From Sphingopyxis sp. KK2 (lineage in GTDB: Bacteria; Pseudomonadota; Alphaproteobacteria; Sphingomonadales; Sphingomonadaceae), in assembly GCF_001990265.1 (NCBI RefSeq), contig NZ_LYVN01000005.1, positions 1-64,000 on the forward strand: a stretch of DNA of 64,000 bases. Reading direction: 5' to 3'. How positions within the stretch are numbered: position 1 is the first letter of the stretch; each line of letters opens with the position of its first letter. This document shows positions 1 to 64,000 of the stretch, piece after piece. The translations under genes were made by a program, and so were the position numbers. The notes under the pieces were generated by a model. It was not told the origin of the DNA, did not search any database, and worked only from the letters and a program-made list of their open reading frames with translations.

Positions 1-2
1 GA

Positions 3-488
3 GCAGCGCGAGGCCCGCCAGTCGTTCGGGCGCACGCGCTGCTCAGCACGGCTTGCACCGCCGACAGCGAAGAGACGAAGGCTGGGCGCCAGATCGCGAT
101 CGAGCAGGCGCGCACCGATTTCCCGGCCCTCGCCGACCGCCTTGCTCGCGCCATGCTCTCGCGCAGCAGTCGCGCCGATGCCGCGCTGCTCGCCGACACC
201 CACGCGATGATCCTGCGCTGCGGCGCCGACCGCTTTGCCGAACAGCAGGCGGCGACCGCGACGCGCGTCGATCGCTGCGACCTGCTGCCGCGCCTTGCGG
301 TACCTGCGACGATCCTCGCCGGAGCGCAGGATGCGATCGTCGCGCCCGATCGCTCGCGCGAAATGGCGGAGGTCATTCCCGATGCTACGCTCGCGATGGT
401 CCCCGAATGCGGCCATGTCCCGCAGCGCGAGGCCCCCGATGTCACGCGCGCGATGCTGCTGCGCTGGCGTGAAAGGATGACCCCGTGA
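3..488 (+). CDS. alpha/beta hydrolase, C-terminal part (5' end cut by window)
   Basis: The reading frame is open from the left edge, so the N-terminus and the nucleophile elbow are missing. The visible part has the end of a core strand (LLSTACTAD), a helical cap, then LAVPATILAGAQDAIVAPD, which carries the usual acid residue. A GHVPQREAPD stretch carries the catalytic histidine expected near the C-terminus. This matches small-molecule alpha/beta hydrolases such as enol-lactonases or meta-cleavage hydrolases; the substrate cannot be told. The stop overlaps the GTG start of the next gene, so it is the visible start of the plus-strand catabolic operon. Confidence 0.82.
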   Translation, partial: AARGPPVVRAHALLSTACTADSEETKAGRQIAIEQARTDFPALADRLARAMLSRSSRADAALLADTHAMILRCGADRFAEQQAATATRVDRCDLLPRLAVPATILAGAQDAIVAPDRSREMAEVIPDATLAMVPECGHVPQREAPDVTRAMLLRWRERMTP

Positions 489-925
489 AACCCGCCTCCG
501 CACGCCTCGATCCTGCCAGCTACCCGCTGCACAAGCTGGTCCCGATCCGTTTTTCCGACGTCGACATGTTCCGCCACCTCAACAACGTTGCGACGGGGCA
601 ATTCTACGAGGAGGCGCGCTTCGAACTGCTCGCCGAGGCGCGCGTGCAGGTTGCCAAGGACGACAGCCCCGCGCTGGTGGTCGCCAATGTCGACACCGCG
701 TTCCTCGGACAGGCGCGCTATCCGGGCACGATCGACGTTGCGACCGGCATCGTCGGTATCGGCGAGCGCTCGCTGGTCATCGGACAGGGGCTGTTCGTGG
801 GCGGCCATTGCATCGGATGCGCCGATACCGTCGTCGTTGCGACCGGTCACGCCGGCCGGATTGCCCTCCCGGCGCCGATCGGCGCCTATCTGTCGCGCCT
901 GCTGTTGCCGACCGGAGCGTCCTGA
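485..925 (+). CDS. acyl-CoA thioesterase, 4HBT (hotdog) fold
   Basis: This 146-residue protein is the usual size for single-domain hotdog thioesterases. The signature RFSDVDMFRHLNN followed by FYEEARFELL is the YbgC/FadM-type active-site region, where the Asp of SDVD and the downstream Glu-Glu-Ala-Arg helix are typical. It probably hydrolyses an acyl-CoA or aryl-CoA in the cytoplasm. The start is GTG at 485, overlapping the hydrolase stop (GTGA), which implies translational coupling. An 82-base gap separates it from the following SDR gene. Confidence 0.85.
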   Translation: MKPASARLDPASYPLHKLVPIRFSDVDMFRHLNNVATGQFYEEARFELLAEARVQVAKDDSPALVVANVDTAFLGQARYPGTIDVATGIVGIGERSLVIGQGLFVGGHCIGCADTVVVATGHAGRIALPAPIGAYLSRLLLPTGAS

Positions 926-1007
926 CCTCACCGCTCCCATTTTTGCTGATGTCCCGACACCGGCGCCCGCGATACTCTCCTTGTCAAAATCACAAGAGGA
1001 GGATGCG

Positions 1008-1772
1008 ATGGACCTGGGTCTCAAAGGCAAGAAGGTGATCATGAATGGCGGTGCCCATGGCCTGGGACTCGCGTCGCTCAAGATTTTCGCCGCCGAGGGC
1101 GCCGATGTCGCATTCTTCTCGCGCGATGCAGAAAAGGTGGCGGCGGCGGTGACTGCGATCGACGCCGCCGGGCCGGGCAAGGTGTTCGGCGAACAGTTCG
1201 ACATGACCGGCAATCCCGATGGCTATCGCGCCTGGCTGGAAAAGGCGCGCGATGCGCTCGGCGGCTGCGACATCTTCATCCACACCGCGAGCTCGTCGGG
1301 GCAGGGCGCGACGGGCGACTGGCAGCGCGGGCTCGACATGGACGTGATGGGCGCGGTGCACGGGGTCGAGACGCTGACCGAGGCGCTCGCGGCATCGGGG
1401 TCGGGCTCCATCATCTTCATGTCGTCGACCGCGGCGGTTGAGACCTTCATCGTGCCGCAGGCGTTCAACGCGCTGAAGGCCGCGCTGATCACATACGGCT
1501 CGCAGCTGAGCCAAGCGCTCGCTGCGCAGAATATCCGCGTCAACATCGTATCGCCCGGCGCCATCTATTATCCGGGCGGCAATTGGGAAGTCATCAAATC
1601 GGCTGTCCCCGCGCTTTACGACGCGACGCTCGCGCAGATGCCGATGGGCCGTTTCGGCGAGGCCGAGGAAGTGGCAAAGGGCATCGTCTTCATGGCATCC
1701 CCCGCCTGTCCGTACATGACCGGCGCGCATCTCGTCATCGACGGCGGCTTCACCAAGCGCGTCCAGTTCTAA
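1008..1772 (+). CDS. SDR family NAD(P)-dependent oxidoreductase
   Basis: This 254-residue protein has the classical short-chain dehydrogenase layout. The cofactor motif is GGAHGLGLASLKIF near residues 14-27 (a variant of TGxxxGxG). IIFMSSTAAVETF supplies the catalytic serine region, and the C-terminus ends in the common GAHLVIDGGF. In the usual Tyr-x3-Lys position the sequence reads QAFNALKAAL, so the catalytic tyrosine appears to be Phe while the Lys is kept; this is unusual. The start is chosen because AAGAGGAGG lies just upstream of ATG 1008. The next gene, a glutathione transferase, follows 11 bases later. Confidence 0.88.
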   Translation: MDLGLKGKKVIMNGGAHGLGLASLKIFAAEGADVAFFSRDAEKVAAAVTAIDAAGPGKVFGEQFDMTGNPDGYRAWLEKARDALGGCDIFIHTASSSGQGATGDWQRGLDMDVMGAVHGVETLTEALAASGSGSIIFMSSTAAVETFIVPQAFNALKAALITYGSQLSQALAAQNIRVNIVSPGAIYYPGGNWEVIKSAVPALYDATLAQMPMGRFGEAEEVAKGIVFMASPACPYMTGAHLVIDGGFTKRVQF

Positions 1773-1783
1773 GGGCGTATGCG

Positions 1784-2431
1784 ATGAAGCTTTACCAATC
1801 GCTCGGCCCCAATCCGCGCGTGGTGCTGATGTACCTCGCCGAGACCGGTGTCGCTGTCGAACGCCACTTCGTCGACATCATGGCGGCCGAGAACCGCCAG
1901 CCCAATTTCTGCGCGAAGAGTCCGCTCGGGCACACGCCCTTGCTCGAACTCGACGACGGCAGCTGCATCGCCGAGAGCATCGCGATCTGCGAATATCTCG
2001 ACGAGACGCAGACCGCGCACGCCTTGCTCGGGGCAAGCGCCGAAGAGCGCGGGCGGACGCGAATGCTGGTGCGGATCGTCGACCAGCTCGTCGTCGTGCC
2101 GATGACCGCAGGCTTTCGCGGCGCCGAGGGGCTGCCGATGTTCCAGAGCCGGTTGCTCTGCCTGCCCGATGCGGCGGCCGACCTGAAACGGCTGGCCGCC
2201 GACGGGCTGGCGCAAGTCGACCGGATCGTCGGTGCAGGGCCGTGGCTCGCGGGCGACCGCTTCAGCCTGGCCGACATCCTGCTTTATAGCTTCGTCGAGT
2301 TCGGCGCGATGGTCGGCCAGCCGCTCGATCCCGTACTGACGAACCTTGCCGCCTGGCGCGACCGCGTCGCCGCCCGACCTAGCGCGCCCGCCAGCGCCAA
2401 CCCCAAACTGGGCATCGGAGAGCCTGCATGA
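1784..2431 (+). CDS. glutathione S-transferase family protein
   Basis: This 215-residue protein has a thioredoxin-like N-terminal domain (MKLYQSLGPNPRVVLMYLAE), the cis-Pro region SPLGHTPLLELDDG, and ESIAICEYLDE, the glutathione-binding Glu-Ser motif. An all-helical C-terminal domain follows, including WLAGDRFSLADILLYSF. Such enzymes conjugate or remove glutathione, or isomerise intermediates such as maleylacetoacetate analogues. It sits inside the catabolic operon and its stop overlaps the start of the E1 alpha gene by ATGA, so it is probably a pathway enzyme and not a stress protein. Confidence 0.9.
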   Translation: MKLYQSLGPNPRVVLMYLAETGVAVERHFVDIMAAENRQPNFCAKSPLGHTPLLELDDGSCIAESIAICEYLDETQTAHALLGASAEERGRTRMLVRIVDQLVVVPMTAGFRGAEGLPMFQSRLLCLPDAAADLKRLAADGLAQVDRIVGAGPWLAGDRFSLADILLYSFVEFGAMVGQPLDPVLTNLAAWRDRVAARPSAPASANPKLGIGEPA

Positions 2432-3408
2432 CCGATACGACGATCGACCGCGACAAGCTGCGCGATATCTACACCCGCACGATGCGTGTGGCGCGGGCCG
2501 ACGAGAAATTCCGCTCGCTGCTGATGACCGGCAAACTCGCGGTGATCTATTACACCGTGCGCGGGCAGGAACTGGTGTCGGCGGCGGCAATGGCGGCGCT
2601 CGAGCCCAGCGATTATCTCGTTACCACCTATCGCGGCCAGCACGACCAGATCGCCAAGGGCGTGCCGCTCAATCCGCTGTTCGCCGAAATTGCCGGCAAG
2701 GTCGGCGGCACCTGCCGCGGCAAGGGCGGATCGATGCACATCACCCATCCCGAGACCGGGGTGATGGTTACGACCGGCGTCGTCGGATCGGGGCTGCCGA
2801 TCGCCAACGGCCTTGCGCTCGCATCGCAGAACCGCGGCGACGGCAAGGTGACGATGGTCTGCTTCGGCGACGGCGCAACCAATATCGGTGCGTTCCATGA
2901 GGCGATGAACATGGCACAGCTGTGGAAGCTGCCGGTGATCTTCCTCTGCCAGAACAACCGTTACGGCGAGCACACCGCCTTCGCCGACCACACCAAGGTC
3001 GATTCGATCGTCACCCGCGCCAAGGCCTATGGGATGGCCGGCGTGCATGTCGACGGGAACGACGCGATCGCGATGTACAACACCACCAAAGCCGCCGTCG
3101 ACCGCGCCCGCGCGGGCGAGGGGCCGACGCTGATCGAGGCGATGTGCTACCGCATGATGGGGCATTTCTTCGGCTCGGACTTCTCCTACATGCCGAAGGA
3201 ACATCTGGCCGAGATGGCGGCGGAGGATCCGTTGCCACGCCTCCGCCAGCTGATGCTCGACCATCAATTCACCGAGGCCGAGCTCGACGCGATCGTCGCC
3301 GATCTCGACGTGCAGATGGACGCCGCCGCCGAATATGCCGCGAACAGCCCGCTGCCGGGGCCCGAGGAAATCCGCAAGGATGTCTTCGAAGAGGAGATTG
3401 CGGCATGA
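2428..3408 (+). CDS. thiamine diphosphate-dependent dehydrogenase E1, alpha subunit
   Basis: This 326-residue protein belongs to the pyruvate/acetoin/branched-chain 2-oxoacid dehydrogenase E1 alpha family. The thiamine diphosphate motif starts with GDGATN at residues 147-152 and ends at NN 176-177, the spacing expected for the family. The conserved YRGQHDQIAKG and GKGGSMHI segments are present. It should pair with the E1 beta subunit in the next gene and cleave a 2-oxo acid or acetoin-like substrate with transfer to a lipoyl group. It overlaps its neighbours on both sides by ATGA. AcoA-like is possible, but the substrate is unproven. Confidence 0.93.
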   Translation: MTDTTIDRDKLRDIYTRTMRVARADEKFRSLLMTGKLAVIYYTVRGQELVSAAAMAALEPSDYLVTTYRGQHDQIAKGVPLNPLFAEIAGKVGGTCRGKGGSMHITHPETGVMVTTGVVGSGLPIANGLALASQNRGDGKVTMVCFGDGATNIGAFHEAMNMAQLWKLPVIFLCQNNRYGEHTAFADHTKVDSIVTRAKAYGMAGVHVDGNDAIAMYNTTKAAVDRARAGEGPTLIEAMCYRMMGHFFGSDFSYMPKEHLAEMAAEDPLPRLRQLMLDHQFTEAELDAIVADLDVQMDAAAEYAANSPLPGPEEIRKDVFEEEIAA

Positions 3409-4394
3409 GCCAGATCACGATGACGCAGGCGCTCAACCGCGCGATCGACGAAGCGATGGCCGAGGACGAAGGCGTGATCCTGCTCGGTGAGGATGTCGCC
3501 GCGAAGCAGGGCGGCGGGGTGTTCAAGATCTCGTCGGGGCTGACCGAGAAATATGGCGAGCAGCGCATCCGCGCGACGCCGATTTCGGAGCAGGCGATCG
3601 TCGGCGCGTGCGTCGGCGCGGCGCTCGCGGGCTTCCGCCCGATCGCCGAAATCATGCTGATGAACTTCGTCACCGTCGCGATGGACCAGATCGTCAACCA
3701 TGCCGCGAAGCTGCGCTTCATGTCGGGCGGGCAGACCAATGTCCCGCTCGTGATCCGCACGACGACGGGCGTCGGGGTCGGCTTCGGAGGCCAGCATTCG
3801 GATATGCTCGAGGCCTGGTTTGCGCATGTGCCGGGGCTGAAGATCGTGACCCCGTCGAACGCCGCCGACGCACAGGGGCTGATGCGCGCGGCGATCGCGT
3901 GCAACGACCCGGTGATCTTCATCGAGAATATCCTTTGTTATGGGCTGAAATCCGACGACCCGGGGCCGGGACATATCGTCCCGCTCGGCAAGGCGGCGGT
4001 CGCGCGCGCGGGCAGCGATTGCACGATTGTCACCTATGGCCGCACCGTTCTCGACGCGCTCGAAGTCGCTGGTAAGCTGGCCGACGAGGGCATTTCGGTC
4101 GAGGTGATCGATCTTCGCACTATCGCGCCGTACGACGAGGCGACGGTGACGGCGTCGGTCGAAAAGACCGGCCGCGCGGTCGTGCTGCACGAGGCGGTGA
4201 AGCAATATGGCACCGGCGCCGAGATCGCCTCGCGCCTCAATGAGAAGCTCTTCGGCAAGCTGAAAGCCCCGGTGACGCGCATCGGCGGCGCCTTCTCGGC
4301 CGTGCCGATGGCGAATGCGCTCGAACAGGCGTGGATCCCGAACAAGGATGCCATCGCCGATGCGATCCGCGCCGCCATGAACTGGAAGGGCTGA
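3405..4394 (+). CDS. thiamine diphosphate-dependent dehydrogenase E1, beta subunit
   Basis: This 329-residue transketolase-type pyrimidine-binding subunit contains LLGEDVA, TPISEQAIVG (the Glu contacting thiamine), the GFGGQHS loop and a C-terminal transketolase_C domain with VEVIDLRTIAPYD. It forms an alpha2beta2 E1 with the preceding product. The start ATG at 3405 overlaps the alpha-subunit stop. A lipoyl-domain gene follows after four bases, but no E2 acyltransferase or E3 gene is next to it, unlike ordinary pdh or aco operons. Confidence 0.93.
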   Translation: MSQITMTQALNRAIDEAMAEDEGVILLGEDVAAKQGGGVFKISSGLTEKYGEQRIRATPISEQAIVGACVGAALAGFRPIAEIMLMNFVTVAMDQIVNHAAKLRFMSGGQTNVPLVIRTTTGVGVGFGGQHSDMLEAWFAHVPGLKIVTPSNAADAQGLMRAAIACNDPVIFIENILCYGLKSDDPGPGHIVPLGKAAVARAGSDCTIVTYGRTVLDALEVAGKLADEGISVEVIDLRTIAPYDEATVTASVEKTGRAVVLHEAVKQYGTGAEIASRLNEKLFGKLKAPVTRIGGAFSAVPMANALEQAWIPNKDAIADAIRAAMNWKG

Positions 4395-4398
4395 GGCG

Positions 4399-4629
4399 AT
4401 GGCGGAGGAATTGCGCATCCCGAAGATCGGCATGTCGGCGACCGAAATGACGCTGAACGAATGGATGGTCGGCGACGGTGAACGCGTCGAGGTCGGCGAT
4501 ATCATCTATACGGTCGAGACCGACAAGACGACGGTCGAGATCGAGGCGCAGGTCGCGGGCACGATCCGCCCGACCGGCGTCGAGGGCGAGGTCTATCCGG
4601 TCGGTGCGCTCGTCGGCACGATCGAATGA
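4399..4629 (+). CDS. free-standing lipoyl (biotinyl/lipoyl attachment) domain protein
   Basis: This 76-residue protein is a complete single lipoyl domain and nothing else. IPKIGMSATEMTLNEW opens the beta barrel and VETDKTTVEI carries the attachment lysine, K43, in the classic ETDK turn. A second half with AGTIRPTGVEGEVYPVG completes the symmetrical barrel. In normal 2-oxoacid dehydrogenases this domain is fused to E2; here it would act as a mobile carrier, as the H-protein does in glycine cleavage. It lies directly after E1 beta, and its stop overlaps the next start by ATGA. Confidence 0.92.
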   Translation: MAEELRIPKIGMSATEMTLNEWMVGDGERVEVGDIIYTVETDKTTVEIEAQVAGTIRPTGVEGEVYPVGALVGTIE

Positions 4630-5018
4630 CGCCGCTCGAAGCCAGCAAGGCGATGTACGCCGCAGTCGCGCGCGGCGAGTGGGATACCGTCGCGGAATTC
4701 ATGTCAGACGATCTCGTCATCCACGAGCCGACCTCGCTGCCCTACGGCGGCGAATGGCGCGGGCGCGATGCGCTGCAGAAACTCTACGCACATGTCATGG
4801 GCTATTGGGAAGACCCGGTGGTCAGATGGATGGAACTGGTCGGCGGCGATAAATATGCCGTCGCCTTGCTCCATTTCACCGTGACCGCGAAATCGAGCGG
4901 CAAGCGCTTCGAGACGCATATCGCCGAGGTCACCGAATTCGACGACGCGGGCAAGATGGCGTCGATGCGCATCCATTATTTCGACACCGCGCATATGGTC
5001 GAACAATTGAAGGCATAA
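4626..5018 (+). CDS. SnoaL/NTF2-like fold protein
   Basis: This 130-residue protein looks like a ketosteroid isomerase or SnoaL-type domain. It has an N-terminal helix (EASKAMYAAVARGEWDTVAEFMSDDLVIHEP), then GGEWRGRDALQKLYAHV, and a curved sheet with FETHIAEVTEFDDAGKMASMRIHYFDT. Such folds act as isomerases, cyclases or small-ligand hydrolases. It is coupled to the lipoyl-domain gene by an ATGA overlap and lies three bases before a KstD-like flavoprotein, so a role in isomerising a pathway intermediate is plausible but not shown. Confidence 0.82.
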   Translation: MTPLEASKAMYAAVARGEWDTVAEFMSDDLVIHEPTSLPYGGEWRGRDALQKLYAHVMGYWEDPVVRWMELVGGDKYAVALLHFTVTAKSSGKRFETHIAEVTEFDDAGKMASMRIHYFDTAHMVEQLKA

Positions 5019-5021
5019 CAG

Positions 5022-6671
5022 ATGAACCAAGCGCCGCACGTCATCGTCCTCGGCACCGGCGGCGCGGGCTTCACCGCCGCAATCTCGGCGCATGAAGCCG
5101 GGGCGCGGGTCTCGCTGTTCGAAAAGGGCGAGCAGGTCGGCGGGACGACCGCCTGGTCGGGCGGGATGATCTGGATCCCGAACAATCATCATGAAGCCAC
5201 ACTCGGCGTCGAGGACAGCCGTGCCAAGGCGTTGACCTACCTCATGTCGATGTCGCATGGGCTGATGCAGCAGCATCTGGTCGAGGCCTTTCTCGACCAT
5301 GGGCCAGAGATGGTGGCGTTTCTCGAGGCCAACACGCCGGTGCAGTTCCGGCCTATCCCCGAATTTCCCGACTATCACGCCGAGTTCCCGGGCGGGATGC
5401 CTAACGGCGGGCGCTCGCTCGACTGTCCGCTCTATTCCTTCCACGAGCTCGGCGAATGGGCGGACAAGGTGACCAAATCGCCCTATTATCCGTCGCCGCA
5501 TTTCTCGATCTACGACACGCCGCTCGGACAGGCGAAGCCGCAGCCGCTGGCGTCCGAAGAGTTGCAGCGCCGCATCGACGGCGATCTGCGCGGCAGCGGG
5601 CAGGCGCTGGTCGGGCGCTTGCTGCGCGCATGTCTCGATCGCGGGATTGAACCTCAGACGGGGCATAGGGCGGCGCGGTTGCTGATGGATGGCGAGCGCG
5701 TGGCAGGCGTGATGTTCGAAACCGCCGATGGCGAAGTCGAGGTTGCGGCCGACGCGGTAGTGCTCGCGACCGGCGGGTTCGAATGGGACGCCGATCTGCT
5801 CCGCGCCTTCATTCGCGGCCCGCTAACGCACCCGCTCAGCCCGAAGACGAACACCGGCGACGGGCTCAAGATGGCGATGCGCGTCGGCGCGATGCTCGGC
5901 AATATGCGCGAGGCGTGGTGGATGCCGGTCGCCGAGGTGCCTGAGAGCGATTGTTCGATGAGCAAGACGCTCGTCGCGGGGCAGCGTAGCCTGCCGCACT
6001 CGATCATGGTCAACCGCGCCGGCAAACGCTTCACCAACGAGGCGGCGAATTACAATGCGATCGGCGCGGCGTTCCACGATCAGGACGTCAGCGCGTTCGA
6101 TTATGCCAACCTGCCGTGCTGGCTGATTTTCGACCAGCAATATATCGACCGCTTCGGCTTCGGGATGATCAGCGGCGAACGCGGCGTCGCGCCGCCGCAA
6201 TGGGCGATGCGCGCCGAAAGCCTGCCCGAACTGGCGAGACGGCTCGGGATCGATGCCGACGCGCTGGGCGCGACGGTCGAGCGCTTCAACGCGCATTGTG
6301 CGACCGGGCGCGATCCCGATTTCGGCCGCGGCGATGCCGCGCACGACCAATGGTGGGGCGATCCCGATGGGCGCGGTTCGACCGCGGCGACATTGGGCCC
6401 GATCGGGCAAGGGCCTTTCTTCGCGATCGAGATCAAGAGCGGCGCGCTCGGCACCAAGGGCGGGCCGCAGACCGACGCGAACGCGCAGGTGCTCAGCGTC
6501 GACGGCGGGCTGATCGCGGGGCTTTATGCGGCGGGCAATGTCATGGCCTCGGCGATGGGCATGACTTACGGCGGCCCCGGCGGGACGATCGCGCCGGGGA
6601 TGGTGTTCGGTTTTCTCGCGGGGCGCCATGCCGCGACGGTTTCGGCGAAGCAGCTGGAGGGTGCGGCATGA
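5022..6671 (+). CDS. FAD-dependent oxidoreductase, KstD/fumarate reductase flavoprotein-like
   Basis: This 549-residue flavoprotein opens with the dinucleotide motif GTGGAGFTAA at residues 11-20 and EKGEQVGGTTAWSGGMIWIPNN, typical of 3-ketosteroid dehydrogenase and flavocytochrome-c-like enzymes. The C-terminal FAD loop LYAAGNVMASAMGMTYGGPGG is also of this type. It probably introduces or reduces a C=C bond next to a carbonyl. ATG 5022 follows the SnoaL gene by three bases, and the stop overlaps the NmrA-like gene. A ketosteroid substrate is only one option within a large family. Confidence 0.88.
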   Translation: MNQAPHVIVLGTGGAGFTAAISAHEAGARVSLFEKGEQVGGTTAWSGGMIWIPNNHHEATLGVEDSRAKALTYLMSMSHGLMQQHLVEAFLDHGPEMVAFLEANTPVQFRPIPEFPDYHAEFPGGMPNGGRSLDCPLYSFHELGEWADKVTKSPYYPSPHFSIYDTPLGQAKPQPLASEELQRRIDGDLRGSGQALVGRLLRACLDRGIEPQTGHRAARLLMDGERVAGVMFETADGEVEVAADAVVLATGGFEWDADLLRAFIRGPLTHPLSPKTNTGDGLKMAMRVGAMLGNMREAWWMPVAEVPESDCSMSKTLVAGQRSLPHSIMVNRAGKRFTNEAANYNAIGAAFHDQDVSAFDYANLPCWLIFDQQYIDRFGFGMISGERGVAPPQWAMRAESLPELARRLGIDADALGATVERFNAHCATGRDPDFGRGDAAHDQWWGDPDGRGSTAATLGPIGQGPFFAIEIKSGALGTKGGPQTDANAQVLSVDGGLIAGLYAAGNVMASAMGMTYGGPGGTIAPGMVFGFLAGRHAATVSAKQLEGAA

Positions 6672-7570
6672 AGAAAGTTCTCGTCCTCGGCGCGCCCGCC
6701 GATCAGGGGATTCCGTTGCTCACCGCGTTGAAGGCGCGCGGGCTGGAGCCGGCCGCCGGCGTGCGGCGGCCGGGTGCGATGGCGATGACGGCACATCCCT
6801 ATGTCCCCGAGGTCGCGGCCGATCTGTACGATGTCGCGAGCCTGACCGCGGCCTTTGTGGGACAGGATGCGCTCACGATGCACCTGCCGTTCGAATTCGA
6901 CCGCGCGCGCGCGGCGACGATGGGGCGCAATATCGCCGAGGCGGCGCGGATCGCGGGACTGAAAAAGATTGTCTTCAACACCAGTTGTTTTGTCGCCGAT
7001 CGCGACCTCGACTTGTCGGCACACGATGGACGTCGCGATATCGAACGCGCGATCCACGATAGCGGCGTGCCCTATGTCGTCATCGAGCCGATGGTGTTCA
7101 TGGACAATATCACCCGCATCTGGTCGCGCCCTGCGATCGTCAACAGCGGGGTGTTCGCTTACCCGGCGGCCGAGACGCTGAAGATCAGCTGGGTCTGCCT
7201 GGAAGATGTTGCCGCCTATATGGTCTCGGCCTTGCTGCACGAGGATCTGATCGCCGACCGGATCGCGGTGGGTGGGCCGGAGGCGCTGGTCGGGGCCGAA
7301 GTGGCCGAGCGGTTGAGCGTCGCGATCGGCAAGCCGGTGCGTTTCCAGAGCCTGTCGCCCGATGAATTCGCCGCGCGGATGAGTGAACTCGTCACCGGCT
7401 CGCGCGAGGTGCAACCCGCGAGCATCTATGACGGGATGGCGAAATTCTATCGCTGGTATAACGATCAGCCCGTTTCGCCCGTCGCGCTCGACGCGATACC
7501 CGCGGCGCGGCTGCTGGGGGTGACGCCGACATCGTTTTCGGAATGGGCGAAGCGGCAGGACTGGAGCTAG
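6668..7570 (+). CDS. NmrA-like NAD(P)-binding Rossmann protein
   Basis: This 300-residue atypical SDR starts with KKVLVLGAPADQGIPLLTAL, a variant glycine motif of NmrA/isoflavone-reductase-like proteins. It continues with a region ending KKIVFNTSCFVAD and DIERAIHDSGVPYVVIEPMVFMDN, the family's substrate-domain entry. It may be a reductase or a redox-sensing protein. It is the last gene of the plus-strand operon, overlapping the flavoprotein by ATGA. Its stop overlaps the end of the convergent TIM-barrel gene by four bases. Confidence 0.83.
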   Translation: MKKVLVLGAPADQGIPLLTALKARGLEPAAGVRRPGAMAMTAHPYVPEVAADLYDVASLTAAFVGQDALTMHLPFEFDRARAATMGRNIAEAARIAGLKKIVFNTSCFVADRDLDLSAHDGRRDIERAIHDSGVPYVVIEPMVFMDNITRIWSRPAIVNSGVFAYPAAETLKISWVCLEDVAAYMVSALLHEDLIADRIAVGGPEALVGAEVAERLSVAIGKPVRFQSLSPDEFAARMSELVTGSREVQPASIYDGMAKFYRWYNDQPVSPVALDAIPAARLLGVTPTSFSEWAKRQDWS

Positions 7571-8364
7571 GCGGCGAACCAGCGCTGCGTTGCCGCGAGC
7601 AGCGCACGGGCGCGGTCGGCCGGATCGGGGTGGTTTTCGCGGAGCGCTGCGCTGCGCAGTTCGATACTGAGTGATGTTTCCTGCGGTAACGCGTCGAGCA
7701 GTTCTGCCAACGGCAATGCCCCCTCTCCCGGCATCAGGCGCAGATCGAGCGCTTCGCGGATGATTTCCGGAATGTCGCTCGGCGGGGGGCCGCTGGCCGG
7801 CGCATCGCAGAATTGAGCATAGGGGAAGCGCTGCGGATCGACCGCGTCGAGGTCGGTGGGCGAACCGCCGGTCCGCGCAAGATGCAGTGGGTCGATCAGC
7901 AGGCCCAGATTGTCGCAATCGGCGGCATCGACAAGATTGATAGCGCGCTCCAAGCTGCCGACCGTAGTGAAGGCCGCGAACTCCAGACATGCGCGCAGGC
8001 CCGCGGCTGCCGCATGATCGCCGAGTCGGTTCAGCTTCGCCGCCGCGCGTCCGCTATCATCCTCCGAACTCACGATCAGTACATTGCGCGCGCCGATCGC
8101 AGCGCCCGCATCGATCGCGGCGAAATGTGCCGGATCGTCGGCACCGGGTTTCAGCCAGATCACTTCGATATCGAGGATCGCCAGCCCGGCGTCAGCGGCG
8201 CGATCGCGCACCGCGGCCGTCGTCGCGGTCGTCCAGGTTTCGGGATCGTACCAGATGCCGGTCGCCCGCCAGCCACCCTCAATCGCCGCGGCGACCGTCT
8301 GCTCGGGCGAAAATTCGGGCAGCACCCCCGCCGCCAGCGACAGCAGGGGCGCCGTGCGCCCCAT
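7567..8364 (-). CDS. sugar phosphate isomerase/epimerase-like TIM barrel (AP endonuclease 2 family)
   Basis: This 265-residue protein shows the xylose-isomerase-like barrel pattern. LAAGVLPEFSPEQTVAAAIEGGW opens it, then LAILDIEVIWLKPG, a strand with ACLEFAAF (metal-binding Glu), NLGLLIDPLHLARTGG (Asp and His), and FCDAPAS near the last metal site. Relatives include sugar epimerases, inosose dehydratase and hydroxypyruvate isomerase-like proteins. Its ATG overlaps the stop of the upstream Rieske gene, so it is the last gene of that oxygenase operon and may act on the ring-oxidised product. Confidence 0.8.
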   Translation of the reverse strand: MGRTAPLLSLAAGVLPEFSPEQTVAAAIEGGWRATGIWYDPETWTTATTAAVRDRAADAGLAILDIEVIWLKPGADDPAHFAAIDAGAAIGARNVLIVSSEDDSGRAAAKLNRLGDHAAAAGLRACLEFAAFTTVGSLERAINLVDAADCDNLGLLIDPLHLARTGGSPTDLDAVDPQRFPYAQFCDAPASGPPPSDIPEIIREALDLRLMPGEGALPLAELLDALPQETSLSIELRSAALRENHPDPADRARALLAATQRWFAA

Positions 8365-9791
8365 CAGCCGGGCAGCTCACCGTCGATATATTTGCTCAGC
8401 GTCCGGTGGAAATGCCGGATGCGGCTTTCCTGATAATGGCCGAGTTCGATCACGCCGTTGGGCGAGGATTTCATCCCCTCCTGCACATAGGGCAGATTTT
8501 CCATATCCTGGTCGAAGACCCCGGCAAGCGCGGCGCCGATCAGATGGCTGGCGCTGGCGAAGGGTTGGTCGTCGGGGATCAGATGCATCGGCGCCGACTT
8601 GGGCGGCTTTTCGCCCTTCGGCGTGCGCATCAGGATGCGGACTTCCATCAGGCTGTGGTCGGTGTCGCCCCACGGGCGCCAGCGATAGACGATGTTCGGC
8701 ACCAGCCCGCCCCACGGCGCCCAGTTGGGGAAGACGTTATAGGTGAAATTGTCGAGCATCTCGCTGTCGGTGGCCTGCGAATAATCATGCCCGTTCATCG
8801 CCGTAAAGGCGTCGCGGTTCGCTTGCGCGAGCACCTTGCGCGCGAGCATCGGATCGTCGGCATCGAAGCCCTTCAGGTCGGCGGGGTCGCCCGTCGCGCG
8901 GCGCGCGCGGCTGTCGCCGCCGCCGATGAACTCCTCGAGCGTTTTCAGAACATAGAATTGATCCTTCCCCTTGATGTGCGGCGACATCGCGCCCGCGGGC
9001 GTGATCGCGCGATTGAGGAAATCGCCGTAAAGGTCGTAGCGCGTGTTGGCATCGGCGGTGAAGCCCAGGATTTGCGGATGGGTGACGATGCTGTGCCACG
9101 CCTCCATGAACGCTTCGGCGACCGCCTTCCAGTTCGCGGGGATGACGCGGCCGACCCACGCGGCGGTATGGCATTCGTCGAGCCGCCAATTGTCATAATG
9201 TTCGACGCCGGGGCCGACCCAGTCGCGGAAGCCCGGCAGGTCGTGATTCTCGGTGACGAGCAGGAAGCCCTGCCAGCTCTCGACCTTCAGCTCGGGCAGG
9301 CTCATGTCCTTGTCTTCGAGATGCTTGAAGTCCCACGCGCAGGGCGCTTCCTTGAAGCGGCCGTCATGGTGCCAGGAAAAGCCGTGGAAGGGGCAGCGCA
9401 GGTTCACCGCGGGCCCGCTCTCGGTGCGCAGCTTGCGGCCGCGGTGGAGGCAGACGTTGTAGAAGGCCTTTACCGACAGATCCTTCTGACGAACGAGCAG
9501 GATGCTCTTTTCGTTGATGTCATAAACGACGGTGTCGCCGGGGTTCGGCATATCCTCTTCGCGCGCGGCGAATTGCCAGATGTTCGGCCACATTTTTTCG
9601 CGCTCGAGCTTCGCCCAATCCTCGCTGACATAACGCTCGATCGCGATCGGTCCGTCGCCAAGCTCTTGGTTGGATTCGGCGAACAGATAGTCGGGAACGC
9701 GCCGCGTGTCGGCGTTGAGCATGTCGGTATAGCTGGTGCCCGGGCAGCGATCGTCGCGGTTCTGGTCCTGGGGAGGCGAAAGGTCGTTCAT
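8364..9791 (-). CDS. Rieske [2Fe-2S] aromatic ring-hydroxylating oxygenase, alpha subunit
   Basis: This 475-residue oxygenase has the Rieske motif C114-x-H116 and C133-x2-H136 (CLHRGRK, then CPFHGFSW). The mononuclear iron site is in the catalytic domain at NWKAVAEAFMEAWHSIVTH, with H233 and H238. It would hydroxylate a ring or hydrophobic substrate in the cytoplasm using electrons from a separate reductase and ferredoxin. Neither partner is encoded nearby. The ATG at 9791 gives a start shortly before the first conserved segment; a longer frame upstream belongs to another gene's shadow. It follows a second Rieske gene by 17 bases. Confidence 0.92.
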   Translation of the reverse strand: MNDLSPPQDQNRDDRCPGTSYTDMLNADTRRVPDYLFAESNQELGDGPIAIERYVSEDWAKLEREKMWPNIWQFAAREEDMPNPGDTVVYDINEKSILLVRQKDLSVKAFYNVCLHRGRKLRTESGPAVNLRCPFHGFSWHHDGRFKEAPCAWDFKHLEDKDMSLPELKVESWQGFLLVTENHDLPGFRDWVGPGVEHYDNWRLDECHTAAWVGRVIPANWKAVAEAFMEAWHSIVTHPQILGFTADANTRYDLYGDFLNRAITPAGAMSPHIKGKDQFYVLKTLEEFIGGGDSRARRATGDPADLKGFDADDPMLARKVLAQANRDAFTAMNGHDYSQATDSEMLDNFTYNVFPNWAPWGGLVPNIVYRWRPWGDTDHSLMEVRILMRTPKGEKPPKSAPMHLIPDDQPFASASHLIGAALAGVFDQDMENLPYVQEGMKSSPNGVIELGHYQESRIRHFHRTLSKYIDGELPG

Positions 9792-9808
9792 CGATAAACT
9801 CCGAAGGG

Positions 9809-11038
9809 TCAGGCGATCTGGTCGAGCGGCATCTTGCACGCGGCAGCGATCGAGCGGTGGACGCCGTGCAGCGCCGGCTCGTTCGCGCCGAGCACGACGT
9901 GGAAGTCGGCGGGCGCGGTCGCGAGGTTCGCATAACCGTTGCTGGCGACGCGATAATCCTCGGTCTGCACGACGGTGGCGGTCATGTCGTAAGCCATCTC
10001 GCACATCTTGCGATGCTCCTCGCTCTCGACCCCGAAGGGTGCATAGACGGCGAACTGGCAGACCGTCTTGCCCGCCCCATCGGGGAACAGGCGGAAAAGC
10101 TGCGTAAAATAGACACCGGGGGTTACCGCGCCGAAAAAGACGACCGTGTTCGGGAACAGGAAATGGACCCCGCCATAATCGGTCTCGGGCCATTCGCTCT
10201 CGTCCTTGCCGACGAGGTTGCCGATCGACAGGTCGGGAAAGCTCACCCGGTGGTGGCGGCCGATCGGCTCATAGACGTTGCGGTCGCTGTAATGGGTGCC
10301 GCCGATCGTCGAGGCGTGGAGCATCTTGAAATGATAGCTCTCGCCATAGGTGTCGAGCGCGAACTTCCAGTTGGAATCGGCGGTGAGGATGCCCTTTTTC
10401 ACCGGCTCGGCGCGGTGGAGCTCTAGCTGCGCGAGGACGGGGCCGAAGTCGCCGAGATGCGCCGCGGCATCGATCGGTTCGCCATCGGGATTGGCGCGCA
10501 CGAAGATCAGGCCGAGATGCTCGGCGCAGGGGAGTTCGATCAGGTTGCGGGCGCCGATCTCGCAATTGGCGAAACCTTCCTTGCCCGGCTGGCCGACGAG
10601 CTGGCCCGCGGGATCGAAGGTCCAGGCATGGAAGGGGCAGACGAGCCGCGGGCGCGGGCCACTCCACGGTTCCTTTTCCTCGACCAGCTTGGCGCCGCGA
10701 TGGGTGCACATGTTCAGGAAAGCGCGCGCGACGCCGTCCTTGCCGCGGGTGACGAGGATCGACGGGCCGACCGAGTCGAAGACGAGCGTGTCGCCGGTTT
10801 TCGGGATATCGCCGGAGAGGCCCGCGACGATCGGCTCATTGCGAAAGATATGCTCCATCTCGGCGGCGTGGCGCGCCCCGCCCATATAGATGGATTTGTG
10901 CAGAGGCAGCGGGCCCTCGGCGCGGTCGGTACGATTTTCGGTGACGATTTCGACCAGCTTGCGCAGCCCGGTGCGCGCGTTGCGCTTGCGGACAGCGAAC
11001 CAGTCCTGCGGTGCGATCTTCGGATCGGACTCGGCCAT
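9809..11038 (-). CDS. Rieske [2Fe-2S] oxygenase, alpha subunit (second copy)
   Basis: This 409-residue protein has a Rieske cluster at C111-x-H113 and C134-x2-H137 (MCTHRGAKL, then VCPFHAWTFD). The non-haem iron motif is NWKFALDTYGESYHFKMLH, with H236 and H241. It differs clearly in length and sequence from the neighbouring Rieske protein, so the two probably act on different substrates or form a mixed oligomer. It is the first gene of a three-gene minus-strand operon and is divergent from a glyoxalase-fold gene across a 100-base region that contains an inverted repeat. Confidence 0.92.
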   Translation of the reverse strand: MAESDPKIAPQDWFAVRKRNARTGLRKLVEIVTENRTDRAEGPLPLHKSIYMGGARHAAEMEHIFRNEPIVAGLSGDIPKTGDTLVFDSVGPSILVTRGKDGVARAFLNMCTHRGAKLVEEKEPWSGPRPRLVCPFHAWTFDPAGQLVGQPGKEGFANCEIGARNLIELPCAEHLGLIFVRANPDGEPIDAAAHLGDFGPVLAQLELHRAEPVKKGILTADSNWKFALDTYGESYHFKMLHASTIGGTHYSDRNVYEPIGRHHRVSFPDLSIGNLVGKDESEWPETDYGGVHFLFPNTVVFFGAVTPGVYFTQLFRLFPDGAGKTVCQFAVYAPFGVESEEHRKMCEMAYDMTATVVQTEDYRVASNGYANLATAPADFHVVLGANEPALHGVHRSIAAACKMPLDQIA

Positions 11039-11089
11039 GGCATTCCCTCACATTTTGCCCAGTATGACTCCGGGTCTCGGCTAGCTTAT

Positions 11090-11113
11090 CGCACAAAGCC
11101 CGGCGCTTGTGCG
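11090..11113. promoter_or_regulatory. inverted repeat in divergent promoter region
   Basis: The 100-base gap between the second Rieske gene and the divergent VOC gene holds the perfect arms CGCACAA and TTGTGCG separated by 10 bases. A spaced dyad between divergent genes is typical of a repressor or activator site. No matching regulator gene lies next to it; the nearest is the LuxR-type gene at 11708-12574. Confidence 0.45.
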
Positions 11114-11138
11114 CTATCGCTTTTGAGGGGAGAGACAG

Positions 11139-11675
11139 ATGCCCGCACCCGGATCGCTCGCGTCGCTTGGCGACATCATGCAGCTGGCGTTCGTGCCTTC
11201 GGACTTTGACGCGGCGGTGAAGCATTGGACCGAAGTGATGGGCGCGGGCCCCTTCTTCCTCCTGCCGAATATGTCGCTCCCCGGCGGTCGCTATCGCGGC
11301 GAGGCGACCGACCCGGTCTTCACGATGGCGCTCGGCTATTGGGGCGATATGCAGATCGAACTGATCCGGCCCGAGAATGACGCGAAGTCGCTCTATCGCG
11401 GCGAATATGCGGTGGGTGAGGGGCTGCACCATATCTGCGTACTGGTCGATTCAATCGCCGAGGCGCGGGCGCACTGTGCGGCGGTAGGTGCGGAGATAAT
11501 CTTCGAGGCGCCGGTCGGCGACGCCGGTGGCGTGATATACGCCGATCCCGGCACCGGGCCGGGAACGCTGGTTGAGCTGCTGGAGCCGCAAGCGGGAACG
11601 CGCGAATTGTTCGCGATGATGCGCGACGCGGCGAAGGGCTGGGATGGCAGCGAGCCGCTGCGGTCATTGGGGTGA
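11139..11675 (+). CDS. VOC family protein (glyoxalase/bleomycin resistance fold)
   Basis: This 178-residue protein contains paired beta-alpha-beta3 modules. LAFVPSDFDAAVKHWTEVMGAGPFF opens the first, with MQIELIRP as a metal-site strand. GEGLHHICVLVDSIAEARA opens the second, and GTLVELLEP supplies the final Glu. The pattern resembles methylmalonyl-CoA epimerase-like and dioxygenase-like VOC proteins with a His/Glu metal site. GGGGAGAG precedes the ATG. It is transcribed alone, divergent from the Rieske operon, and likely serves the same pathway. Confidence 0.86.
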   Translation: MPAPGSLASLGDIMQLAFVPSDFDAAVKHWTEVMGAGPFFLLPNMSLPGGRYRGEATDPVFTMALGYWGDMQIELIRPENDAKSLYRGEYAVGEGLHHICVLVDSIAEARAHCAAVGAEIIFEAPVGDAGGVIYADPGTGPGTLVELLEPQAGTRELFAMMRDAAKGWDGSEPLRSLG

Positions 11676-11679
11676 TACT

Positions 11680-11701
11680 CCCCTCCCGCGGGCGGGAGGG
11701 G
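11680..11701. terminator. bidirectional hairpin between convergent genes
   Basis: A perfect 10-base stem (CCCCTCCCGC with GCGGGAGGGG) and a 2-base centre lies in the 32-base gap between the 3' ends of the VOC gene and the LuxR gene. It has no clear T-run. The position suggests a shared terminator or 3' stabiliser. Confidence 0.55.
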
Positions 11702-11707
11702 TAGCAA

Positions 11708-12574
11708 TCAGCTGTTCGCGCCGAGATACCCCAGCTGGCCGGCCTTGAAGATCGTCTGCGCGCGGTTGACCGAGTTAAGTTTCTCGCCCGCGCGGTGGAC
11801 ATGATAGCGGACCGTCGCGTGGCTCAGCGAGATGATCATGCCGATCTCGCGGTCGGTCTTGCCGATCGCCGCCCAGCGCAGGCATTCGACCTCGCGCTTC
11901 GACAATTCGCAGTCCGACGGAATGCGCCGCTTGGTCCGCATCGCCGCTGTGTAGCCCGAAATGAAACGCCGCGTCGCGAGCGCAAGCGTATCGCCGATCT
12001 CGGCAAACATGTCCGAAAGGTCGGTGAGCGTCGGGTCGGACGGCTGATAGCTGTTCGCCGAAATCTGTCCGAAGGGCAGGTGCACCGGAACGACGATCGC
12101 CGCCTTGTAGCGCTCATGCGCCGAAAAATAGCGCGAGAGGTCGATGTCGTCGAGATAGGGGTTCGGCTGCGCGGTGCGGAAACCGTCGCCGTTGCACCAG
12201 AAGGGCTCGCTCTCGTAGCGGCACGAACGCGGCAACGGCGAGTGGAGCGCCAGCCTGTGGTCTTCCCACCAGCGTTCGCCGTCGCCTAGCCAGCCAAAAA
12301 GGTCGGCGGCAAGCACCGCGCCGTCGGCATCGACCATCGTTTCCTTGGACGCGATATCGTCGCACAAAGCGGCGCGCAGTCCATAAGCGGCTGCATAGTC
12401 GCGAAGCGCCTCCGCAGCCCGGTGGATATCCTCCACGCAGCGGATCGTGACCGCATCGACGAGCGTCCTTGCATCCATTGGAGGTGCGAACCCGTCGACC
12501 GGCAGCTTTTCTGCCTGTTCTCCCATGGCGGGGACTATTTCATAGTGGCTGGCAAGTCGCAATGCAGGAGTCAT
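11708..12574 (-). CDS. LuxR family transcriptional regulator
   Basis: This 288-residue protein has a C-terminal LuxR/GerE helix-turn-helix: LSKREVECLRWAAIGKTDREIG, then ISLSHATVRYHVHRAGEKL. The N-terminal 200 residues, with several Trp and Tyr residues, resemble the autoinducer-binding domain of LuxR solos, though I cannot confirm the ligand pocket. No LuxI synthase is visible. Its ATG overlaps the stop of the acyl-CoA dehydrogenase gene by ATGA, so the regulator is co-translated with the operon it may control. A ligand derived from the pathway is an inference. Confidence 0.85.
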   Translation of the reverse strand: MTPALRLASHYEIVPAMGEQAEKLPVDGFAPPMDARTLVDAVTIRCVEDIHRAAEALRDYAAAYGLRAALCDDIASKETMVDADGAVLAADLFGWLGDGERWWEDHRLALHSPLPRSCRYESEPFWCNGDGFRTAQPNPYLDDIDLSRYFSAHERYKAAIVVPVHLPFGQISANSYQPSDPTLTDLSDMFAEIGDTLALATRRFISGYTAAMRTKRRIPSDCELSKREVECLRWAAIGKTDREIGMIISLSHATVRYHVHRAGEKLNSVNRAQTIFKAGQLGYLGANS

Positions 12575-13779
12575 AAGCGGAGCACCGTCTTTGCTATGAT
12601 GTTCTTCTGAACCTCGCTCGAACCGCCGAATACGGTCCAGGCACGACTGTTGAGATAGCGGGCGGCGGCAACCTGCGCGTCCTCGTCGCCGACCGGCGCG
12701 GGCGCTTCATTGCCGTAGAGCGGCCGGATGGTGGGCAGTTGCAGCCCGTCATAGCCATGCAGGTCCATCGCCAGCCCGTCGATCCGTTGGTGGATTTCGG
12801 ACGAGAGCAGTTTGACGAGCGAGGTCTGCGGTCCGGCGGGGCGGCCCTTGGCGATGTCCGCGAGGATGCGGAGTTCGGTGGTCTCAAGCGCCTCGGCCTC
12901 GAGCCGCAGCTTGGCAATGCGCGTCGCGATCTGGATGTCGCCGCCGAGCGGGCCATTGTGCCCGCTCGGCGCGACCCCCGCGAGTTGCTCGAGATGATCG
13001 ATCGCGCGGATCAGGCGCGGCGCGTGGAACGACCCGCCGCGTTCATTCTCGAGCAGGAATTTGGCGATTGTCCAGCCTTGTCCTTCTTCGCCGATCCGGT
13101 TGTCGACCGACGTGCGCGCGGCGTCGAGGAATACCTGGTTGACCTCATGGTCGCCGGCCATGGTGATGATCGGCGTGACGGTGACGCCGGGCTGCTCCAT
13201 TGGAATGAGCAGGAAGCTGATCCCTGCCTGTTTCTTCACCTCGCCGTCGGTGCGGACGAGGCAGAAGATCCAGTTGGCGTGGTGGGCGTGGGTGGTCCAG
13301 ATCTTGGTGCCGTCGACGACATAGTCATCGCCGTCGCGCCGCGCGCGGGTGCGGAGCGAGGCGAGGTCGGAGCCGCTTTGCGGTTCGGAATAGCCCTGGC
13401 ACCAATAGTCGGTGCCGGCGCGGATCGCGGGCAGGAAGCGATCCTTCTGCTCCTGCGTGCCAAAGGCGCAGATCACGGGTCCGACGAGGCGGAGGCCCAG
13501 CACCGACAGCGCCGGGGCGCCCGCGACCGCGCATTCCTTTTCGAAGATATAGCGCTGCATCGGCGTCCAGCCGGTGCCGCCGCAATCCTCGGGCCAGTGA
13601 TAGGCGACCCAGCCCTTGTCGTTGAGGATCCGGTGCCAGACGAGGCCGATATCGGGTTCGACGAAGACCCCTGGCGTGCGTTTGGCGCCGTCGCGGACAT
13701 AATCGGGGAGCGAGGTGCGGAGGAAGTCGCGCACCTCCTCGCGAAATTCCAGTTCGTCCTTGGTAAGATCCAGATCCAT
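12571..13779 (-). CDS. acyl-CoA dehydrogenase (FadE-like)
   Basis: This 402-residue protein has the complete family architecture. An N-terminal helical domain is followed by WHRILNDKGWVAYHWPEDCGG, the middle-domain FAD motif CQGYSEPQSGSDLASLRT, and a C-terminal helical domain ending VFGGSSEVQKNIIAKTVL. At the position where many relatives have Glu in YEG-T, this protein reads FGGS, so the usual C-terminal catalytic base is absent there. Such chains often work as one half of heteromeric dehydrogenases. It is seven bases downstream of the thiolase gene in the P450 operon. Confidence 0.92.
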   Translation of the reverse strand: MDLDLTKDELEFREEVRDFLRTSLPDYVRDGAKRTPGVFVEPDIGLVWHRILNDKGWVAYHWPEDCGGTGWTPMQRYIFEKECAVAGAPALSVLGLRLVGPVICAFGTQEQKDRFLPAIRAGTDYWCQGYSEPQSGSDLASLRTRARRDGDDYVVDGTKIWTTHAHHANWIFCLVRTDGEVKKQAGISFLLIPMEQPGVTVTPIITMAGDHEVNQVFLDAARTSVDNRIGEEGQGWTIAKFLLENERGGSFHAPRLIRAIDHLEQLAGVAPSGHNGPLGGDIQIATRIAKLRLEAEALETTELRILADIAKGRPAGPQTSLVKLLSSEIHQRIDGLAMDLHGYDGLQLPTIRPLYGNEAPAPVGDEDAQVAAARYLNSRAWTVFGGSSEVQKNIIAKTVLRL

Positions 13780-13786
13780 ATTTCTT

Positions 13787-14935
13787 CTAGCGTTCGAGGA
13801 TCGCCACCGCCGACAGGCCGGGCGCTCCATAGACATGGGAATAACCGACTTTGGGGTCGTTCGGCACCTGTCGATCGCCGCCGCGACCGCGTAGTTGCAC
13901 CGTGTTTTCGTAAACCTGGCGGAGGCCCGAGGCGCCGATCGGTTCGCCGCAGGCGAGGCAGCCGCCGTCGGTGTTGATCGGCAGCTTGCCGCCGATCTCG
14001 CTCCACCCTTCGGCGAACCATTGTTCCTGCTCGCCGTCGGCGCAGAAGCCGTTTTCGGCCATATGCATGATCTCGGCGCCGCTTTCGGTGTCCTGCAATT
14101 GTGCGACCGAGACGTCCTCGGGCCCGATGCCCGCCATTTCGAAGGCGGCCTTGCTGGCAATCTGGGTCGGCTTGCCGCCGCCGCCCACGTTGATCGACGG
14201 CGCGAACACCTCGAACGATCCTTCGGGGCGGGTGCGGAAGGCGACACTGGCGATCCGCACCGCGTCGGAGCCGAGTTCGCGGACCTTCTTGCCGCTTGCG
14301 AGGATCAGCGCGACGGCGCCCTCGGCGGGCGAGCAGAACATATATTTGGTCAGCGGATCGTTGACCATCGGTGCGTTGAGGATGGTGTCGAGATCGACCG
14401 GCGAACGCCGCCAGGCGTGGTCACACAGCGTGCCGTTCCGAAATGCCTTTTCGGCAACGAGGCCGAGGGTGCGGCGGCTGATCCCGTGGAGTGCCATATA
14501 GCGCTGGATCTTGAGCGCGAAGAACTGCGTCGTCAGCATCAGGCCCGTCTCGCCATACCATAAGGGCAGGCCGTAATCGGAGGGTTTGGCGTTGAAGGCG
14601 CCGCGCGGATGCTTGTCGAAGCCGACCGCGAGCGCGATGTCGCAGGCGCCCGCCGCAATGGCGTTGCGCGCGGCGGTGAGCGCGCTGCCGCCCGTGGCAC
14701 AGCCGTTGGCGACATTGATGAAGGGCACGCTGGTCAGCCCGAGTTCGTTGACCATGATGTCGGCCGATCCCGCCGCCGCCGAGCCGCCATAAGCGAATTC
14801 GACGTCGCTCCATGCAACACCCGCGTCGCCTAGCGCCTGCTGGACGGCGAATACGCCCTGATCGCGGCCCGAGCGACCGTCGGTGCGGCCGAAGGGGTGG
14901 ATGCCGGCGCCGATGATGTAGACGTCGTCGTTCAT
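13787..14935 (-). CDS. thiolase family protein, SCP2/lipid-transfer (Ltp2-like) type
   Basis: This 382-residue protein has the thiolase fold. VANGCATGGSAL carries the nucleophile-position cysteine C79, and VAQLQDTESGAEIMHMAENGF corresponds to the central motif. NTDGGCLACGEPIGASG replaces the normal GHP with GEP (Glu at 331). That change and the adjacent DUF35 protein fit the non-thiolytic SCP2-like group, some of which act as aldolases on steroid side-chain CoA esters. It may therefore be a retro-aldolase instead of a thiolase. It overlaps the DUF35 gene by ATGA. Confidence 0.88.
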   Translation of the reverse strand: MNDDVYIIGAGIHPFGRTDGRSGRDQGVFAVQQALGDAGVAWSDVEFAYGGSAAAGSADIMVNELGLTSVPFINVANGCATGGSALTAARNAIAAGACDIALAVGFDKHPRGAFNAKPSDYGLPLWYGETGLMLTTQFFALKIQRYMALHGISRRTLGLVAEKAFRNGTLCDHAWRRSPVDLDTILNAPMVNDPLTKYMFCSPAEGAVALILASGKKVRELGSDAVRIASVAFRTRPEGSFEVFAPSINVGGGGKPTQIASKAAFEMAGIGPEDVSVAQLQDTESGAEIMHMAENGFCADGEQEQWFAEGWSEIGGKLPINTDGGCLACGEPIGASGLRQVYENTVQLRGRGGDRQVPNDPKVGYSHVYGAPGLSAVAILER

Positions 14936-15324
14936 GCTGAGCGCTCCGGGCGGAATGCATAGGTAGATCGCGTGTCGTCGAAGGGGACGACGGCGAAGGT
15001 CATTGGCATGCCGATGACCATGTCGGCGGCGGTCGCATCGACGATGCGTGTCTCGACGATTACTTCGCCGGGCAGTTCGACATAACCGACGAGGAAAGGC
15101 TGGAAGGGTTGCGGGCCGCTGTATGGCTCTTTCGGTTCGAAGCCTTGCGTCGTCCACGACCAGAGCGTGCCCTTGCGCGACAGCGCGACGGGCTCGACCA
15201 GCGCGGCGGCGTCGCCGTCGGGGACCGGAAAGATGATCTCGCCATTGGCGCGGCGTCCGCCGATCAACCGGGGTTCGGCCTCGTCGGTCCACAGGCCGGG
15301 GGCGATAGGGGCGAGCACGCTCAT
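14932..15324 (-). CDS. DUF35 OB-fold protein (thiolase partner), zinc-ribbon cysteines lost
   Basis: This 130-residue protein has the DUF35 layout: an N-terminal LIGGRRANGEIIFPVP segment where a C-x2-C zinc ribbon normally sits, then an OB fold with GTLWSWTTQ and VGYVELPGEVIVETRIV. None of the expected ribbon cysteines is present; only the general shape remains. DUF35 proteins bind and activate SCP2-type thiolases or aldolases. The start ATG 15324 is preferred because it overlaps the upstream stop by ATGA. The stop overlaps the thiolase start, in keeping with a fixed stoichiometric pair. Confidence 0.85.
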   Translation of the reverse strand: MSVLAPIAPGLWTDEAEPRLIGGRRANGEIIFPVPDGDAAALVEPVALSRKGTLWSWTTQGFEPKEPYSGPQPFQPFLVGYVELPGEVIVETRIVDATAADMVIGMPMTFAVVPFDDTRSTYAFRPERSA

Positions 15325-16382
15325 GCCGCCCTCGCATAGCTGCGCAGACAATGATCCTGGTCGCCGAAGAGCTTGTCGAGCAGCATCACGCGCTTCAGCG
15401 CATGGCCGATTGCCAGTTCGTCGGTCTGGCCCATGCCACCGTGCATCTGCACCGCTTCGAGCCCGATCTTTGTCGCGGCCTCACCGACGAAGGCCTTGGC
15501 GCCTGCGGCTATCCGCGGCCAGTGGGCATCGTCGGTCGTGGGATCGAGCATCGCGGTGCGCAGCACCATCGAGCGCGCCTGTTCGAGCGCGGCATAGCAT
15601 TCGACGAGGCGGTGCTGGAGCGCCTGGAAACTACCGATCGCGGCGCCGAACTGCTGGCGCTCGCCGACATAGGCGAGCGTATCGTCGAACATCGTCTGGG
15701 CGAGGCCGAGCATCTCGGCGGCGGCGAGCAGCCGGACATCGCCGATGGCGCGGTCGAAGGCGGCGCGCGGCAGGTTGAGGATCTCGGCGGGCGCGCGGTG
15801 CAGGTCGATGGTTGCCGCGTTCGATCCGTCTATGACCGGATAATCCTGCCGCACGACGCCAGCGGCGTCGCTCGCAATCTTCGCGAGCTTGCCGCCGGCC
15901 AGCGTCACGAGCAGCGTATCGGCGAGCGGCGCACCGAGAACGAAGGTCTTGGCGCCGGCGACCTGGTCGCCGTCCGCCTTGGTCCCGGCGGCATCGGTCT
16001 CGTAGCGGCGGCCGGGTTCGGCAAAGGCGACCGAAGCGAAGCACTCGCCCGCGAGCAGCTCGCCGACCAGCGCTGCATCGCCCGCTGCCGCGGCGAGGCG
16101 GATCGGCAGCACGCCATTTTCGAGCCATGGGTCGATTGCGAGCCCCTTGCCGAGCGCTTCGGCGACAAGCGCGAGATCGACCATCGTTCCGCCCATGCCG
16201 CCCATCGCTTCGGGCGCGGCAAAGGCGATCAGTCCGAGGTCGGCGAGTTGCCGCCAGCGGTCGCGCGAATAGCCGCCTGCCTGCCTGCGTGTCGCATGGC
16301 GCGCCGCAACGTCGACCGGGCCGAGGAAGCGGGCAATCGAGTCGCGGGCCATGACCTGGCCTTCGTCGAGGTCGAAATTCAT
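15321..16382 (-). CDS. acyl-CoA dehydrogenase, short second subunit type
   Basis: This 353-residue chain has a weak FAD middle-domain motif (FASVAFAEPGRRYETDA in place of T-x-E-P-x-x-G-S-D) and a C-terminal QMHGGMGQTDELAIGHALKRV segment. Such divergent partners are typical of heteromeric acyl-CoA dehydrogenases in which one subunit supplies the catalytic Glu and the other FAD contacts. It probably pairs with the dehydrogenase at 12571-13779. It lies between the P450 and DUF35 genes with ATGA overlaps at both ends. Confidence 0.88.
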   Translation of the reverse strand: MNFDLDEGQVMARDSIARFLGPVDVAARHATRRQAGGYSRDRWRQLADLGLIAFAAPEAMGGMGGTMVDLALVAEALGKGLAIDPWLENGVLPIRLAAAAGDAALVGELLAGECFASVAFAEPGRRYETDAAGTKADGDQVAGAKTFVLGAPLADTLLVTLAGGKLAKIASDAAGVVRQDYPVIDGSNAATIDLHRAPAEILNLPRAAFDRAIGDVRLLAAAEMLGLAQTMFDDTLAYVGERQQFGAAIGSFQALQHRLVECYAALEQARSMVLRTAMLDPTTDDAHWPRIAAGAKAFVGEAATKIGLEAVQMHGGMGQTDELAIGHALKRVMLLDKLFGDQDHCLRSYARAA

Positions 16383-17626
16383 GCGCGGCGCTCGAAAGTG
16401 ATGGGAAGGGTGGTGAGCCCGCGCAGCAGCATGTTCGGCGGCCAGCTTGGCTGGTGCCCGTCGGCGACGCGGAAGCGGGTCAGGCGGCGCAGCAATTCGG
16501 TATAGGCGACCGCCATTTCCTTGCGGCTCAGCATGTTGCCGACGCACATATGGATGCCCTTGCCGAAGGCGAGATGGCTGCGCGCATTGGCGCGTTCCAT
16601 GTCGAAGCGATCGGGGTCGGGATATTTGGCGGGGTCGCGGTTCGCTGCGGCGTAGCGCAGTTGCACCATTGCGCCCTTGGGGATCGCGACGCCGCCGAGT
16701 TCGCTATCCTTGAGCACCATGCGCCACATGCCTGCGGTCGGGCTTTCGGTGCGCAGCACTTCCTCGACGAGGTTGAGGATCGCGCGTTCATTGCCTTCGT
16801 CGACCGCCGTGACGGCCTTCGCCATCTGGTCGGGATTCTCGATCAGCTGGAGCAATCCGCCGGCGAGCGCCGAGGTCGTCGTCTCGTTCCCGGCGACCAT
16901 CAGCTGCTGCATGATCGAGAGGATCTCGGCATCCTCGAGCGGGCGCTCGCCATCGACCTCGGCATAGACGAGGTCGGAGAGCAGGTCCTCGGTGCGGTGG
17001 GCGCGGCGTTCGTCGATCTTCGCTTTCACGAAATGCTGGAATTCGACGACCTCGCGCGCGCATTCGAGCTCGCGCTCCTTGGGGATCATCCGCCCGAGCC
17101 GATCGACGAAGGCATCGGACCAGCGCTTGACCTTGCCCAGATCGTCCTTGGTCATGCCGATCTGGCTTGCGATCATCGCGACGGGCAGGGGAATGCCGAA
17201 ATCGCGGACGAAATCGGCTTCGCCTTTCGCCGCCATATTCTCGATCAGGTCGATCACGACGCCGCGCATATCCTCTTCGATCGCAGCGACGCGCTTCATC
17301 GAGAAGGCGAGATTGACGAGTTTGCGGAAGCGGGTGTGGGTTGGCGGGTCGGCGGTCAGCAATGTGTCGACCTGCGGCCAGCCCTCGGCAAGGATCGCCG
17401 AGACGTCGCCATCCTCGGCCATCGCGCCCGAAAGCGTGCCCTGGAAATTGTTCGAGAAGGTCTCGACGTCGCCCGTCGCTTGGCTGCACAATTCATAGGA
17501 GAGGACGAGGAACATGCCCGGCGACAATTGCACGACCGGGCTTTTGGGCATCCAGGCGCGATAATAGTCGAACGGGTCGGCTATGACCTGCGGTTCGAAA
17601 AAACTGCTTGCGGCGATATCGTTCAC
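16379..17626 (-). CDS. cytochrome P450
   Basis: This 415-residue soluble bacterial P450 has the I-helix motif AGNETTTS at 245-252, ExxR at E289-R292, and the haem loop FGKGIHMCVG with thiolate ligand C361. The length and lack of a membrane anchor match CYP families that hydroxylate terpenoids, steroids or fatty acyl chains. Being first in an operon with acyl-CoA dehydrogenases, an SCP2 thiolase and DUF35, it probably starts oxidation of a hydrophobic side chain. No ferredoxin or reductase gene is adjacent. Confidence 0.95.
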   Translation of the reverse strand: MNDIAASSFFEPQVIADPFDYYRAWMPKSPVVQLSPGMFLVLSYELCSQATGDVETFSNNFQGTLSGAMAEDGDVSAILAEGWPQVDTLLTADPPTHTRFRKLVNLAFSMKRVAAIEEDMRGVVIDLIENMAAKGEADFVRDFGIPLPVAMIASQIGMTKDDLGKVKRWSDAFVDRLGRMIPKERELECAREVVEFQHFVKAKIDERRAHRTEDLLSDLVYAEVDGERPLEDAEILSIMQQLMVAGNETTTSALAGGLLQLIENPDQMAKAVTAVDEGNERAILNLVEEVLRTESPTAGMWRMVLKDSELGGVAIPKGAMVQLRYAAANRDPAKYPDPDRFDMERANARSHLAFGKGIHMCVGNMLSRKEMAVAYTELLRRLTRFRVADGHQPSWPPNMLLRGLTTLPITFERRA

Positions 17627-17701
17627 GCGCCTCTTCCCTCGATCTTCTCTTTATACGCCCGACTATATGCAGCGGCTCCCACCGCGCGATGCACATTTTC
17701 G

Positions 17702-18478
17702 TTAGGCGGCTGCGACGTGCGCGAGGGTATTGGCGAGGAGGCGGCGGAGGTTCGGATCGGCATAGGCCGCGGGTCCGTCGCCGGGCTGGAGATAGACCAG
17801 ACGGCCGGCACCGACGGGTTTCTCCCAAGCGATCAGGTCGCTTTCGGGGCAATGATCCCAGCCGTCATTGCTGAACATCGTTCCCGCGACCGCCTGCGCC
17901 GCCGAATAGAAATTGTCGCGGACGAAGGCGTGATCGGCGCGGAGCAGGGGCTTTGCGGCGCCCCAGACCGGCACGAGATAAAGTTCGTCGCAGAGCGGGA
18001 AGCGGGGTGGGAGGCCTGCCGTCACCGGATGGTCGGGATCGAGCACGACCGCGTCGTAACGCACGTTGTGGCGGTAGCCCGAGTCGAGATGCGTCTCGCC
18101 ATGCGCTTCGCCGGGCTCGTAGAGGAAGCGTCCGCCCAGCATGTCGGCCCACTCGGGCCATTCGGCCCAACCGGCGATTGCGTGGTGCATCGCGATTGCC
18201 CCGCCGCCGCGCGCGAAATAGTCGGCGATCGCTCGGCGGTAGGTGAAGGACGGGGGCCGTGTTGTCGCCTTGCCACCCTCGAAGCGGTAGCCGGGCATGT
18301 CGTAGAAGAGGATCGCGTCGGCATTTTTCGCCGCCCCCTCCGCGACGGCGACTTCGGCGTCGGGGTGGATCAGGTGCGTGACTGTCCAGCCGGCGAAGCT
18401 CGCGAGCAGGTCGGCGAAGGGTTCTGCTTCGTAAGGATGGCCGCCCGACAGGACGAGAAGGCGGCGCGTCGCGCTCAT
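17702..18478 (-). CDS. ThuA-like domain protein (class I glutamine amidotransferase fold)
   Basis: This 258-residue protein starts RRLLVLSGGHPYEAEPFADLL and contains DAILFYDMPG, then YFARGGGAIAMHHAIAGW, RHNVRYDAVVLDPDHPVTAGLP and RLVYLQPGDG. These are the landmarks of ThuA-like proteins. The fold is that of glutamine amidotransferases without the catalytic cysteine; the biochemical role is poorly known, with suggested links to sugar or small-molecule dehydrogenation. It is the last of three coupled genes, after the MDR reductase. A related but distinct ThuA-like gene is at 32597-33358. Confidence 0.84.
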   Translation of the reverse strand: MSATRRLLVLSGGHPYEAEPFADLLASFAGWTVTHLIHPDAEVAVAEGAAKNADAILFYDMPGYRFEGGKATTRPPSFTYRRAIADYFARGGGAIAMHHAIAGWAEWPEWADMLGGRFLYEPGEAHGETHLDSGYRHNVRYDAVVLDPDHPVTAGLPPRFPLCDELYLVPVWGAAKPLLRADHAFVRDNFYSAAQAVAGTMFSNDGWDHCPESDLIAWEKPVGAGRLVYLQPGDGPAAYADPNLRRLLANTLAHVAAA

Positions 18479-19491
18479 GCGATCTTGAGGATCATCTTGC
18501 CTTGGTTGCTCCCGGCAAACAGCCGCATGAAGGCGTCGAAGCTGTTTTCGATGCCCTCGTCGACATGCTCGTCGGCGATCAGTCTGCCCTGTTGCAACCA
18601 TGTCGCCATCTCGGCACCGCCCTCGGCGAAGCGCGCGATATAGTCGGCGACGAGCAGCCCGCGGATCGAGGCGCGGTGGACGATGAGCTGCCAGATGTTG
18701 CGCGCGCCGATCTTCTCCACGCTATTATATTCGCTGATCAGGCCGCACAGCCCGATGCGCGCGCCATGGCGCAGGTTGTTGAGCCCGGCGTCGAGGATGT
18801 CGCCGCCGACATTTTCGAAGATGATGTCGACGCCGCCCTCCGCCTCGGCGCGGATCGCGGCGGAGAGCGCCGCAAGATCCTTGCCGCGATAGTCGATCGC
18901 GGCGTCGAAGCCGTAGCGATCGATCAGCTTTGCGCATTTATCGGGCCCGCCCGCGATGCCGATGACCTTGCTCGCGCCCTTGATCTTCGCGATCTGGCCG
19001 ACGAGCGAGCCGACCGCGCCCGCCGCGCCGGTGACGAGCACGACGTCGCCGGGTTTCGGCTCGCACACGTCGATATAGCCGAAATAGGCGGTCATCCCGA
19101 CCGCGCCGAGCACCGAGAGATAGTTGGTCACCGATGGGACGAGGCTGGCGTCGATCGGCTGGGTGAAGCCGCCGACGGTGCCGACCGAATAATCCTCGAT
19201 CCCGTTGAGCCCCATCACCCATTGGCCCGGGGCGAAACCCTCGGCCTTGCTCGCCTCGACGATGCCGACGGTCGAAGCGCGCACGGGATCGCCGAGCGAG
19301 ATCGGAGGCATATAGCTAGGCGCATCGTCCATCCAGCCGCGGATCGCGGGGTCGAGCGAGGCATAATGGTTGCGGATCAGAAATTGCCCGTCGGCAAGCT
19401 CGGGCGTCGGTTCGGTGACGAGCGAGAAATCCGCCTGCACGGGCTCGCCATTGGGGCGGCGGGTCAGCAGGAAGCGGCGATTGTCAGGCAT
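18475..19491 (-). CDS. NADP-dependent MDR oxidoreductase, leukotriene B4 dehydrogenase/CurA type
   Basis: This 338-residue zinc-free medium-chain reductase has YASLDPAIRGWM near the N-terminus, GMTAYFGYIDVCEPKPGDVVLVTGAAGAVGS as the cofactor region, and FDAAIDYRGKDL with VDIIFENVGGDILD. This group reduces alpha,beta-unsaturated ketones or acyl derivatives with NADPH. GAGGAG lies just before ATG 19491. It overlaps the ThuA-like gene and follows the molybdopterin oxidoreductase by nine bases. A paralogue is encoded on the other strand at 21742-22740. Confidence 0.9.
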   Translation of the reverse strand: MPDNRRFLLTRRPNGEPVQADFSLVTEPTPELADGQFLIRNHYASLDPAIRGWMDDAPSYMPPISLGDPVRASTVGIVEASKAEGFAPGQWVMGLNGIEDYSVGTVGGFTQPIDASLVPSVTNYLSVLGAVGMTAYFGYIDVCEPKPGDVVLVTGAAGAVGSLVGQIAKIKGASKVIGIAGGPDKCAKLIDRYGFDAAIDYRGKDLAALSAAIRAEAEGGVDIIFENVGGDILDAGLNNLRHGARIGLCGLISEYNSVEKIGARNIWQLIVHRASIRGLLVADYIARFAEGGAEMATWLQQGRLIADEHVDEGIENSFDAFMRLFAGSNQGKMILKIA

Positions 19492-19500
19492 GAAAACTCC

Positions 19501-21624
19501 TCAGGCGGGGACGATGGAAACCGGGATCGCGCTCTGCAGCGACTGGCCGGTGATGGGGTCGTAGGACACGCTCTCGCTGACGAGGCGGTTGGTCGACGCG
19601 CCATGCTCGTGGACGCCGTCGGGGCCGATGTCGGGGCCGCCGAAGGCATGCGCCATCGACACGACGCCGGGGCGCATATTCTCCGCCGCGCGCGCGACCG
19701 CGACGACTTCGCCGACCGCCGAGCGGATGCGCACGGTGTCGCCGTCGGCGCAGGGGACGCGCGCGAGATCGTCGGGATGCAGAAAGGCGGGGTTGGTCGT
19801 GCGCTTGGCGCGCAGCGCGGGCAGATTCTGTCCGGTCGAATTGAAACGGTGGCGGCTGCGGCGCGAGACCATGCGCCAGGGGAAGTCGGGTGTCGGCTGA
19901 TCGGCGCCGCCATAGGCGATGAGCTGGTCGGGCATCATGCCCGCCGTCAGGTCGAAACGGCCGAGCGCATCGGGATCGCCCGCCTCGACCACCGGGTGGA
20001 GATCGGCATAGATCACCGCCTTGCCGTCGACCGTGTCGCGGCGCACCTTGCTCGGCGCGACCGAGCAGCCCGCGACCATCAGGTCGAGGAAAGCTTCTTT
20101 CGTGGGGCGTTCGTCCATTGGGCAGGCGCCGCCCGCGAGCGGCAGGCCGGTGCCGAGGCGGTGGGCAAGCTCCCAGAGCATTTCCCACTCCTCGAGCAGC
20201 CCGTCGGGCGCTTCGATCATCGCCTCGGTATAGCGGGCGTAGGGGATTTCGTACCACCATTCGGAAAGATTGCTGATGTCCTCGCGCTCGAGGCACATCT
20301 TGGGCGCGAGGATGTAATCGGCGCGCTTGGCGGTCGCGGACTCGGCGTTGACGTCGACGCAGACGAGCAGGTCGAGGCCATCGATCGCGCGGGTCATCTT
20401 GTCCTGATCGGGGAAGGCGACCACCGGATTGCCCCCAATCACGATCAGCGCGCGGACCTGTCCTTCGCCGGGGGTCAGCATCTCGTCGGCGAGCACGTTG
20501 CAGGGCATTTCCATGCCGAGATGCGTGAGGCCGCGAATGCGCGAAGCGGGAAAGCCATCGCCATAGAGCGCCATCGGCGGCGCGACCTGTGCGCGGCGCG
20601 GAGTGACTGGGGTGAAGACGCGCGGGATCGAGCTCAATTCGCCCTCGCGGCAGAAACGCCCGCAGATGATGTTGAGCGACGAGACGAGATATTGGGTGAG
20701 CGTGCCGTTGCCCGCCATCTCGGGGCCCGTGCCAGTCGAGACGACGCCCTTGGTGCCGTTCGCGAACATCCGCGCCGCGGCGACGAGCTGGCTTTCCTCG
20801 ACCCCCGCGCGCGCGGCAGCGACGTCGGGGGTGAAGCCCGCGACGGCGCGCTGCAGCTCGTCGAGGCCATCGACATGGCGCTGGACGAAGGCCTTGTCGT
20901 AGAGTCCCTCGGTCAGGATGACGTTGACGATCCCGGCGAGCAGCGCGGGGTCTTCGCCGGGCCGGACGGGCAGGTGGATATGCGCGAGCGCCGCGACGTC
21001 GCTCTGGCGCGGGTCGGCGACGATCAGCTTCAGCCCGGCTTCGAGCGCGTCGCGCAGGCGGCGGGAGGGAGAGAAGGGCGGCAGGCCGCCGGGCGGGCCA
21101 TAATGCGAGACGATCGGATTGTTGCCGATGAAGAACGCGACGTCGGCGTCGGCAAAAGTGTGCATACCGCCCATCCAGCTGCCGTAGCGCATCGTCGTAT
21201 AGACTTTCGCGGGCTGGTCGAGCGTCACCGAGGTGTAGATGTTGCGCGTGCCCAGCCCCTGCGCGAAGGACATCGCGCTGCCGACCCCGGCGCTGTTCTG
21301 GAAGGCGTAGGTGCCGCCATAGATGGCGACCGCGTGCGGGCCGTGTTCTGCGATGATGACCGAGAGCTTCGCGCCGATTTCGTCGAGCGCGGTGTCCATC
21401 GTGATGTCCGCGAACGCGCCACCGACGCGTTTCTGCGATACCGTCAACCGCTGCGGGCCGTTGTGCGCCTCGGCGAGCTGGCGGCCCTTGATGCAGGTGT
21501 AACCGCCGAACACCGGGTCGCTGGCGTCCCCCTGGACCTTGGTAACACGGCCCTCGTCGACGGTGACGAGCATCGCGCAATTGGCGTGGCAAAAGCGGCA
21601 GAAACTGCGGCGGACCTCGGGCAT
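19501..21624 (-). CDS. molybdopterin-dependent oxidoreductase, DMSO reductase family
   Basis: This 707-residue protein has an N-terminal [4Fe-4S] motif, C9-x2-C12-x3-C16, with the fourth Cys in GYTCIKG. Molybdopterin-domain segments include IAIYGGTYAF-like AVAIYGGTY, ADVAFFIGNNPIVSH and LIVADPRQSD. A C-terminal molydopterin-dinucleotide-binding domain ends with HEHGASTNRLV. No twin-arginine leader is seen, so it should be cytoplasmic. The metal ligand cannot be assigned confidently. It is the first gene of the operon with the MDR and ThuA-like genes and is divergent from a second MDR gene. Confidence 0.9.
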   Translation of the reverse strand: MPEVRRSFCRFCHANCAMLVTVDEGRVTKVQGDASDPVFGGYTCIKGRQLAEAHNGPQRLTVSQKRVGGAFADITMDTALDEIGAKLSVIIAEHGPHAVAIYGGTYAFQNSAGVGSAMSFAQGLGTRNIYTSVTLDQPAKVYTTMRYGSWMGGMHTFADADVAFFIGNNPIVSHYGPPGGLPPFSPSRRLRDALEAGLKLIVADPRQSDVAALAHIHLPVRPGEDPALLAGIVNVILTEGLYDKAFVQRHVDGLDELQRAVAGFTPDVAAARAGVEESQLVAAARMFANGTKGVVSTGTGPEMAGNGTLTQYLVSSLNIICGRFCREGELSSIPRVFTPVTPRRAQVAPPMALYGDGFPASRIRGLTHLGMEMPCNVLADEMLTPGEGQVRALIVIGGNPVVAFPDQDKMTRAIDGLDLLVCVDVNAESATAKRADYILAPKMCLEREDISNLSEWWYEIPYARYTEAMIEAPDGLLEEWEMLWELAHRLGTGLPLAGGACPMDERPTKEAFLDLMVAGCSVAPSKVRRDTVDGKAVIYADLHPVVEAGDPDALGRFDLTAGMMPDQLIAYGGADQPTPDFPWRMVSRRSRHRFNSTGQNLPALRAKRTTNPAFLHPDDLARVPCADGDTVRIRSAVGEVVAVARAAENMRPGVVSMAHAFGGPDIGPDGVHEHGASTNRLVSESVSYDPITGQSLQSAIPVSIVPA

Positions 21625-21741
21625 CTTTTCTCTCCCTGATCGCAACCTAGCCCGCGTTGCGGCCCAAGCGACTGGCACTTTTGGCGGTGGTTGCCCCGGC
21701 CGTGCGGGCGCAGTTTCGTGCCAACAATGGGGAGAGTATCG

Positions 21742-22740
21742 ATGCCGACATCGCGCCAGTGGCTGCTGAACGGACATCCGCGCGGGCGCGGGATCGAGGA
21801 TGGCGATTTCCGGCTCGTCGAGACCGATATCGGCGCGCCGGGCGAGGGCGAATTGCTCCTCAGGACGCTCTATCTCGGCTTCGATCCGGCACAGAAGGGC
21901 TGGATGGAGAATATCGCCGACTATGTCGCACCGATGGCGATCGGCGACGTGATGCGCGGCAGCGGGATCAGCGAAGTCATCGAGAGCAACCATCCGGGCT
22001 TCACGGTCGGTGATCTGGTGATGGGATCGACCGGCTGGACCGAATGGCATCGCTCGACGGGCGAGGGGCTGGTGAAGATCGACACGAAATTGCCGCCGAC
22101 TGCGATGCTGTCGGTGCTCGGGACCACCGGGGTCACCGCCTATTGCGGGCTGTTCAAGGTCGGGCGGCCGGTGCCGGGCGACACCGTGCTGGTGTCGGGC
22201 GCGGCGGGGGCGACGGGATCGGTCGTCGGCCAGCTTGCCAAGATCGCCGGGTGCCGCGCGGTCGGTATCGCGGGGGGCGAGGACAAGTGCCGCTGGCTCG
22301 TTGAGGAAGCCGGTTACGACGCGGCGATCGATTATAAGGCCGACAATGTCCGCGGCCAGATCAAGGAACATTGCCCCGGCGGCGTGAATGTCATCTTCGA
22401 CAATGTCGGGGGCAAGATCCTGAACGACATGCTCGGCGAGATCGCGACCGGCGCGCGTGTCGCGGTGTGCGGCGGGATCAGCCGGTACGAGATGGGAACA
22501 TTGCCCGCGGGGCCGCAGAATTATTTCAACCTGATCTTCCGCCGCGGCTCGATGGCGGGCTTCATCGTCCTCGACTGGGCGAGCGAGTTTCCCGAGATCC
22601 GCAAGCGGCTGGAGGGCTTCGTGCTCGATGGCCGGCTCAACTATCGCGAGGATGTACAGCACGGGTTCGAGAATGCGCCCGACACGCTGAAGCGCCTGTT
22701 CAGCGGCCAGAACCGCGGCAAACAACTTTTGAAACTCTGA
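21742..22740 (+). CDS. NADP-dependent MDR oxidoreductase (paralogue of the 18475-19491 product)
   Basis: This 332-residue protein of the leukotriene B4 dehydrogenase-like family contains YLGFDPAQKGWM, GVTAYCGLFKVGRPVPGDTV, SGAAGATGSVVGQ and YDAAIDYKADNV. ATG 21742 is chosen because GGGGAGAG sits six bases upstream and the sequence before it looks unlike the family. It probably reduces an activated double bond. It heads a two-gene plus-strand unit with an SDR gene, divergent from the molybdenum enzyme, so the two MDR copies may work in the same pathway in different steps. Confidence 0.9.
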   Translation: MPTSRQWLLNGHPRGRGIEDGDFRLVETDIGAPGEGELLLRTLYLGFDPAQKGWMENIADYVAPMAIGDVMRGSGISEVIESNHPGFTVGDLVMGSTGWTEWHRSTGEGLVKIDTKLPPTAMLSVLGTTGVTAYCGLFKVGRPVPGDTVLVSGAAGATGSVVGQLAKIAGCRAVGIAGGEDKCRWLVEEAGYDAAIDYKADNVRGQIKEHCPGGVNVIFDNVGGKILNDMLGEIATGARVAVCGGISRYEMGTLPAGPQNYFNLIFRRGSMAGFIVLDWASEFPEIRKRLEGFVLDGRLNYREDVQHGFENAPDTLKRLFSGQNRGKQLLKL

Positions 22741-22751
22741 AGGAGGTCGAC

Positions 22752-23561
22752 ATGGGGAGGCTGGCCGGCAAGCGCGCCGTCATCATTGGCGCGGCATCGA
22801 CGGGAAATATGGCGCAGGTCACCGCGCGACTGTTCGCGCGCGAGGGCGCGACGGTGATGGTTGCGGGGCGCAAGCAAGAACCGTTGGACGCGCTCGCGGG
22901 GGAGATCGGCGGCCATGCCGCGATCTGCGACATCACCGACAAGGCGTCGGTCTTCGCGCTCGCCGATGCGGCGAAGGCAAAGATGGGCGGGGTCGACGTC
23001 GCGCTGAACGCGAGCGGCTGGGGGCTGCTCAAGCCGCTGCTCGATGTAACCGAGGAGGAGCTGAGCGCCATCGTCGCGCTGCAGTTCACCGGGGTTCATC
23101 ATTTCCTGCAGGCGTTCGTCGGCGCGATGTTGACGAACGAGCCGCCCGGCGGATCGATCATCCAGATTTCGTCGGCGACGACGCGCTCGCCGATCAGCAA
23201 TCATGCGGCCTATATCGGCACCAAGACAGGGTCGGAGGCGCTGATCCGCTGCGTAGCCAATGATTTCGGCGCCGCGGGGATACGCGCGAACATCGTGTCG
23301 CCGGCCTTTACCGAGTCGCCGATGACCGAGGGTGCGTTCGCGACGCCGGGGTTGGTCGACGCCTTCCTGCCGCGCTATCCGCTCGGGCGGCTCAACACGT
23401 CGCAGGATGTCGCCAATGCATGCCTGTGGCTCGCAAGCGATGAGGCGTTCGTGACCGGCGAGAATCTGCAGCCGAACGGCGGGCTGGCGTTGCGGGGGAA
23501 CCCGCAGGAGGGTGATATTGCTATGGCGGTGGGCGCGGCGATGGCGAAGTTGCAGAAATGA
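22752..23561 (+). CDS. SDR family oxidoreductase
   Basis: This 269-residue short-chain dehydrogenase has the cofactor segment VIIGAASTGNMAQ (a loose variant of TGxxxGIG) and LNASGWGLLKPL in place of the usual NNAG. SIIQISSATTRSPISNHAAYIGTKTGSEAL gives the catalytic Ser, Tyr and Lys. The C-terminus carries ENLQPNGGLAL. An AGGAGG box precedes ATG 22752, 11 bases after the MDR stop. It likely oxidises or reduces an alcohol/ketone pair alongside the MDR enzyme. Confidence 0.9.
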   Translation: MGRLAGKRAVIIGAASTGNMAQVTARLFAREGATVMVAGRKQEPLDALAGEIGGHAAICDITDKASVFALADAAKAKMGGVDVALNASGWGLLKPLLDVTEEELSAIVALQFTGVHHFLQAFVGAMLTNEPPGGSIIQISSATTRSPISNHAAYIGTKTGSEALIRCVANDFGAAGIRANIVSPAFTESPMTEGAFATPGLVDAFLPRYPLGRLNTSQDVANACLWLASDEAFVTGENLQPNGGLALRGNPQEGDIAMAVGAAMAKLQK

Positions 23562-23563
23562 AA

Positions 23564-23690
23564 ATCCTCCCTGTCGCGCAGCGATGGGGAGGGGGACCGC
23601 TCGCGTAGCGAGTGGTGGAGGGGCAGCGTCATAGCCCCTCTGTCAGCGCTTCGCGCTGCCACCTCCCCATGGCTTCGCCACAGGGAGGAT
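23564..23690. repeat. large palindromic intergenic repeat (REP-like), convergent 3' ends
   Basis: Outer arms ATCCTCCCTGT and ACAGGGAGGAT are perfect complements. Between them CGATGGGGAGG and CCTCCCCATGG, then GAGGGG and CCCCTC, form further nested pairing, with smaller hairpins such as CGCTCGCGTAGCGAG. This style of GGGGAGG/CCTCCCC palindrome recurs between genes in sphingomonads. It fills the whole gap between convergent SDR and acyl-CoA ligase genes and probably acts as a bidirectional terminator. Confidence 0.75.
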
Positions 23691-23694
23691 CTTT

Positions 23695-25257
23695 TTAGCT
23701 GATCTGCCGCTCGCGCCCTTCCCAATAGGGCGCCCGCAATTCGCGTCGCAAAATCTTGCCCGACGGATTGCGCGGTAGCGCCGGGATGAAATCGACCGAC
23801 TTCGGGCATTTATAGCCCGCGATCCGCTCGCGCGCCCAGCCGATGATCTCGCCTGCCTCGGCGCTCTGGCCCTCGCGCAGCACGACGCACGCCTTCACAG
23901 CCTCGCCCCATTTGTCGTCGGGAACGCCGACCACGGCGACGTCGGCGACGGCGGGGTGGCCGTAGATCGCATTCTCGACCTCCGCCGGATAGACATTCTC
24001 TCCGCCCGAGATGATCATGTCCTTCACCCGGTCGTGGAGGTAGAAATAGCCGGCCTCGTCGGTGTAGCCGGCGTCGCCGGTGCGCAGCCAGCCGTCGCCG
24101 TCGATCGTTTCCGCGGTCGCTTCGGGACGGCCCCAATATTCGCGCATATTCGCCTGCGCGCGGATCGCAATTTCACCGATTTCGCGCGGGGGCAGGGGGT
24201 GGCCGTCAGCGTCGATCACTTGCATCTCGACCCCGCGCAAAGGCTTGCCGACCGATCGCATCCGTTCATTGCCCGCCGGGTCGTGATCCTCGGGCGGCAG
24301 TGCGGCGATCGTGCCCGACGTTTCGGTCATGCCGTACATCTGGACGAAGCCGCACTGGAACACGTCGATGCATTGGCGCAGCAGGTCGAGCGGGATCGGC
24401 GAGGCGCCATAGGCGATGTGGCGGAGGCGCGAGAAATCGACCTCGCGCGCCCGCGGCTGATTGACGATGATCTGCATCGCCGCCGGGACCATGAAGATTT
24501 TCGAGATGCCATAGGCCTCGATCAGGTCGAGCACCCCGCCCGGATCGAACTCGCGCGTGATGACGCCGGTCGCACCGTTGGTCATCACGGTGATGCCGTA
24601 ACCGGTGCCGCCGATGTGGAAGCAAGGCATGGCGACGAGGCCGACGTCGCCTTCGTCCCAGCGTTCCCAGTCGGCCTGCAACGCGGGATCGCGGTCGAGC
24701 CTGGAGCGCAGCACCGATCCGTTGGTGAGCACCGCGCCCTTGGGCTTGCCGGTGGTGCCCGAGGTGTACATCTGGATCACCGCGTGATTTTCGCCGCGCG
24801 GCACGTCGGGATCGGTGGCGGGGAAGGTGTTGCGCCAGACCTGGTAATCGCCTTCGACGGCGACGACATGTTCGACGCCGGGAAAGGCGGTACGGTTCGT
24901 CGCCACTAGCTCGGTGAACTCGGGTCCGACGCAGAGGATGCGGGCGCCGCAATCGTCGATGATCCACGCGATCTCGGGTACTGCGAGCCGCCAGTTGACC
25001 GGCGTCATCACGCCGCCAGCTTTGGCGACTGCCATCACCAGTTCGAAATAAAGGTCGCTGTTCTTGCCGAGATAGGCAACGCGGCCGTCGGGTTTAAGTC
25101 CAAATGAAATCAGGGCGTTGGCCGCACGATTGCTGTTTTCATCGAACTCTGCGTAGGTCGTTGCGCGACCTTCGAAATGGGACAGGATCTTGTCGGGACG
25201 TTCCTGACCATTGCGTCGCGCGACGTCGGCGACACGTTCAAATGCTGCGACCTTCAC
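23695..25257 (-). CDS. acyl-CoA synthetase (AMP-forming, FadD-like)
   Basis: This 520-residue adenylate-forming ligase contains the P-loop-like motif MYTSGTTGKPKGAVLTNG, YGMTETSG, then WLRTGDAGYTDEAGYFYLHDR with the hinge DMIISGGENVYPAEVE. The C-terminal PRNPSGKILRRELR carries the catalytic lysine. It forms CoA thioesters from carboxylic acids using ATP. The long-chain FadD-like group is favoured, but aromatic acids are possible. It follows the carotenoid-oxygenase-like gene by 13 bases, suggesting that it activates the acid formed after oxidative cleavage. Confidence 0.94.
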   Translation of the reverse strand: MKVAAFERVADVARRNGQERPDKILSHFEGRATTYAEFDENSNRAANALISFGLKPDGRVAYLGKNSDLYFELVMAVAKAGGVMTPVNWRLAVPEIAWIIDDCGARILCVGPEFTELVATNRTAFPGVEHVVAVEGDYQVWRNTFPATDPDVPRGENHAVIQMYTSGTTGKPKGAVLTNGSVLRSRLDRDPALQADWERWDEGDVGLVAMPCFHIGGTGYGITVMTNGATGVITREFDPGGVLDLIEAYGISKIFMVPAAMQIIVNQPRAREVDFSRLRHIAYGASPIPLDLLRQCIDVFQCGFVQMYGMTETSGTIAALPPEDHDPAGNERMRSVGKPLRGVEMQVIDADGHPLPPREIGEIAIRAQANMREYWGRPEATAETIDGDGWLRTGDAGYTDEAGYFYLHDRVKDMIISGGENVYPAEVENAIYGHPAVADVAVVGVPDDKWGEAVKACVVLREGQSAEAGEIIGWARERIAGYKCPKSVDFIPALPRNPSGKILRRELRAPYWEGRERQIS

Positions 25258-25270
25258 CGGCCTTCTCTCC

Positions 25271-26728
25271 CTATGCTGCTCCTAGCGCCTGCCGGTAGAG
25301 CATGGAGTCCGCCGCATAGAAATTGCAATGGAATCCCGACGGAACGCGGAAGGGGACTTGGATCGTCGCGACCGGGCCCGCCGCAATGTCGAGCGCGTCG
25401 AAGATCGCGAGCTCGCTCGTCGCGGCTCCGGCGCGGTGGACGAGGGTCATCGCATAACCGTCGCCTTCGCCGGCCGATCCCATCTTCGGTGCAAAGATCA
25501 GTTCGCCGCACGAGGCGCCGTTGCCGAAGTGGTAATAGTCTTCCGTGCCACTCACCGTGTCGAAGCGCAGCACGCCATCCATCCCCTCGGCGCGGCCGTC
25601 GCGGCTGTTGAGGTTGATGTTCGCAAAGCTGTGGCGCGAGGCGCGCGTCATGAAACGGTCGTCTGGACGCGGGAACTGGATGTCGCGGTCGTTGAGCGTC
25701 TCTTCCCTGATCCACGTCCCATTGCCATTGGTGCCCGGATCGATTGTCCAGCGACGCAGACTTTGCTGCGTGTCGCCGTGCGTCTTCCTGACCCCGGTTT
25801 CGTCGGGGAAGAGCGCGGTGCCATTCGCGGCGGCGACGTCGGCGACGATCTTGCCTTCCTGTTCCCACACATTGAGTTCGTGGAACATATGGCGTGGCTC
25901 ATAGTCGAACCAGCGAAGGTCGCTCGCCGATCCCTCGCGCGGCATCACGCCGAATTTGGTCGGGCGGCCGTTTACCCAGGCGGTCATCGGGCCGCCCTTC
26001 ATGAACCGGCCGAGATCGGCGTCGATCGGAATGACGGGGAAGACGACCCAATTCTCGGTCAGGAAGAATGTGTGCATCAATGCGTTGTGCGGCATGTCGA
26101 TGATCTCGGCCTTGCGCACATTGCCATCGGCGGCGATCACGTCGTACCGCAATTGCGGGGCACCCATCGGGCCGTTGATCGCCATGCCGATGTTGACGAG
26201 CTCGCCGGTATAATGGTCGATCTTGGGGTGGGCGGAGAAGGTTGTGGTGATCGCCCCGCCATAATGTTCCTCGCCCAGCGTTTCGAGCGTGCGCGGGTCG
26301 AGTTCGACCGCCGGTGCGCCCTCCATCAGCGCGAGCAGCTTGCCGCCATGGACGATGATGTTAGTGTTGGCGGTGTTGTAGCGCTTGCCCTGCACCGACG
26401 GATCGGCGGTCATCGGGTTGCCGAACATGCCGAACAGGCGCTTGCCCGCGGCTTTCTCCATCTCGAACTTCTCGGTCCGCACCCAACGGTTGAGCATCGA
26501 GGCGCGGCCGCCCTCGATGTGGAAGGCATAGACCATGCCGTCGCCGTCGAACCAGTGATACTCGCCCTCGCGCGTCGGATAGAGCGGCTCGGGGCCGTTG
26601 CGGTAAAAGACGCCGACGAGATCCGCGGGGATCTCGCCCTCGACGATCAGGTCGGGCGCGGTGCCTTCGAAGCGCACCGGCTGGTGATGGCCCGACAGAT
26701 AGGGGTGGTCGAAAAAGGCCTGCGTCAT
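25271..26728 (-). CDS. carotenoid oxygenase family protein (apocarotenoid/stilbene cleavage type)
   Basis: This 485-residue protein belongs to the RPE65/lignostilbene dioxygenase family of beta-propeller enzymes. The four iron-binding histidine regions can be seen as FSAHPK, MPHNALMHTFF, EPRHMFHELN and, at the end, PSGFHCNFY. YRNGPEPLYP and FDGDGMVYAFHI are conserved N-terminal motifs. It would cleave a C=C bond of a polyene, retinoid or stilbene-like compound with O2. A TonB receptor lies upstream and the ligase downstream, consistent with import, cleavage and CoA activation. Confidence 0.92.
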   Translation of the reverse strand: MTQAFFDHPYLSGHHQPVRFEGTAPDLIVEGEIPADLVGVFYRNGPEPLYPTREGEYHWFDGDGMVYAFHIEGGRASMLNRWVRTEKFEMEKAAGKRLFGMFGNPMTADPSVQGKRYNTANTNIIVHGGKLLALMEGAPAVELDPRTLETLGEEHYGGAITTTFSAHPKIDHYTGELVNIGMAINGPMGAPQLRYDVIAADGNVRKAEIIDMPHNALMHTFFLTENWVVFPVIPIDADLGRFMKGGPMTAWVNGRPTKFGVMPREGSASDLRWFDYEPRHMFHELNVWEQEGKIVADVAAANGTALFPDETGVRKTHGDTQQSLRRWTIDPGTNGNGTWIREETLNDRDIQFPRPDDRFMTRASRHSFANINLNSRDGRAEGMDGVLRFDTVSGTEDYYHFGNGASCGELIFAPKMGSAGEGDGYAMTLVHRAGAATSELAIFDALDIAAGPVATIQVPFRVPSGFHCNFYAADSMLYRQALGAA

Positions 26729-26760
26729 CTGATCCCTCCGATCGTCGGTTAATCCATCAA

Positions 26761-26791
26761 ACAAGGGGCGGTGCAATGCGCCGCCCCTTGT
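26761..26791 (-). terminator. hairpin after TonB receptor gene (second of two)
   Basis: Arms ACAAGGGGCGG and CCGCCCCTTGT (11 base pairs, 9-base loop) are followed on the minus strand by TTTGAT. It lies 56 bases past the TonB receptor stop and about 33 bases before the carotenoid oxygenase start, so it may reduce readthrough into the oxygenase gene. Confidence 0.6.
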
Positions 26792-26811
26792 GCTCTTCGG
26801 GCCCCCCTTTA

Positions 26812-26839
26812 CGCTCCCGCCGTGCCCGTGGCGGGAGCG
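26812..26839 (-). terminator. hairpin after TonB receptor gene (first of two)
   Basis: Arms CGCTCCCGCC and GGCGGGAGCG (10 base pairs, 8-base loop) lie just after the receptor stop codon on the minus strand. The following bases are not T-rich, so alone it would be a weak intrinsic terminator; it may act with the next hairpin. Confidence 0.5.
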
Positions 26840-26846
26840 CCAGCCG

Positions 26847-29240
26847 TCAGAATTTGAAGCCCAGCTCGACGCCGTAGGTACGCGGCTGGACTGCCGCGCC
26901 GAAGGTGAAGAGGCCGGCCACCGGCAGGGTCGACGACAGACCCTTGTGGTTGGTGAGGTTGCGCCCGAACAGTGCCAGGCTGACTTCGCGCCCTTCGCCG
27001 AGGAAATGCGTGTAGCCAAGCTGCGCCGACAGATTTTCGCGATCCTCGGTGAAGCAGCGGTTGTCGTTGACGACATTGCCGGGGATCACCGGGCGGTTCG
27101 GTGCGATGCAGGTCACATATTTGCTCTGGTAGCGGAGCAGCGTCGAGGCATCGATGCGGCCCGAGCCGAGTTCCTTGCTGTAGTTCAGCCCCGCCGACCA
27201 TTGATATTTCGGCGCACGGCGCAGCGTCAGCGTCGACACATCGTCGGGTACGCCGTCGGCGGCGCTGCCCGGGGTCAGACCGACGATGTCGTTGAAGAAG
27301 CGGTTATACTGCGCGTCGGTGTAGCTGAACGAGGCGTTGAAGCTGAACTCCTCGGACATCTGCGCGATGATTTCGGCCTCGAAGCCCTTGATGTCAGCCG
27401 ACGATGCGTTGCGAACCACCGTTTCCTGCGGGCTCGAAGACCCCGGGGGCGACGGCTGCACCACCTCTTCCTGCTTGTTGTTATATTTGGTGTAATAGAA
27501 AGCGAGGTTGGTGCGCAGCGTGCGGTCGAGCCAGTCGGCCTTCAGCCCGACTTCATAGGCGTCGACCGTTTCGGGCTGGTACGGCCCGAGCGAGGTCGGC
27601 GACGCCGCGCGGCCGTTGAAACCGCCCGAGCGGAAGCCACGCGAGAAGGAGGCGTAGACGAGCTTGCCCGGCTCGATCGTATATTCTGCGTTGGCCCGCC
27701 AGGTGAACTTGCCGAAGCTGTCGCTGCCCGAACAGTTATTGGCAGGCGAGTAGACCGGCAGGACGACGCCGGGAGCGGGGCTGAAGGTGCCGGTCACCGC
27801 GACGCACGACTGGCCGTCGAAGGTTGGCTGCGTGATCCGGACAAGCGCACCGATGCGGCCGTAGTTGTTGAAGATCGACTTCTTGTCGTCGGTGTAGCGC
27901 GCGCCGAGCGAGATCTTGAACTGGTCCGACAGGCTGATCTGCGCGTCGGCGAAGCCCGCGTAGGAGCGTGCGTCATGCTCGACATATTGGCGCAGCACGG
28001 CGGTCGATCCCTGGCCGAGCACGACGCCGAAATTGGTCGACTGGTCGAGCGTGTAGCCACTGTCGAAATAATAGCCGCCGACGAGCAGGTTGACCATGTC
28101 GAAATCGGCGAGCAGGCGCAGTTCCTGGCTGAACTGGTGATATTTCTGGTCGCGTTTGGTCTCGAAGAAATTGACCGAACTGGCGTCGAAATCCTGCGTC
28201 ACCGATTCCTTGTTCTTGATGTAACCGGTGACCGACGACAGCGTCAGATTGTCGCTGAGTTCGATGTCGATATTGCCGGTGATGCTGTCGACATCGTTGC
28301 GCACCGGCGTGTCGATGCTGCTGTACGTCGTGTACAGCCCGCGCGCGGGCTGGGTCGAGCGGTTGCACTGCGCGACCGGCGAGAAGCCGGGCGCGCCGGG
28401 GGCGGCACAGATGATGTCGCGGCCCGTTTCGGACAGCGGCGCGACGATCGTCTCGCCGCGCTCGCGGCTGTGCTGATAGGTGATCTGGGCGGTGATCGCG
28501 TCGCTGGGGGTGATCAGCGCGGTGACGCCGCCGGTCAGCGTCTCATAGGCGCCTTCACGCTTGTTCTTGGTGACGTTGAAGTAATAACCGTCGGTCTTGT
28601 CATAATAGCCGAAGGCTTTGAGCGCGATGAAGCCGCCGAGCGTGCCGGTGTTGACGACCAGGCGGCCGCGCTTGGTGTCGAAATTGCTGTAGGCGAACTG
28701 GCCGCGGACGCCGAAATCGTCGGTCGGCTTGGTGCGCGTGACGTTGATGACGCCGCCGATCGTGTTCCGTCCGAACAGCGTCCCCTGCGGGCCGCGCAGC
28801 ACTTCGAGCCGTTCGAGGTCGAAGCTGTCGAGCAATTGCCCGGTGTTGGTGCCGATGAACACGCCGTCGACGACGACGCCGACCGCGGGGTCGAAGCTCT
28901 TTTCGATATCCTCGAAGCTGATGCCGCGGATCGAGATGGCGGCGGCGCTGGGACCCGCGCCGACCGAATCGACGACGAGGCTGGGGACGCGGCCGGCGAT
29001 GTCGCGAATGTCGTCGATGGTCGCCGATTCCAGCGCGGTCTGGTCGAGCGCGGTGACCGCGATCGGGATCGACTGGACGCTCTCCTCGCGCTTCTGCGCG
29101 GTGACGACGATTTCGCGGAGCGCGCCGCTGTTTTCGTCTTCGACCGGGGCCTCCTGTGCGAAGGCCGGCGTGGCAATGGCTAGTGCGACAAGCGACACGG
29201 TCGCGTAGACGGCGGGCAGCATTCGGGCATGCGTGGTCAT
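26847..29240 (-). CDS. TonB-dependent outer-membrane receptor
   Basis: This 797-residue receptor has a Sec signal peptide (hydrophobic VYATVSLVALAIATPAFAQ) and a TonB box region with REIVVTAQKREE. The plug domain includes PSAAAISIRGI and LRGPQGTLFGRNTIGGVINV. A 22-strand barrel ends in the aromatic residue of ELGFKF. It imports a large or scarce ligand across the outer membrane using TonB energy. ATG 29240 is preferred over a TTG two codons earlier because GAGGGAGG is seven bases upstream. The neighbouring carotenoid oxygenase suggests a hydrophobic polyene ligand, but this is inference. Confidence 0.95.
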   Translation of the reverse strand: MTTHARMLPAVYATVSLVALAIATPAFAQEAPVEDENSGALREIVVTAQKREESVQSIPIAVTALDQTALESATIDDIRDIAGRVPSLVVDSVGAGPSAAAISIRGISFEDIEKSFDPAVGVVVDGVFIGTNTGQLLDSFDLERLEVLRGPQGTLFGRNTIGGVINVTRTKPTDDFGVRGQFAYSNFDTKRGRLVVNTGTLGGFIALKAFGYYDKTDGYYFNVTKNKREGAYETLTGGVTALITPSDAITAQITYQHSRERGETIVAPLSETGRDIICAAPGAPGFSPVAQCNRSTQPARGLYTTYSSIDTPVRNDVDSITGNIDIELSDNLTLSSVTGYIKNKESVTQDFDASSVNFFETKRDQKYHQFSQELRLLADFDMVNLLVGGYYFDSGYTLDQSTNFGVVLGQGSTAVLRQYVEHDARSYAGFADAQISLSDQFKISLGARYTDDKKSIFNNYGRIGALVRITQPTFDGQSCVAVTGTFSPAPGVVLPVYSPANNCSGSDSFGKFTWRANAEYTIEPGKLVYASFSRGFRSGGFNGRAASPTSLGPYQPETVDAYEVGLKADWLDRTLRTNLAFYYTKYNNKQEEVVQPSPPGSSSPQETVVRNASSADIKGFEAEIIAQMSEEFSFNASFSYTDAQYNRFFNDIVGLTPGSAADGVPDDVSTLTLRRAPKYQWSAGLNYSKELGSGRIDASTLLRYQSKYVTCIAPNRPVIPGNVVNDNRCFTEDRENLSAQLGYTHFLGEGREVSLALFGRNLTNHKGLSSTLPVAGLFTFGAAVQPRTYGVELGFKF

Positions 29241-29365
29241 CGTCAATCCTCCCTCTCGTGCCGACGCATAGGCTCGCCGGTCACGTTAAAGGGAAGGTCT
29301 GCTTAATGGCGATTTTGAACAATCATCAAAAATATCAGGCGTGGCACAACGGCAGAAAAGCCCTT

Positions 29366-29380
29366 GAATCTGGGAGATTC
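29366..29380 (-). terminator. short hairpin at SDR stop codon
   Basis: Arms GAATCT and AGATTC with a 3-base loop overlap the stop of the SDR gene, followed on the minus strand by a short T-run (CTTTTC). It is weak but correctly placed to end the two-gene SDR transcript. Confidence 0.35.
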
Positions 29381-30093
29381 TATTGCCGCTGCGTGGCGCC
29401 GCCATCGACGAACAGGCCGTGTCCGGACATGAAACGCGCGTCGTCACTGGCGAGGAAGGCGGCGACGTCGGCGATGTCTTCGGGCTCGCCGAGCCGACCG
29501 AGCGACGCCTTGTCGATCCAGCGCTGCCGGAACTCGGGCATCGCCGAAAAGGCGGGGGCGGTCATCGGCGTGGCGATGGCGCCGGGTTGGATGCAATTGA
29601 CCGTGATGCCGAACGCGCCAACCTCGGCCGCGACCGATTTGGTCATCCCCAGCACCGCATGCTTCGACGCGCTATAGGCGGCCATGCCCGCCTCGCCGAA
29701 GCTCGACATCACCGAACCGATCAGGATGATCCGGCCGTGCGGCGAGGCCTTGAGCAAAGGCAGTGCATCGCGCATCAGCCGGAACACCGCGGTGACATTG
29801 ACCGCCATCATCTGATCGAAGAATTCGTCGCTCGCGCCGTCGAGCATCTGCATCCCGGTGATGCCGGCGCAGGCGACGACGATGTCGAGCTTGCCCAGTC
29901 GGGCCTCGGCTTCCGCGACCAGCTTGGCGTTGATCCCCGGCTCGGTCACGTCGGCGCGAATATCGACATCGCCAGCGCGGTCTGTGGTGAGGACGCGCGC
30001 GCCGTCGGCCGCCAGCCGCCTCGCGGTGGCGAGGCCTATGCCCGATCCGGCACCCGTGACGAGCGCGGCGCGGTCTTCGAGGCGCTCCGCCAT
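29380..30093 (-). CDS. SDR family oxidoreductase
   Basis: This 237-residue classical short-chain dehydrogenase has the motif TGAGSGIGLATARRL, VACAGITGMQML (NNAG-like), the catalytic Ser in IILIGSVMSSFG, and Y-x3-K in AAYSASKHAVLG. GHGLFVDGGATQ ends the protein. It is the second gene of a pair: its start overlaps the end of the upstream SDR gene (TGATG). It probably converts an alcohol in the same pathway as the adjoining receptor and oxygenase, but no substrate can be assigned. Confidence 0.93.
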   Translation of the reverse strand: MAERLEDRAALVTGAGSGIGLATARRLAADGARVLTTDRAGDVDIRADVTEPGINAKLVAEAEARLGKLDIVVACAGITGMQMLDGASDEFFDQMMAVNVTAVFRLMRDALPLLKASPHGRIILIGSVMSSFGEAGMAAYSASKHAVLGMTKSVAAEVGAFGITVNCIQPGAIATPMTAPAFSAMPEFRQRWIDKASLGRLGEPEDIADVAAFLASDDARFMSGHGLFVDGGATQRQ

Positions 30094-30839
30094 CAGAGCG
30101 AGCTGCCGCCATCGATCCGGAACTCGGCTCCGGTCGCGAAGGAGGACTCGTCGGACGCGAGATAAAGGACGATCGACGAAACCTCTTCGGGCCTGCCGAG
30201 CCTGCCGACGGGATGCGTGGCGACGAAACCGGCGTAGAGCGCTTCGGGGTTGTCGACCTGCGCCATTACCTTGTCGATCATCGCGGTGTGGATCGCACCC
30301 GGATGTACAGAGTTGCAGCGGATGCCATAGCCTTTGGCAGCGTAATGAAGCGCGACCGACTTGGTGAGGTGGGTGACCGCCGCCTTGGCCGCATTATAGC
30401 CGGCGAGGTCGGCCTGCGCGCGGACGCCGCACATCGACGACATGTTGATCACCGAACCGCCATGGTCCTTCATCTTCGGAATGACATGCTTGCAGCCGAG
30501 GAATACCCCGTCGACATCGACGGCGAATTCGTGGCGAAAGGCCTCAAGCGTCAGGTCCTCGATCGACCCCATGGTGGTGATGCCGGCGTTGTTGACGAGG
30601 ATGTCGATCCGGTCGCAGGTGCCGAGCGCGGCAAGCCATTCGCCTTCGTCCGACACGTCGAGCTTCACGAAGCGCTGGCCGAGTTCGGCGGCGAGCGCTT
30701 CGCCCGCTGCGACGTCGATGTCGGCGATGACGACGCTCGCGCCCTCCGCAACGAAGCGGCGGACGATATCGAGCCCCAGCCCCGATGCGCCGCCGGTGAC
30801 GAACGCGATCTTGCCCGCGATGCGGCCTTGCCCTGCCAT
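30093..30839 (-). CDS. SDR family oxidoreductase
   Basis: This 248-residue protein has TGGASGLGLDIVRRF, DILVNNAGITTMG, VINMSSMCGVRAQADLAGYNAAKAAV (Ser, Tyr and Lys) and FRIDGGSSL at the end. These are all hallmarks of classical SDRs resembling 3-beta/17-beta-hydroxysteroid or cyclohexanol-type dehydrogenases. It is the first gene of a minus-strand pair and is divergent from the GMC oxidoreductase gene. A motif 24 bases upstream of the start resembles one upstream of the ThuA-like gene at 33358. Confidence 0.93.
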   Translation of the reverse strand: MAGQGRIAGKIAFVTGGASGLGLDIVRRFVAEGASVVIADIDVAAGEALAAELGQRFVKLDVSDEGEWLAALGTCDRIDILVNNAGITTMGSIEDLTLEAFRHEFAVDVDGVFLGCKHVIPKMKDHGGSVINMSSMCGVRAQADLAGYNAAKAAVTHLTKSVALHYAAKGYGIRCNSVHPGAIHTAMIDKVMAQVDNPEALYAGFVATHPVGRLGRPEEVSSIVLYLASDESSFATGAEFRIDGGSSL

Positions 30840-30962
30840 CCTGACCTCCCTCTTTTTGTTACGGCACTATCATGCCGGCGACGGGGCGAGGGGACTAGTT
30901 ATTGCGCTAGGTGCGGCGGACGCGCTGTCGGTTCCACATCGTGCCGGGACAGGAGAGGCGGC

Positions 30963-32600
30963 ATGACGGACAGCTGGGACTATATCGTCGTGGGAGCAGG
31001 TTCGGCGGGATGCGTCGTCGCCGAGCAATTGAGCGCCGATCCGCAGATCCGCGTGCTGTTGCTCGAGGCGGGCGGCCGCAACGACAGCCGCTGGGTCGCG
31101 ATCCCCAAGGGCGTCGCGAAGCTCGTCACCAACCCCGACCATATCTGGGCCTATGGCGTGTCGCAGCCGCGCGGCGACGGCGCGGCGCCCAGCGAGGTGT
31201 GGATCCGCGGCAAGGGGCTGGGCGGATCGTCGGCGGTCAACGGCATGATCTGGAGCCGCGGCGAGCCCGCCGATTATGACGAGTGGGAAAGGCTCGGCTG
31301 CACCGGCTGGAATGGCGACGCGATGACCGAGGCGTTTCGCAGCCTTGAGGATCATGGCCTCGGCGCGAGCGAAATGCGCGGGGCGGGCGGCCCGGTGGGG
31401 GTGGCGCCCAAGATCCACAGCTATCCGCTCGCCGAAACGATGGTGCAGGCGGGGGTCGAGATGGGGCTGAAGCCGGTCGACGACCTTAACGGATCGACGT
31501 CCGATCGCGTCGGTTTCTATTCGCACAATGTCCGGCGCGGGCGGCGCGAGAGCGCGGCGACGACCTTTTTGGCACGGGCGAAAAAGCGGCCGAACCTGAA
31601 TGTCGTGACGCATGCGATGGCCGAGCGGCTGATGATCGAGAACGGACGGGTGACCGGGGTCGAGGCGAAGGTCGCGGGCCAGCCGCAACGTTTCCACTGT
31701 CACGGCGAAGTGATCGTCGCGGGCGGGACGCTGGAAAGTCCCTTGCTGCTCCAGCGCTCGGGCATCGGGCCGGCCGATGTGATGCGCGCGGCCGGGGTCG
31801 AACCCGTGATCGACGCGCCCGACGTCGGCGGGCGGCTGCGCGAGCATCTCGGCTTTTCGATGCCGCACCGCCTGTCGCGCGATGTCGGCAGCAACCGCAG
31901 CTTCTTCGGCGTCGGACTGATGCGCGCGATGGCGCAATATATGCTGACGCGCGGCGGGATCATGGCGACCGGGCCGTTCGAGGTCGGCGCCTTCCTCAAC
32001 CTCACCAGCCGCGACCTGCGTCCCGACCTGCAACTCTACCTCGGCGGCTACACCTTTGCGCTGGGCGACGAAAAGCACCCGGTGCCGCTGAACAGCATCG
32101 ATCGCAAACCCGGCATGACCATCTATGGCCAGCTCCTCCGCCTGACGAGCGAGGGAAGCATCCATATCACCGGACCGGGCAGCGACGCCCCCGCCGATAT
32201 CAAGCCCAACTGGCTGTCGACGCGCGAGGACGAGCGCACCGCCATCGCGGCGGTCCACGCGATGCGCCGCTACATGGCGCAGCCGGCGCTCGCCGATCTG
32301 GTCGAAAGCGAACTGCTGCCCGGCGCCGCGGTGCAGAGCGACGCCGAAATCCTCGCCGCCTTCCGCCGCCTCGCGACCTGCGGGCTGCACGGAGTGGGGA
32401 CCTGCCGGATGGGCAGCGACAATCGCGCGGTCACCGATGCGCGGCTGCGCGTCAACGGCGTCGGGGGGCTGCGCGTCGTCGATTGCTCGGTGATGCCGTC
32501 AACGGTGACGGGCAACACCAATGCGCCCGCGATGGCGCTGGCGCTGCGCGCGGCCGAGCTGATCCGCGAGGACCGGCGGCGGTTGCGGGCGGTGGCCTAG
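30963..32600 (+). CDS. GMC family FAD-dependent alcohol oxidoreductase
   Basis: This 545-residue glucose-methanol-choline enzyme begins with the FAD motif DYIVVGAGSAGCVVAEQL and has the GMC signature GKGLGGSSAVNGMIW. The second signature region is GGTLESPLLLQRSGIG. The catalytic His region is LHGVGTCRMG, and the C-terminus has VVDCSVMPSTVTGNTNAPAMALA. It would oxidise a primary or secondary alcohol. ATG 30963 has a GGAGAGG box just upstream. Its 3' end overlaps the convergent ThuA-like gene by four bases. Confidence 0.94.
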   Translation: MTDSWDYIVVGAGSAGCVVAEQLSADPQIRVLLLEAGGRNDSRWVAIPKGVAKLVTNPDHIWAYGVSQPRGDGAAPSEVWIRGKGLGGSSAVNGMIWSRGEPADYDEWERLGCTGWNGDAMTEAFRSLEDHGLGASEMRGAGGPVGVAPKIHSYPLAETMVQAGVEMGLKPVDDLNGSTSDRVGFYSHNVRRGRRESAATTFLARAKKRPNLNVVTHAMAERLMIENGRVTGVEAKVAGQPQRFHCHGEVIVAGGTLESPLLLQRSGIGPADVMRAAGVEPVIDAPDVGGRLREHLGFSMPHRLSRDVGSNRSFFGVGLMRAMAQYMLTRGGIMATGPFEVGAFLNLTSRDLRPDLQLYLGGYTFALGDEKHPVPLNSIDRKPGMTIYGQLLRLTSEGSIHITGPGSDAPADIKPNWLSTREDERTAIAAVHAMRRYMAQPALADLVESELLPGAAVQSDAEILAAFRRLATCGLHGVGTCRMGSDNRAVTDARLRVNGVGGLRVVDCSVMPSTVTGNTNAPAMALALRAAELIREDRRRLRAVA

Positions 32601-33358
32601 GCCGCCTCGCGCTCCTTGATCCAGCCGATCCCGCGACGCAGCAGGTCGTAAAAGACCGGAAGGTCCCAGGCGCAGCGGTCGACCGTCGGCCACCAGTCCA
32701 TCATTGGCTGCAGGTCGTAATGCCCCCGGCAATGGCCGAGGGTGAGGTAGAGTACTGCGCCTGCGCCATGCCGCTTGATGTAGAAGACGGGGTAGGTGCC
32801 GGGGGCATCTTCAGCTTCAACGAAGCCGGTGCCGGGGCCTGTGCATTCGGTGTCGAGCAGCACATGCAGGTCGCCATGTGTTTCGAGGTGATAGAGTTCG
32901 TCGGTGGTCTCGAACGGTTCGATGCCTTTGGTGAGCTGATGATCGGGGTCGACGACGCGAACCGTATAGGGTTCGATCGCCGGGTGCGTGATGAACTGCG
33001 AACCCAGAAGGTCCATCATCAGCGGCGCCCAGCGGGGGGCGTTCCACAGGCCGGTGTCGAGTAGACGCAGAATCGAGTTGGTGCCGTGAAGGGCGTACCA
33101 GCGCCCGCCTTTCGCCAGCCAGTCGCGGAGCGCTTCCTGCGCCGGCAGCGACGGCGTGACGTCGCAGGTGTAGGTGATCAGGATGTCGGCAGCGGCGATC
33201 GCGTCGATATTGTCGTAATTCTCGAACACCCGCGTGCGCACGCGCTCGTCCTCGGCCAGCAGCTTCAAGAGCTCGAGCCGCGCGAAATCCATGTCGTGCC
33301 ACACGCCGCCGCAGATCAGCACGCAGTTGATGCGGGGCGGATGTTCGCTGTCGCTCAT
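32597..33358 (-). CDS. ThuA-like domain protein
   Basis: This 253-residue protein has NCVLICGGVWHDMDFARLELLKLL at the start, then DILITYTCDVTPS, LRDWLAKGGRWYALHGTNS, PYTVRVVDPDHQLTKGIEPF and VLYLTLGHCRGHYD. These match the ThuA-like amidotransferase fold, with the canonical nucleophile Cys absent. It is the second family member in the window and differs strongly from the first, so it is unlikely to be a recent duplicate. It is divergent from an SDR gene across 124 bases. Confidence 0.86.
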   Translation of the reverse strand: MSDSEHPPRINCVLICGGVWHDMDFARLELLKLLAEDERVRTRVFENYDNIDAIAAADILITYTCDVTPSLPAQEALRDWLAKGGRWYALHGTNSILRLLDTGLWNAPRWAPLMMDLLGSQFITHPAIEPYTVRVVDPDHQLTKGIEPFETTDELYHLETHGDLHVLLDTECTGPGTGFVEAEDAPGTYPVFYIKRHGAGAVLYLTLGHCRGHYDLQPMMDWWPTVDRCAWDLPVFYDLLRRGIGWIKEREAA

Positions 33359-33482
33359 CGTCGGTCCTCTCCTCTATTATGGTGCCATCATGCGGGGGCG
33401 CTCCCGCCGCGTCACCTTGCTCAAATGATAGGTTCCCCATGCCCATGAAGCTGGCAAGAGGGCAGGCGAGAGGAGAGGCGCG

Positions 33483-34265
33483 ATGCAGCAACGACTGCGA
33501 GGCAAGGTCGCTTTGGTGACCGGCGGAACGAGCGGGATCGGCGCGGCGGCGGTGGCACGGCTGGCGGGCGAGGGCGCGAAGGTCATCTTCACTGGCTCGA
33601 ACGCCGAGGCTGCCGCGAAGGTCGAGTCCGGCACCGGCGCCGTCTTTCGCACCCACAGGGTCGAGGATGCCGCCGCCTGGCCCGCGCTGACCGCCGAGAT
33701 CGAGGCCGAATATGGCCGGCTCGACATCGCCTTCGCCAATGCCGGGACCGAAGCGGGCGATGCGAGCGTCGAGGATATCGACATCGACGCCTGGAACCAT
33801 ATTGTCGGGGTGAACCAGACCGGGGTGATGCTGACCGTCCAGCATGCGATCCGTGCGATGGCCCGCAATCCCGACGGGCCGGCAGGATCGATCATCGTCA
33901 ATTCGTCGATGAATGCGCACCGCGCGATGGGCAATTATGCGGCCTATTCGGTGACCAAGGCGGCGGTGGTCGCGCTCGTCAAGTCGGCGGCGATCCACTG
34001 CGCGGGCAAGGGATATAAAATCCGCGTCAACGCGGTGCTGCCCGGCGTGGTCGAAACCGACATGATTCGCGGCGTCATCGACCGGTCGCCCGATCCCGCC
34101 GCCGCGCGCGCGGCGTTCGAGGGGATGGCGCCGATGAAGCGCATGGCGCAGCTCGATGAGGTGAGCGCGCTGGTCGCCTTCCTCGCCAGCGACGAAGCGG
34201 CGTTTATTTCGGGCGCCGACTATGTGATCGACGGCGCGACGACCGCCGGCATGATGGGCGTTTAA
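33483..34265 (+). CDS. SDR family oxidoreductase
   Basis: This 260-residue classical short-chain dehydrogenase has VTGGTSGIGAAAVARL, FANAGTEAGDAS, SIIVNSSMNAHRAMGNYAAYSVTKAAVVAL with the catalytic Ser, Tyr and Lys, and ADYVIDGATTAGM at the end. An AGGAGAGG box precedes the ATG. It stands alone on the plus strand, its stop six bases from the end of the convergent old yellow enzyme gene. Confidence 0.93.
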   Translation: MQQRLRGKVALVTGGTSGIGAAAVARLAGEGAKVIFTGSNAEAAAKVESGTGAVFRTHRVEDAAAWPALTAEIEAEYGRLDIAFANAGTEAGDASVEDIDIDAWNHIVGVNQTGVMLTVQHAIRAMARNPDGPAGSIIVNSSMNAHRAMGNYAAYSVTKAAVVALVKSAAIHCAGKGYKIRVNAVLPGVVETDMIRGVIDRSPDPAAARAAFEGMAPMKRMAQLDEVSALVAFLASDEAAFISGADYVIDGATTAGMMGV

Positions 34266-34270
34266 CGGCC

Positions 34271-35371
34271 TCAGCTCCGCTCGATCCGGTACAGGCCGCG
34301 ATGCTCGCGTGGTTCACTGCGTTCATATTGCGACGGCACCGCGATCGTCGCGCCGAGTACCGCGGCGGCGTGCCAGGGCCAGCGCGGATCATAGAGCGCA
34401 GCGCGCGCGATCGCGACCGCGTCGGCATCGCCATCGGCGACGATCGCTTCGGCCTGCGCCGCATCGGTGATCAGGCCGACCGCGATGACCGGCATCGAGA
34501 CCGCTTGTTTCACCTGCCGCGCCAGCGGGACCTGGTAGCCCGGTGACAGCGCGATCTGCTGCGCCGGGTGCAGCCCGCCGCTCGACACGTTGATCCCCGC
34601 GCCGCCGCGCGCTTCGAGCGCCTGCGCGAAGGCGACCGTTTCCTCGATCGTCCAGCCGCCATCGACCCAATCGGTTCCCGATACGCGGACGGTGACCGGC
34701 CCGGCGAAGGCCGCGCGCACCGCATCGAAGACCTCGAGCGGGAAGCGCATCCGGTTTTCGAGGCTGCCGCCATAGGAATCGTCGCGGCGGTTCGACAGCG
34801 GCGACAGGAATTGGTGGAGCAGATAGCCATGCGCGGCGTGGAGCTGGACCGCGTCGATACCAAGCCGCGCCGCGCGGGCGGCGGCGTCGGTGAAGGCGGT
34901 GCGAATGCGGTCGAGTCCGGCCGCATCCAATGCAGCCGGCGGGTTTTCGCTGTCGAGGAACGGGATCGCCGACGGTGCCACGGTCTGCCATCCGTTCGCG
35001 GCATCGGGGGCGATCTGGCCGCCGCCGTCCCAAGGCTTTGCCGTGCTCGCCTTGCGGCCGGCGTGGGCGAGCTGGATCGCGATCGGCATGTCCGAAAATG
35101 ACCGGATCGTCGTCAGCACGCGCGCCATCGCCGCCTCGGTCGCATCGTCGTAAAGCCCGACATCGGCGTAGGAAATGCGGCCTTCGGGCGACACCGCCGT
35201 CGCCTCGATCGTCAGCGCGCCCGCGCCCGATATCGCGAGCTGGCCGAGGTGCATCAGGTGCCAGTCGGTCATCCGCCCGTCTTCGGCCGAATATTGGCAC
35301 ATCGGCGCAATCACGATGCGGTTGGCGAGGGTCATTGCGCCGACGTCGATCGGTTCGAACAAGCGTGCCAT
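34271..35371 (-). CDS. NADH:flavin oxidoreductase, old yellow enzyme (YqjM-like)
   Basis: This protein of about 366 residues is an FMN-binding TIM barrel. LANRIVIAPMCQYSAEDG carries the cysteine typical of YqjM-type thermophilic-like enzymes. HLMHLGQLA and LHAAHGYLLHQFLSP hold substrate-binding His residues, and NRRDDSYGGSLENRMRF is the family signature. It reduces electron-poor C=C bonds with NAD(P)H. Two adjacent ATGs occur (35374 and 35371); AAGGAGG leaves only one base before the first and four before the second, so the second is preferred. Confidence 0.92.
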   Translation of the reverse strand: MARLFEPIDVGAMTLANRIVIAPMCQYSAEDGRMTDWHLMHLGQLAISGAGALTIEATAVSPEGRISYADVGLYDDATEAAMARVLTTIRSFSDMPIAIQLAHAGRKASTAKPWDGGGQIAPDAANGWQTVAPSAIPFLDSENPPAALDAAGLDRIRTAFTDAAARAARLGIDAVQLHAAHGYLLHQFLSPLSNRRDDSYGGSLENRMRFPLEVFDAVRAAFAGPVTVRVSGTDWVDGGWTIEETVAFAQALEARGGAGINVSSGGLHPAQQIALSPGYQVPLARQVKQAVSMPVIAVGLITDAAQAEAIVADGDADAVAIARAALYDPRWPWHAAAVLGATIAVPSQYERSEPREHRGLYRIERS

Positions 35372-35469
35372 CATGCCTCCTTGGGTCGTTGCCTGCTATG
35401 TATCGCCGGTTGCGATCATGCACCTCACAGATTTGAGGCTTGCCCGGAAGGCGCAAGGGAACGCCGCAT

Positions 35470-35500
35470 AAAAAAGGGCGGACCCGCGGGCCCGCCCTTT
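35470..35500 (-). terminator. intrinsic terminator of TonB receptor gene
   Basis: On the minus strand, AAAGGGCGG pairs with CCGCCCTTT around a GC-rich loop and runs into six T residues. It lies 27 bases beyond the receptor stop codon, a textbook rho-independent arrangement. Confidence 0.8.
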
Positions 35501-35526
35501 CTTGTTCGTCTTTTCGTTTTCGACGA

Positions 35527-38520
35527 TCAGTCGAGCTTGAAGCGGAAGCCGACGCGGTACGTCCGTCCGAGCAGATCCGAGAAGCTGCTGTTCGCGGCCA
35601 GCCCGGTTTCGGGCAGGAGAAGCGGGTTGGCGTCGAACAGGTTGGTGACGTTGAAGAACAGTTCGGCTTCCGATGCGGTGCCGACCTTGATCTTCTGCGT
35701 AAGGTTGAGGTCGACGTAGAAGGTGCCCTTCACATGGTTGTCGGCATAGGTCGGGAACTGGCTGGACGATGTCGGGCACCCGCTGGTGCATTCGATCGCA
35801 TTGGCCAGATATTTGCCCGAGCTGACGCCGCGGCCGGTCACCGTGCCCGAGAAGCTCGGGGTCGAGTAATTCAGGTTGGCGCGGAAGATCCACTTGGGCG
35901 TGCTCGCCTGGCCGCCGTTCGCGCCCACCGTGTTCACCGGCGTCGTGCCGGCGATGCCGGTTTCTGCCAGATTCTCGATGTAACGGGTCGCGGTGCCCTT
36001 CAGCGTGATGCTGCTCGCCTCGCCCACGGGGATGCGATAGGCGGCGTCGAAGTCGATGCCGCGCACCAGCCGGCGCACATAGTTGAACGGCTGGGTACGG
36101 ATCAGCAGATAGGGCGTGGTCGGGGTCGAGCGAACCGGATCGGTGCTGATCGCGTCGCAGAAGGCCTGAACGCCTTCGTTGCAGCGGTTCACCACTTCCT
36201 GCGCGCTGATCGAGTCGATCGCATCCTCGAGATCGATGCGGAAATAATCGACCGACGCCTGGAAGCCCGGCAGGAAGCGCGGGGTCACCACGCCGCCGAT
36301 GTTCCACGAATCCGCCTTTTCGGGCTGGAGCGCCGGATTGCCCGTCGTCAGGCCCGAATAGGGGAAGAATTGCGGGCCATTGGCGAGGTCCGGGGTGAAG
36401 GCGGGGTTGCGCACCGAATCGCTGTTCGCGGTGCCGGCCTGGAACAGTTCGTTCAAATTGGGTGCGCGGATATCGCGCGAGCGCGTCACGCGCAGGCGGA
36501 TATCGTCGATCGGGGCCCAGGTCGCGCCGAGTTTCCACGTCGTGACATAGCCCGAGGTCGAATAGTCGGTCGCGCGCACCGCGCCGTTGAACTCGAGGCC
36601 GAACCCAAGCGGGATCAGCGTTTCGAGATAGGCTTCCTTCACATTATAGCTGCCCTTGAACGGCAGATAGTTGCCGACCGACCAGCGGTTCGACGTCGTC
36701 CCGTTGGGGTTGATGATCGGCTGGAACTCCGCCGGGACGGTACCGCGGATCTTTTCCTCGCGATATTCGCCGCCGATCGCGATGCTGACGTCGCCCGCCC
36801 AGGTGGCGAAGGGGGTCAGCGACAGGTTGGCGCCGGTGACATATTGTTCGAGCACCTGCTTGCGATAGGGGTCGCCGAGCACATAGTCGATCGCCGCCGG
36901 GTCGGCGACACCGATGCCCAGGCGGTTGAGCGGCACGCAGCTCGGGTCGTTGTTGGTGGTGTCGGCGTCGAGGTTGATCAGGCACTGGATCGACCCGACG
37001 GCATAGCCGCCGGCGTTGCCGGCCGGCGCGAAGGCGGCATTCGTCGCATTGGCCATCCTAGTGACGTGCATGATGTTGCGAAGCTGTTCGCGCACGTCCG
37101 AGCGGCCGTATTGACCGTAGATGTCCCAGCGTGCCGCCTTGCCGAACGCATCGAACTCGCCCTCGGCGCCGATGACATAGCGCTGGACCTGGCGCTTGTT
37201 GTTGATCCCGCGGAAGGGCAGGTCGGCGGCCGTCGTGGTGATGCTGACGCTGGTAACGCCGGCCAGGCGCGCGGCACCGAGCGTCTGCAGCGCGAAGGCG
37301 TTACAGGTGATCGGGGTCGGGACAACCGTACAGCCGGTGGTGTTGAGCGTCGCCGAACCGAGGTTCGGACCGGCGTTGAAGAAGACTTCCTGCTTGTTGA
37401 ACGAGCCTTCGGCGAACAGCGTGACGCCGTCAGAAACGTCGAAGCTGGCGCGGCCGTAGAAGCCGTAGCGGTCGTCCTTCGGCGCAAGGCCGATGCGACG
37501 GCCCGAATCGTTGAGACGCCAGTCGCCGCCGACGGTGCGGGTGACCGCCGCCGCGCCGCCGAGAACCGGCGAGTTGAACGAGCCATATTGATAGGGGATG
37601 ACTTGGCCATTCTGACCGAAATAGAGGCCGCGCAGTGAATTGGCGGTGGCCCCCGCCGAACCGGTGATGAAGCCGCCGGGTGCCTGGTTCGTCTGGCCGG
37701 CGTTCTGGTAGAAGGTGATGAAGGCCGGCTGGCCGTTGGTTGCGGTATAGGCGGGGTTGGCAAAGGCCAGATAGCCCTTGTGGTTCCACGGCCGATCTTT
37801 CGGGTCGACCTCGTAAATGCCGTCCTGATGCGCGATCTCTGCGTTGAAGACGACATGGCCGCGACCGTCGGCGAACGACTTGCCGCCCGCGATGCTGCCC
37901 GAATAGTTGAAGCCGTCGCCGACATGGGTGACGCCGATGTCGCCGGTGATCCGCAGCCCCTCAAGCTTCTTGTTGAGGATGAAGTTGACCACGCCGGTGA
38001 CGGCGTCCGAACCATAAGCCGAAGAGGCGCCGCCGGTGACCAGCTCGACGCGTTCGATCAGCGCCTGCGGGATCGTGTTGATGTCGACCCAGCCGAAGAT
38101 CGTCGACCCGACCGAGCGGCGACCGTCGATGAGGACGAGCACGCGGTTCTCACCGAGATTGCGCAGGTTGAGCGCGTTGACGCCCGCCGAACCGTTGGAG
38201 ATGTTGAGGCGCGAGTTCGCCGGCTTGGTCGAGCCCGCGAGTTGCGGCAGCTGGTTGACGAAGTCGGCGATATTGTTCGACGGCGAGGTGTTCTGGATAT
38301 CTTCCTGCGTCAGCACGATGACCGGGGTCGGCGCCTGGAACCCGTCGCGTGCGATGCGCGAACCGGTGACGACGATCTGGTCGCCGGATGCGGCTTCGCT
38401 GCTGTCGGCGGGCGCGGCGGCCTCCTGCGCGAGCGCGGGTGCGCTGTGCACGAGGGCCAGAGCCGTCATGGCGGCGCCGAAGCGGCCCAGCGGCCGGCGA
38501 ATTTGTCCAAAATCACGCAT
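35527..38520 (-). CDS. TonB-dependent receptor (large, oligopeptide/carbohydrate-type plug)
   Basis: This 997-residue receptor has a signal peptide (FGAAMTALALVHSAPALAQ), a TonB box (DQIVVTGSRI) and a plug with NISNGSAGVNALNLRNLG, VLVLIDGRRSV and LVTGGASSAYGSDAVTGVVNF. A long barrel ends in YRVGFRFKLD. The plug style (GSRI, NLRNLG, GASSAYGSDA) is common in receptors abundant in sphingomonads and xanthomonads, many of them for plant-derived or peptide ligands. The terminal residue is Asp after the aromatic zone, which is slightly unusual. Its ligand is unknown; it is divergent from the acylase gene. Confidence 0.95.
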   Translation of the reverse strand: MRDFGQIRRPLGRFGAAMTALALVHSAPALAQEAAAPADSSEAASGDQIVVTGSRIARDGFQAPTPVIVLTQEDIQNTSPSNNIADFVNQLPQLAGSTKPANSRLNISNGSAGVNALNLRNLGENRVLVLIDGRRSVGSTIFGWVDINTIPQALIERVELVTGGASSAYGSDAVTGVVNFILNKKLEGLRITGDIGVTHVGDGFNYSGSIAGGKSFADGRGHVVFNAEIAHQDGIYEVDPKDRPWNHKGYLAFANPAYTATNGQPAFITFYQNAGQTNQAPGGFITGSAGATANSLRGLYFGQNGQVIPYQYGSFNSPVLGGAAAVTRTVGGDWRLNDSGRRIGLAPKDDRYGFYGRASFDVSDGVTLFAEGSFNKQEVFFNAGPNLGSATLNTTGCTVVPTPITCNAFALQTLGAARLAGVTSVSITTTAADLPFRGINNKRQVQRYVIGAEGEFDAFGKAARWDIYGQYGRSDVREQLRNIMHVTRMANATNAAFAPAGNAGGYAVGSIQCLINLDADTTNNDPSCVPLNRLGIGVADPAAIDYVLGDPYRKQVLEQYVTGANLSLTPFATWAGDVSIAIGGEYREEKIRGTVPAEFQPIINPNGTTSNRWSVGNYLPFKGSYNVKEAYLETLIPLGFGLEFNGAVRATDYSTSGYVTTWKLGATWAPIDDIRLRVTRSRDIRAPNLNELFQAGTANSDSVRNPAFTPDLANGPQFFPYSGLTTGNPALQPEKADSWNIGGVVTPRFLPGFQASVDYFRIDLEDAIDSISAQEVVNRCNEGVQAFCDAISTDPVRSTPTTPYLLIRTQPFNYVRRLVRGIDFDAAYRIPVGEASSITLKGTATRYIENLAETGIAGTTPVNTVGANGGQASTPKWIFRANLNYSTPSFSGTVTGRGVSSGKYLANAIECTSGCPTSSSQFPTYADNHVKGTFYVDLNLTQKIKVGTASEAELFFNVTNLFDANPLLLPETGLAANSSFSDLLGRTYRVGFRFKLD

Positions 38521-38624
38521 TTACAGAGTCCCCTTATACCGAGGGCCCAGCCGCACGCCGCCCTTGTGCGTGCCCCGGCATGCTGCGCCGGGTTGGCTTG
38601 CCCACTTTGTCCCACCTGGTCACC

Positions 38625-38645
38625 TGGCGGGTATTTTTCCCGCCA
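38625..38645. repeat. hairpin with T-rich loop upstream of TonB receptor
   Basis: Arms TGGCGGG and CCCGCCA enclose TATTTTT, about 105 bases upstream of the receptor start. Its role is unknown; it could be a regulatory dyad or an early transcript structure. Confidence 0.35.
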
Positions 38646-38677
38646 TCTTATGTTTTTGGTGATAATCGTCCTGCCGG

Positions 38678-38696
38678 CCCGGCTATCGCCACATAT
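38678..38696. repeat. direct repeat copy 1, CCCGGCTAT-N4-ACATAT
   Basis: This 19-base element recurs exactly outside its 4-base centre at 38773-38791, with a 95-base period. Paired direct repeats in a divergent promoter region suggest a regulator binding to two sites. Confidence 0.5.
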
Positions 38697-38772
38697 CAAG
38701 GCGCGGGGACAGCCGGTTCCATGACAGCGAGGTTACAGGGTGGCCGCAGACCGTCAACCGCTTCGCGGCTAA

Positions 38773-38791
38773 CCCGGCTATATGGACATAT
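38773..38791. repeat. direct repeat copy 2, overlapping an inverted repeat
   Basis: This is the second copy of CCCGGCTAT-N4-ACATAT. It overlaps a perfect dyad at 38776-38795, GGCTATAT-GGAC-ATATAGCC, which is absent from the first copy. The combination is more likely to be a protein-binding site than chance sequence. Confidence 0.5.
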
Positions 38792-38835
38792 AGCCCGAGG
38801 GAATAGTACCGCTGGAATCGCCGAAAATGCGGTGC

Positions 38836-38854
38836 GGATAGCTTGCAGTTATAG
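38836..38854 (+). promoter_or_regulatory. putative LysR-type box (one half degenerate) upstream of acylase
   Basis: GGAT-N11-ATAG fits the T-N11-A core of LysR boxes. The 13 bases at 38848-38860, GTTATAGGCGGTG, are identical to 49675-49687 upstream of the N-acyl-D-amino-acid deacylase. The box ends 81 bases before the acylase start, close to the spacing at dgcN. Confidence 0.5.
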
Positions 38855-38935
38855 GCGGTGGCCCGCTTGCTATGGGTTGGCGGCACCGCGCTGCGATAGG
38901 GTCGGGGCTTGTCATCATTTTTCGGGGAGGCCCTG

Positions 38936-41314
38936 TTGATCCAGCGCCGTGCGTTCCTTCTGGCTTCCGCCGCGCTGGTCGCGATGCCGGCGAGCCTGCT
39001 GGCGAAACCGCAGGTCAAGGGCGCCACGACGGCGCGGCTGTCGGGCGCGCGGGCGCCGATCGAGGTCATCGAGGACGAGCTGGGCGTGCCGCATATCCGC
39101 GCGGCTTCGAAATATGACGCCTTTTTCGGGCAGGGCTATCTGGTCGCGCGCGACCGTTTGTTCCAGATCGACATGGAGCGTCGCCGCGACATGGGTCGCA
39201 TGGCCGAGGCTTTCGGCCCGCGCTTCGTCGCCGCCGACACGGCGGCGCGGCTCTTCCTCTATCGCGGCGACATCGACGCCGAGCTCGCGGCCATACCGCC
39301 CGAGGTACGCGAATGCGCCGAGGGCTATGTCGCGGGCGTCAACGCGCGCATCGACGAGCTGGCCGCCGATCCGTCGTTGCTGCCGCTCGAATATGGCATT
39401 TTGGGGATCAGCCCGCTGCGCTGGGACGTCCGCGACCTGGTGCGGGGCCGGGGTATCGGCATGGGCGACGCCGACGACGAGGTGCGCCGCGCGATGCTCC
39501 ACGCGCGCGGGCTGCTCGACGCCGACCTGCTGATGGCGCCGCTGCGTCCGGCCTGGTCGTTCACGGTGCCCGAAGGGCTCGACACCGCAGCGGTGAGCGA
39601 GGCCGACCTCGGCCTGCTCGACCCTGCCAATCGGCCGGGGGGCTTCGAGCCGCTGCAGGACGCCTGGTTCGACCCCGAGGCGCGCCGCGAAGACCGTTTT
39701 GCGCTCGGCAGCAACGCCTGGACGGTGGCGCCGTCGCGCACCGCGACGGGGCGCCCGATCCTCGCCAACGACCCGCACCTCGGCATCGGGCGGTCGAGCC
39801 CGCGCCACATGTGCCATTTGTCGGCTCCGGGGCTCGACGTGATCGGCGCGGGCGCGCCGGGGCTGCCCGGGATCATGCAGGGGCACACCGATCGCTTCGC
39901 TTTTGGCCGCACCAATTTCCACATCGACCAGAGCGATCTGTTCATCCTGCGCACCAAGGAGGGCGACCCCGGCCGCTACTGGCACAAGGGCGAATGGAAG
40001 GCGTTCGAGAGCTTCGAGGACGAGATTCTCGTCAAGGGCGCGCCGGCCGAGCGCGTGACTTTGCGCTATGCGGGCGGCCGCCCGATCGTGTCGGCGGATG
40101 CGGCGCGGAACCGCGCGGTCGCCTTTGCCGCCGTCGCGATGCTGCCCGGCGCCAATGCGCGCTTTGCGATGATCGCGATCAACCTGGCGACCGATTGGGC
40201 GTCGCTGCGCAAGGCGTTCAAGCTGCACGTCTCGCCGACCAATTTCCATTATGCCGATATCGACGGAAACACCGGTTGGCAGACGATCGGCTTTACCCCG
40301 CGTCGGCCGAAGCACGACGGGCTGTTCCCCGCGCCCGGCGACGGCGATTTCGACTGGGCGGGCATCCTGCCGGTCGAGGATATGCCGCACGTCTATAACC
40401 CGGCCGGAGGCTGGTTCGCCTCGGCCAACCAGATGAACCTGCCGAAGGATTATCCGTATCGCGAGCGGATCATCAGTTTTAGTTGGAGCGATCCCTTCCG
40501 CTACGATCGCTGCGCCGAAGTGCTGCGCGCGCAGCCCAAGCACCGGATCGAGGACAGCATCGCGCTCCAGCATGACGTCCAGTCGCTGCCGGCGCGGGCC
40601 CTCGTCAAGATGCTGCCCGCCGCGCCTTCGGCCGAAGCTGTCGAAGCGGCGGCGCTGCTCAAGCGCTGGGATTGCGGGATCGAGGCCGACAGCGGCGCGG
40701 CCTTGCTATACGAGATGGTGCTGCCCTTGCTGTCGACCGCGGTTTACGATCGCGTCGTGCCCGCCGCCGCGCGCGACCTGGTGACATCGCTCAACCTGGC
40801 CGAGATGTTGCGCATGCTGACGACGCTCGACAAGCGGCTCGGCGACAACCCCGCCGCAGCGCGCGATGCGCTGGTCGATGGCGCCTTGGTCGCGGGGTGG
40901 AAAAAGGCGGTCGAGGTCGGCGGGGCCGATCCGGCAAGCTGGCGCTGGGGCGACCTGCACCGGGTGACGATCGAGCATCCGCTCGCGGCGTCGAACCGCA
41001 AGATCGCGGAAGCCTTTCCGAAGATCATGGGCGGCCGTTCGGGCGGCGACTGGAACACGCCGATGGCACGCGGCTTCAACGCGCGGCGGACTTTCGACGT
41101 GTCGCACGGCGCGAGCTATTTGTTCGTCGCCGATGTCGGCGCGTGGGACAACAGCCGCTTCCTGCTGCTGCCCGGCCAGTCGGCCGATCCGCGCTCGCCG
41201 CGTTACCGCGACTTCTACCCGCTCTGGCTGGCGGGGACGATGCAGCCGCTCTGGTACAGCAAGGCGGCGGTCGACCGCCATGCCGCAGGGCGGCTGACGC
41301 TGACACCCGCTTAG
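38936..41314 (+). CDS. penicillin acylase family N-terminal nucleophile hydrolase, Tat-exported
   Basis: This 792-residue enzyme is of the penicillin/AHL/aculeacin acylase family. TTG 38936 is chosen as start because GGGGAGG ends five bases upstream. It gives a short basic leader, IQRRAFLLASAALVAMPAS, with a twin-arginine RRAFL motif and export to the periplasm. The mature chain should be cut before S259 in LGSNAWTVAP, the N-terminal nucleophile of the beta subunit, and LANDPHLGIG follows as in the family. It removes acyl groups from amides; substrates range from beta-lactams to N-acyl-homoserine lactones. It is convergent with the PBP4-type gene. Confidence 0.92.
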   Translation: MIQRRAFLLASAALVAMPASLLAKPQVKGATTARLSGARAPIEVIEDELGVPHIRAASKYDAFFGQGYLVARDRLFQIDMERRRDMGRMAEAFGPRFVAADTAARLFLYRGDIDAELAAIPPEVRECAEGYVAGVNARIDELAADPSLLPLEYGILGISPLRWDVRDLVRGRGIGMGDADDEVRRAMLHARGLLDADLLMAPLRPAWSFTVPEGLDTAAVSEADLGLLDPANRPGGFEPLQDAWFDPEARREDRFALGSNAWTVAPSRTATGRPILANDPHLGIGRSSPRHMCHLSAPGLDVIGAGAPGLPGIMQGHTDRFAFGRTNFHIDQSDLFILRTKEGDPGRYWHKGEWKAFESFEDEILVKGAPAERVTLRYAGGRPIVSADAARNRAVAFAAVAMLPGANARFAMIAINLATDWASLRKAFKLHVSPTNFHYADIDGNTGWQTIGFTPRRPKHDGLFPAPGDGDFDWAGILPVEDMPHVYNPAGGWFASANQMNLPKDYPYRERIISFSWSDPFRYDRCAEVLRAQPKHRIEDSIALQHDVQSLPARALVKMLPAAPSAEAVEAAALLKRWDCGIEADSGAALLYEMVLPLLSTAVYDRVVPAAARDLVTSLNLAEMLRMLTTLDKRLGDNPAAARDALVDGALVAGWKKAVEVGGADPASWRWGDLHRVTIEHPLAASNRKIAEAFPKIMGGRSGGDWNTPMARGFNARRTFDVSHGASYLFVADVGAWDNSRFLLLPGQSADPRSPRYRDFYPLWLAGTMQPLWYSKAAVDRHAAGRLTLTPA

Positions 41315-41323
41315 GGTGGGGGC

Positions 41324-42808
41324 CTAAAGCGCCTCTGCAATCGCGACCAGCGCGCGGTCGACGGCGGCGGTGGCCTGGCTGTCGCGTTCGTCAGGGATAT
41401 CGTTGGCTAGCACCGAGAAGATCAGGGTCTTGCCGCTGCGCGTGGTGAGATAGCCCGAGAGCGCGCGCGAGGCGTTGAGCGAGCCGGTCTTGGCGAAGAG
41501 CTTGCCCTCGAGGATCGTGCCCTTGAAGCGGTTCTGCAAGGTGCCGTCGCGGCCGGCGATCGGCAGCGTCTCGCGCCAGGCCATGGCCCACGGCTGGCGC
41601 GATATCCAGCTCAGCAGGCCAACAGCGCCGCGCGGCGAAATGCGGTTGTAGCTCGACATGCCCGACCCGTCGGCGAAGAAATATCCGGTCGCGGGGAGAC
41701 CCGCTTCGCCCATCACCTTGCGCATCACCGCCTGACCGTCGGCGATCGAGCCGCTGCCCGAGGCGCGCGACACGCGGCGCAGCATCAGTTCGGTGTGGAG
41801 ATTCTGGCTCTCCTTGTTGATGCGGATCATATTCTCGGCGAGCGACGGGGCGGGCAGTTCGGCGAGCATCGCGGGTTCGGCGGGCCATGCGGCGGGCGCG
41901 CCGTCGCGCGTCTTGGGATCGTCGGCGGCGGTCAGCGGCCGGTGGCGCGCGGCGATATCGCCATCGACCTTCACACCGCGTGCGCGCAGCAATTCGCCCA
42001 TCCGCCAGGCGGCATAATGCGCGGGGTCGTCGATGCCGTAGCGCAGCGTCATCGGGGCCGCCTCCGCACCGATGGTGCCGGTGAGGCGGAGGACGCGGCT
42101 GTTCGGCATGCGGTCGGCGGAGACCTTGTCTTCCTTGCCCGCGACGGTCGTGACGTGATTTTCGATGCTGTAGTAGCCCGAGGTTTGAACGGCCGGAGCG
42201 GCGCCGGGCGCGCCGGGGGCGAGCCTGACCACGAGCTCATTGTCGTCGAGCGTCAGCGCCGAAATGCCGGTGCCATAGCGCGACTGGATATTGTTCCAGC
42301 TCATCCCCGGGCTCCAGCGTTCGTCGGGAAACCAGCTGTCGTCGCCGACGATGTTGCGGACGTGGCGCGTTTTCGCCGCGACCGCATCGGCGAGCGTCTG
42401 GAGGCAGTCGGTCTTGCAGTCGTCGGCGCTGGAAAGCACCGCATCGCCGCGACCGTGGAGGATGACGTCGATGGCGCCGCCGGTTCCCGTTTCGAGTCTT
42501 ACGCCGGTCCCCTTGGCGGTCTGCTGAAGCAGGGGCAGTTCGGCATAGGCGATGGCGGTGGTGAACATCTTGGTGTTCGAGGCCGGGATGAAGCGCTGGT
42601 CGGGGGCGATCGACAGCAGCACTTCGCCGTCGAGCGTCGTTACGAGCAGGCCGTAGCGCGTGCCTTCGGGGCCGGTGGCGAGCGTGTGTTCGACCGTGGC
42701 GAGCAGCGGTGCGGTGGTGGTGGTCTGGGCCTGCGCCGTGGCAAGCGACAGCGCGAGGGCGGAGGCCAAAACCGTTGCGGGCGCGAAGCTCTTGATCGTC
42801 ATGTTCAT
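41324..42808 (-). CDS. dacB: D-alanyl-D-alanine carboxypeptidase/endopeptidase, PBP4 (S13) family
   Basis: This 494-residue serine peptidase has a signal peptide (LASALALSLATAQAQ), the S-x-x-K motif SNTK at 77-80, S-x-N in GSGMSSYNRIS, and the KTG box in LFAKTGSLNASRALSG. A long insert between the first two motifs is typical of S13 enzymes. It trims D-Ala from peptidoglycan stem peptides or cuts cross-links in the periplasm. It is the last gene of the dgcN operon, overlapping the beta-lactamase-fold gene by ATGA, which fits release of D-amino-acid-containing fragments. Confidence 0.93.
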   Translation of the reverse strand: MNMTIKSFAPATVLASALALSLATAQAQTTTTAPLLATVEHTLATGPEGTRYGLLVTTLDGEVLLSIAPDQRFIPASNTKMFTTAIAYAELPLLQQTAKGTGVRLETGTGGAIDVILHGRGDAVLSSADDCKTDCLQTLADAVAAKTRHVRNIVGDDSWFPDERWSPGMSWNNIQSRYGTGISALTLDDNELVVRLAPGAPGAAPAVQTSGYYSIENHVTTVAGKEDKVSADRMPNSRVLRLTGTIGAEAAPMTLRYGIDDPAHYAAWRMGELLRARGVKVDGDIAARHRPLTAADDPKTRDGAPAAWPAEPAMLAELPAPSLAENMIRINKESQNLHTELMLRRVSRASGSGSIADGQAVMRKVMGEAGLPATGYFFADGSGMSSYNRISPRGAVGLLSWISRQPWAMAWRETLPIAGRDGTLQNRFKGTILEGKLFAKTGSLNASRALSGYLTTRSGKTLIFSVLANDIPDERDSQATAAVDRALVAIAEAL

Positions 42809-43833
42809 CTGTCTGTCCGTTCGTCGCATGCGGTGATGAGGGCGTTGCCCGTGGCGGGGCGTAGCGCCACGATGCCGCTGTCGAAGTGGCGGGTCGGGTG
42901 GACCCGGTTGGTGAGCAGGGTCCAGGCAAGGCCGCGCTCGAAATCGAGCCACAGGCCGGTGCCGGTGAAGCCGGTGTGGCCGATGCTGTCGGCCGAACAG
43001 GTGTCGCCGCCGTGCCAGCCGGCGAAGGCGCGTTCCCAGCCGCAGGTCCGGTGATTCGCGCCCGCGGTGCGAACCTCGGCCATCATCGCGGGCGACAGCA
43101 TGTCGCCGCGCAGCATCGCGGCGGCGAAGCCCAGCACGCCGTCGACGGTGCCGAACAGCCCGGCATGACCCGGTGCGCCGCCGAGCGCAAAAGCGTTTTC
43201 GTCGTGGACTTCTCCCTTCATCACGCGGCCGCGCCAGCTGCAATTTTCGGTCGCGACGGCGGGGCCGGGGGGCGGGCCGAAACCGAGCCCTTCGCCGAGC
43301 GGCCAGGCGGAGAGCGGCGCGCCGGTGAGCCGTTCGATCGCGATGCCGAGGAGGATGAAGTTGATGTCCGAATAGACGGGCGGGCCGTGACGCCATTCGC
43401 GCTGGAGGACGAAAGCGCGCAGCCGCGCCGGATCGTCGCCATAGGTGTAGATGGGTTCGACCGCGGGCAAGAAGCTGCGGTGCATCAGGCAGTCGCGGAA
43501 GGTCAGCCGTCGCTCGGCGGCGTTCGCGACGTCATATTGGCGCAGGTCCGGAATCGCGTCGGTCAGCGGGCGATCGAGGTCGAGATGGCCCTGTTCGGCG
43601 AGGGTCAGGATAATCGTCGTCGTCGCGATCACCTTGCTGAGCGAGGCGAGGTCGAACCAATGGTCGCGGGTCAGCGTCTCGCGCTCGGGGACGAGCGCGG
43701 CCATGCCTATAAAGCGTATGGCATGATCGCCGCTGGCATCGACGACGCCGAGCGCCGCTCCGGGGATGCGGCCGCTTTCGACGGCTTCGAGGGCGGGCGC
43801 GAAACCCGCGTCGCAGATCGCCGCCAGCGTCAT
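42805..43833 (-). CDS. serine hydrolase, beta-lactamase/class C fold
   Basis: This 342-residue protein has the active-site SLSK (S64, K67) in FDLASLSKVIATTT, a YSDINFILLG segment at the Tyr-x-Asn position (here YSD), and HTGFTGTG as the KTG-equivalent box. No clear signal peptide is visible, so it may be cytoplasmic. Relatives are esterases, D-peptidases or amidases such as EstB and DD-peptidase-like AmpH; many lack beta-lactamase activity. It is coupled to AmpG upstream and PBP4 downstream by ATGA overlaps, pointing to hydrolysis of imported muropeptides. Confidence 0.88.
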   Translation of the reverse strand: MTLAAICDAGFAPALEAVESGRIPGAALGVVDASGDHAIRFIGMAALVPERETLTRDHWFDLASLSKVIATTTIILTLAEQGHLDLDRPLTDAIPDLRQYDVANAAERRLTFRDCLMHRSFLPAVEPIYTYGDDPARLRAFVLQREWRHGPPVYSDINFILLGIAIERLTGAPLSAWPLGEGLGFGPPPGPAVATENCSWRGRVMKGEVHDENAFALGGAPGHAGLFGTVDGVLGFAAAMLRGDMLSPAMMAEVRTAGANHRTCGWERAFAGWHGGDTCSADSIGHTGFTGTGLWLDFERGLAWTLLTNRVHPTRHFDSGIVALRPATGNALITACDERTDR

Positions 43834-45326
43834 GGCGTTGCGCGCGCCTTCACGCGGACAATGACGGGCAGCAGGAAGATCGCGGCGAAGCTGAGCGCGC
43901 CCGACAGCAGGAAAAAGCCGTCATAGCCGATCTGCGTCTGCATCGATCCCGACGCGCCCGCGAGCAGGCGCGGAAGCAGGAAAGCAAAGCCCGAGAGCAG
44001 GGCATATTGCGCGCCCGGATAGGTCGGGCTGACGAGCATCGAGAGATAGATGACGAACACCGCGCCCGCGAAGCCGTTGCCGAACTGGTCGACCGCGACC
44101 GAGGTGTAGAGGATGAAGGACGATGGCTCGCTATGCCACAGCCAGACATAGATCCAGTTGCCGAGCGCAGCTGTCACCGCGCCGATGCCGAGCGTCCAGC
44201 CGAGCGACAGCCGCGTCGACAGCCAGCCGCCGAGCGCGACCCCCGCCATGCTTGCCGACAGCGCGACGACGCCGTCGGCGACCCCGATCTGGTCGAGGCT
44301 GTAGCCTGCCTCGTTCCACAAGGGGTGCGACAGCGTCAGCGTCAGCACGTCGCCCATGCGATAGAGCGAGACGAAGGCGAGCACCGCGAGCACGGCATAG
44401 CCGTAGCGCCAGAAAATCTCGACATAGGCGGTGGCGAAGCCCGGCTTGCTGGTCAGCGCGGCGGCGGGCAGACGGTTGATGCGCGGCAATGCAAGCGCCA
44501 GCGCGACGAAGGGCAGCAGCGCGATGGCGAGGACGACGGGGGTGACGTTGCTCCTGGCCGAGATGCCGGCGCTTTCGGCGGCCGACAGGAGGAGCCAGCC
44601 GACCGCCGCCGTGGCGAGCGCCGCCGCGAGCAGGATGGCGAGGCTGGCGAGGGTGCCGCCGACCAGCGAGGTCAGGCGGCCGCGCGTGCCGGGCTGTTCG
44701 GGGCGCATCGCGGCGAGGATCGGAAAGGGCAGGAAGGCGGCGAAGGCGATGACGAGATAGGCGATCGTCCAGTCGGCGCGCGCCGCGACGAGGATCGCGC
44801 CGCTGCCCGCCGCGACCATCGCGCTGCGATAGCCCCACAGGTTCGCGGCAACGATCGGCGCCTGTTCGGCCTGCGTCGGCGCGAGCTCGATGCGCCAGCC
44901 GTCGGCGGCGACCTCCAATGTGGTCGTCCAGAAGGCGAGCAGGATCGCGAACAGCGCGGTGAGCGGCAGGCTCTTGTCGTTCGATGTGAAGGCCATGGCG
45001 ACCATCGCGGTGAAGATGCCGAGCTGCGACAGCATGATCCAGCCGCGCCGCCGGCCCCAGAAGCGCGCGAAACCCGGCACGTCATATTTCTCGACCAGCG
45101 GCGCCCAAGCGAATTTGAAGGTCGGGAGCAGCGCGATCCAGGCGAAGAAGCCGATGATGACGATGTCGACGCCATGCTTCGACAGGCGCAGCGTGAGCAC
45201 CGCGTTGAACATGTAGAAGGGCAGGCCGGCGGCGAAGCCGAGCAGCAGGTAGAGGCCGAACAGGCGGCGTGCGGAGGGCCTGGCTGGGAGGTCCCGTTCG
45301 CCGACAGGGACGGCGTTTGCCGTCAT
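43830..45326 (-). CDS. ampG: MFS permease, AmpG-like muropeptide transporter
   Basis: This 498-residue membrane protein has about 12-14 hydrophobic segments, starting with RRLFGLYLLLGFAAGLPFYMFNAVLTLRL. The pattern FAAGLPF, then FKFAWAPLVEKYDVPGFARFWGRRRGW, is characteristic of AmpG/signal-transducer-type permeases. These import anhydromuropeptides from the periplasm for recycling. It is coupled to the symporter gene upstream and the serine hydrolase downstream, which supports a recycling role. The ligand could also be a related D-peptide. Confidence 0.9.
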   Translation of the reverse strand: MTANAVPVGERDLPARPSARRLFGLYLLLGFAAGLPFYMFNAVLTLRLSKHGVDIVIIGFFAWIALLPTFKFAWAPLVEKYDVPGFARFWGRRRGWIMLSQLGIFTAMVAMAFTSNDKSLPLTALFAILLAFWTTTLEVAADGWRIELAPTQAEQAPIVAANLWGYRSAMVAAGSGAILVAARADWTIAYLVIAFAAFLPFPILAAMRPEQPGTRGRLTSLVGGTLASLAILLAAALATAAVGWLLLSAAESAGISARSNVTPVVLAIALLPFVALALALPRINRLPAAALTSKPGFATAYVEIFWRYGYAVLAVLAFVSLYRMGDVLTLTLSHPLWNEAGYSLDQIGVADGVVALSASMAGVALGGWLSTRLSLGWTLGIGAVTAALGNWIYVWLWHSEPSSFILYTSVAVDQFGNGFAGAVFVIYLSMLVSPTYPGAQYALLSGFAFLLPRLLAGASGSMQTQIGYDGFFLLSGALSFAAIFLLPVIVRVKARATP

Positions 45327-46576
45327 CGCGCCGGTTCCGCCTCGGCGGACGGTGCATCGACCGCCTTTTCCCAGCGCGCGACGGTGCTGGTGACGGTGAG
45401 GTTGGCGCTCGCGCTGGCGACGGTGCGCGTCATGTCGAGGAGGCGGTCGAAGGGCAGGACGAAGCCGACGACGAGCGCGGTCTGTTCTGCCGACACGCCG
45501 ACCGCCGAGAGCACCGCAGCGAGCATGAACAGCGAGGCCGACGGGATCGGCGCGGTGCCGAAGGCGGCGAGGGCGCCGGTGAGCAGGACGATAGCGAGCA
45601 TCTGGAGGTCGGGTTCGACCCCTACCGCCTGCAGCGCGAAGATGCTGAGCAGGCCGACATACATGGCGGTGCCGTCCTTGCCGATGCTCGCGCCGATGGG
45701 CAGCACGGTCTTGGCGACGCCGGGGGCGATCTTGAGATCCTCGAGCGCGATGCGCAGCGCGACGGGCAGGGTGGCGGCCGACGAAGCGGTCGAGAAGGCG
45801 ACCGCGAGCGCATCGACGATCGTGCGATAGAAGGCCAGAACCGGCCGCCGCGCGACGAGGGCGAGCAGCGGCACATGCACGATCAGGATCTGGAGCAGCA
45901 CCCCGGCAGCGACCCCGACCGCGAGCCAGCCGATATTGGCGAAGACCGCGACGCCGTTATCGGCGACCGCCTTGGCGATCAGCGCGAGGACGCCGAAGGG
46001 GGTGACTTCCATGACGATGCGCACGACGTGGAACAGCGCCTTGCCCGCCGATTGCAGGAGGTCGGCCATCGGCTTTCCCTCGTCGCCGGCGAGGATAACG
46101 CCGAAGCCGAAGAGGATCGAGAAGAAGATGATCGCGAGCATGTCGCCGTCGACGAGCGACTGGACGATGTTGGTCGGGATGATGCCGACAAGCTGGTCGT
46201 GGAGCGACTTGGGGTCGCCGAGCGCATGCGGGACCGCGCCGGCGAGCGCGGCGCCCTTGCCGGGTTCGAGCAGCAGGCCCACGAGGATGCCGATCGACAC
46301 CGCGAAGAAGGTCGTCGCCGCGAACAGCCCGACGGTGCGCGCGCCGACCGACCCCAGCTTGCGCGGGTCGGCGAGCGCGGTGACACCCGAGGCGATGCTG
46401 ATGAAGACGATCGGGACGACGAGCATCCGGATCAGCCGGACGAAAAGTTCGCCGACAATCGCGATGGCTTCGCTGGCGGCGGGCCAGACGAGCCCCAGCA
46501 TCACGCCGATCGCCAGCGCGCCGAGCACCCTTTGCCATAGCGGCACCGCGACCCAGCGGCGAAGCATCGTCGTCAT
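45323..46576 (-). CDS. dicarboxylate/amino acid:cation symporter (DAACS, GltP/DctA family)
   Basis: This 417-residue transporter has about eight membrane helices and the two re-entrant loops. FSTASSAATLPVAL is the serine-rich loop, IGASIGKDGTAMYVGL and FGTAPIPSASLFML form the substrate and ion site. The family imports glutamate, aspartate or C4-dicarboxylates with Na+ or H+. The conserved PSA in the second loop fits. It follows the dgcA-like gene by 22 bases and should supply glutamate, including perhaps the D-isomer. The ATG at 46576 has a purine-rich AAGGGGGG box. Confidence 0.92.
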   Translation of the reverse strand: MTTMLRRWVAVPLWQRVLGALAIGVMLGLVWPAASEAIAIVGELFVRLIRMLVVPIVFISIASGVTALADPRKLGSVGARTVGLFAATTFFAVSIGILVGLLLEPGKGAALAGAVPHALGDPKSLHDQLVGIIPTNIVQSLVDGDMLAIIFFSILFGFGVILAGDEGKPMADLLQSAGKALFHVVRIVMEVTPFGVLALIAKAVADNGVAVFANIGWLAVGVAAGVLLQILIVHVPLLALVARRPVLAFYRTIVDALAVAFSTASSAATLPVALRIALEDLKIAPGVAKTVLPIGASIGKDGTAMYVGLLSIFALQAVGVEPDLQMLAIVLLTGALAAFGTAPIPSASLFMLAAVLSAVGVSAEQTALVVGFVLPFDRLLDMTRTVASASANLTVTSTVARWEKAVDAPSAEAEPAR

Positions 46577-46598
46577 TCCCCCCTTGGCCCCGATCCCG

Positions 46599-47591
46599 TC
46601 AAAGGCCGCCCCAGAAACCGGGCTGCGGCGGCGACATGATGCCATGCGCCGCGCGGACCCCGCCCGCGCGATCCTCGGCAAGCCAGAGCGGTCCGTCAAG
46701 ATCGACGAAGCTGCTTTGTGCAGCGATCGCCCAGGCGGGGGCGATCGACAGCGACGAACAGATCATGCAGCCGGTCATCACGCCCAGCCCGCGTTCGCGC
46801 GCGGCGCGGGCGAGATCGAGCGCGGCGGTGAGGCCGCCGGTCTTGTCGAGCTTGATGTTCACGACGCCATAGCCGTCGGGCAGCGTGCCCAAATCGGCGG
46901 CGACATGCACCGCTTCGTCGCCGGCAATCGGGATCGCCGAGCGGAAGCCGCGCAGATCGTCGTCGGCGTCGGCGGGCAGCGGCTGTTCGAGCAGGTCGAT
47001 GCGCAGTTCGATCAACAGGTCCTGGAGGCCCCGCACTTCTGCAATGGTCCAGCTTTCATTGGGATCGACGATCATCTTCGGGTTCGGCGCCGCGGCGCGG
47101 ACGGCCTTGATCTGCGCGGCGGGGTCGTTGCGGTCGACCTTGACCTTGAGCAGCGGGGCGTCGGCGAGCGCGGCGGCAGCCGCCGCCATACGATCGGGGG
47201 TATCGAGGCTGATCGTCATCGCGGTGACGATCGGGCGCAACGGCTTTTCGAGCCCCAGCGCGGTCGCGATATCGCTTCCGGCGAGGCGCAGTTCGAGGTC
47301 CCACAGCGCGCAGTCGATCGCATTGCGCGCGGCGCCGGCGGGCATCAGGTCGAGCAGATCGTGCCGGGTCGCGCCCGCTTCGACCGCGCCGCGCGCCGCC
47401 TCGATCGCGAGCACCGTGCTTTCGGCATTTTCGCCGTAACGCGGATAAGGCACGCATTCGCCGCGCCCGGTGACGCCGTCCTGCGCGATCGCGACGGTCA
47501 CGACCTGCGCCGCGGTCTTCACCCCGCGCGAGATGCGAAAGGGTGTGTGGAGCGGCAGAATCTCGCCGAATGTCGTCAGGCTGCGCGTCAT
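46599..47591 (-). CDS. dgcA: enolase-superfamily epimerase: N-acetyl-D-glutamate racemase DgcA or L-Ala-D/L-Glu epimerase
   Basis: This 330-residue protein of the mandelate racemase/muconate-lactonising group has the KVK motif (LLKVKVD) holding the first catalytic lysine. Metal ligands lie in IVDPNES, LLEQPL and AGDEAV, and the second lysine region is VNIKLDKTGG. Members are annotated as dipeptide epimerases (YcjG), but those paired with a DUF1611 protein work as DgcA, racemising N-acetyl-D-glutamate to the L form. The DUF1611 gene lies ten bases upstream, so DgcA is favoured. Both reactions concern D-Glu. Confidence 0.9.
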   Translation of the reverse strand: MTRSLTTFGEILPLHTPFRISRGVKTAAQVVTVAIAQDGVTGRGECVPYPRYGENAESTVLAIEAARGAVEAGATRHDLLDLMPAGAARNAIDCALWDLELRLAGSDIATALGLEKPLRPIVTAMTISLDTPDRMAAAAAALADAPLLKVKVDRNDPAAQIKAVRAAAPNPKMIVDPNESWTIAEVRGLQDLLIELRIDLLEQPLPADADDDLRGFRSAIPIAGDEAVHVAADLGTLPDGYGVVNIKLDKTGGLTAALDLARAARERGLGVMTGCMICSSLSIAPAWAIAAQSSFVDLDGPLWLAEDRAGGVRAAHGIMSPPQPGFWGGL

Positions 47592-47601
47592 ATCGGCAGC
47601 G

Positions 47602-48636
47602 TCAGGCGGTTTCGGCGACGCTGGGTGCGGCCGTTTCGGTTTCGAGCAGCCGGTCGAGGATCGCCTCGACCCCGAAGCGATAGGGGTCGCTCGTCGGCAG
47701 GCCATATTCGGCCTCGACCTCGGCGCACAGCGCGCGCGCATCGGCTTCGGCCATCGCCGAGGTGTTGAGCGCGATGCCCACGACGCGGACATCGGCGTTG
47801 GTCAGGCGCGCCGCGGCCAGATTGGCCTCGATCGTCGGGGCGATGCCGGGCAGCGGATAATGCGGCAGGCCGCGCATATGCGGGCGCACCGGATCATGGC
47901 ACAGCACGAGCGCATCGGGCTGGGCGCCGTGGAGCAGGCCCGTCGAGACGCCCGCAAAGGAGGGGTGATAGAGCGAACCCTGCCCCTCGATCAGGTCCCA
48001 GCCGCCATCGTCGCGTGCAGGCGAGACCTGTTCGATCGCGCCCGAGATGAAGTCGGCGACCACGGCGTCGAGGGGGACGCCGTCGCCCGCGACGAGGATG
48101 CCCGTCTGTCCGGTGGCGCGGAAATCGGCCTTCACGCCGCGCTGCTGGAGCGCGCTCGCGAGGCAGAGCGTCGTGTACATCTTGCCCACCGAGCAATCGG
48201 TGCCGACGGTGAGGAGGCGCTTGCCCGCGCGCTTCTTGCCGTTGCCGATCGGAATGTCGGGACGCGGGTCGCGGACATCGTGGAGCTGGCGGCCGAGCCG
48301 CGCGGCGGTTTCGACCAGCCGCGGTTCGGCATTGAGCCGATGGTGTAGCCCCGACGCGATGTCGAGCCCGGCCTCCATCGCCGCAAGCGCATCGACGATC
48401 AACGCTTCGCCGAGCTTGCCCCCGGCATTGGCGATGCCGAGCACCAGCGTGCGCGCACCGGCGGCGTGCGCGGCGGCGAAATCGAGGCGCGGCAGGTCGA
48501 GCGTCAGCGGGCAATCGTCGTGGCGAAATTCGCCGACGCAGATGTCGGGCCGGAACACCGCGAGCCCGCGCGAGGTCTTGATGTCGGCGGGGTCGCTCGA
48601 ATGGCCGAGGTAGAGAAGATAGGGCGTTTCGATCAT
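47602..48636 (-). CDS. dgcN: DgcN-type (DUF1611) D-glutamate N-acetyltransferase
   Basis: This 344-residue protein has the DUF1611 two-part layout. The N-terminal Rossmann-like part contains ARTLVLGIANAGGKL; the C-terminal P-loop-like part has LLTVGTDCSVGKMYTTLCLASAL and DLIEGQGSLYHPSFAGVSTGLLHGAQPD. Characterised members (DgcN) acetylate D-glutamate before racemisation by DgcA. The adjoining epimerase and symporter fit that route. A LysR-type box lies 80 bases upstream of its start, overlapping the 3' end of the LysR gene. It is the first structural gene of the operon. Confidence 0.87.
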   Translation of the reverse strand: MIETPYLLYLGHSSDPADIKTSRGLAVFRPDICVGEFRHDDCPLTLDLPRLDFAAAHAAGARTLVLGIANAGGKLGEALIVDALAAMEAGLDIASGLHHRLNAEPRLVETAARLGRQLHDVRDPRPDIPIGNGKKRAGKRLLTVGTDCSVGKMYTTLCLASALQQRGVKADFRATGQTGILVAGDGVPLDAVVADFISGAIEQVSPARDDGGWDLIEGQGSLYHPSFAGVSTGLLHGAQPDALVLCHDPVRPHMRGLPHYPLPGIAPTIEANLAAARLTNADVRVVGIALNTSAMAEADARALCAEVEAEYGLPTSDPYRFGVEAILDRLLETETAAPSVAETA

Positions 48637-48716
48637 GGGTCAGGAACCTGCGTGATAAGAAAGGGGCGACAATATCCTCACCGGCGGCGCGACCCCAATA
48701 TCTAGCGCCCGCTATC

Positions 48717-48735
48717 CTATAACCGAGCGCTATAG
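48717..48735 (-). promoter_or_regulatory. LysR-type box upstream of dgcN
   Basis: On the minus strand, CTATA-N9-TATAG is a perfect dyad with the T-N11-A spacing of LysR boxes, reading CTATAGCGCTCGGTTATAG then G. It shares TCGGTTATAGG and CTAT at identical spacing with the site at 49663-49681. The box overlaps the last six bases of the LysR gene and ends 80 bases before the dgcN start. Confidence 0.7.
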
Positions 48736-49614
48736 TCCTTCGATCACGGTCGCGAGCACTTCGAGGAAGGCCGAGGCGGTTCGCGATGGCGGACGGTTCT
48801 GCAGATAGACGGCGTTGATGTCGAAGGTGATCGCGGGCTGCAGCGGGCGGCTCACCAGCCCGGGCGGCAGCGCGGCATGGGCAGTGAAATTGTCGACGAT
48901 CGCCATGCCGACGCCGGCGCCGACGAGCGCGGCCGCGACATAATAGGTCCGCGCCGACACCACCTCGTCGAGCACGACTTCGAGGCGGTTGAGTTCGCTC
49001 GATAGCATCCGGCCGATCGGGCCGCTTTGCGCGGGGCTGATGACCTTGTGCCCGCATAATTCGTCGAGCCGCACGCGCGCCGGCGCGCCGGGCATGTCGT
49101 CCTCGCGATAGATGACGACCAGCTCGCCTTCGCCGATGACCTGGTGCGCGACCGGCGCCGACAGCGGGACCTCGAAGCTGATCGCGATGTCGGTTTCATG
49201 CTCGTAGAGCTTGCGGACCATCTCGTCGTGATGGAGCGTCTGGAGGTCGAACATGACATTCTCATGCTCGCCGAGGAAGCGCGACACCGCCTCGGGGATC
49301 GCGCCGAGGCCGAGCGAGGGGAGCGCCGAGATGCGAAGCAGCCCGCCGCGTCCGTGGCGCAAATTCTGGCACGCCTGGCGCAGCGAGCGCACGCGGTCCT
49401 GGATGTCCGACACTTCGGCGAACAGGGTATGCGCGTCCTGCGTCGGGATCAGCCGGCCCTTCGACCGTTCGAACAGGGTCAGGCCGATCGAGCGTTCGGC
49501 GTGGCGCAGCACCTTGGTCACCGACGGCTGCGACACGTTGAGCGACCGCGCCGCGGCGCTGACGGTGCCGTGGAGGAAGACGGCGTGGAAGATCTCGATC
49601 TGGCGCAGGTTCAT
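48730..49614 (-). CDS. LysR family transcriptional regulator
   Basis: This 294-residue regulator has the N-terminal winged helix-turn-helix with FLHGTVSAAARSLNVSQPSVTKVLRH, the coiled linker, and a periplasmic-binding-like effector domain (LLRISALPSLGLGAIPEAVSRFL and VVIYREDDM). LysR regulators usually activate a divergent or downstream gene when a pathway molecule binds. Here it is divergent from an N-acyl-D-amino-acid deacylase and upstream of dgcN on the same strand. Matching boxes are found in front of both. D-Glu or N-acetyl-D-Glu would be a natural effector, but this is inference. Confidence 0.92.
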   Translation of the reverse strand: MNLRQIEIFHAVFLHGTVSAAARSLNVSQPSVTKVLRHAERSIGLTLFERSKGRLIPTQDAHTLFAEVSDIQDRVRSLRQACQNLRHGRGGLLRISALPSLGLGAIPEAVSRFLGEHENVMFDLQTLHHDEMVRKLYEHETDIAISFEVPLSAPVAHQVIGEGELVVIYREDDMPGAPARVRLDELCGHKVISPAQSGPIGRMLSSELNRLEVVLDEVVSARTYYVAAALVGAGVGMAIVDNFTAHAALPPGLVSRPLQPAITFDINAVYLQNRPPSRTASAFLEVLATVIEGL

Positions 49615-49662
49615 GCGGTGGGGCCTTGCAGTCGTGGCCCGAATTGGCGGCCGTCGGGCTCT

Positions 49663-49681
49663 CTATGCCATTCGGTTATAG
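49663..49681 (+). promoter_or_regulatory. LysR-type box between LysR and deacylase genes
   Basis: CTAT-N11-ATAG followed by GG (core TCGGTTATAGG) lies 49 bases before the LysR start on one side and 108 bases before the deacylase start on the other. It could serve both autoregulation and activation. It matches the dgcN box at the same internal spacing. Confidence 0.7.
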
Positions 49682-49789
49682 GCGGTGCAACAACGCTGGC
49701 TAGACGCGGTATGGACTGGGGAGCCATTCTCGTTGCCGAAGCGCTGGTCCGCACCTTATGCCGGGCGCCGCTGTTGAAGGATTTCGCCG

Positions 49790-51448
49790 ATGACCCTGCC
49801 GCCTGCTCCGCGCCATGTCCGCTGGACGATCGCATCGCTGTCGGCGACGGCGGCGCTGGCCGTCGGCGCCTTCTGGGTGGCGGGCGCGGCGGCAAAGCCC
49901 GACGAGGCGGTCGATGTCATCATCCGCGGCGGCACCATCTATGACGGCGGCGAAGGCGCACCCTATGTCGGCGATGTCGCGATCCGCGGCGACCGGATCG
50001 TGCATGTCGGACCGGCGGGCGGCTATTCGGCACCGCGGGTGATCGACGCCAAGGGCATGATCGTCGCGCCGGGGTTCATCGATCCGCATACCCACGCCGA
50101 CAGCTTCATCCGCTCGCCCGACAAGGCGGTGCGCGTCAACGCGGCCTGGCTGACGCAGGGGGTGAGCAGCGTCGTCATCGGTGTCGACGGGTCGGGAACG
50201 CCCGATGTCGCCGCCGACGCAGCCAAGCTTGCCGGGTCGGGGATCGGCACCAATGTCGCGCTTTTCGTCGGCTTCGGTTCGGTGCGCCAGCGCGTGCTCG
50301 GCCAGGATGCCCGCGCGCCCAGCGCCGCAGAGCTCGACCGGATGAAGGCGCTGGTCGCAAATGGCATGTGCGAAGGCGCACTCGGGCTTTCAACGGGCCT
50401 CTTTTATGCTCCGCAAAGCTTTGCCAGGACCGACGAGGTCGTGGCGGTGGCGCGCGAGGCGGCAAAGCGAGGCGGGCTGTACGACACCCACCAGCGCGAC
50501 GAATCGAGTTACAACATCGGGCTGCTCGGATCGGTCGAGGAAGCGATCGAGATCGGCCGGCAGGCGGGCATGCCCGTCCATTTCGCGCATCTGAAGGCGC
50601 TCGGCGTCGACGTCCATGGCCAGGCCGGGGCGGTGATCGCGGCGATCGACGCCGCGCGTGCGGCGGGGGTCGAGGTCACCGCCGACCAATATCCCTGGCT
50701 GGCATCGGGATCGAGCCTCGATGCGTCGCTGCTGCCGCGCTGGGCGGTCGATGGCGGCGGCGCTGCGCTGCTGAAGCGGCTTGACGATCCGGCGACGCTG
50801 GCGCGGATTCGCGAGGAGATGGCCGACAATCTGCGGCGGCGGGGCGGGGCGAGCGCGCTGCTGCTGATCGCGCAGGGCTTTCCCTGGACCGGCCAGACGC
50901 TGGAGCAGGTCGCCGAGACGTGGAAGCTCGACCCGCGCGATGCCGCGCTGCGCATCATCCGCCAGAGCGTCGAGGCGAAAGGCAGCGAAGCGAAACGCGG
51001 CGGCGCGTCGGTCGCATCGTTCAACATGGCGCAGGCCGACGTCGACCTGCTGATGAAGCAGCCGTGGATGGTGACCTCGTCGGACGGGTCCGACGGCCAT
51101 CCGCGCATGTTCGCGACCTTCCCCGAAAAATATCTGCGCTATGTGCGCGAGCGGAAGGTCATCGACCTTACGACCTTCATCCGCCAGTCGACGGGGCGCA
51201 CCGCCGACATCTACAAGATCGACCGGCGCGGCTATTTGCGCCCGGGCTATTTCGCCGACGTGCTTGTCTTCGATCCCGAGCAATTTGCGCCGCGCGCCGA
51301 CTATCTGCATCCGCGCGAGCTGAGCGTCGGGGTCCGGAAATTGTTTGTCAACGGCGTGCTGGCGGTCGAAGACGGCCGCACGACCGGGATGACCGCGGGG
51401 CGCGCCTTGCTGCGGTCCTGTCCGGGCGGATGCCCGGCAAAGTCCTGA
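49790..51448 (+). CDS. N-acyl-D-amino-acid deacylase family amidohydrolase
   Basis: This 552-residue amidohydrolase has an N-terminal hydrophobic leader (WTIASLSATAALAVGAFWVAGAAA), so it is exported or anchored. The metal site begins with GFIDPHTHAD and continues with His in DTHQRDES and VHFAHLKALG, and Asp in SSDGSDGHPR. The domain order and TAGRALL end match D-aminoacylases. It releases acyl groups from N-acyl-D-amino acids, producing free D-amino acids that DgcN could use. It is divergent from the LysR gene and carries a LysR-type box. Confidence 0.88.
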   Translation: MTLPPAPRHVRWTIASLSATAALAVGAFWVAGAAAKPDEAVDVIIRGGTIYDGGEGAPYVGDVAIRGDRIVHVGPAGGYSAPRVIDAKGMIVAPGFIDPHTHADSFIRSPDKAVRVNAAWLTQGVSSVVIGVDGSGTPDVAADAAKLAGSGIGTNVALFVGFGSVRQRVLGQDARAPSAAELDRMKALVANGMCEGALGLSTGLFYAPQSFARTDEVVAVAREAAKRGGLYDTHQRDESSYNIGLLGSVEEAIEIGRQAGMPVHFAHLKALGVDVHGQAGAVIAAIDAARAAGVEVTADQYPWLASGSSLDASLLPRWAVDGGGAALLKRLDDPATLARIREEMADNLRRRGGASALLLIAQGFPWTGQTLEQVAETWKLDPRDAALRIIRQSVEAKGSEAKRGGASVASFNMAQADVDLLMKQPWMVTSSDGSDGHPRMFATFPEKYLRYVRERKVIDLTTFIRQSTGRTADIYKIDRRGYLRPGYFADVLVFDPEQFAPRADYLHPRELSVGVRKLFVNGVLAVEDGRTTGMTAGRALLRSCPGGCPAKS

Positions 51449-51542
51449 AAAGTGCCGGGCGCGGGGGCCATCGACAATCTGCTTTCGCTTTGACCGCAAG
51501 TCGATAAGGTCCGCCATCATTTCAATCGAAGGACGCCGAGAT

Positions 51543-53585
51543 ATGCGATTTGCCAGTGCCTTTGCCGCGGTTTCGTTATTGGGGCTGTCGGCGCCCTGGA
51601 TGGTTGCCGATGCCCAGGCGCAAACGAGCGAATATCGCGTATACATGCAGGATCGCGACATCGGACACCTGACGATCGAGCGCGCGCCGGGCAAAGCCAA
51701 TGTCGACTATGATTTCAAGCAGAATGGGCGCGGGCCGACGATCAAGGAGGTGGTCGCGCTCGACCCCGAAGGCGCGCCGGTCAGCTGGCAGATTTCGGGG
51801 CGCACGACCTTCGGCAATACTGTGCAGGAGAATTTCGCGCGCAAGGGCGGTGAAGTGCGCTGGACCGACCTTGCCGGGCCGGGGTCGCTGAAGGGCAAGG
51901 CGCTTCCCGCCTATTATGTGACGCAGAACGGATCGCCGTTCGACGTCGCGATCCTCGCCAAGGCATTGCTCGCCGATCCCGACCACAGCATGGCGGTCGC
52001 CCCGGCCGGCACCGCGATGCTCGCCGAACGCGACCGGCGCACCATCGCGGGCGCCGACGGCCCGTTCGAGGCGATCACCTATGAGCTCTCGGGGCTGTCG
52101 ACGACGCCGACCTACATCACGCTCGATGCCAAGGGCGAGATGATCGCGCTGCCGTCGCCGGGCTTCATCATCCTGCGCAAGGGGCTGGGGCAGGAGGCGT
52201 CGAAGACGCTGCAGGACATGTCCGAGGAACTGGCCTCGGCGCGTCTGGCACGGCTTCAGAAGGAGGCCGCGCATCGCTTCGACGGGCCGGTGCGCATCCG
52301 CAACGTGCGGATTTTCGACCCCGCCGCCAAGGCGATGAGCGAACCGCGTGACGTCGTTTTTTCGGGCAACCGGATCAGCGAGATCGTCGCGGCGGGAAGC
52401 GCGGCCACCCCAGGCGAGACCGAGATCGACGGGGCAGGCGGGTCGTTGATCCCCGGCCTCTATGAGATGCACGCGCATCTGGGGCCGGAGGATGCGCTGA
52501 TGAACGTGCTCGCGGGGGTGACCTCGGTGCGCGACATGGGCAATGACAATGCGGTGCTCGACCAGTTGGTCAAGCGGATCGAGAGCGGAGAGATCGCCGG
52601 GCCGCGCGTGACGCGCAGCGGCTTTATCGAGGGGGTCAGCGACTTCAGCTCGGCGACCGGGCGGCTGGCGCACAGCGAGCAGGAGGCGATCGACCATATC
52701 CGCTGGTATGCCGCGCGCGGCTATTGGCAGGCCAAGCTCTATAACTCGATGAAGCCCGAATGGGCGCCCGCTGTGGTCAAGGAGGCGCACCGGCTGGGGC
52801 TGCGCGTCGCGGGCCATATTCCGGCTTTTTCCGATGCCGATGCGATGATCGCGGCGGGCTTCGACGAGATCACCCATGTCAACCAGTTGATGCTCGGCTG
52901 GGTGCTGCAGCCGGGCGAGGATACGCGCACCCTGTTCCGCTTCAAGGCGATGCAGCGCTTCCCCGAACTCGACCTCCAGTCGGCGAAGGTGACCAAGACG
53001 CTCGACGCGATGGCCGCGCGCGGCGTGACGCACGAGCCGACGATCGCGATCCACGAACTCGGGCTCACCGCGCTCGACGGTCAGCCCAATCCCGGCGCGC
53101 TCGACTATTTCGACCATATGCCGCCGGCCGAACAGCGCCAGCTGAAACAGGCGCTGTTCGGCGCCGAGAACCCCGCCGAGCGGGCACGCTACGTTGCCGC
53201 CTATGCCAAGATCATCGCGACGCTGACCGAAATGAACAAGCGCGGGATCATGCTGATCCCCGGCACCGACACCGGCGGCGCGTTCACGCTGCACCGCGAG
53301 CTCGAACTGTTCACCAAGCTGGGCATGAGCAACGCCGATGTCCTCGCGCGCGATACGCTCGAGATGGCCCGCTATATGGGGCAGGAACAATCGCTCGGGT
53401 CGGTCGAGCGCGGCAAGCTCGCCGACTTCCTGCTCGTTTCGGGCGATCCGGTGAAGGATTTCAAGGCGATCAAGGCGATCTCGATGGTGGTCAAGGACGG
53501 CACCGTCTATTTCCCCGATGAGGTCTATGCCAAGATCGGGATCAAGCCCTTCGCCAAGCCGTTGAAGGTCACGCCCGCGAAATAG
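51543..53585 (+). CDS. secreted amidohydrolase family protein (imidazolonepropionase-like)
   Basis: This 680-residue protein has a signal peptide (FAAVSLLGLSAPWMVADAQAQ), an N-terminal domain of about 220 residues unlike common amidohydrolases, and then the amidohydrolase barrel. Metal ligands lie in LYEMHAHLG (His-x-His), the lysine in QAKLYNS, His in RVAGHI and EITHVNQ, and Asp in GTDTGG. Relatives act as prolidase-like or cyclic amide hydrolases in the periplasm. It follows the D-deacylase gene by 94 bases, so it may process related peptides. The substrate is unknown. Confidence 0.87.
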   Translation: MRFASAFAAVSLLGLSAPWMVADAQAQTSEYRVYMQDRDIGHLTIERAPGKANVDYDFKQNGRGPTIKEVVALDPEGAPVSWQISGRTTFGNTVQENFARKGGEVRWTDLAGPGSLKGKALPAYYVTQNGSPFDVAILAKALLADPDHSMAVAPAGTAMLAERDRRTIAGADGPFEAITYELSGLSTTPTYITLDAKGEMIALPSPGFIILRKGLGQEASKTLQDMSEELASARLARLQKEAAHRFDGPVRIRNVRIFDPAAKAMSEPRDVVFSGNRISEIVAAGSAATPGETEIDGAGGSLIPGLYEMHAHLGPEDALMNVLAGVTSVRDMGNDNAVLDQLVKRIESGEIAGPRVTRSGFIEGVSDFSSATGRLAHSEQEAIDHIRWYAARGYWQAKLYNSMKPEWAPAVVKEAHRLGLRVAGHIPAFSDADAMIAAGFDEITHVNQLMLGWVLQPGEDTRTLFRFKAMQRFPELDLQSAKVTKTLDAMAARGVTHEPTIAIHELGLTALDGQPNPGALDYFDHMPPAEQRQLKQALFGAENPAERARYVAAYAKIIATLTEMNKRGIMLIPGTDTGGAFTLHRELELFTKLGMSNADVLARDTLEMARYMGQEQSLGSVERGKLADFLLVSGDPVKDFKAIKAISMVVKDGTVYFPDEVYAKIGIKPFAKPLKVTPAK

Positions 53586-53706
53586 GCGGTTCCGGTCGGC
53601 GATCGACCCGGCCTCGCGGTAAGCCGGGAACCAAAGATTGTTCGGGTTGTGGTCATGGCCTGCTGTGGGGCATGCGGTTTCCATGCGTTGGGGAAGGAAC
53701 GCCGCG

Positions 53707-54324
53707 ATGACCATCAAGCATAATATCCTGATCGTCGACGACCATGCGATCACGCAGAGCGGGATCAAGCTGCTGTTTGCGGGGCATCCGCGCTACGCCG
53801 TCGTCGGCGCGCTCGATCGCGGGGCGATGGTCAATGCCTTTGTCCAGTCGCAGCCGGTCGACCTCGTCATCCTCGATCTCAACCTGCCCGATGTCCGCGG
53901 CATCAACGTGCTCGCCGAAATCATCGGGTCGCGCGACATGACGGTGATCATCCTGACCGGCGAAACCTTGCTCAATGAGATCGACTATGCGCTCAAGCTC
54001 GGTGCGCGCGCGGTGGTGAGCAAGGCAGATCCGCCCGACCAGATCATCGCCGCCTGCGACGCGGCGCTGGCGGGCGATATCTTCCTGTCGCCGCACATGC
54101 GTGAAGCGCTCGGCAAGTTCCAGCAGCCGCCGGTCGCGCTGTCGTCGCGCCAGATGGCGATCCTCCATTATCTGGGGCAGGGCGAGAGCAACAAGGAGAT
54201 CGCCTATCGCCTCTCGATCGCGCAGCCGACGGTGTCCTTTCACATCGCCGAATTGCGCCGCAAGCTCGATGTCCCCAACAATCGCAAGATCGTCGAGCGC
54301 GCGCAGGAGTTAAAGCTGCTCTGA
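53707..54324 (+). CDS. response regulator, NarL/FixJ type
   Basis: This 205-residue protein has a receiver domain (ILIVDDHAITQSGIKLLF, phospho-acceptor D57 in VILDLNLPDVRG, Lys in AVVSKAD) and a C-terminal LuxR helix-turn-helix, LSSRQMAILHYLGQGESNKEIAYRL. ATG 53707 is preferred over a longer upstream frame because GGGGAAGGA sits about eight bases before it. Its 3' end overlaps the histidine kinase gene by 15 bases on the opposite strand, so the pair is likely cognate despite convergent arrangement. Confidence 0.92.
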   Translation: MTIKHNILIVDDHAITQSGIKLLFAGHPRYAVVGALDRGAMVNAFVQSQPVDLVILDLNLPDVRGINVLAEIIGSRDMTVIILTGETLLNEIDYALKLGARAVVSKADPPDQIIAACDAALAGDIFLSPHMREALGKFQQPPVALSSRQMAILHYLGQGESNKEIAYRLSIAQPTVSFHIAELRRKLDVPNNRKIVERAQELKLL

Positions 54325-56577
54325 CCCCGCAAGCGCCGGGTGCTGCAGCAATTCGCGGTAGGGCGGCTTGATGATCATCACCCCGACGAGGTCGCTGAGC
54401 CGCCCGCGCGTGACAGTCGTGTCGTCATAGGTCAGCGCGATGAGGCGCTCGCGCGGGAACGTCGCGCTCGATAGCGCTTGGTCGAAGGCCTGGCGCTGGT
54501 CGAAGTCGAGGAGCAGGCGCTTGTCCAGCCTCACCTGTATATCGTCCGCCGTACAGGGCGTCAGCATATCGCAGGCGAGCGGCAACATGATGCGGAGCGT
54601 CGTCCCTTCTGGCGAGGAGTGCGTAATTTCGAGCGAACCCGATAGCGCTTCGACAAGCCGCCTTGCCGAGCGATAACCCGAGCCGCTGCCGTCGATGCCT
54701 TCATTCGCGCGCAGGCGCGTCGCGCCGTCGCCGTTGAGCGTCTCGACGATATCGGACGCCATGCCCGTGCCGCTGTCGGCGATCATGATCACCGCCTGAT
54801 CGTCGTCGCGGCTGAGGGTCACACTCGCCCCGCCGGACACAGTATATTTATAGCAATTGGAGAGCAGGTTCGTCAGCACGCGCATCAACAAGGGCTTGTC
54901 GGAAATCATCATGACGTCGCCGGCAACATGCGTTTCCAGCGTCAGCTTCTTGTCGGCAAAGGGCGTCTTGAACATCATCTGCAACGGTTCGACGAGGGCG
55001 CGGCCGTCGAAGGCGCTGAGCGCGAGGAAATGCGTGTCACTGCCGACGATATTGGCGCCCGACATGGTGGTCGAGACGATCTGGCTGAGATAGGTCGACG
55101 AGCTTTGCAGCATGTCGGTGAGGTCGGCGTTCGCACCCCGGTCGTCGCCGCGCCTGAGCACGTCGATCGCGGTGTTGAGCGCGAGGATGACCTGCTTGCT
55201 GTCATGGCCCGAGGCATGGAGCAGCGCATTCTGGCTATTCACCGTTTCAAGCGCGAAGGCCTTTTCCTCCGCGAGCCGCGCGGCGCGCTCGCTCATCGCG
55301 ACGCGTTCGGCCATCGAGCGGGCGTAATTGCCGTCAGCGACGAGCTTGTCCTGCTGGATCTTCTTGAGGTTGAGCCCGAGCGCGAGCGTCACCATGATCG
55401 ATTCGAACAATCCGACCGGCCCCGCGAGGTGCCAGTTGATCGGCAGCCAGCGGAACACGCCCATCGAGGCGATGGCGGCATAGACGATGAACAGCGCGAG
55501 GCTGGCCCAGCCGACGAACAGCGGCCAGAGTTGGCGCCCGAGCCGGCGCATCGCCGCATAGCCGACGAAGGGGAGGAACAGCGCGCCGCCGATCGCGACG
55601 AGCCAGCCGCCGATATGGAGCATATGGCGGAACGCCGGCGGATAGAGTGCGAGCGCGGGCTGGAGCAGCATGATCAGCAGCGCGGCGCCGATCAGCACCC
55701 GCAAGGCCATATCGCGCCGCGGGAAATAGGTCGGCGTGTCGATGAAGCTGCGGCCGAACTGCGCCATCGCCGCGGCGAAACCGCATTTGAAGATATCCTC
55801 GATCGCGACCCCGACCAGCGGATGGTCGGCGAGGAAGAAGATGGTGAAATAGCCCTCCGAATGGACGGTATTGAGCGCGAAAAAGGCCTGCGCCACCGCC
55901 AGCCAGACAAATTCGCGATGCCCGGTGATCGAGAAGAAGAGGAAGTTGAGCAGGATCAGCACGACGGCGCCGAACACGACGCCCGACACCATCGCGATGT
56001 TCGATCGTCGTTCCTTGAAGAAGGTGCCGTAGCTGTTGATCTTGAGCGGCAGGTAGGTCGAGTTTTCGGACAGGAAATCGATCAGCAGCCATTTTTCCTG
56101 CCCCGGATCGAGCACGAATTCGGTGCTGAACGCCTGGTAGGTCTGGAGATTGTCGCCAGCGGCTTCGGGATCGGCGCCGTCGACGAGCAGGTCGAGATTA
56201 CCGTTGGCCACCTCGTAGAGCCGGAAGTAGGCCAGCGAACCGCGCCCGGTGGTGAAAATCCAGCTTCCCTGATTCTCCCCCATATTGCGCACGCGCACCG
56301 CAACAACGGTCTTGCGGCCGGGCGGTCCGAAATGAATCGTCGAACCCGTGACGCGCTGGAGCGGGCCGGCGAGCAGGTCTGCGGGGGCGGTTTTGAGCGG
56401 ATCCGCGTCACCGACGCGGTAGCGGACATAGGGCGCGAGCGATGGCGCATCCTGTCCGGGCTGGAGCGCGACCGTCGGAATCTCCTCCGCAGCGGCCGCC
56501 GCGGACGGCGAGAGGCCCGCCAGCACGATCGCCAGCAGGACGAACCAGAATCGTGCGGGCCAAAAGCGCTGCGACAT
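54310..56577 (-). CDS. sensor histidine kinase with 7TMR-DISM sensor
   Basis: This 755-residue kinase has a signal peptide, a periplasmic 7TMR-DISM extracellular domain (about 35-185), seven membrane helices (about 200-400), then a coiled-coil and dimerisation helix with H458 in GHDSKQVILAL. The ATP-binding domain has the N box NLLSNCYKY and G box DSGTGM. After this, about 89 extra residues end with LTYDDTTVTRGRLSDLV and MIIKPPYREL, resembling a receiver domain without a visible phospho-acceptor. ATG 56577 is preferred over a TTG at 56622 because it gives a clean signal peptide. Confidence 0.9.
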   Translation of the reverse strand: MSQRFWPARFWFVLLAIVLAGLSPSAAAAAEEIPTVALQPGQDAPSLAPYVRYRVGDADPLKTAPADLLAGPLQRVTGSTIHFGPPGRKTVVAVRVRNMGENQGSWIFTTGRGSLAYFRLYEVANGNLDLLVDGADPEAAGDNLQTYQAFSTEFVLDPGQEKWLLIDFLSENSTYLPLKINSYGTFFKERRSNIAMVSGVVFGAVVLILLNFLFFSITGHREFVWLAVAQAFFALNTVHSEGYFTIFFLADHPLVGVAIEDIFKCGFAAAMAQFGRSFIDTPTYFPRRDMALRVLIGAALLIMLLQPALALYPPAFRHMLHIGGWLVAIGGALFLPFVGYAAMRRLGRQLWPLFVGWASLALFIVYAAIASMGVFRWLPINWHLAGPVGLFESIMVTLALGLNLKKIQQDKLVADGNYARSMAERVAMSERAARLAEEKAFALETVNSQNALLHASGHDSKQVILALNTAIDVLRRGDDRGANADLTDMLQSSSTYLSQIVSTTMSGANIVGSDTHFLALSAFDGRALVEPLQMMFKTPFADKKLTLETHVAGDVMMISDKPLLMRVLTNLLSNCYKYTVSGGASVTLSRDDDQAVIMIADSGTGMASDIVETLNGDGATRLRANEGIDGSGSGYRSARRLVEALSGSLEITHSSPEGTTLRIMLPLACDMLTPCTADDIQVRLDKRLLLDFDQRQAFDQALSSATFPRERLIALTYDDTTVTRGRLSDLVGVMIIKPPYRELLQHPALAGSEQL

Positions 56578-56958
56578 CCGCCAAAAGCTGTCGCGCGCAT
56601 AGCCGGTAATGTCAATTTTCAATTAGAAAATAAGCCCCTAGCTCGATCGGCTGGCACGGGTGCGACGACGGACGGCCCCCACTCCGCCGTCGTCGCGTCC
56701 CGGCGCCGCACAGGGTCTCGCGGTGCGGTCGGGATGGGTGTTGCTGAAGCAAAGGGCCGACGCCCGCCATCCTAAAAAACATTGGGTAGACGCTCTGCGT
56801 GCCGGGGAATTAGCAAGCAGAAACAACGCCAAGCGGGTTGGTCGCGCGGTTGGCAGTGGGGGCGCAGCAAAGAGCGGGATCATCGGGTGGAGCGCAAGCA
56901 TGCGGTCTCCACCGATGCTGCCGCTTGCCATGTGATTTCATTCGGGAGTGACCAGAGC
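56578..56958. other. 381-base divergent region between kinase and autotransporter
   Basis: No convincing gene was found; a plus-strand frame at 56660-56935 has no family features. The stretch contains the inverted repeat at 56662-56696. The ATG of the autotransporter at 56959 is preceded by GGGAG about 12 bases upstream. Confidence 0.6.
56662..56696. repeat. inverted repeat in divergent region
   Basis: Perfect arms GCGACGACGG and CCGTCGTCGC are separated by 15 bases, about 85 bases upstream of the kinase start and 263 bases from the autotransporter start. It may be a regulator site or a transcript hairpin. Confidence 0.45.
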
Positions 56959-59900
56959 ATGTCGAAATATTCCAAATCGCGCCTGATGGCGACCAGCGCC
57001 ATCGCGGGCCTGTCGATCTTGCAGGCGGCGGCGCCGGCAGGTGCCCAGGAAGCGTTCGGCATCCACAATGACCAGCCCGAAACGCTCGAAGTCGTCGTCG
57101 CCGAGGATGAAGAAGTCGAGGGCGATATCATCGGCGTCTACGCCGACAATGGCGCGGTGGTGGTCCGGAACGAAGGCACGATCCGCGGCGAAGGCACCGA
57201 TCTCGGAACCCCCGGACAGCGGCCGAGCGGCGGCATCGTGATCGCGCAGCCGGGGTCGAGCGTCACCAACGGCGGCACGATCATCGGCGGCTCGAACGGC
57301 ATCACGACCAGCTATTTCTTTGGCGAGGACGAAGAGGGTGAGGATCTGCCGCCCGCGCCGCTTGCCGCCGACACCAGCGTCGTCAATTCGGGCCTGATCC
57401 GCGGCGAGGCGGGGAGCGGCGTCGCGCTCACCGGTGGCGGCAGCGTCGAGAACAGCGGCACGATCCAGGGCTTCACCGGCAACGCCGGCAATAACGCGCT
57501 CGGCACCGGCGTGTCGGTCAGCGACTTCCCCGATCGCATCGCCGCGGGCGCGGCCCCGACCGGGTCGATCAGCAACAGCGAGACCGGCCTGATCGAGGGC
57601 ACCGTGTTCGGCGCGGTGCTGCAGGGCGGCGGCACGATCGACAATGCGGGCATCATCCGCTCGATCGGTTTCCCCAATCCGCAGCAGACGACCGCGCCCT
57701 TCGGCGTGGTGATGGGCGGCATCGCCGGCCAGGAAGAACGCAGCGCGACGCTGAACAACGAAGGCACCGTGTCGGGCTTTTTCGGCGTCCTCGCGGGCGG
57801 CGCGATCGGATCGGTGACGATCAACAACGACGGGCTGATCAGCGCGCAGCAATCGGGCATCGTCAGCACCTTGTTCGATGGCGATGTCATCATCAACAAT
57901 GGCGAGGACGGCCAGATCGTCTCGAACGGCCCGGCGATCCTGGTCAGCAGCGGCACGCTGACCCTCGACAATGACGGAGTGATCCTCAGCAACAATGGCT
58001 TCGGGCTCAGCATCCTGACCCCCGATGCGACGATCGACAACAGCGGCATGATCCAGGGTGCCAGCTTCGGGATCACCACCAACGCGCGTTCGACGCCGGC
58101 GGGCCTTGAAGAAATAGCGGCCAACACCAGCATTACCAACAGCGGCACGATCGTCGGGCTGAACAACGACGCGATCCGCCTGCAGGGCGGGGGCAGCGTC
58201 GTCAACAGCGGCACGATCGACGGCCGCCAGAACGTCCAGTCCGATGGCGTGTCGACGTTCGCCTTCGCGACGCAGGATCTTGCCACTTACGCCGCTTCGG
58301 TCACCAACAGCGAGACCGGCACGATCACCGGCGTGCGCGCCGGCGTCGCGCATTCGTCGGGGGGCAGTGTCGACAATGCCGGCGCGATCAACGGCGGCGG
58401 CGCGGGCGTGCTGCTCCAGAACGGGCTCGATGGCACCCCGGTTTCGGGTTCGGTCACCAACAGTGGCACGATAACGGGCGGCAATGGCGGCGCGGGTCTC
58501 GGCGGCGAGGGCGTCGTCGTTTTCGGCCTGTTCGACGAGGTGAGCATCGCCAACAGCGGCACGATCAGCGGTGCGGCGAGCGACGGCATCTATGTCGCCA
58601 CGACCGCCGAAACGGCGATCACCGTCGAAAATAGCGCCGATGGGTCGATTACCGGCGGCTCGTCGGGCATCCAGGTCGACATCGGTGCGCTCGAGCTCGA
58701 CAATGCGGGCACGATCCGCGGCAATGGCGTCGGCCCGAACAGCAGCGCGCCCGCCGGCGGTATCGCGCTGACCGGATCGTCGTCGACCATCGTCAACAGC
58801 GGCGACATTTCGGGCGCGCAGTTCGGCATCGTGACCTATGCTGGCCGCGATCCGGCGACGGGCGAATTCCCGGGCACGATCGTCGACACGACGATCGTCA
58901 ACAGCGGCACGATCACCGGCGACACCGACGACGGCGTTCGCCTTGCGGGCGGCGGCTCGGTAACCAACAGCGGCACGATCCAAGGGTTGGCGCAGAACAA
59001 CAACGGCACCACCGACGGCGTGTCGATCTTTGCGCATAACGACCAGGACCTCGAAACCTATTCGGCGACGCTGATCAACCTCGACGGCGGCACCATCGCG
59101 GGCATCCGTGCCGGTGCGGCGATCTCGGGCGGCGGCACGATCCTCAACGACGGCACCATCACCGGCGAACGGCAGGGGGCCTTCATCCAGGGCAATGCGA
59201 TCGATGGCGTCGAGCGCGACGGCCAGTTCGGCATCGTCGTCAACACCGGCACGATCAGCGGCACCGGCGACTTCGGCGGCACCGGCCAGGGCGGGCAGGG
59301 GCTCGGCTTCGGCAGCAATCTCGAGGCCTCGACGCTGACCAATAGCGGCACGATCAGCAGTGCCTTCGCCGAAGGCGTGCAGCAGGGCTCGCGCGGCGAT
59401 CTGGTGATCACCAACGAAGAAGGTGGCCTGATCGAAGGCGGCACCTCGGGCATCTACGGCGGGTCGAGCGGCACGCTGACCGTCGACAATGCCGGCACGA
59501 TCCGCGGCAACGGCACCTATGACGGCTTCGCCGCCGCGCCCGACGCGGGCATCACCATCGGCACCGCCAATTCGGCTGTGACCAATAGCGGCACCATTTC
59601 GGGCGCCGGCGCGGGCATCACCACCGCCTATCTGTTCGACGAGGAGATCGGCGACCTCGTCCTGCTCGCGCAGGGCACGCAGATCGTCAACAGCGGCACG
59701 ATCATCGGCGAGACCAACGACGGCGTGCGCCTGATCGGCGGCGGCACGGTGGCCAACAGCGGCACGATCATCGGCGAGGCGGGCGCTTTCACCGACGGCG
59801 TGTCGATGTTCCGCGGCAACGGCCAGGCGCTCGAAACCTATTCAGCGGTCGTGACCAATGCCGAGGGCGGCGAGATCAGCGGCTCGCGCTTCGGCATCAT

Positions 59901-62900
59901 CCTGTCTGAAGGCGGCACGGTCGACAATGCCGGCACGATCACCGGCAATGGCCCTGGCGCCGTGCTGATCCAGCAGGGGCTTGCCATTCCCGGTCAGGAT
60001 GTCGTCAACGGCTCGCTCAACAACAGTGGCACGATCACCGGGGTCAATGGTTATGGCGCGGTCATCTCGGTGGGCAACAATGCCACACTGACCAATGCGG
60101 GCACGATCACCGGCGCTGCCGAAGGCGCGGTGATCGAGGCGCAGGGCAGCAATGTCGAGGCCGAACGGGTTGGCACGATCGTCAACACCGGCACGATCAC
60201 CGGCGGCACCCTCGGCGCCGCGACCGCAGGCTTCTTCGACAATGCGACCATCACCAACAGCGGCACGATCAGCGGCGGCACCGACGGCGTCGTGCTCGGC
60301 AATTTCGGGCAGGCGACGTTGATCAACACCGGGACCATCACCGGCGGCGACCGCGGCGTATGGGGCGACGACAGCGGCGCGGTGACGCTCGACAACGCCG
60401 GCACCATCGTCGGCGAAGGCGGCGTGGCGGTGCAGCTCGGCAGTTTCGACGACAATGTCATCCTGCGCACGGGCAGCAGCATTGACGGCGCCGTCGATGC
60501 GGGCGACGGTTTCGACACGCTGACCCTCGACGGCGATATCCTCGAACTCACCGACGCGCAGCTATTGACCGAATCGCAGGGCTTCGAGGCGCTCAACGTC
60601 GCGCGCGGCTATTGGTCGACATCGGGCTTCGTCGGTGAGTTCGGCGGCGTCGCGATCAACGAGGGGGCGGCGCTCCAGGTCAACGAGATCGACCTCGGCG
60701 AAGAAGGGCTGAGCTCGCCGATCGCGACCGCCTCGGTCGTGAACGACGGCCTGCTCGTGCTGAACTTCGACAGCGACGATCAGCTTTCCGACCTCGACGA
60801 ACTGACGATATCGGGTAGCGGCGCGTTGCAGCTGATCGGGGGCGCGGTCTTCACCGTCGACACCGACACGCTGACCTACACCGGCGGGACGATCGTCTCG
60901 AACGGCGGGCTGGTGCTCAGCGGTACGCTGCTCGGCGACGTGACCACCGAAGGCGATGGCTTCTTCCAGCTTGGCGTCGGCGGGACCGAGGGCAATTTCT
61001 CGGGCAATATCGTCAACAACGGCAGCTTCATTTTCAACCGCTCGGACGATTACGACTTCCTCGGCGCCTTCTCGGGCAACGGGACGCTGGTGAAGGACGG
61101 CAATTCGGTCCTGTCCTTCCTCGGCGACTATAGCTTCACCGGCCTCACCAACATCCTTGGCGGATCGGTGCGGATCGCGGGTGTGATCAATCCCGAAACC
61201 AACTTCAATCTTGGCGCCGGCCAGCTGGACATCAGTGGTACCGACCAGACCATCGGCGGCCTGTCGGGCGGCGGTGAGGCGAGCGTCGTGATCGACGACA
61301 GCGAACTGACGGTCGACCAGGATGAAAACACCAGTTTTGCGGGCGACATCACCGGGACCGGCAGCCTCGTCAAGACCGGCGACGGCACGCTGAACCTGAC
61401 CGGGACGAACAGCTATACTGGCCCGACGTCGGTCAACGGCGGCACGCTGGCGGTCAACGGCAGCATCGCGTCGGATGTCACCGTGAACAGCGGCGGCAAG
61501 CTGGGGGGCAATGGCAGCGTCGGGGACACCACGGTCACCAACAACGGCACGCTGGCCCCGGGCAATTCGATCGGCCGCCTGACCGTCAATGGCGATCTCG
61601 CGCTGGCGGCGGGCTCGATCTATCAGGTCGAGGTCAATGCCGCAGGGCAGGGCGACCGGGTCGACGCCACGGGGTCGGTGACCATCGCCAACACGGCACG
61701 GGTTGCGGTGCTCGCGGCAAACGGCAATTACAACCCGCGCACCGACTATGTCATCCTGACCGGTGCCGCCGGGGTCAGCGGGCGCTTCGGATCAGTGACC
61801 ACCGACCTCGCCTTCCTCGATCCGTTCCTGCGCTATGGCAGCAATGCGGTGACGCTGTCGCTCTATCGCAACGATATCGACTTTGCCGACGTCGCGGTGA
61901 ACTTCAACCAGATCGGCGTCGCCAATGCGGTGCAGGCGCTGGGCATCGACAACCCGCTGTTCGAAGCGGTGCTGGTACAGAATGCCGCAACCGCCTCGGC
62001 GGCGTTCGGGGACCTGTCGGGCGAAATCCACGCGAGCACGGTTTCGGGGCTCACCGACGACAGCCGCCACCTGCGCAACGCACTGCTTGACCTCAAGGGT
62101 CCCGAAGAGGGCGGCATGTTCGTGTGGGGCTCGGCCTTCGGCGGCTGGGGCGACTTCGACGGCAATGCCGCGCAGTTTGGCATGGACGCCAACCACAAGG
62201 GCTTCGTCACCGGCGTCGGTTATGGCGGCAAGGGTTTCGCGGCGGCGCTGTCCGCGGGTCTCGGCTCGTCGGACTTCCGCTTCGACGGCCGCGGCGACAG
62301 CAGCGACGTCGAGAGCAAATATCTGGCTGCCCACGCCACCTATGGCACGGGCGAAGGCATCCGCGCCGCCTTCGGCGTCAGCTATGCCTGGCACGATATC
62401 GACACCAGCCGCACGGTCACCCTGGCGCCGATCGCGCAGACTCTGGTGTCCAAGCGCGACGGCGACACGCTGCAGGTCTTCGGTGAGCTCGGTTATGACA
62501 TCAAGGCGGGCAAGGCGGCGATTTCGCCCTTCCTTCGGCTTGCTCATGTCGACACCGATACCGACGGCGTGACCGAAACGGGTGGCAGCGGTGCGCTACT
62601 GGTCGGCGAGACCGGGCTCAAGACGACCTTCCTCAGCCTTGGCGCGCGCTTCCAGCTCAACGCCGGCGAAGGCGGCTTCCAGCCCTATGCTTCGCTCGCG
62701 TGGAACCGCGCCTTCGACGACCGGGCGGCGGTGTTCGGCGCCGGTTTCGTGGCGGGCGGTCCAGCCTTCGGCATCATCGGCGCGGAAATTCCCAAAAATT
62801 CGGCCGAGGTCGAGGCGGGCTTCGAATATGATGCCGGCCAGTTCCGGATCGGCGCGGCGTATAGCGGCACGCTCGCCTCGGACCGCAACACCCACGGTGC

Positions 62901-62928
62901 CCGCATTACTGCCAGAATCGCCTTCTGA
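56959..62928 (+). CDS. giant autotransporter, repeat-rich passenger with C-terminal beta barrel
   Basis: This 1989-residue protein has a signal peptide (LMATSAIAGLSILQAAAPAGAQ) and a long passenger of NSGTI/NAGTI strands expected to form a beta helix. A PATR-like segment reads GDGTLNLTGTNSYTGPTSVNGGTLAVNGS (residues about 1470-1510). The autotransporter barrel runs from about 1720 to the final Phe (GARITARIAF). The passenger carries large repeats about 257-260 residues apart. It would be surface-displayed, probably for adhesion or cell contact. It is divergent from a 7TMR-DISM kinase, which may control it. Confidence 0.93.
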   Translation: MSKYSKSRLMATSAIAGLSILQAAAPAGAQEAFGIHNDQPETLEVVVAEDEEVEGDIIGVYADNGAVVVRNEGTIRGEGTDLGTPGQRPSGGIVIAQPGSSVTNGGTIIGGSNGITTSYFFGEDEEGEDLPPAPLAADTSVVNSGLIRGEAGSGVALTGGGSVENSGTIQGFTGNAGNNALGTGVSVSDFPDRIAAGAAPTGSISNSETGLIEGTVFGAVLQGGGTIDNAGIIRSIGFPNPQQTTAPFGVVMGGIAGQEERSATLNNEGTVSGFFGVLAGGAIGSVTINNDGLISAQQSGIVSTLFDGDVIINNGEDGQIVSNGPAILVSSGTLTLDNDGVILSNNGFGLSILTPDATIDNSGMIQGASFGITTNARSTPAGLEEIAANTSITNSGTIVGLNNDAIRLQGGGSVVNSGTIDGRQNVQSDGVSTFAFATQDLATYAASVTNSETGTITGVRAGVAHSSGGSVDNAGAINGGGAGVLLQNGLDGTPVSGSVTNSGTITGGNGGAGLGGEGVVVFGLFDEVSIANSGTISGAASDGIYVATTAETAITVENSADGSITGGSSGIQVDIGALELDNAGTIRGNGVGPNSSAPAGGIALTGSSSTIVNSGDISGAQFGIVTYAGRDPATGEFPGTIVDTTIVNSGTITGDTDDGVRLAGGGSVTNSGTIQGLAQNNNGTTDGVSIFAHNDQDLETYSATLINLDGGTIAGIRAGAAISGGGTILNDGTITGERQGAFIQGNAIDGVERDGQFGIVVNTGTISGTGDFGGTGQGGQGLGFGSNLEASTLTNSGTISSAFAEGVQQGSRGDLVITNEEGGLIEGGTSGIYGGSSGTLTVDNAGTIRGNGTYDGFAAAPDAGITIGTANSAVTNSGTISGAGAGITTAYLFDEEIGDLVLLAQGTQIVNSGTIIGETNDGVRLIGGGTVANSGTIIGEAGAFTDGVSMFRGNGQALETYSAVVTNAEGGEISGSRFGIILSEGGTVDNAGTITGNGPGAVLIQQGLAIPGQDVVNGSLNNSGTITGVNGYGAVISVGNNATLTNAGTITGAAEGAVIEAQGSNVEAERVGTIVNTGTITGGTLGAATAGFFDNATITNSGTISGGTDGVVLGNFGQATLINTGTITGGDRGVWGDDSGAVTLDNAGTIVGEGGVAVQLGSFDDNVILRTGSSIDGAVDAGDGFDTLTLDGDILELTDAQLLTESQGFEALNVARGYWSTSGFVGEFGGVAINEGAALQVNEIDLGEEGLSSPIATASVVNDGLLVLNFDSDDQLSDLDELTISGSGALQLIGGAVFTVDTDTLTYTGGTIVSNGGLVLSGTLLGDVTTEGDGFFQLGVGGTEGNFSGNIVNNGSFIFNRSDDYDFLGAFSGNGTLVKDGNSVLSFLGDYSFTGLTNILGGSVRIAGVINPETNFNLGAGQLDISGTDQTIGGLSGGGEASVVIDDSELTVDQDENTSFAGDITGTGSLVKTGDGTLNLTGTNSYTGPTSVNGGTLAVNGSIASDVTVNSGGKLGGNGSVGDTTVTNNGTLAPGNSIGRLTVNGDLALAAGSIYQVEVNAAGQGDRVDATGSVTIANTARVAVLAANGNYNPRTDYVILTGAAGVSGRFGSVTTDLAFLDPFLRYGSNAVTLSLYRNDIDFADVAVNFNQIGVANAVQALGIDNPLFEAVLVQNAATASAAFGDLSGEIHASTVSGLTDDSRHLRNALLDLKGPEEGGMFVWGSAFGGWGDFDGNAAQFGMDANHKGFVTGVGYGGKGFAAALSAGLGSSDFRFDGRGDSSDVESKYLAAHATYGTGEGIRAAFGVSYAWHDIDTSRTVTLAPIAQTLVSKRDGDTLQVFGELGYDIKAGKAAISPFLRLAHVDTDTDGVTETGGSGALLVGETGLKTTFLSLGARFQLNAGEGGFQPYASLAWNRAFDDRAAVFGAGFVAGGPAFGIIGAEIPKNSAEVEAGFEYDAGQFRIGAAYSGTLASDRNTHGARITARIAF
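58246..59900 (+). repeat. super-repeat block within autotransporter
   Basis: The landmark Q(D/A)L(A/E)TY(A/S)A occurs at 58273, 59044 and 59824, with spacings of 771 and 780 bases (257 and 260 codons). Around each landmark the order DGVS, then TY-A, NAE or NSE, GG-I-G is kept. A divergent fourth unit lies upstream near 57508 with TGVSVSDF. Confidence 0.75.
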
Positions 62929-62964
62929 TCTAGCGACCCGATCTGTTTCGGTTCCGGTGGTAAA

Positions 62965-62996
62965 GAGGCCGGCGCGACCCGGGTCGCGCCGGCCTC
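62965..62996. terminator. perfect 32-base palindrome after autotransporter gene
   Basis: Arms GAGGCCGGCGCGACCC and GGGTCGCGCCGGCCTC are exact complements (16 pairs), 37 bases after the stop codon. No long T-run follows, but the position and strength suggest transcription termination. Confidence 0.7.
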
Positions 62997-63177
62997 GTCA
63001 TTGCTGGCGCCTGCATGGCGGTCTTGGTCGGATAACGTGCAGAGGCCCGGCTGCCCGCAACCGGCCATCCGATTTGAGGCACAATCCAGAATGGAATAAT
63101 CGCCGCAGCGGAGTTGCGCCTCTTTATCTGCACCGACCCACAACGCAGCGTCTCGCTGTAAAATGGGAGCGGAATGG

Positions 63178-63720
63178 ATGAACGACGGTATACAAGACAT
63201 TGCTGCGCTTTGGGATCGCGAGATGATCCGCGATTGCCTGTTCCGCTATTGCCGGGGAATCGACCGCGCCGACGAAGCGATGCTGCGATCGGCCTGCTGG
63301 CCGGGCGGCACCGATGATCATGGCGCCTATAACGGGACGACCGATGGCTTCGTCGACTGGGCGATGCAGACGCTGCCGCTGATCGAGCGCGGCATTCACC
63401 AGCTCCACAATATCCTGATCGAATTGCGCGGCGACGAAGCTGCCGTCGAAAGCTATTTTACCGCGCTACAGCGGCAACCCGGGGGCGAAGGCGGGTTGGT
63501 CGAACTCACGATGGTCGGCCGCTATGTCGACCGGTTCGAAAAGCGCGGGCAGGAATGGCGGGTGGCCGACCGGGTCGTCGTCTTCGACTGGGTCGACGAG
63601 CGCCCGGCGCCCGACAAGAGCGAGGCAGAGCGTTTCGCGCATCGCAAAACGGTGGGCACGCCTTGGCCGCATGATCCGGTCTACAAGCTGTTCGGCACGG
63701 GTGTGAAAGGAGAGGCATGA
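63178..63720 (+). CDS. SnoaL-like (NTF2 fold) protein
   Basis: This protein of about 180 residues has an N-terminal helix motif (QDIAALWDREMIRDCLFRYCRGIDRADEAMLRSACWPGG), with the Arg-Tyr-x-Arg-x-x-Asp pattern of SnoaL_4 proteins. A curved sheet follows, with QLHNILIELRGDEAAVESYF and VGRYVDRFEKRGQEWRVADRVVVFDW. These proteins act as dehydratases or isomerases in polyketide or aromatic metabolism. The ATG at 63178 fits the GGAGCGGA box slightly better than an ATG five codons earlier. It overlaps the DUF3237 gene by ATGA, forming an operon that leaves the window. Confidence 0.87.
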   Translation: MNDGIQDIAALWDREMIRDCLFRYCRGIDRADEAMLRSACWPGGTDDHGAYNGTTDGFVDWAMQTLPLIERGIHQLHNILIELRGDEAAVESYFTALQRQPGGEGGLVELTMVGRYVDRFEKRGQEWRVADRVVVFDWVDERPAPDKSEAERFAHRKTVGTPWPHDPVYKLFGTGVKGEA

Positions 63721-64000
63721 TGGGGATCGAGACACTGGCATGGGAGCCGCTGTTCGTGATGCGGCTGAACGTCGCTTATGATCAGGCGCAGCCGATCGGC
63801 GGCGAGAGCCGGATGGGCATATTTCCGGTGCATGGCGGGACGTTCGAGGGTCCGCGCCTGCGCGGGCGCGTGCTGCCCGATGGCGCCGACTGGGTGACCT
63901 GGCGCGGCGACGGCACGATGATCATCGACGTCCGCACTTCGCTTGAAACCGACGACGGCGCGCGCATCGCGATGCATTATACCGGGCTGATGACGCCGAC
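63717..64000 (+). CDS. DUF3237 family protein, N-terminal part (3' end cut)
   Basis: The frame opens at ATG 63717 (a second ATG follows immediately) and runs off the window end. The visible part has GGTFEGPRLRGRVLPDGADW and TSLETDDGARIAMHYTGL, the hallmarks of DUF3237. Members are about 150-160 residues, so roughly 60% is present. Function is unknown; the family is common in catabolic clusters of sphingomonads, often beside SnoaL-like or SDR genes. The ATGA overlap with the SnoaL gene indicates coupled expression. Confidence 0.85.
   Translation, partial: MMGIETLAWEPLFVMRLNVAYDQAQPIGGESRMGIFPVHGGTFEGPRLRGRVLPDGADWVTWRGDGTMIIDVRTSLETDDGARIAMHYTGLMTP

Follow-up and report, generated by a model that had tools for sequence, protein, structure and literature searches.

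D-glutamate (D-Glu) is converted to L-Glu by a route through DgcN and DgcA, according to one source (PMC10845958), and the steps of the two enzymes are named in another (PMC11747546). In a locus of Sphingopyxis sp. KK2, adjacent genes encode proteins that both pass the NCBI models for these enzymes; unlike in the described pathway, the genes share one operon with an AmpG-like permease, an S12 hydrolase and a PBP4-type peptidase, and D-amino-acid-type acylases and a TonB receptor lie alongside. A dgcN-dgcA cluster on a Klebsiella plasmid likewise ties the pair to peptide import and peptidases. The dgcN of that plasmid, 57.5% identical to the one described here, neighbors a peptide ABC transporter and P1 and M55 peptidases, whereas our locus has an AmpG-like permease and a symporter, and its peptidases differ.

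In the E. coli murQ-murP-yfeW operon for MurNAc, the S12-fold YfeW comes after murQ and murP. The S12 protein of our locus shares with YfeW 28% identity (84 of 303 columns) and a VHDE...GHAGLF block, but fails the cut-off of the YfeW model; in addition, MurQ was not found here, an AmpG-like transporter stands in place of the PTS, and a D-Glu branch is added. The NamZ/NagZ/AmiE cluster of B. subtilis is a comparable MurNAc system. Like our locus, AmpG-dependent peptidoglycan recycling in E. coli and Caulobacter (gene set of the latter in PMC13046382) involves a DD-peptidase along with a permease of the AmpG family. In contrast to such recycling, the AmpG-like copy here is divergent, with another above the cut-off elsewhere in the genome, AnmK and MurQ were not found, and D-Glu is predicted to be degraded. 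Lastly, the microcystin system has a beta-lactamase-fold peptidase, MlrB, and a transporter, MlrD. A search of 10 genomes with PF07364 for a microcystin link matched nothing, its controls included, and so has no bearing on such a link. The open-licence literature searched yielded no paper treating mlrB, mlrD and AmpG together and no description of our gene combination, in line with the initial annotation, which did not know it as a described unit.

Architecture of the locus

We analyzed positions 1-64,000 of the forward strand of contig NZ_LYVN01000005.1 (GCF_001990265.1; 320 contigs, 99.98% complete); this whole stretch of 64,000 nucleotides is the window. Six consecutive open reading frames, read from the sequence, occupy 41324-48636 on the minus strand:

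47602..48636, minus strand: dgcN-like gene (DUF1611), predicted D-Glu N-acetyltransferase; NF041892, PF07755, PF17396, PDB 7xrj
46599..47591, minus strand: dgcA-like gene (enolase superfamily), predicted N-acetyl-D-Glu racemase; NF042940; start hand-chosen
45323..46576, minus strand: SDF-family dicarboxylate/amino acid symporter, predicted D-Glu importer; PF00375; start hand-chosen
43830..45326, minus strand: AmpG-like MFS permease; TIGR00901, PDB AmpG chains
42805..43833, minus strand: S12 beta-lactamase-fold serine hydrolase, probably cytoplasmic; PF00144
41324..42808, minus strand: PBP4-type S13 D-Ala-D-Ala carboxypeptidase/endopeptidase, signal-like N terminus; PF02113, TIGR00666

The unit is larger than these six genes, with lysR and an amidohydrolase gene on one side and an acylase gene and a TonB receptor gene on the other:

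48730..49614, minus strand: LysR-type regulator, upstream of dgcN; PF00126, PF03466
49790..51448, plus strand: D-aminoacylase / N-acyl-D-Glu deacylase-like amidohydrolase, N-terminal signal or membrane anchor; PDB matches
38909..41314, plus strand: Ntn acylase (penicillin acylase family), closest solved structure D-succinylase; PF01804
35527..38520, minus strand: TonB-dependent receptor; PF00593, PF07715

The initial annotation had placed six genes on one strand, mostly joined by ATGA overlaps. The open reading frames and profile families confirm the six genes, and the overlaps occur at three of the five junctions (symporter/AmpG-like, AmpG-like/beta-lactamase-fold and beta-lactamase-fold/PBP4); the remaining two are gaps, of 10 nt between dgcN and dgcA (47592-47601) and of 22 nt between dgcA and the symporter gene. 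The starts of dgcA (47591) and of the symporter gene (46576) were set by hand and lie downstream of the earliest start codons available. The family calls made at that stage are all borne out by the profile matches given below, except that the permease matches the AmpG family at a score under its cut-off. That earlier reading had passed over lysR, the flanking D-amino-acid-type hydrolases, the TonB receptor and a box common to several of these genes. Between 38500 and 50000, a promoter scan returned 0 sigma-70-like sites (0.8 expected), and 8 terminator-like sites were found against 5.8 expected.

Protein families of the six-gene operon

The DgcN protein scores 515.8 bits with the equivalog model NF041892 (cut-off 480) and matches PDB 7xrj across residues 1-330 (E 5.7e-108). 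DgcA reaches 429.5 bits with the equivalog model NF042940 (cut-off 400) and contains KVK, DPNE, KLDKTGG and DLDG motifs, the last of which is shared with 1jpd, a chain of the E. coli epimerase; with the L-Ala-D/L-Glu epimerase model PRK15129 it scores 317.2, under the cut-off of 343 but close to it. The symporter matches PF00375 (E 7.9e-99), and the DctA, GltP and SstT models match it as well, all under their cut-offs.

The permease scores 310.2 bits with TIGR00901, below the cut-off of 350, and for this reason we name it AmpG-like only. It matches PDB AmpG chains with E values of 3.2e-29 to 3.3e-23, and a relative on a Sphingobium plasmid scores 319.6 with the same model; the second AmpG copy of the KK2 genome passes the cut-off. 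The S12 protein scores 119.9 with PF00144 (cut-off 27; E 1.7e-34) and has SLSK at 64 and YSD at 154, in keeping with the SxxK and Y-x-N/D motifs of S12 serine hydrolases. A simple hydropathy scan found no clear signal-peptide-like stretch at its N terminus. Its best NCBIfam match is PBP4B/YfeW (NF002968), at 74.3 against a cut-off of 385. A predicted model of the protein (mean pLDDT 78) aligns to beta-lactamase-fold chains with Z of 25.1-26.9, the nearest solved chains being an acyltransferase, esterases, a D-amino acid amidase and class C beta-lactamases, so that the fold names no substrate. The PBP4-type protein scores 207.8 with TIGR00666 (cut-off 107.8) and carries SNTK at 77, SYN at 386 and KTG at 440, in agreement with the SxxK, SxN and KTG motifs of PBP4 (S13) peptidases.

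Flanking hydrolases

The amidohydrolase matches D-aminoacylase in the PDB (E 2.5e-63) and N-acyl-D-Glu deacylase 3gip (E 6.2e-49), and scores 174.2 with the N-acyl-D-amino-acid deacylase model PRK09061, under the cut-off of 340. Its residue Asp133 stands where D-aminoacylase 1rjp has its metal-binding Cys. The acylase scores 584.3 with PF01804 (cut-off 21.3), and Ser268, within GSNAW, aligns with residue 1 of the beta chain, where S45 Ntn enzymes have a Ser. It matches D-succinylase (PDB 7eby) over residues 15-800 (E 1.6e-145) and is predicted to be D-succinylase-like. One review states that D-succinylase also recognizes the L-isomer.

A candidate LysR-type box

A putative regulatory site, conserved ahead of dgcN, recurs within the locus:

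48717..48735: LysR-type box before dgcN, CTATAGCGCTCGGTTATAG on the minus strand, overlapping the lysR stop codon
49663..49681: second box, an exact match, in the divergent gap between lysR and the amidohydrolase gene
38836..38854: box-like site ahead of the acylase gene, weaker, with 10 of 12 positions matching

The center of the dgcN-side box lies about 90 nt ahead of the dgcN start. Across the genome, the exact box has only two matches, both flanking lysR; when up to 2 mismatches are allowed, there are 5 matches against 24 for a reversed control pattern, hence no enrichment. The box was first read from the window and later relaxed at positions 6 and 14 once relatives had been seen; in this form, at a score of at least 10, it precedes dgcN in 27 of 37 loci of relatives, compared with 2 of 207 control ORFs (window excluded; among the matches listed). 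A box scoring at least 10 also precedes the acylase gene in 7 of 12 relatives. Even at score 9, none was found before ampG (0 of 15 relatives) or before the S12 gene (0 of 17).

Recurrence and linkage in Sphingomonadales

Within the order, ampG was found in 30 and dgcN in at least 106 of 296 genomes by a search that scores a few best candidates per genome and whose negatives may include misses. Among the matches listed, 28 genomes, that of the window included, have both a dgcN match and an AmpG-like gene; the two lie on one contig in 24 of them and within 21 kb in 22, so the grouping exceeds chance. Stretches around dgcN were taken from the 50 highest-ranked places besides the window's own and from 10 picked by hand further down. 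Among the matches listed, the 36 stretches with a dgcN orthologue hold relatives (tblastn) of dgcA in 35, lysR in 35 (E up to 1e-15), the amidohydrolase gene in 32 and the TonB receptor gene in 26 (E up to 1e-15).

A second set, overlapping the first in genomes and thus not independent of it, comprises the best 80 of 566 loci drawn with the S12 protein. These 80 contain ampG (75), pbp4 (67), the amidohydrolase gene (61), the symporter gene (52), dgcA (50), the TonB receptor gene (49), the acylase gene (48), dgcN (45) and lysR (42), and in 75 the S12 gene directly follows ampG (gap of at most 150 nt). All six genes fall inside the stretch in 33 of the 80, many stretches ending at contig ends, and the window's order from lysR to pbp4 is kept in 10. 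The flanks reach no further than about 10-12 kb; absences are therefore lower bounds, and cut stretches inflate the count of 34 gene-order strings among the 80 loci.

The neighborhood search proposed with the initial annotation thus finds dgcN with ampG, and pbp4 at most S12-drawn loci. As for the joint control that this annotation took as its starting point, the one-strand operon in the window agrees with it. In many relatives, however, ampG and the S12 gene lie on the strand opposite dgcN, and since no box was found before them there, a joint operon is limited to a subset of loci.

Genes for amino sugar use

Several relatives carry MurQ, NagA, a BadF-type kinase and D-lactate dehydrogenase beside the gene set. 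On the Sphingobium plasmid, BadF kinase, Dld, NagA, SIS, MurQ and GntR genes directly precede AmpG and the S12 gene, followed by a second S12 gene, PBP4, acylase, TonB, amidohydrolase, LysR, dgcN, dgcA and the symporter gene. We searched for MurQ in 32 of the 34 genomes with an AmpG-like or S12 gene (all except G201 and G241): 16 gave strong matches, and 8 further genomes gave weak ones (short, of low identity, with E of about 1e-4 at best) that were left uncounted. By hand count among the matches listed, MurQ lies about 12 kb or less from ampG or dgcN in 9 of the 16. Outside Sphingomonadales, 12 of 13 genomes have AnmK (anhydro-MurNAc kinase) in the stretch around S12 relatives, and AnmK is near the S12 relative in all 3 scorable plasmid stretches of Hyphomicrobiales. 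The KK2 genome itself gave no match to the MurQ query that works in relatives, no AnmK in a search whose controls matched, and no BadF kinase above the cut-off. MurNAc use is therefore unsupported in this genome, and without MurQ and AnmK only the peptide half is evident.

Discussion

We read the locus, with a probability of about 0.7, as a regulated catabolic locus for peptidoglycan-derived material, such as muropeptides and D-Glu-containing peptides. The initial annotation had proposed that peptidoglycan fragments or D-peptides are stripped and their D-Glu fed into metabolism, and comparison favors this proposal through the curated models, the recurrence of the genes and their linkage to MurNAc/GlcNAc genes and AnmK. 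From gene order, protein families, the conserved box and recurrent linkage, we infer substrates, transport steps, LysR binding and regulation as follows. Fragments would cross the outer membrane through the TonB receptor. Once they are in the periplasm, PBP4 would remove D-Ala or cut cross-links, and the hydrolases related to D-aminoacylase and D-succinylase would release D-amino acids, including D-Glu, for which the SDF symporter may be the entry route. Larger fragments, possibly intact muropeptides, would reach the cytoplasm through the AmpG-like permease, where the S12 hydrolase would cut them, the MurNAc-L-Ala bond or a peptide bond being the likeliest site. A role as MurNAc-L-Ala amidase is suggested for this hydrolase by its linkage to AnmK and MurQ, and the AmiE-type MurNAc-L-Ala amidase is a precedent for such cleavage. 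DgcN would then acetylate D-Glu and DgcA racemize the product to N-acetyl-L-Glu. LysR may act at the box before dgcN, driving the six-gene operon, as well as at the lysR/amidohydrolase box and probably at the third one, before the acylase gene.

The locus might instead serve N-acylated D-amino acids, D-residue lipopeptides or peptide antibiotics generally, and not the cell wall, with the AmpG-like protein as a D-peptide importer. Both flanking hydrolases, nearest to solved D-aminoacylase and D-succinylase, would suit this, as would a permease under its family cut-off and a genome in which MurQ and AnmK were not found; the presence of PBP4 in 67 of the best 80 of 566 loci, of MurQ, NagA and BadF kinase alongside in some relatives, and of AnmK near the S12 partner outside the order makes us consider it unlikely. 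DgcA, for its part, could be mainly an L-Ala-D/L-Glu epimerase acting on murein dipeptide, with DgcN serving another substrate. We think this improbable given that DgcA passes its own model and accompanies dgcN in 35 of 36 orthologue stretches (among the matches listed), despite the near-threshold score with PRK15129, the DLDG motif in common with 1jpd, and Mariluticola, where a DgcA above the cut-off (451.9) has AnmK and a peptide ABC transporter nearby in a stretch with no annotated dgcN.

Relatives of AmpG and PBP4 take part in ordinary wall turnover, and because AnmK and MurQ were not found here, a peptide-only version of recycling is possible. That the cell recycles its own turnover products, and does not scavenge foreign ones, is nevertheless quite unlikely in view of the accessory distribution of ampG and dgcN (30 and at least 106 of 296 order genomes), the AmpG copy above the cut-off elsewhere in the genome, the TonB receptor in 26 of 36 dgcN-orthologue stretches (among the matches listed) and the gene set on the Sphingobium plasmid; DgcN and DgcA would, moreover, consume D-Glu and not return it to the wall. 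As for neighbors brought together by chance or drift, with no common function, the exact order is kept in only 10 of the best 80 of 566 loci, but the same genes recur there in 34 order strings (an inflated number), and linkage of dgcN and ampG within 21 kb in 22 of 28 genomes largely refutes this account, which we hold to be extremely improbable.

Extending the peptidoglycan reading, we speculate, as a tentative and rather doubtful proposal, that sphingomonads use this outer-membrane-to-cytoplasm locus to exploit foreign peptidoglycan, with a single LysR sensing a D-Glu signal. The ampG-S12 pair would be a separate import-and-cleave module, its S12 protein a cytoplasmic MurNAc-L-Ala amidase that replaces AmpD and is used with AnmK across Alphaproteobacteria; lineages like KK2 would have dropped the sugar branch and kept the D-Glu and peptide branch.

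Peptidoglycan supplies organic nitrogen that decays slowly, with D-Glu among its signature residues. On the reading given here, the locus would provide DgcN and DgcA with a concrete substrate source, a role is proposed for the family of S12 hydrolases found together with AnmK and MurQ, and the box sequence can be used for finding further members. If the reading holds, a locus in which a single regulator governs fragment import, peptide cleavage and D-Glu conversion would account for the way some bacteria feed on the walls of dead neighbors.

Organization of the six-gene operon

To define the D-glutamate locus of the window, we compared its ORFs with protein family models. The ORF coordinates confirmed the six tightly packed same-strand genes at 41324-48636 described in the initial annotation, in order of transcription:

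47602-48636, minus strand: dgcN, passing the DgcN equivalog model (515.8 against a cut-off of 480)
46599-47591, minus strand: dgcA, passing the DgcA equivalog model (429.5 against 400)
45323-46576, minus strand: SDF symporter
43830-45326, minus strand: AmpG-like permease (310.2 bits, under the family cut-off of 350)
42805-43833, minus strand: S12 beta-lactamase-fold hydrolase, nucleophile motif kept
41324-42808, minus strand: PBP4-type peptidase (207.8 against a cut-off of 107.8), nucleophile motif kept

The junctions had been described as mostly ATGA; read from the window sequence, three are ATGA overlaps, but the first two are gaps of 10 and 22 nt. The DgcN-like and DgcA-like assignments are borne out by the NCBI equivalog cut-offs and that of the PBP4-type peptidase by its score, whereas the permease retains family similarity to AmpG at a score below the cut-off. 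An AmpG above the family cut-off, at 411 bits, is encoded on another contig of the genome. DgcA also scores near the L-Ala-D/L-Glu epimerase model and keeps the epimerase DLDG motif. In a simple hydropathy scan, the N termini of PBP4 and of the flanking amidohydrolase and acylase were signal-like (1.9-2.4); that of the S12 protein measured 1.5, similar to cytoplasmic DgcA, which suggests that the S12 hydrolase is probably located, and acts, in the cytoplasm.

Flanking genes

The unit is larger than six genes, with a LysR regulator, an amidohydrolase, an acylase and a TonB receptor added:

48730-49614, minus strand (that of the operon): LysR gene, directly upstream of dgcN
49790-51448, divergent from lysR: amidohydrolase, nearest to D-aminoacylase (E 2.5e-63)
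38909-41314, convergent with the operon end: Ntn acylase, its best solved relative, over nearly the whole length, being D-succinylase
35527-38520, adjoining the acylase: TonB receptor

More distant relatives of the amidohydrolase are N-acyl-D-Glu deacylase (6.2e-49) and the carbohydrate de-N-acetylase OngB (4.2e-47), and in the model search it fell under the PRK09061 cut-off. It carries an Asp at the position aligned to the metal-ligand Cys of D-aminoacylase. The added hydrolase and uptake genes fit a D-amino-acid theme. For D-succinylase, action on D-amino acids is described in a passage of PMC11241749, and recognition of the L-isomer as well in one of PMC7431475.

Directly 3' of the D-aminoacylase-like gene lies a further amidohydrolase-family ORF (51543-53585; 680 aa) with a long additional N-terminal part; elsewhere in the genus (stretch L086), a copy with 87% identity lies close to a distant dgcN. 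Beyond it are a LuxR-type response regulator with a convergent 7TM-DISM histidine-kinase-like protein (53638-56622) and, at 56782-62928, an ORF of 2048 aa that combines an autotransporter beta-domain with a passenger repeat. On the other side, the ORFs scanned in 2428-35374 include an E1 dehydrogenase, an FAD oxidoreductase, a Rieske oxygenase, a P450, a CoA ligase, an old-yellow-enzyme type and a second TonB receptor, in what looks like a catabolic region.

Conservation of linkage in Sphingomonadales

Among 296 genomes sampled from the order, 106 have a match to dgcN, 30 to the AmpG-like gene and 33 to the S12 gene. A dgcN match is present in 28 of the 30 ampG genomes, on the same contig in 24 and at most 21 kb away in 22. 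We looked for partner genes with tblastn (E up to 1e-15) in the stretches surrounding the 36 dgcN places of highest rank, each from a different Sphingomonadaceae genome and several of them ending at contig ends: relatives of lysR and dgcA were each found in 35, the amidohydrolase in 32, the symporter and TonB receptor each in 26, pbp4 in 21, the S12 gene in 16, ampG in 15 and the acylase in 13. Around 24 lower-ranked places, the same search found dgcA in 21, lysR and the amidohydrolase each in 6, an M19 gene in 4, and a TonB receptor and a second-type S12 gene once each; pbp4, ampG, the window-type S12 gene, the symporter and the acylase were found in none, several of these stretches likewise ending at contig ends.

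Anchoring on the S12 gene gave, among the best 80 of 566 loci, ampG in 75, pbp4 in 67, the amidohydrolase in 61, the symporter in 52, dgcA in 50, the TonB receptor in 49, the acylase in 48, dgcN in 45, lysR in 42 and murQ in 15. The titles of these 80 name Sphingomonadales in 76 cases and only Proteobacteria or Alphaproteobacteria in 4. All six genes occur in 33 of the 80 and the window's lysR-to-pbp4 order in 10; the gene orders fall into 34 different strings, too high a count because some stretches end early. The same partners recurring in varied orders is the strongest evidence of shared function. Joint transcription is not general, since ampG and the S12 gene lie on the strand opposite dgcN in many relatives among these 80 loci.

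The window's own genome has a second dgcN paralogue, 52% identical (G000:C27:22231-23223; L084:6507-7493), near TonB-receptor, M19-dipeptidase and two beta-lactamase-fold family members, possibly another D-Glu-peptide locus.

A candidate LysR box

The pattern CTATAACCGA-N5-ATAG occurs both in the gap 5' of dgcN and in the one between lysR and the amidohydrolase gene, and an exact match is found nowhere else in the 4.34-Mb genome. When at most two mismatches are allowed, it has 5 genome-wide matches against 24 for a reversed control pattern; the loose box therefore carries no genome-wide signal, and what counts as evidence is the exact pair together with its conservation. We scored a relaxed box, CTATAR-N7-YTATAG (12 scored positions, two of them relaxed after inspection of the relatives), at a threshold of at least 10 within 200 nt 5' of each gene. 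It precedes dgcN in 27 of 37 relatives' loci, compared with 2 of 207 control ORFs, with centres 65-102 nt 5' of the start codon (most at 85-95, a second cluster at 65-74). It also precedes the acylase (7/12), amidohydrolase (6/40), lysR (2/36), symporter (2/30) and pbp4 (1/21), and in the relatives' loci was found before no TonB (0/23), dgcA (0/36), ampG (0/15) or S12 (0/17) gene. This distribution supports a putative single LysR-controlled promoter for the operon in the window, with a candidate second target at the acylase. The proposed joint control is consistent with the packed operon and candidate box of the window but is not general, given the many relatives with opposite strands.

On a Klebsiella pneumoniae plasmid (NZ_CP141856.1; L133), dgcN-dgcA is accompanied by a peptide ABC transporter of the glutathione type, P1 and M55 peptidases and a nearby LysR gene; a box-like site lies ~100 nt 5' of its dgcN.

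Links to muropeptide sugar catabolism

MurQ releases D-lactate and GlcNAc-6-P. In a Sphingobium yanoikuyae plasmid, genes for a BadF-family kinase, D-lactate dehydrogenase, NagA, an SIS protein, MurQ and a GntR regulator lie directly 5' of the AmpG and S12 genes, contiguous with the set; the D-lactate freed by MurQ accounts for the dehydrogenase. MurQ and some of these sugar companions recur in eight further stretches (L049, L057, L114-L118, L129). Strong MurQ matches were found in 16 of 32 genomes searched; in 9 of these 16 the match lies no more than about 12 kb from ampG or dgcN. Searches of the window's own genome found neither MurQ nor AnmK, nor a BadF kinase above cut-off; muropeptide sugar, if imported, is therefore not used here by that route.

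Outside the order, the S12 gene was found at E up to 1e-80 in 13 genomes drawn from the class; of its 13 stretches, 12 carry AnmK, 5 MurQ and 7 a component of a peptide ABC transporter. In stretches outside Sphingomonadales (L131, L132, L134, L218-L230), the S12 gene usually neighbours anhydro-MurNAc kinase, frequently with a peptide ABC transporter as well, which makes the arrangement a candidate operon for muropeptide import in Hyphomicrobiales and other alphaproteobacteria. In E. coli, the S12 protein YfeW is encoded directly 3' of murQ-murP; YfeW and the window's S12 protein share 28% identity across 303 columns, and the latter scores far under the YfeW family cut-off. B. subtilis AmiE, a MurNAc-L-Ala amidase with this fold, is a precedent. 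Given the linkage to MurQ and AnmK and the YfeW and AmiE precedents, we propose that the S12 hydrolase may cleave imported MurNAc-peptides in the cytoplasm.

Interpretation of the locus

Taken singly, catabolism through DgcN/DgcA, recycling by AmpG and catabolism by MurQ are already known. Passages of PMC11747546 name the two DgcN/DgcA enzyme steps, PMC10845958 names the route, and a passage of PMC12363236 calls dgcN the key gene of a D-Glu racemisation pathway. The initial annotation knew of no described unit with this combination; we likewise found no description of it in our searches of open-licence papers. The reading given there, that peptidoglycan fragments or D-peptides are stripped and D-Glu is fed into metabolism, finds support in outline from comparative genomics, which also extends it to the flanking genes. 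Within this reading, the substrate, the origin of the wall material (foreign or the cell's own) and the activities of DgcA and the S12 hydrolase are predictions. Several findings count against it: the failure to find MurQ, AnmK or an above-cut-off BadF kinase in this genome, the AmpG above the family cut-off on another contig, the closeness of DgcA to the epimerase, the Asp and low PRK09061 score of the amidohydrolase, and the opposite strand of ampG and the S12 gene in many relatives. As a whole, comparative evidence supports in outline a locus for muropeptide use that includes a D-Glu branch.
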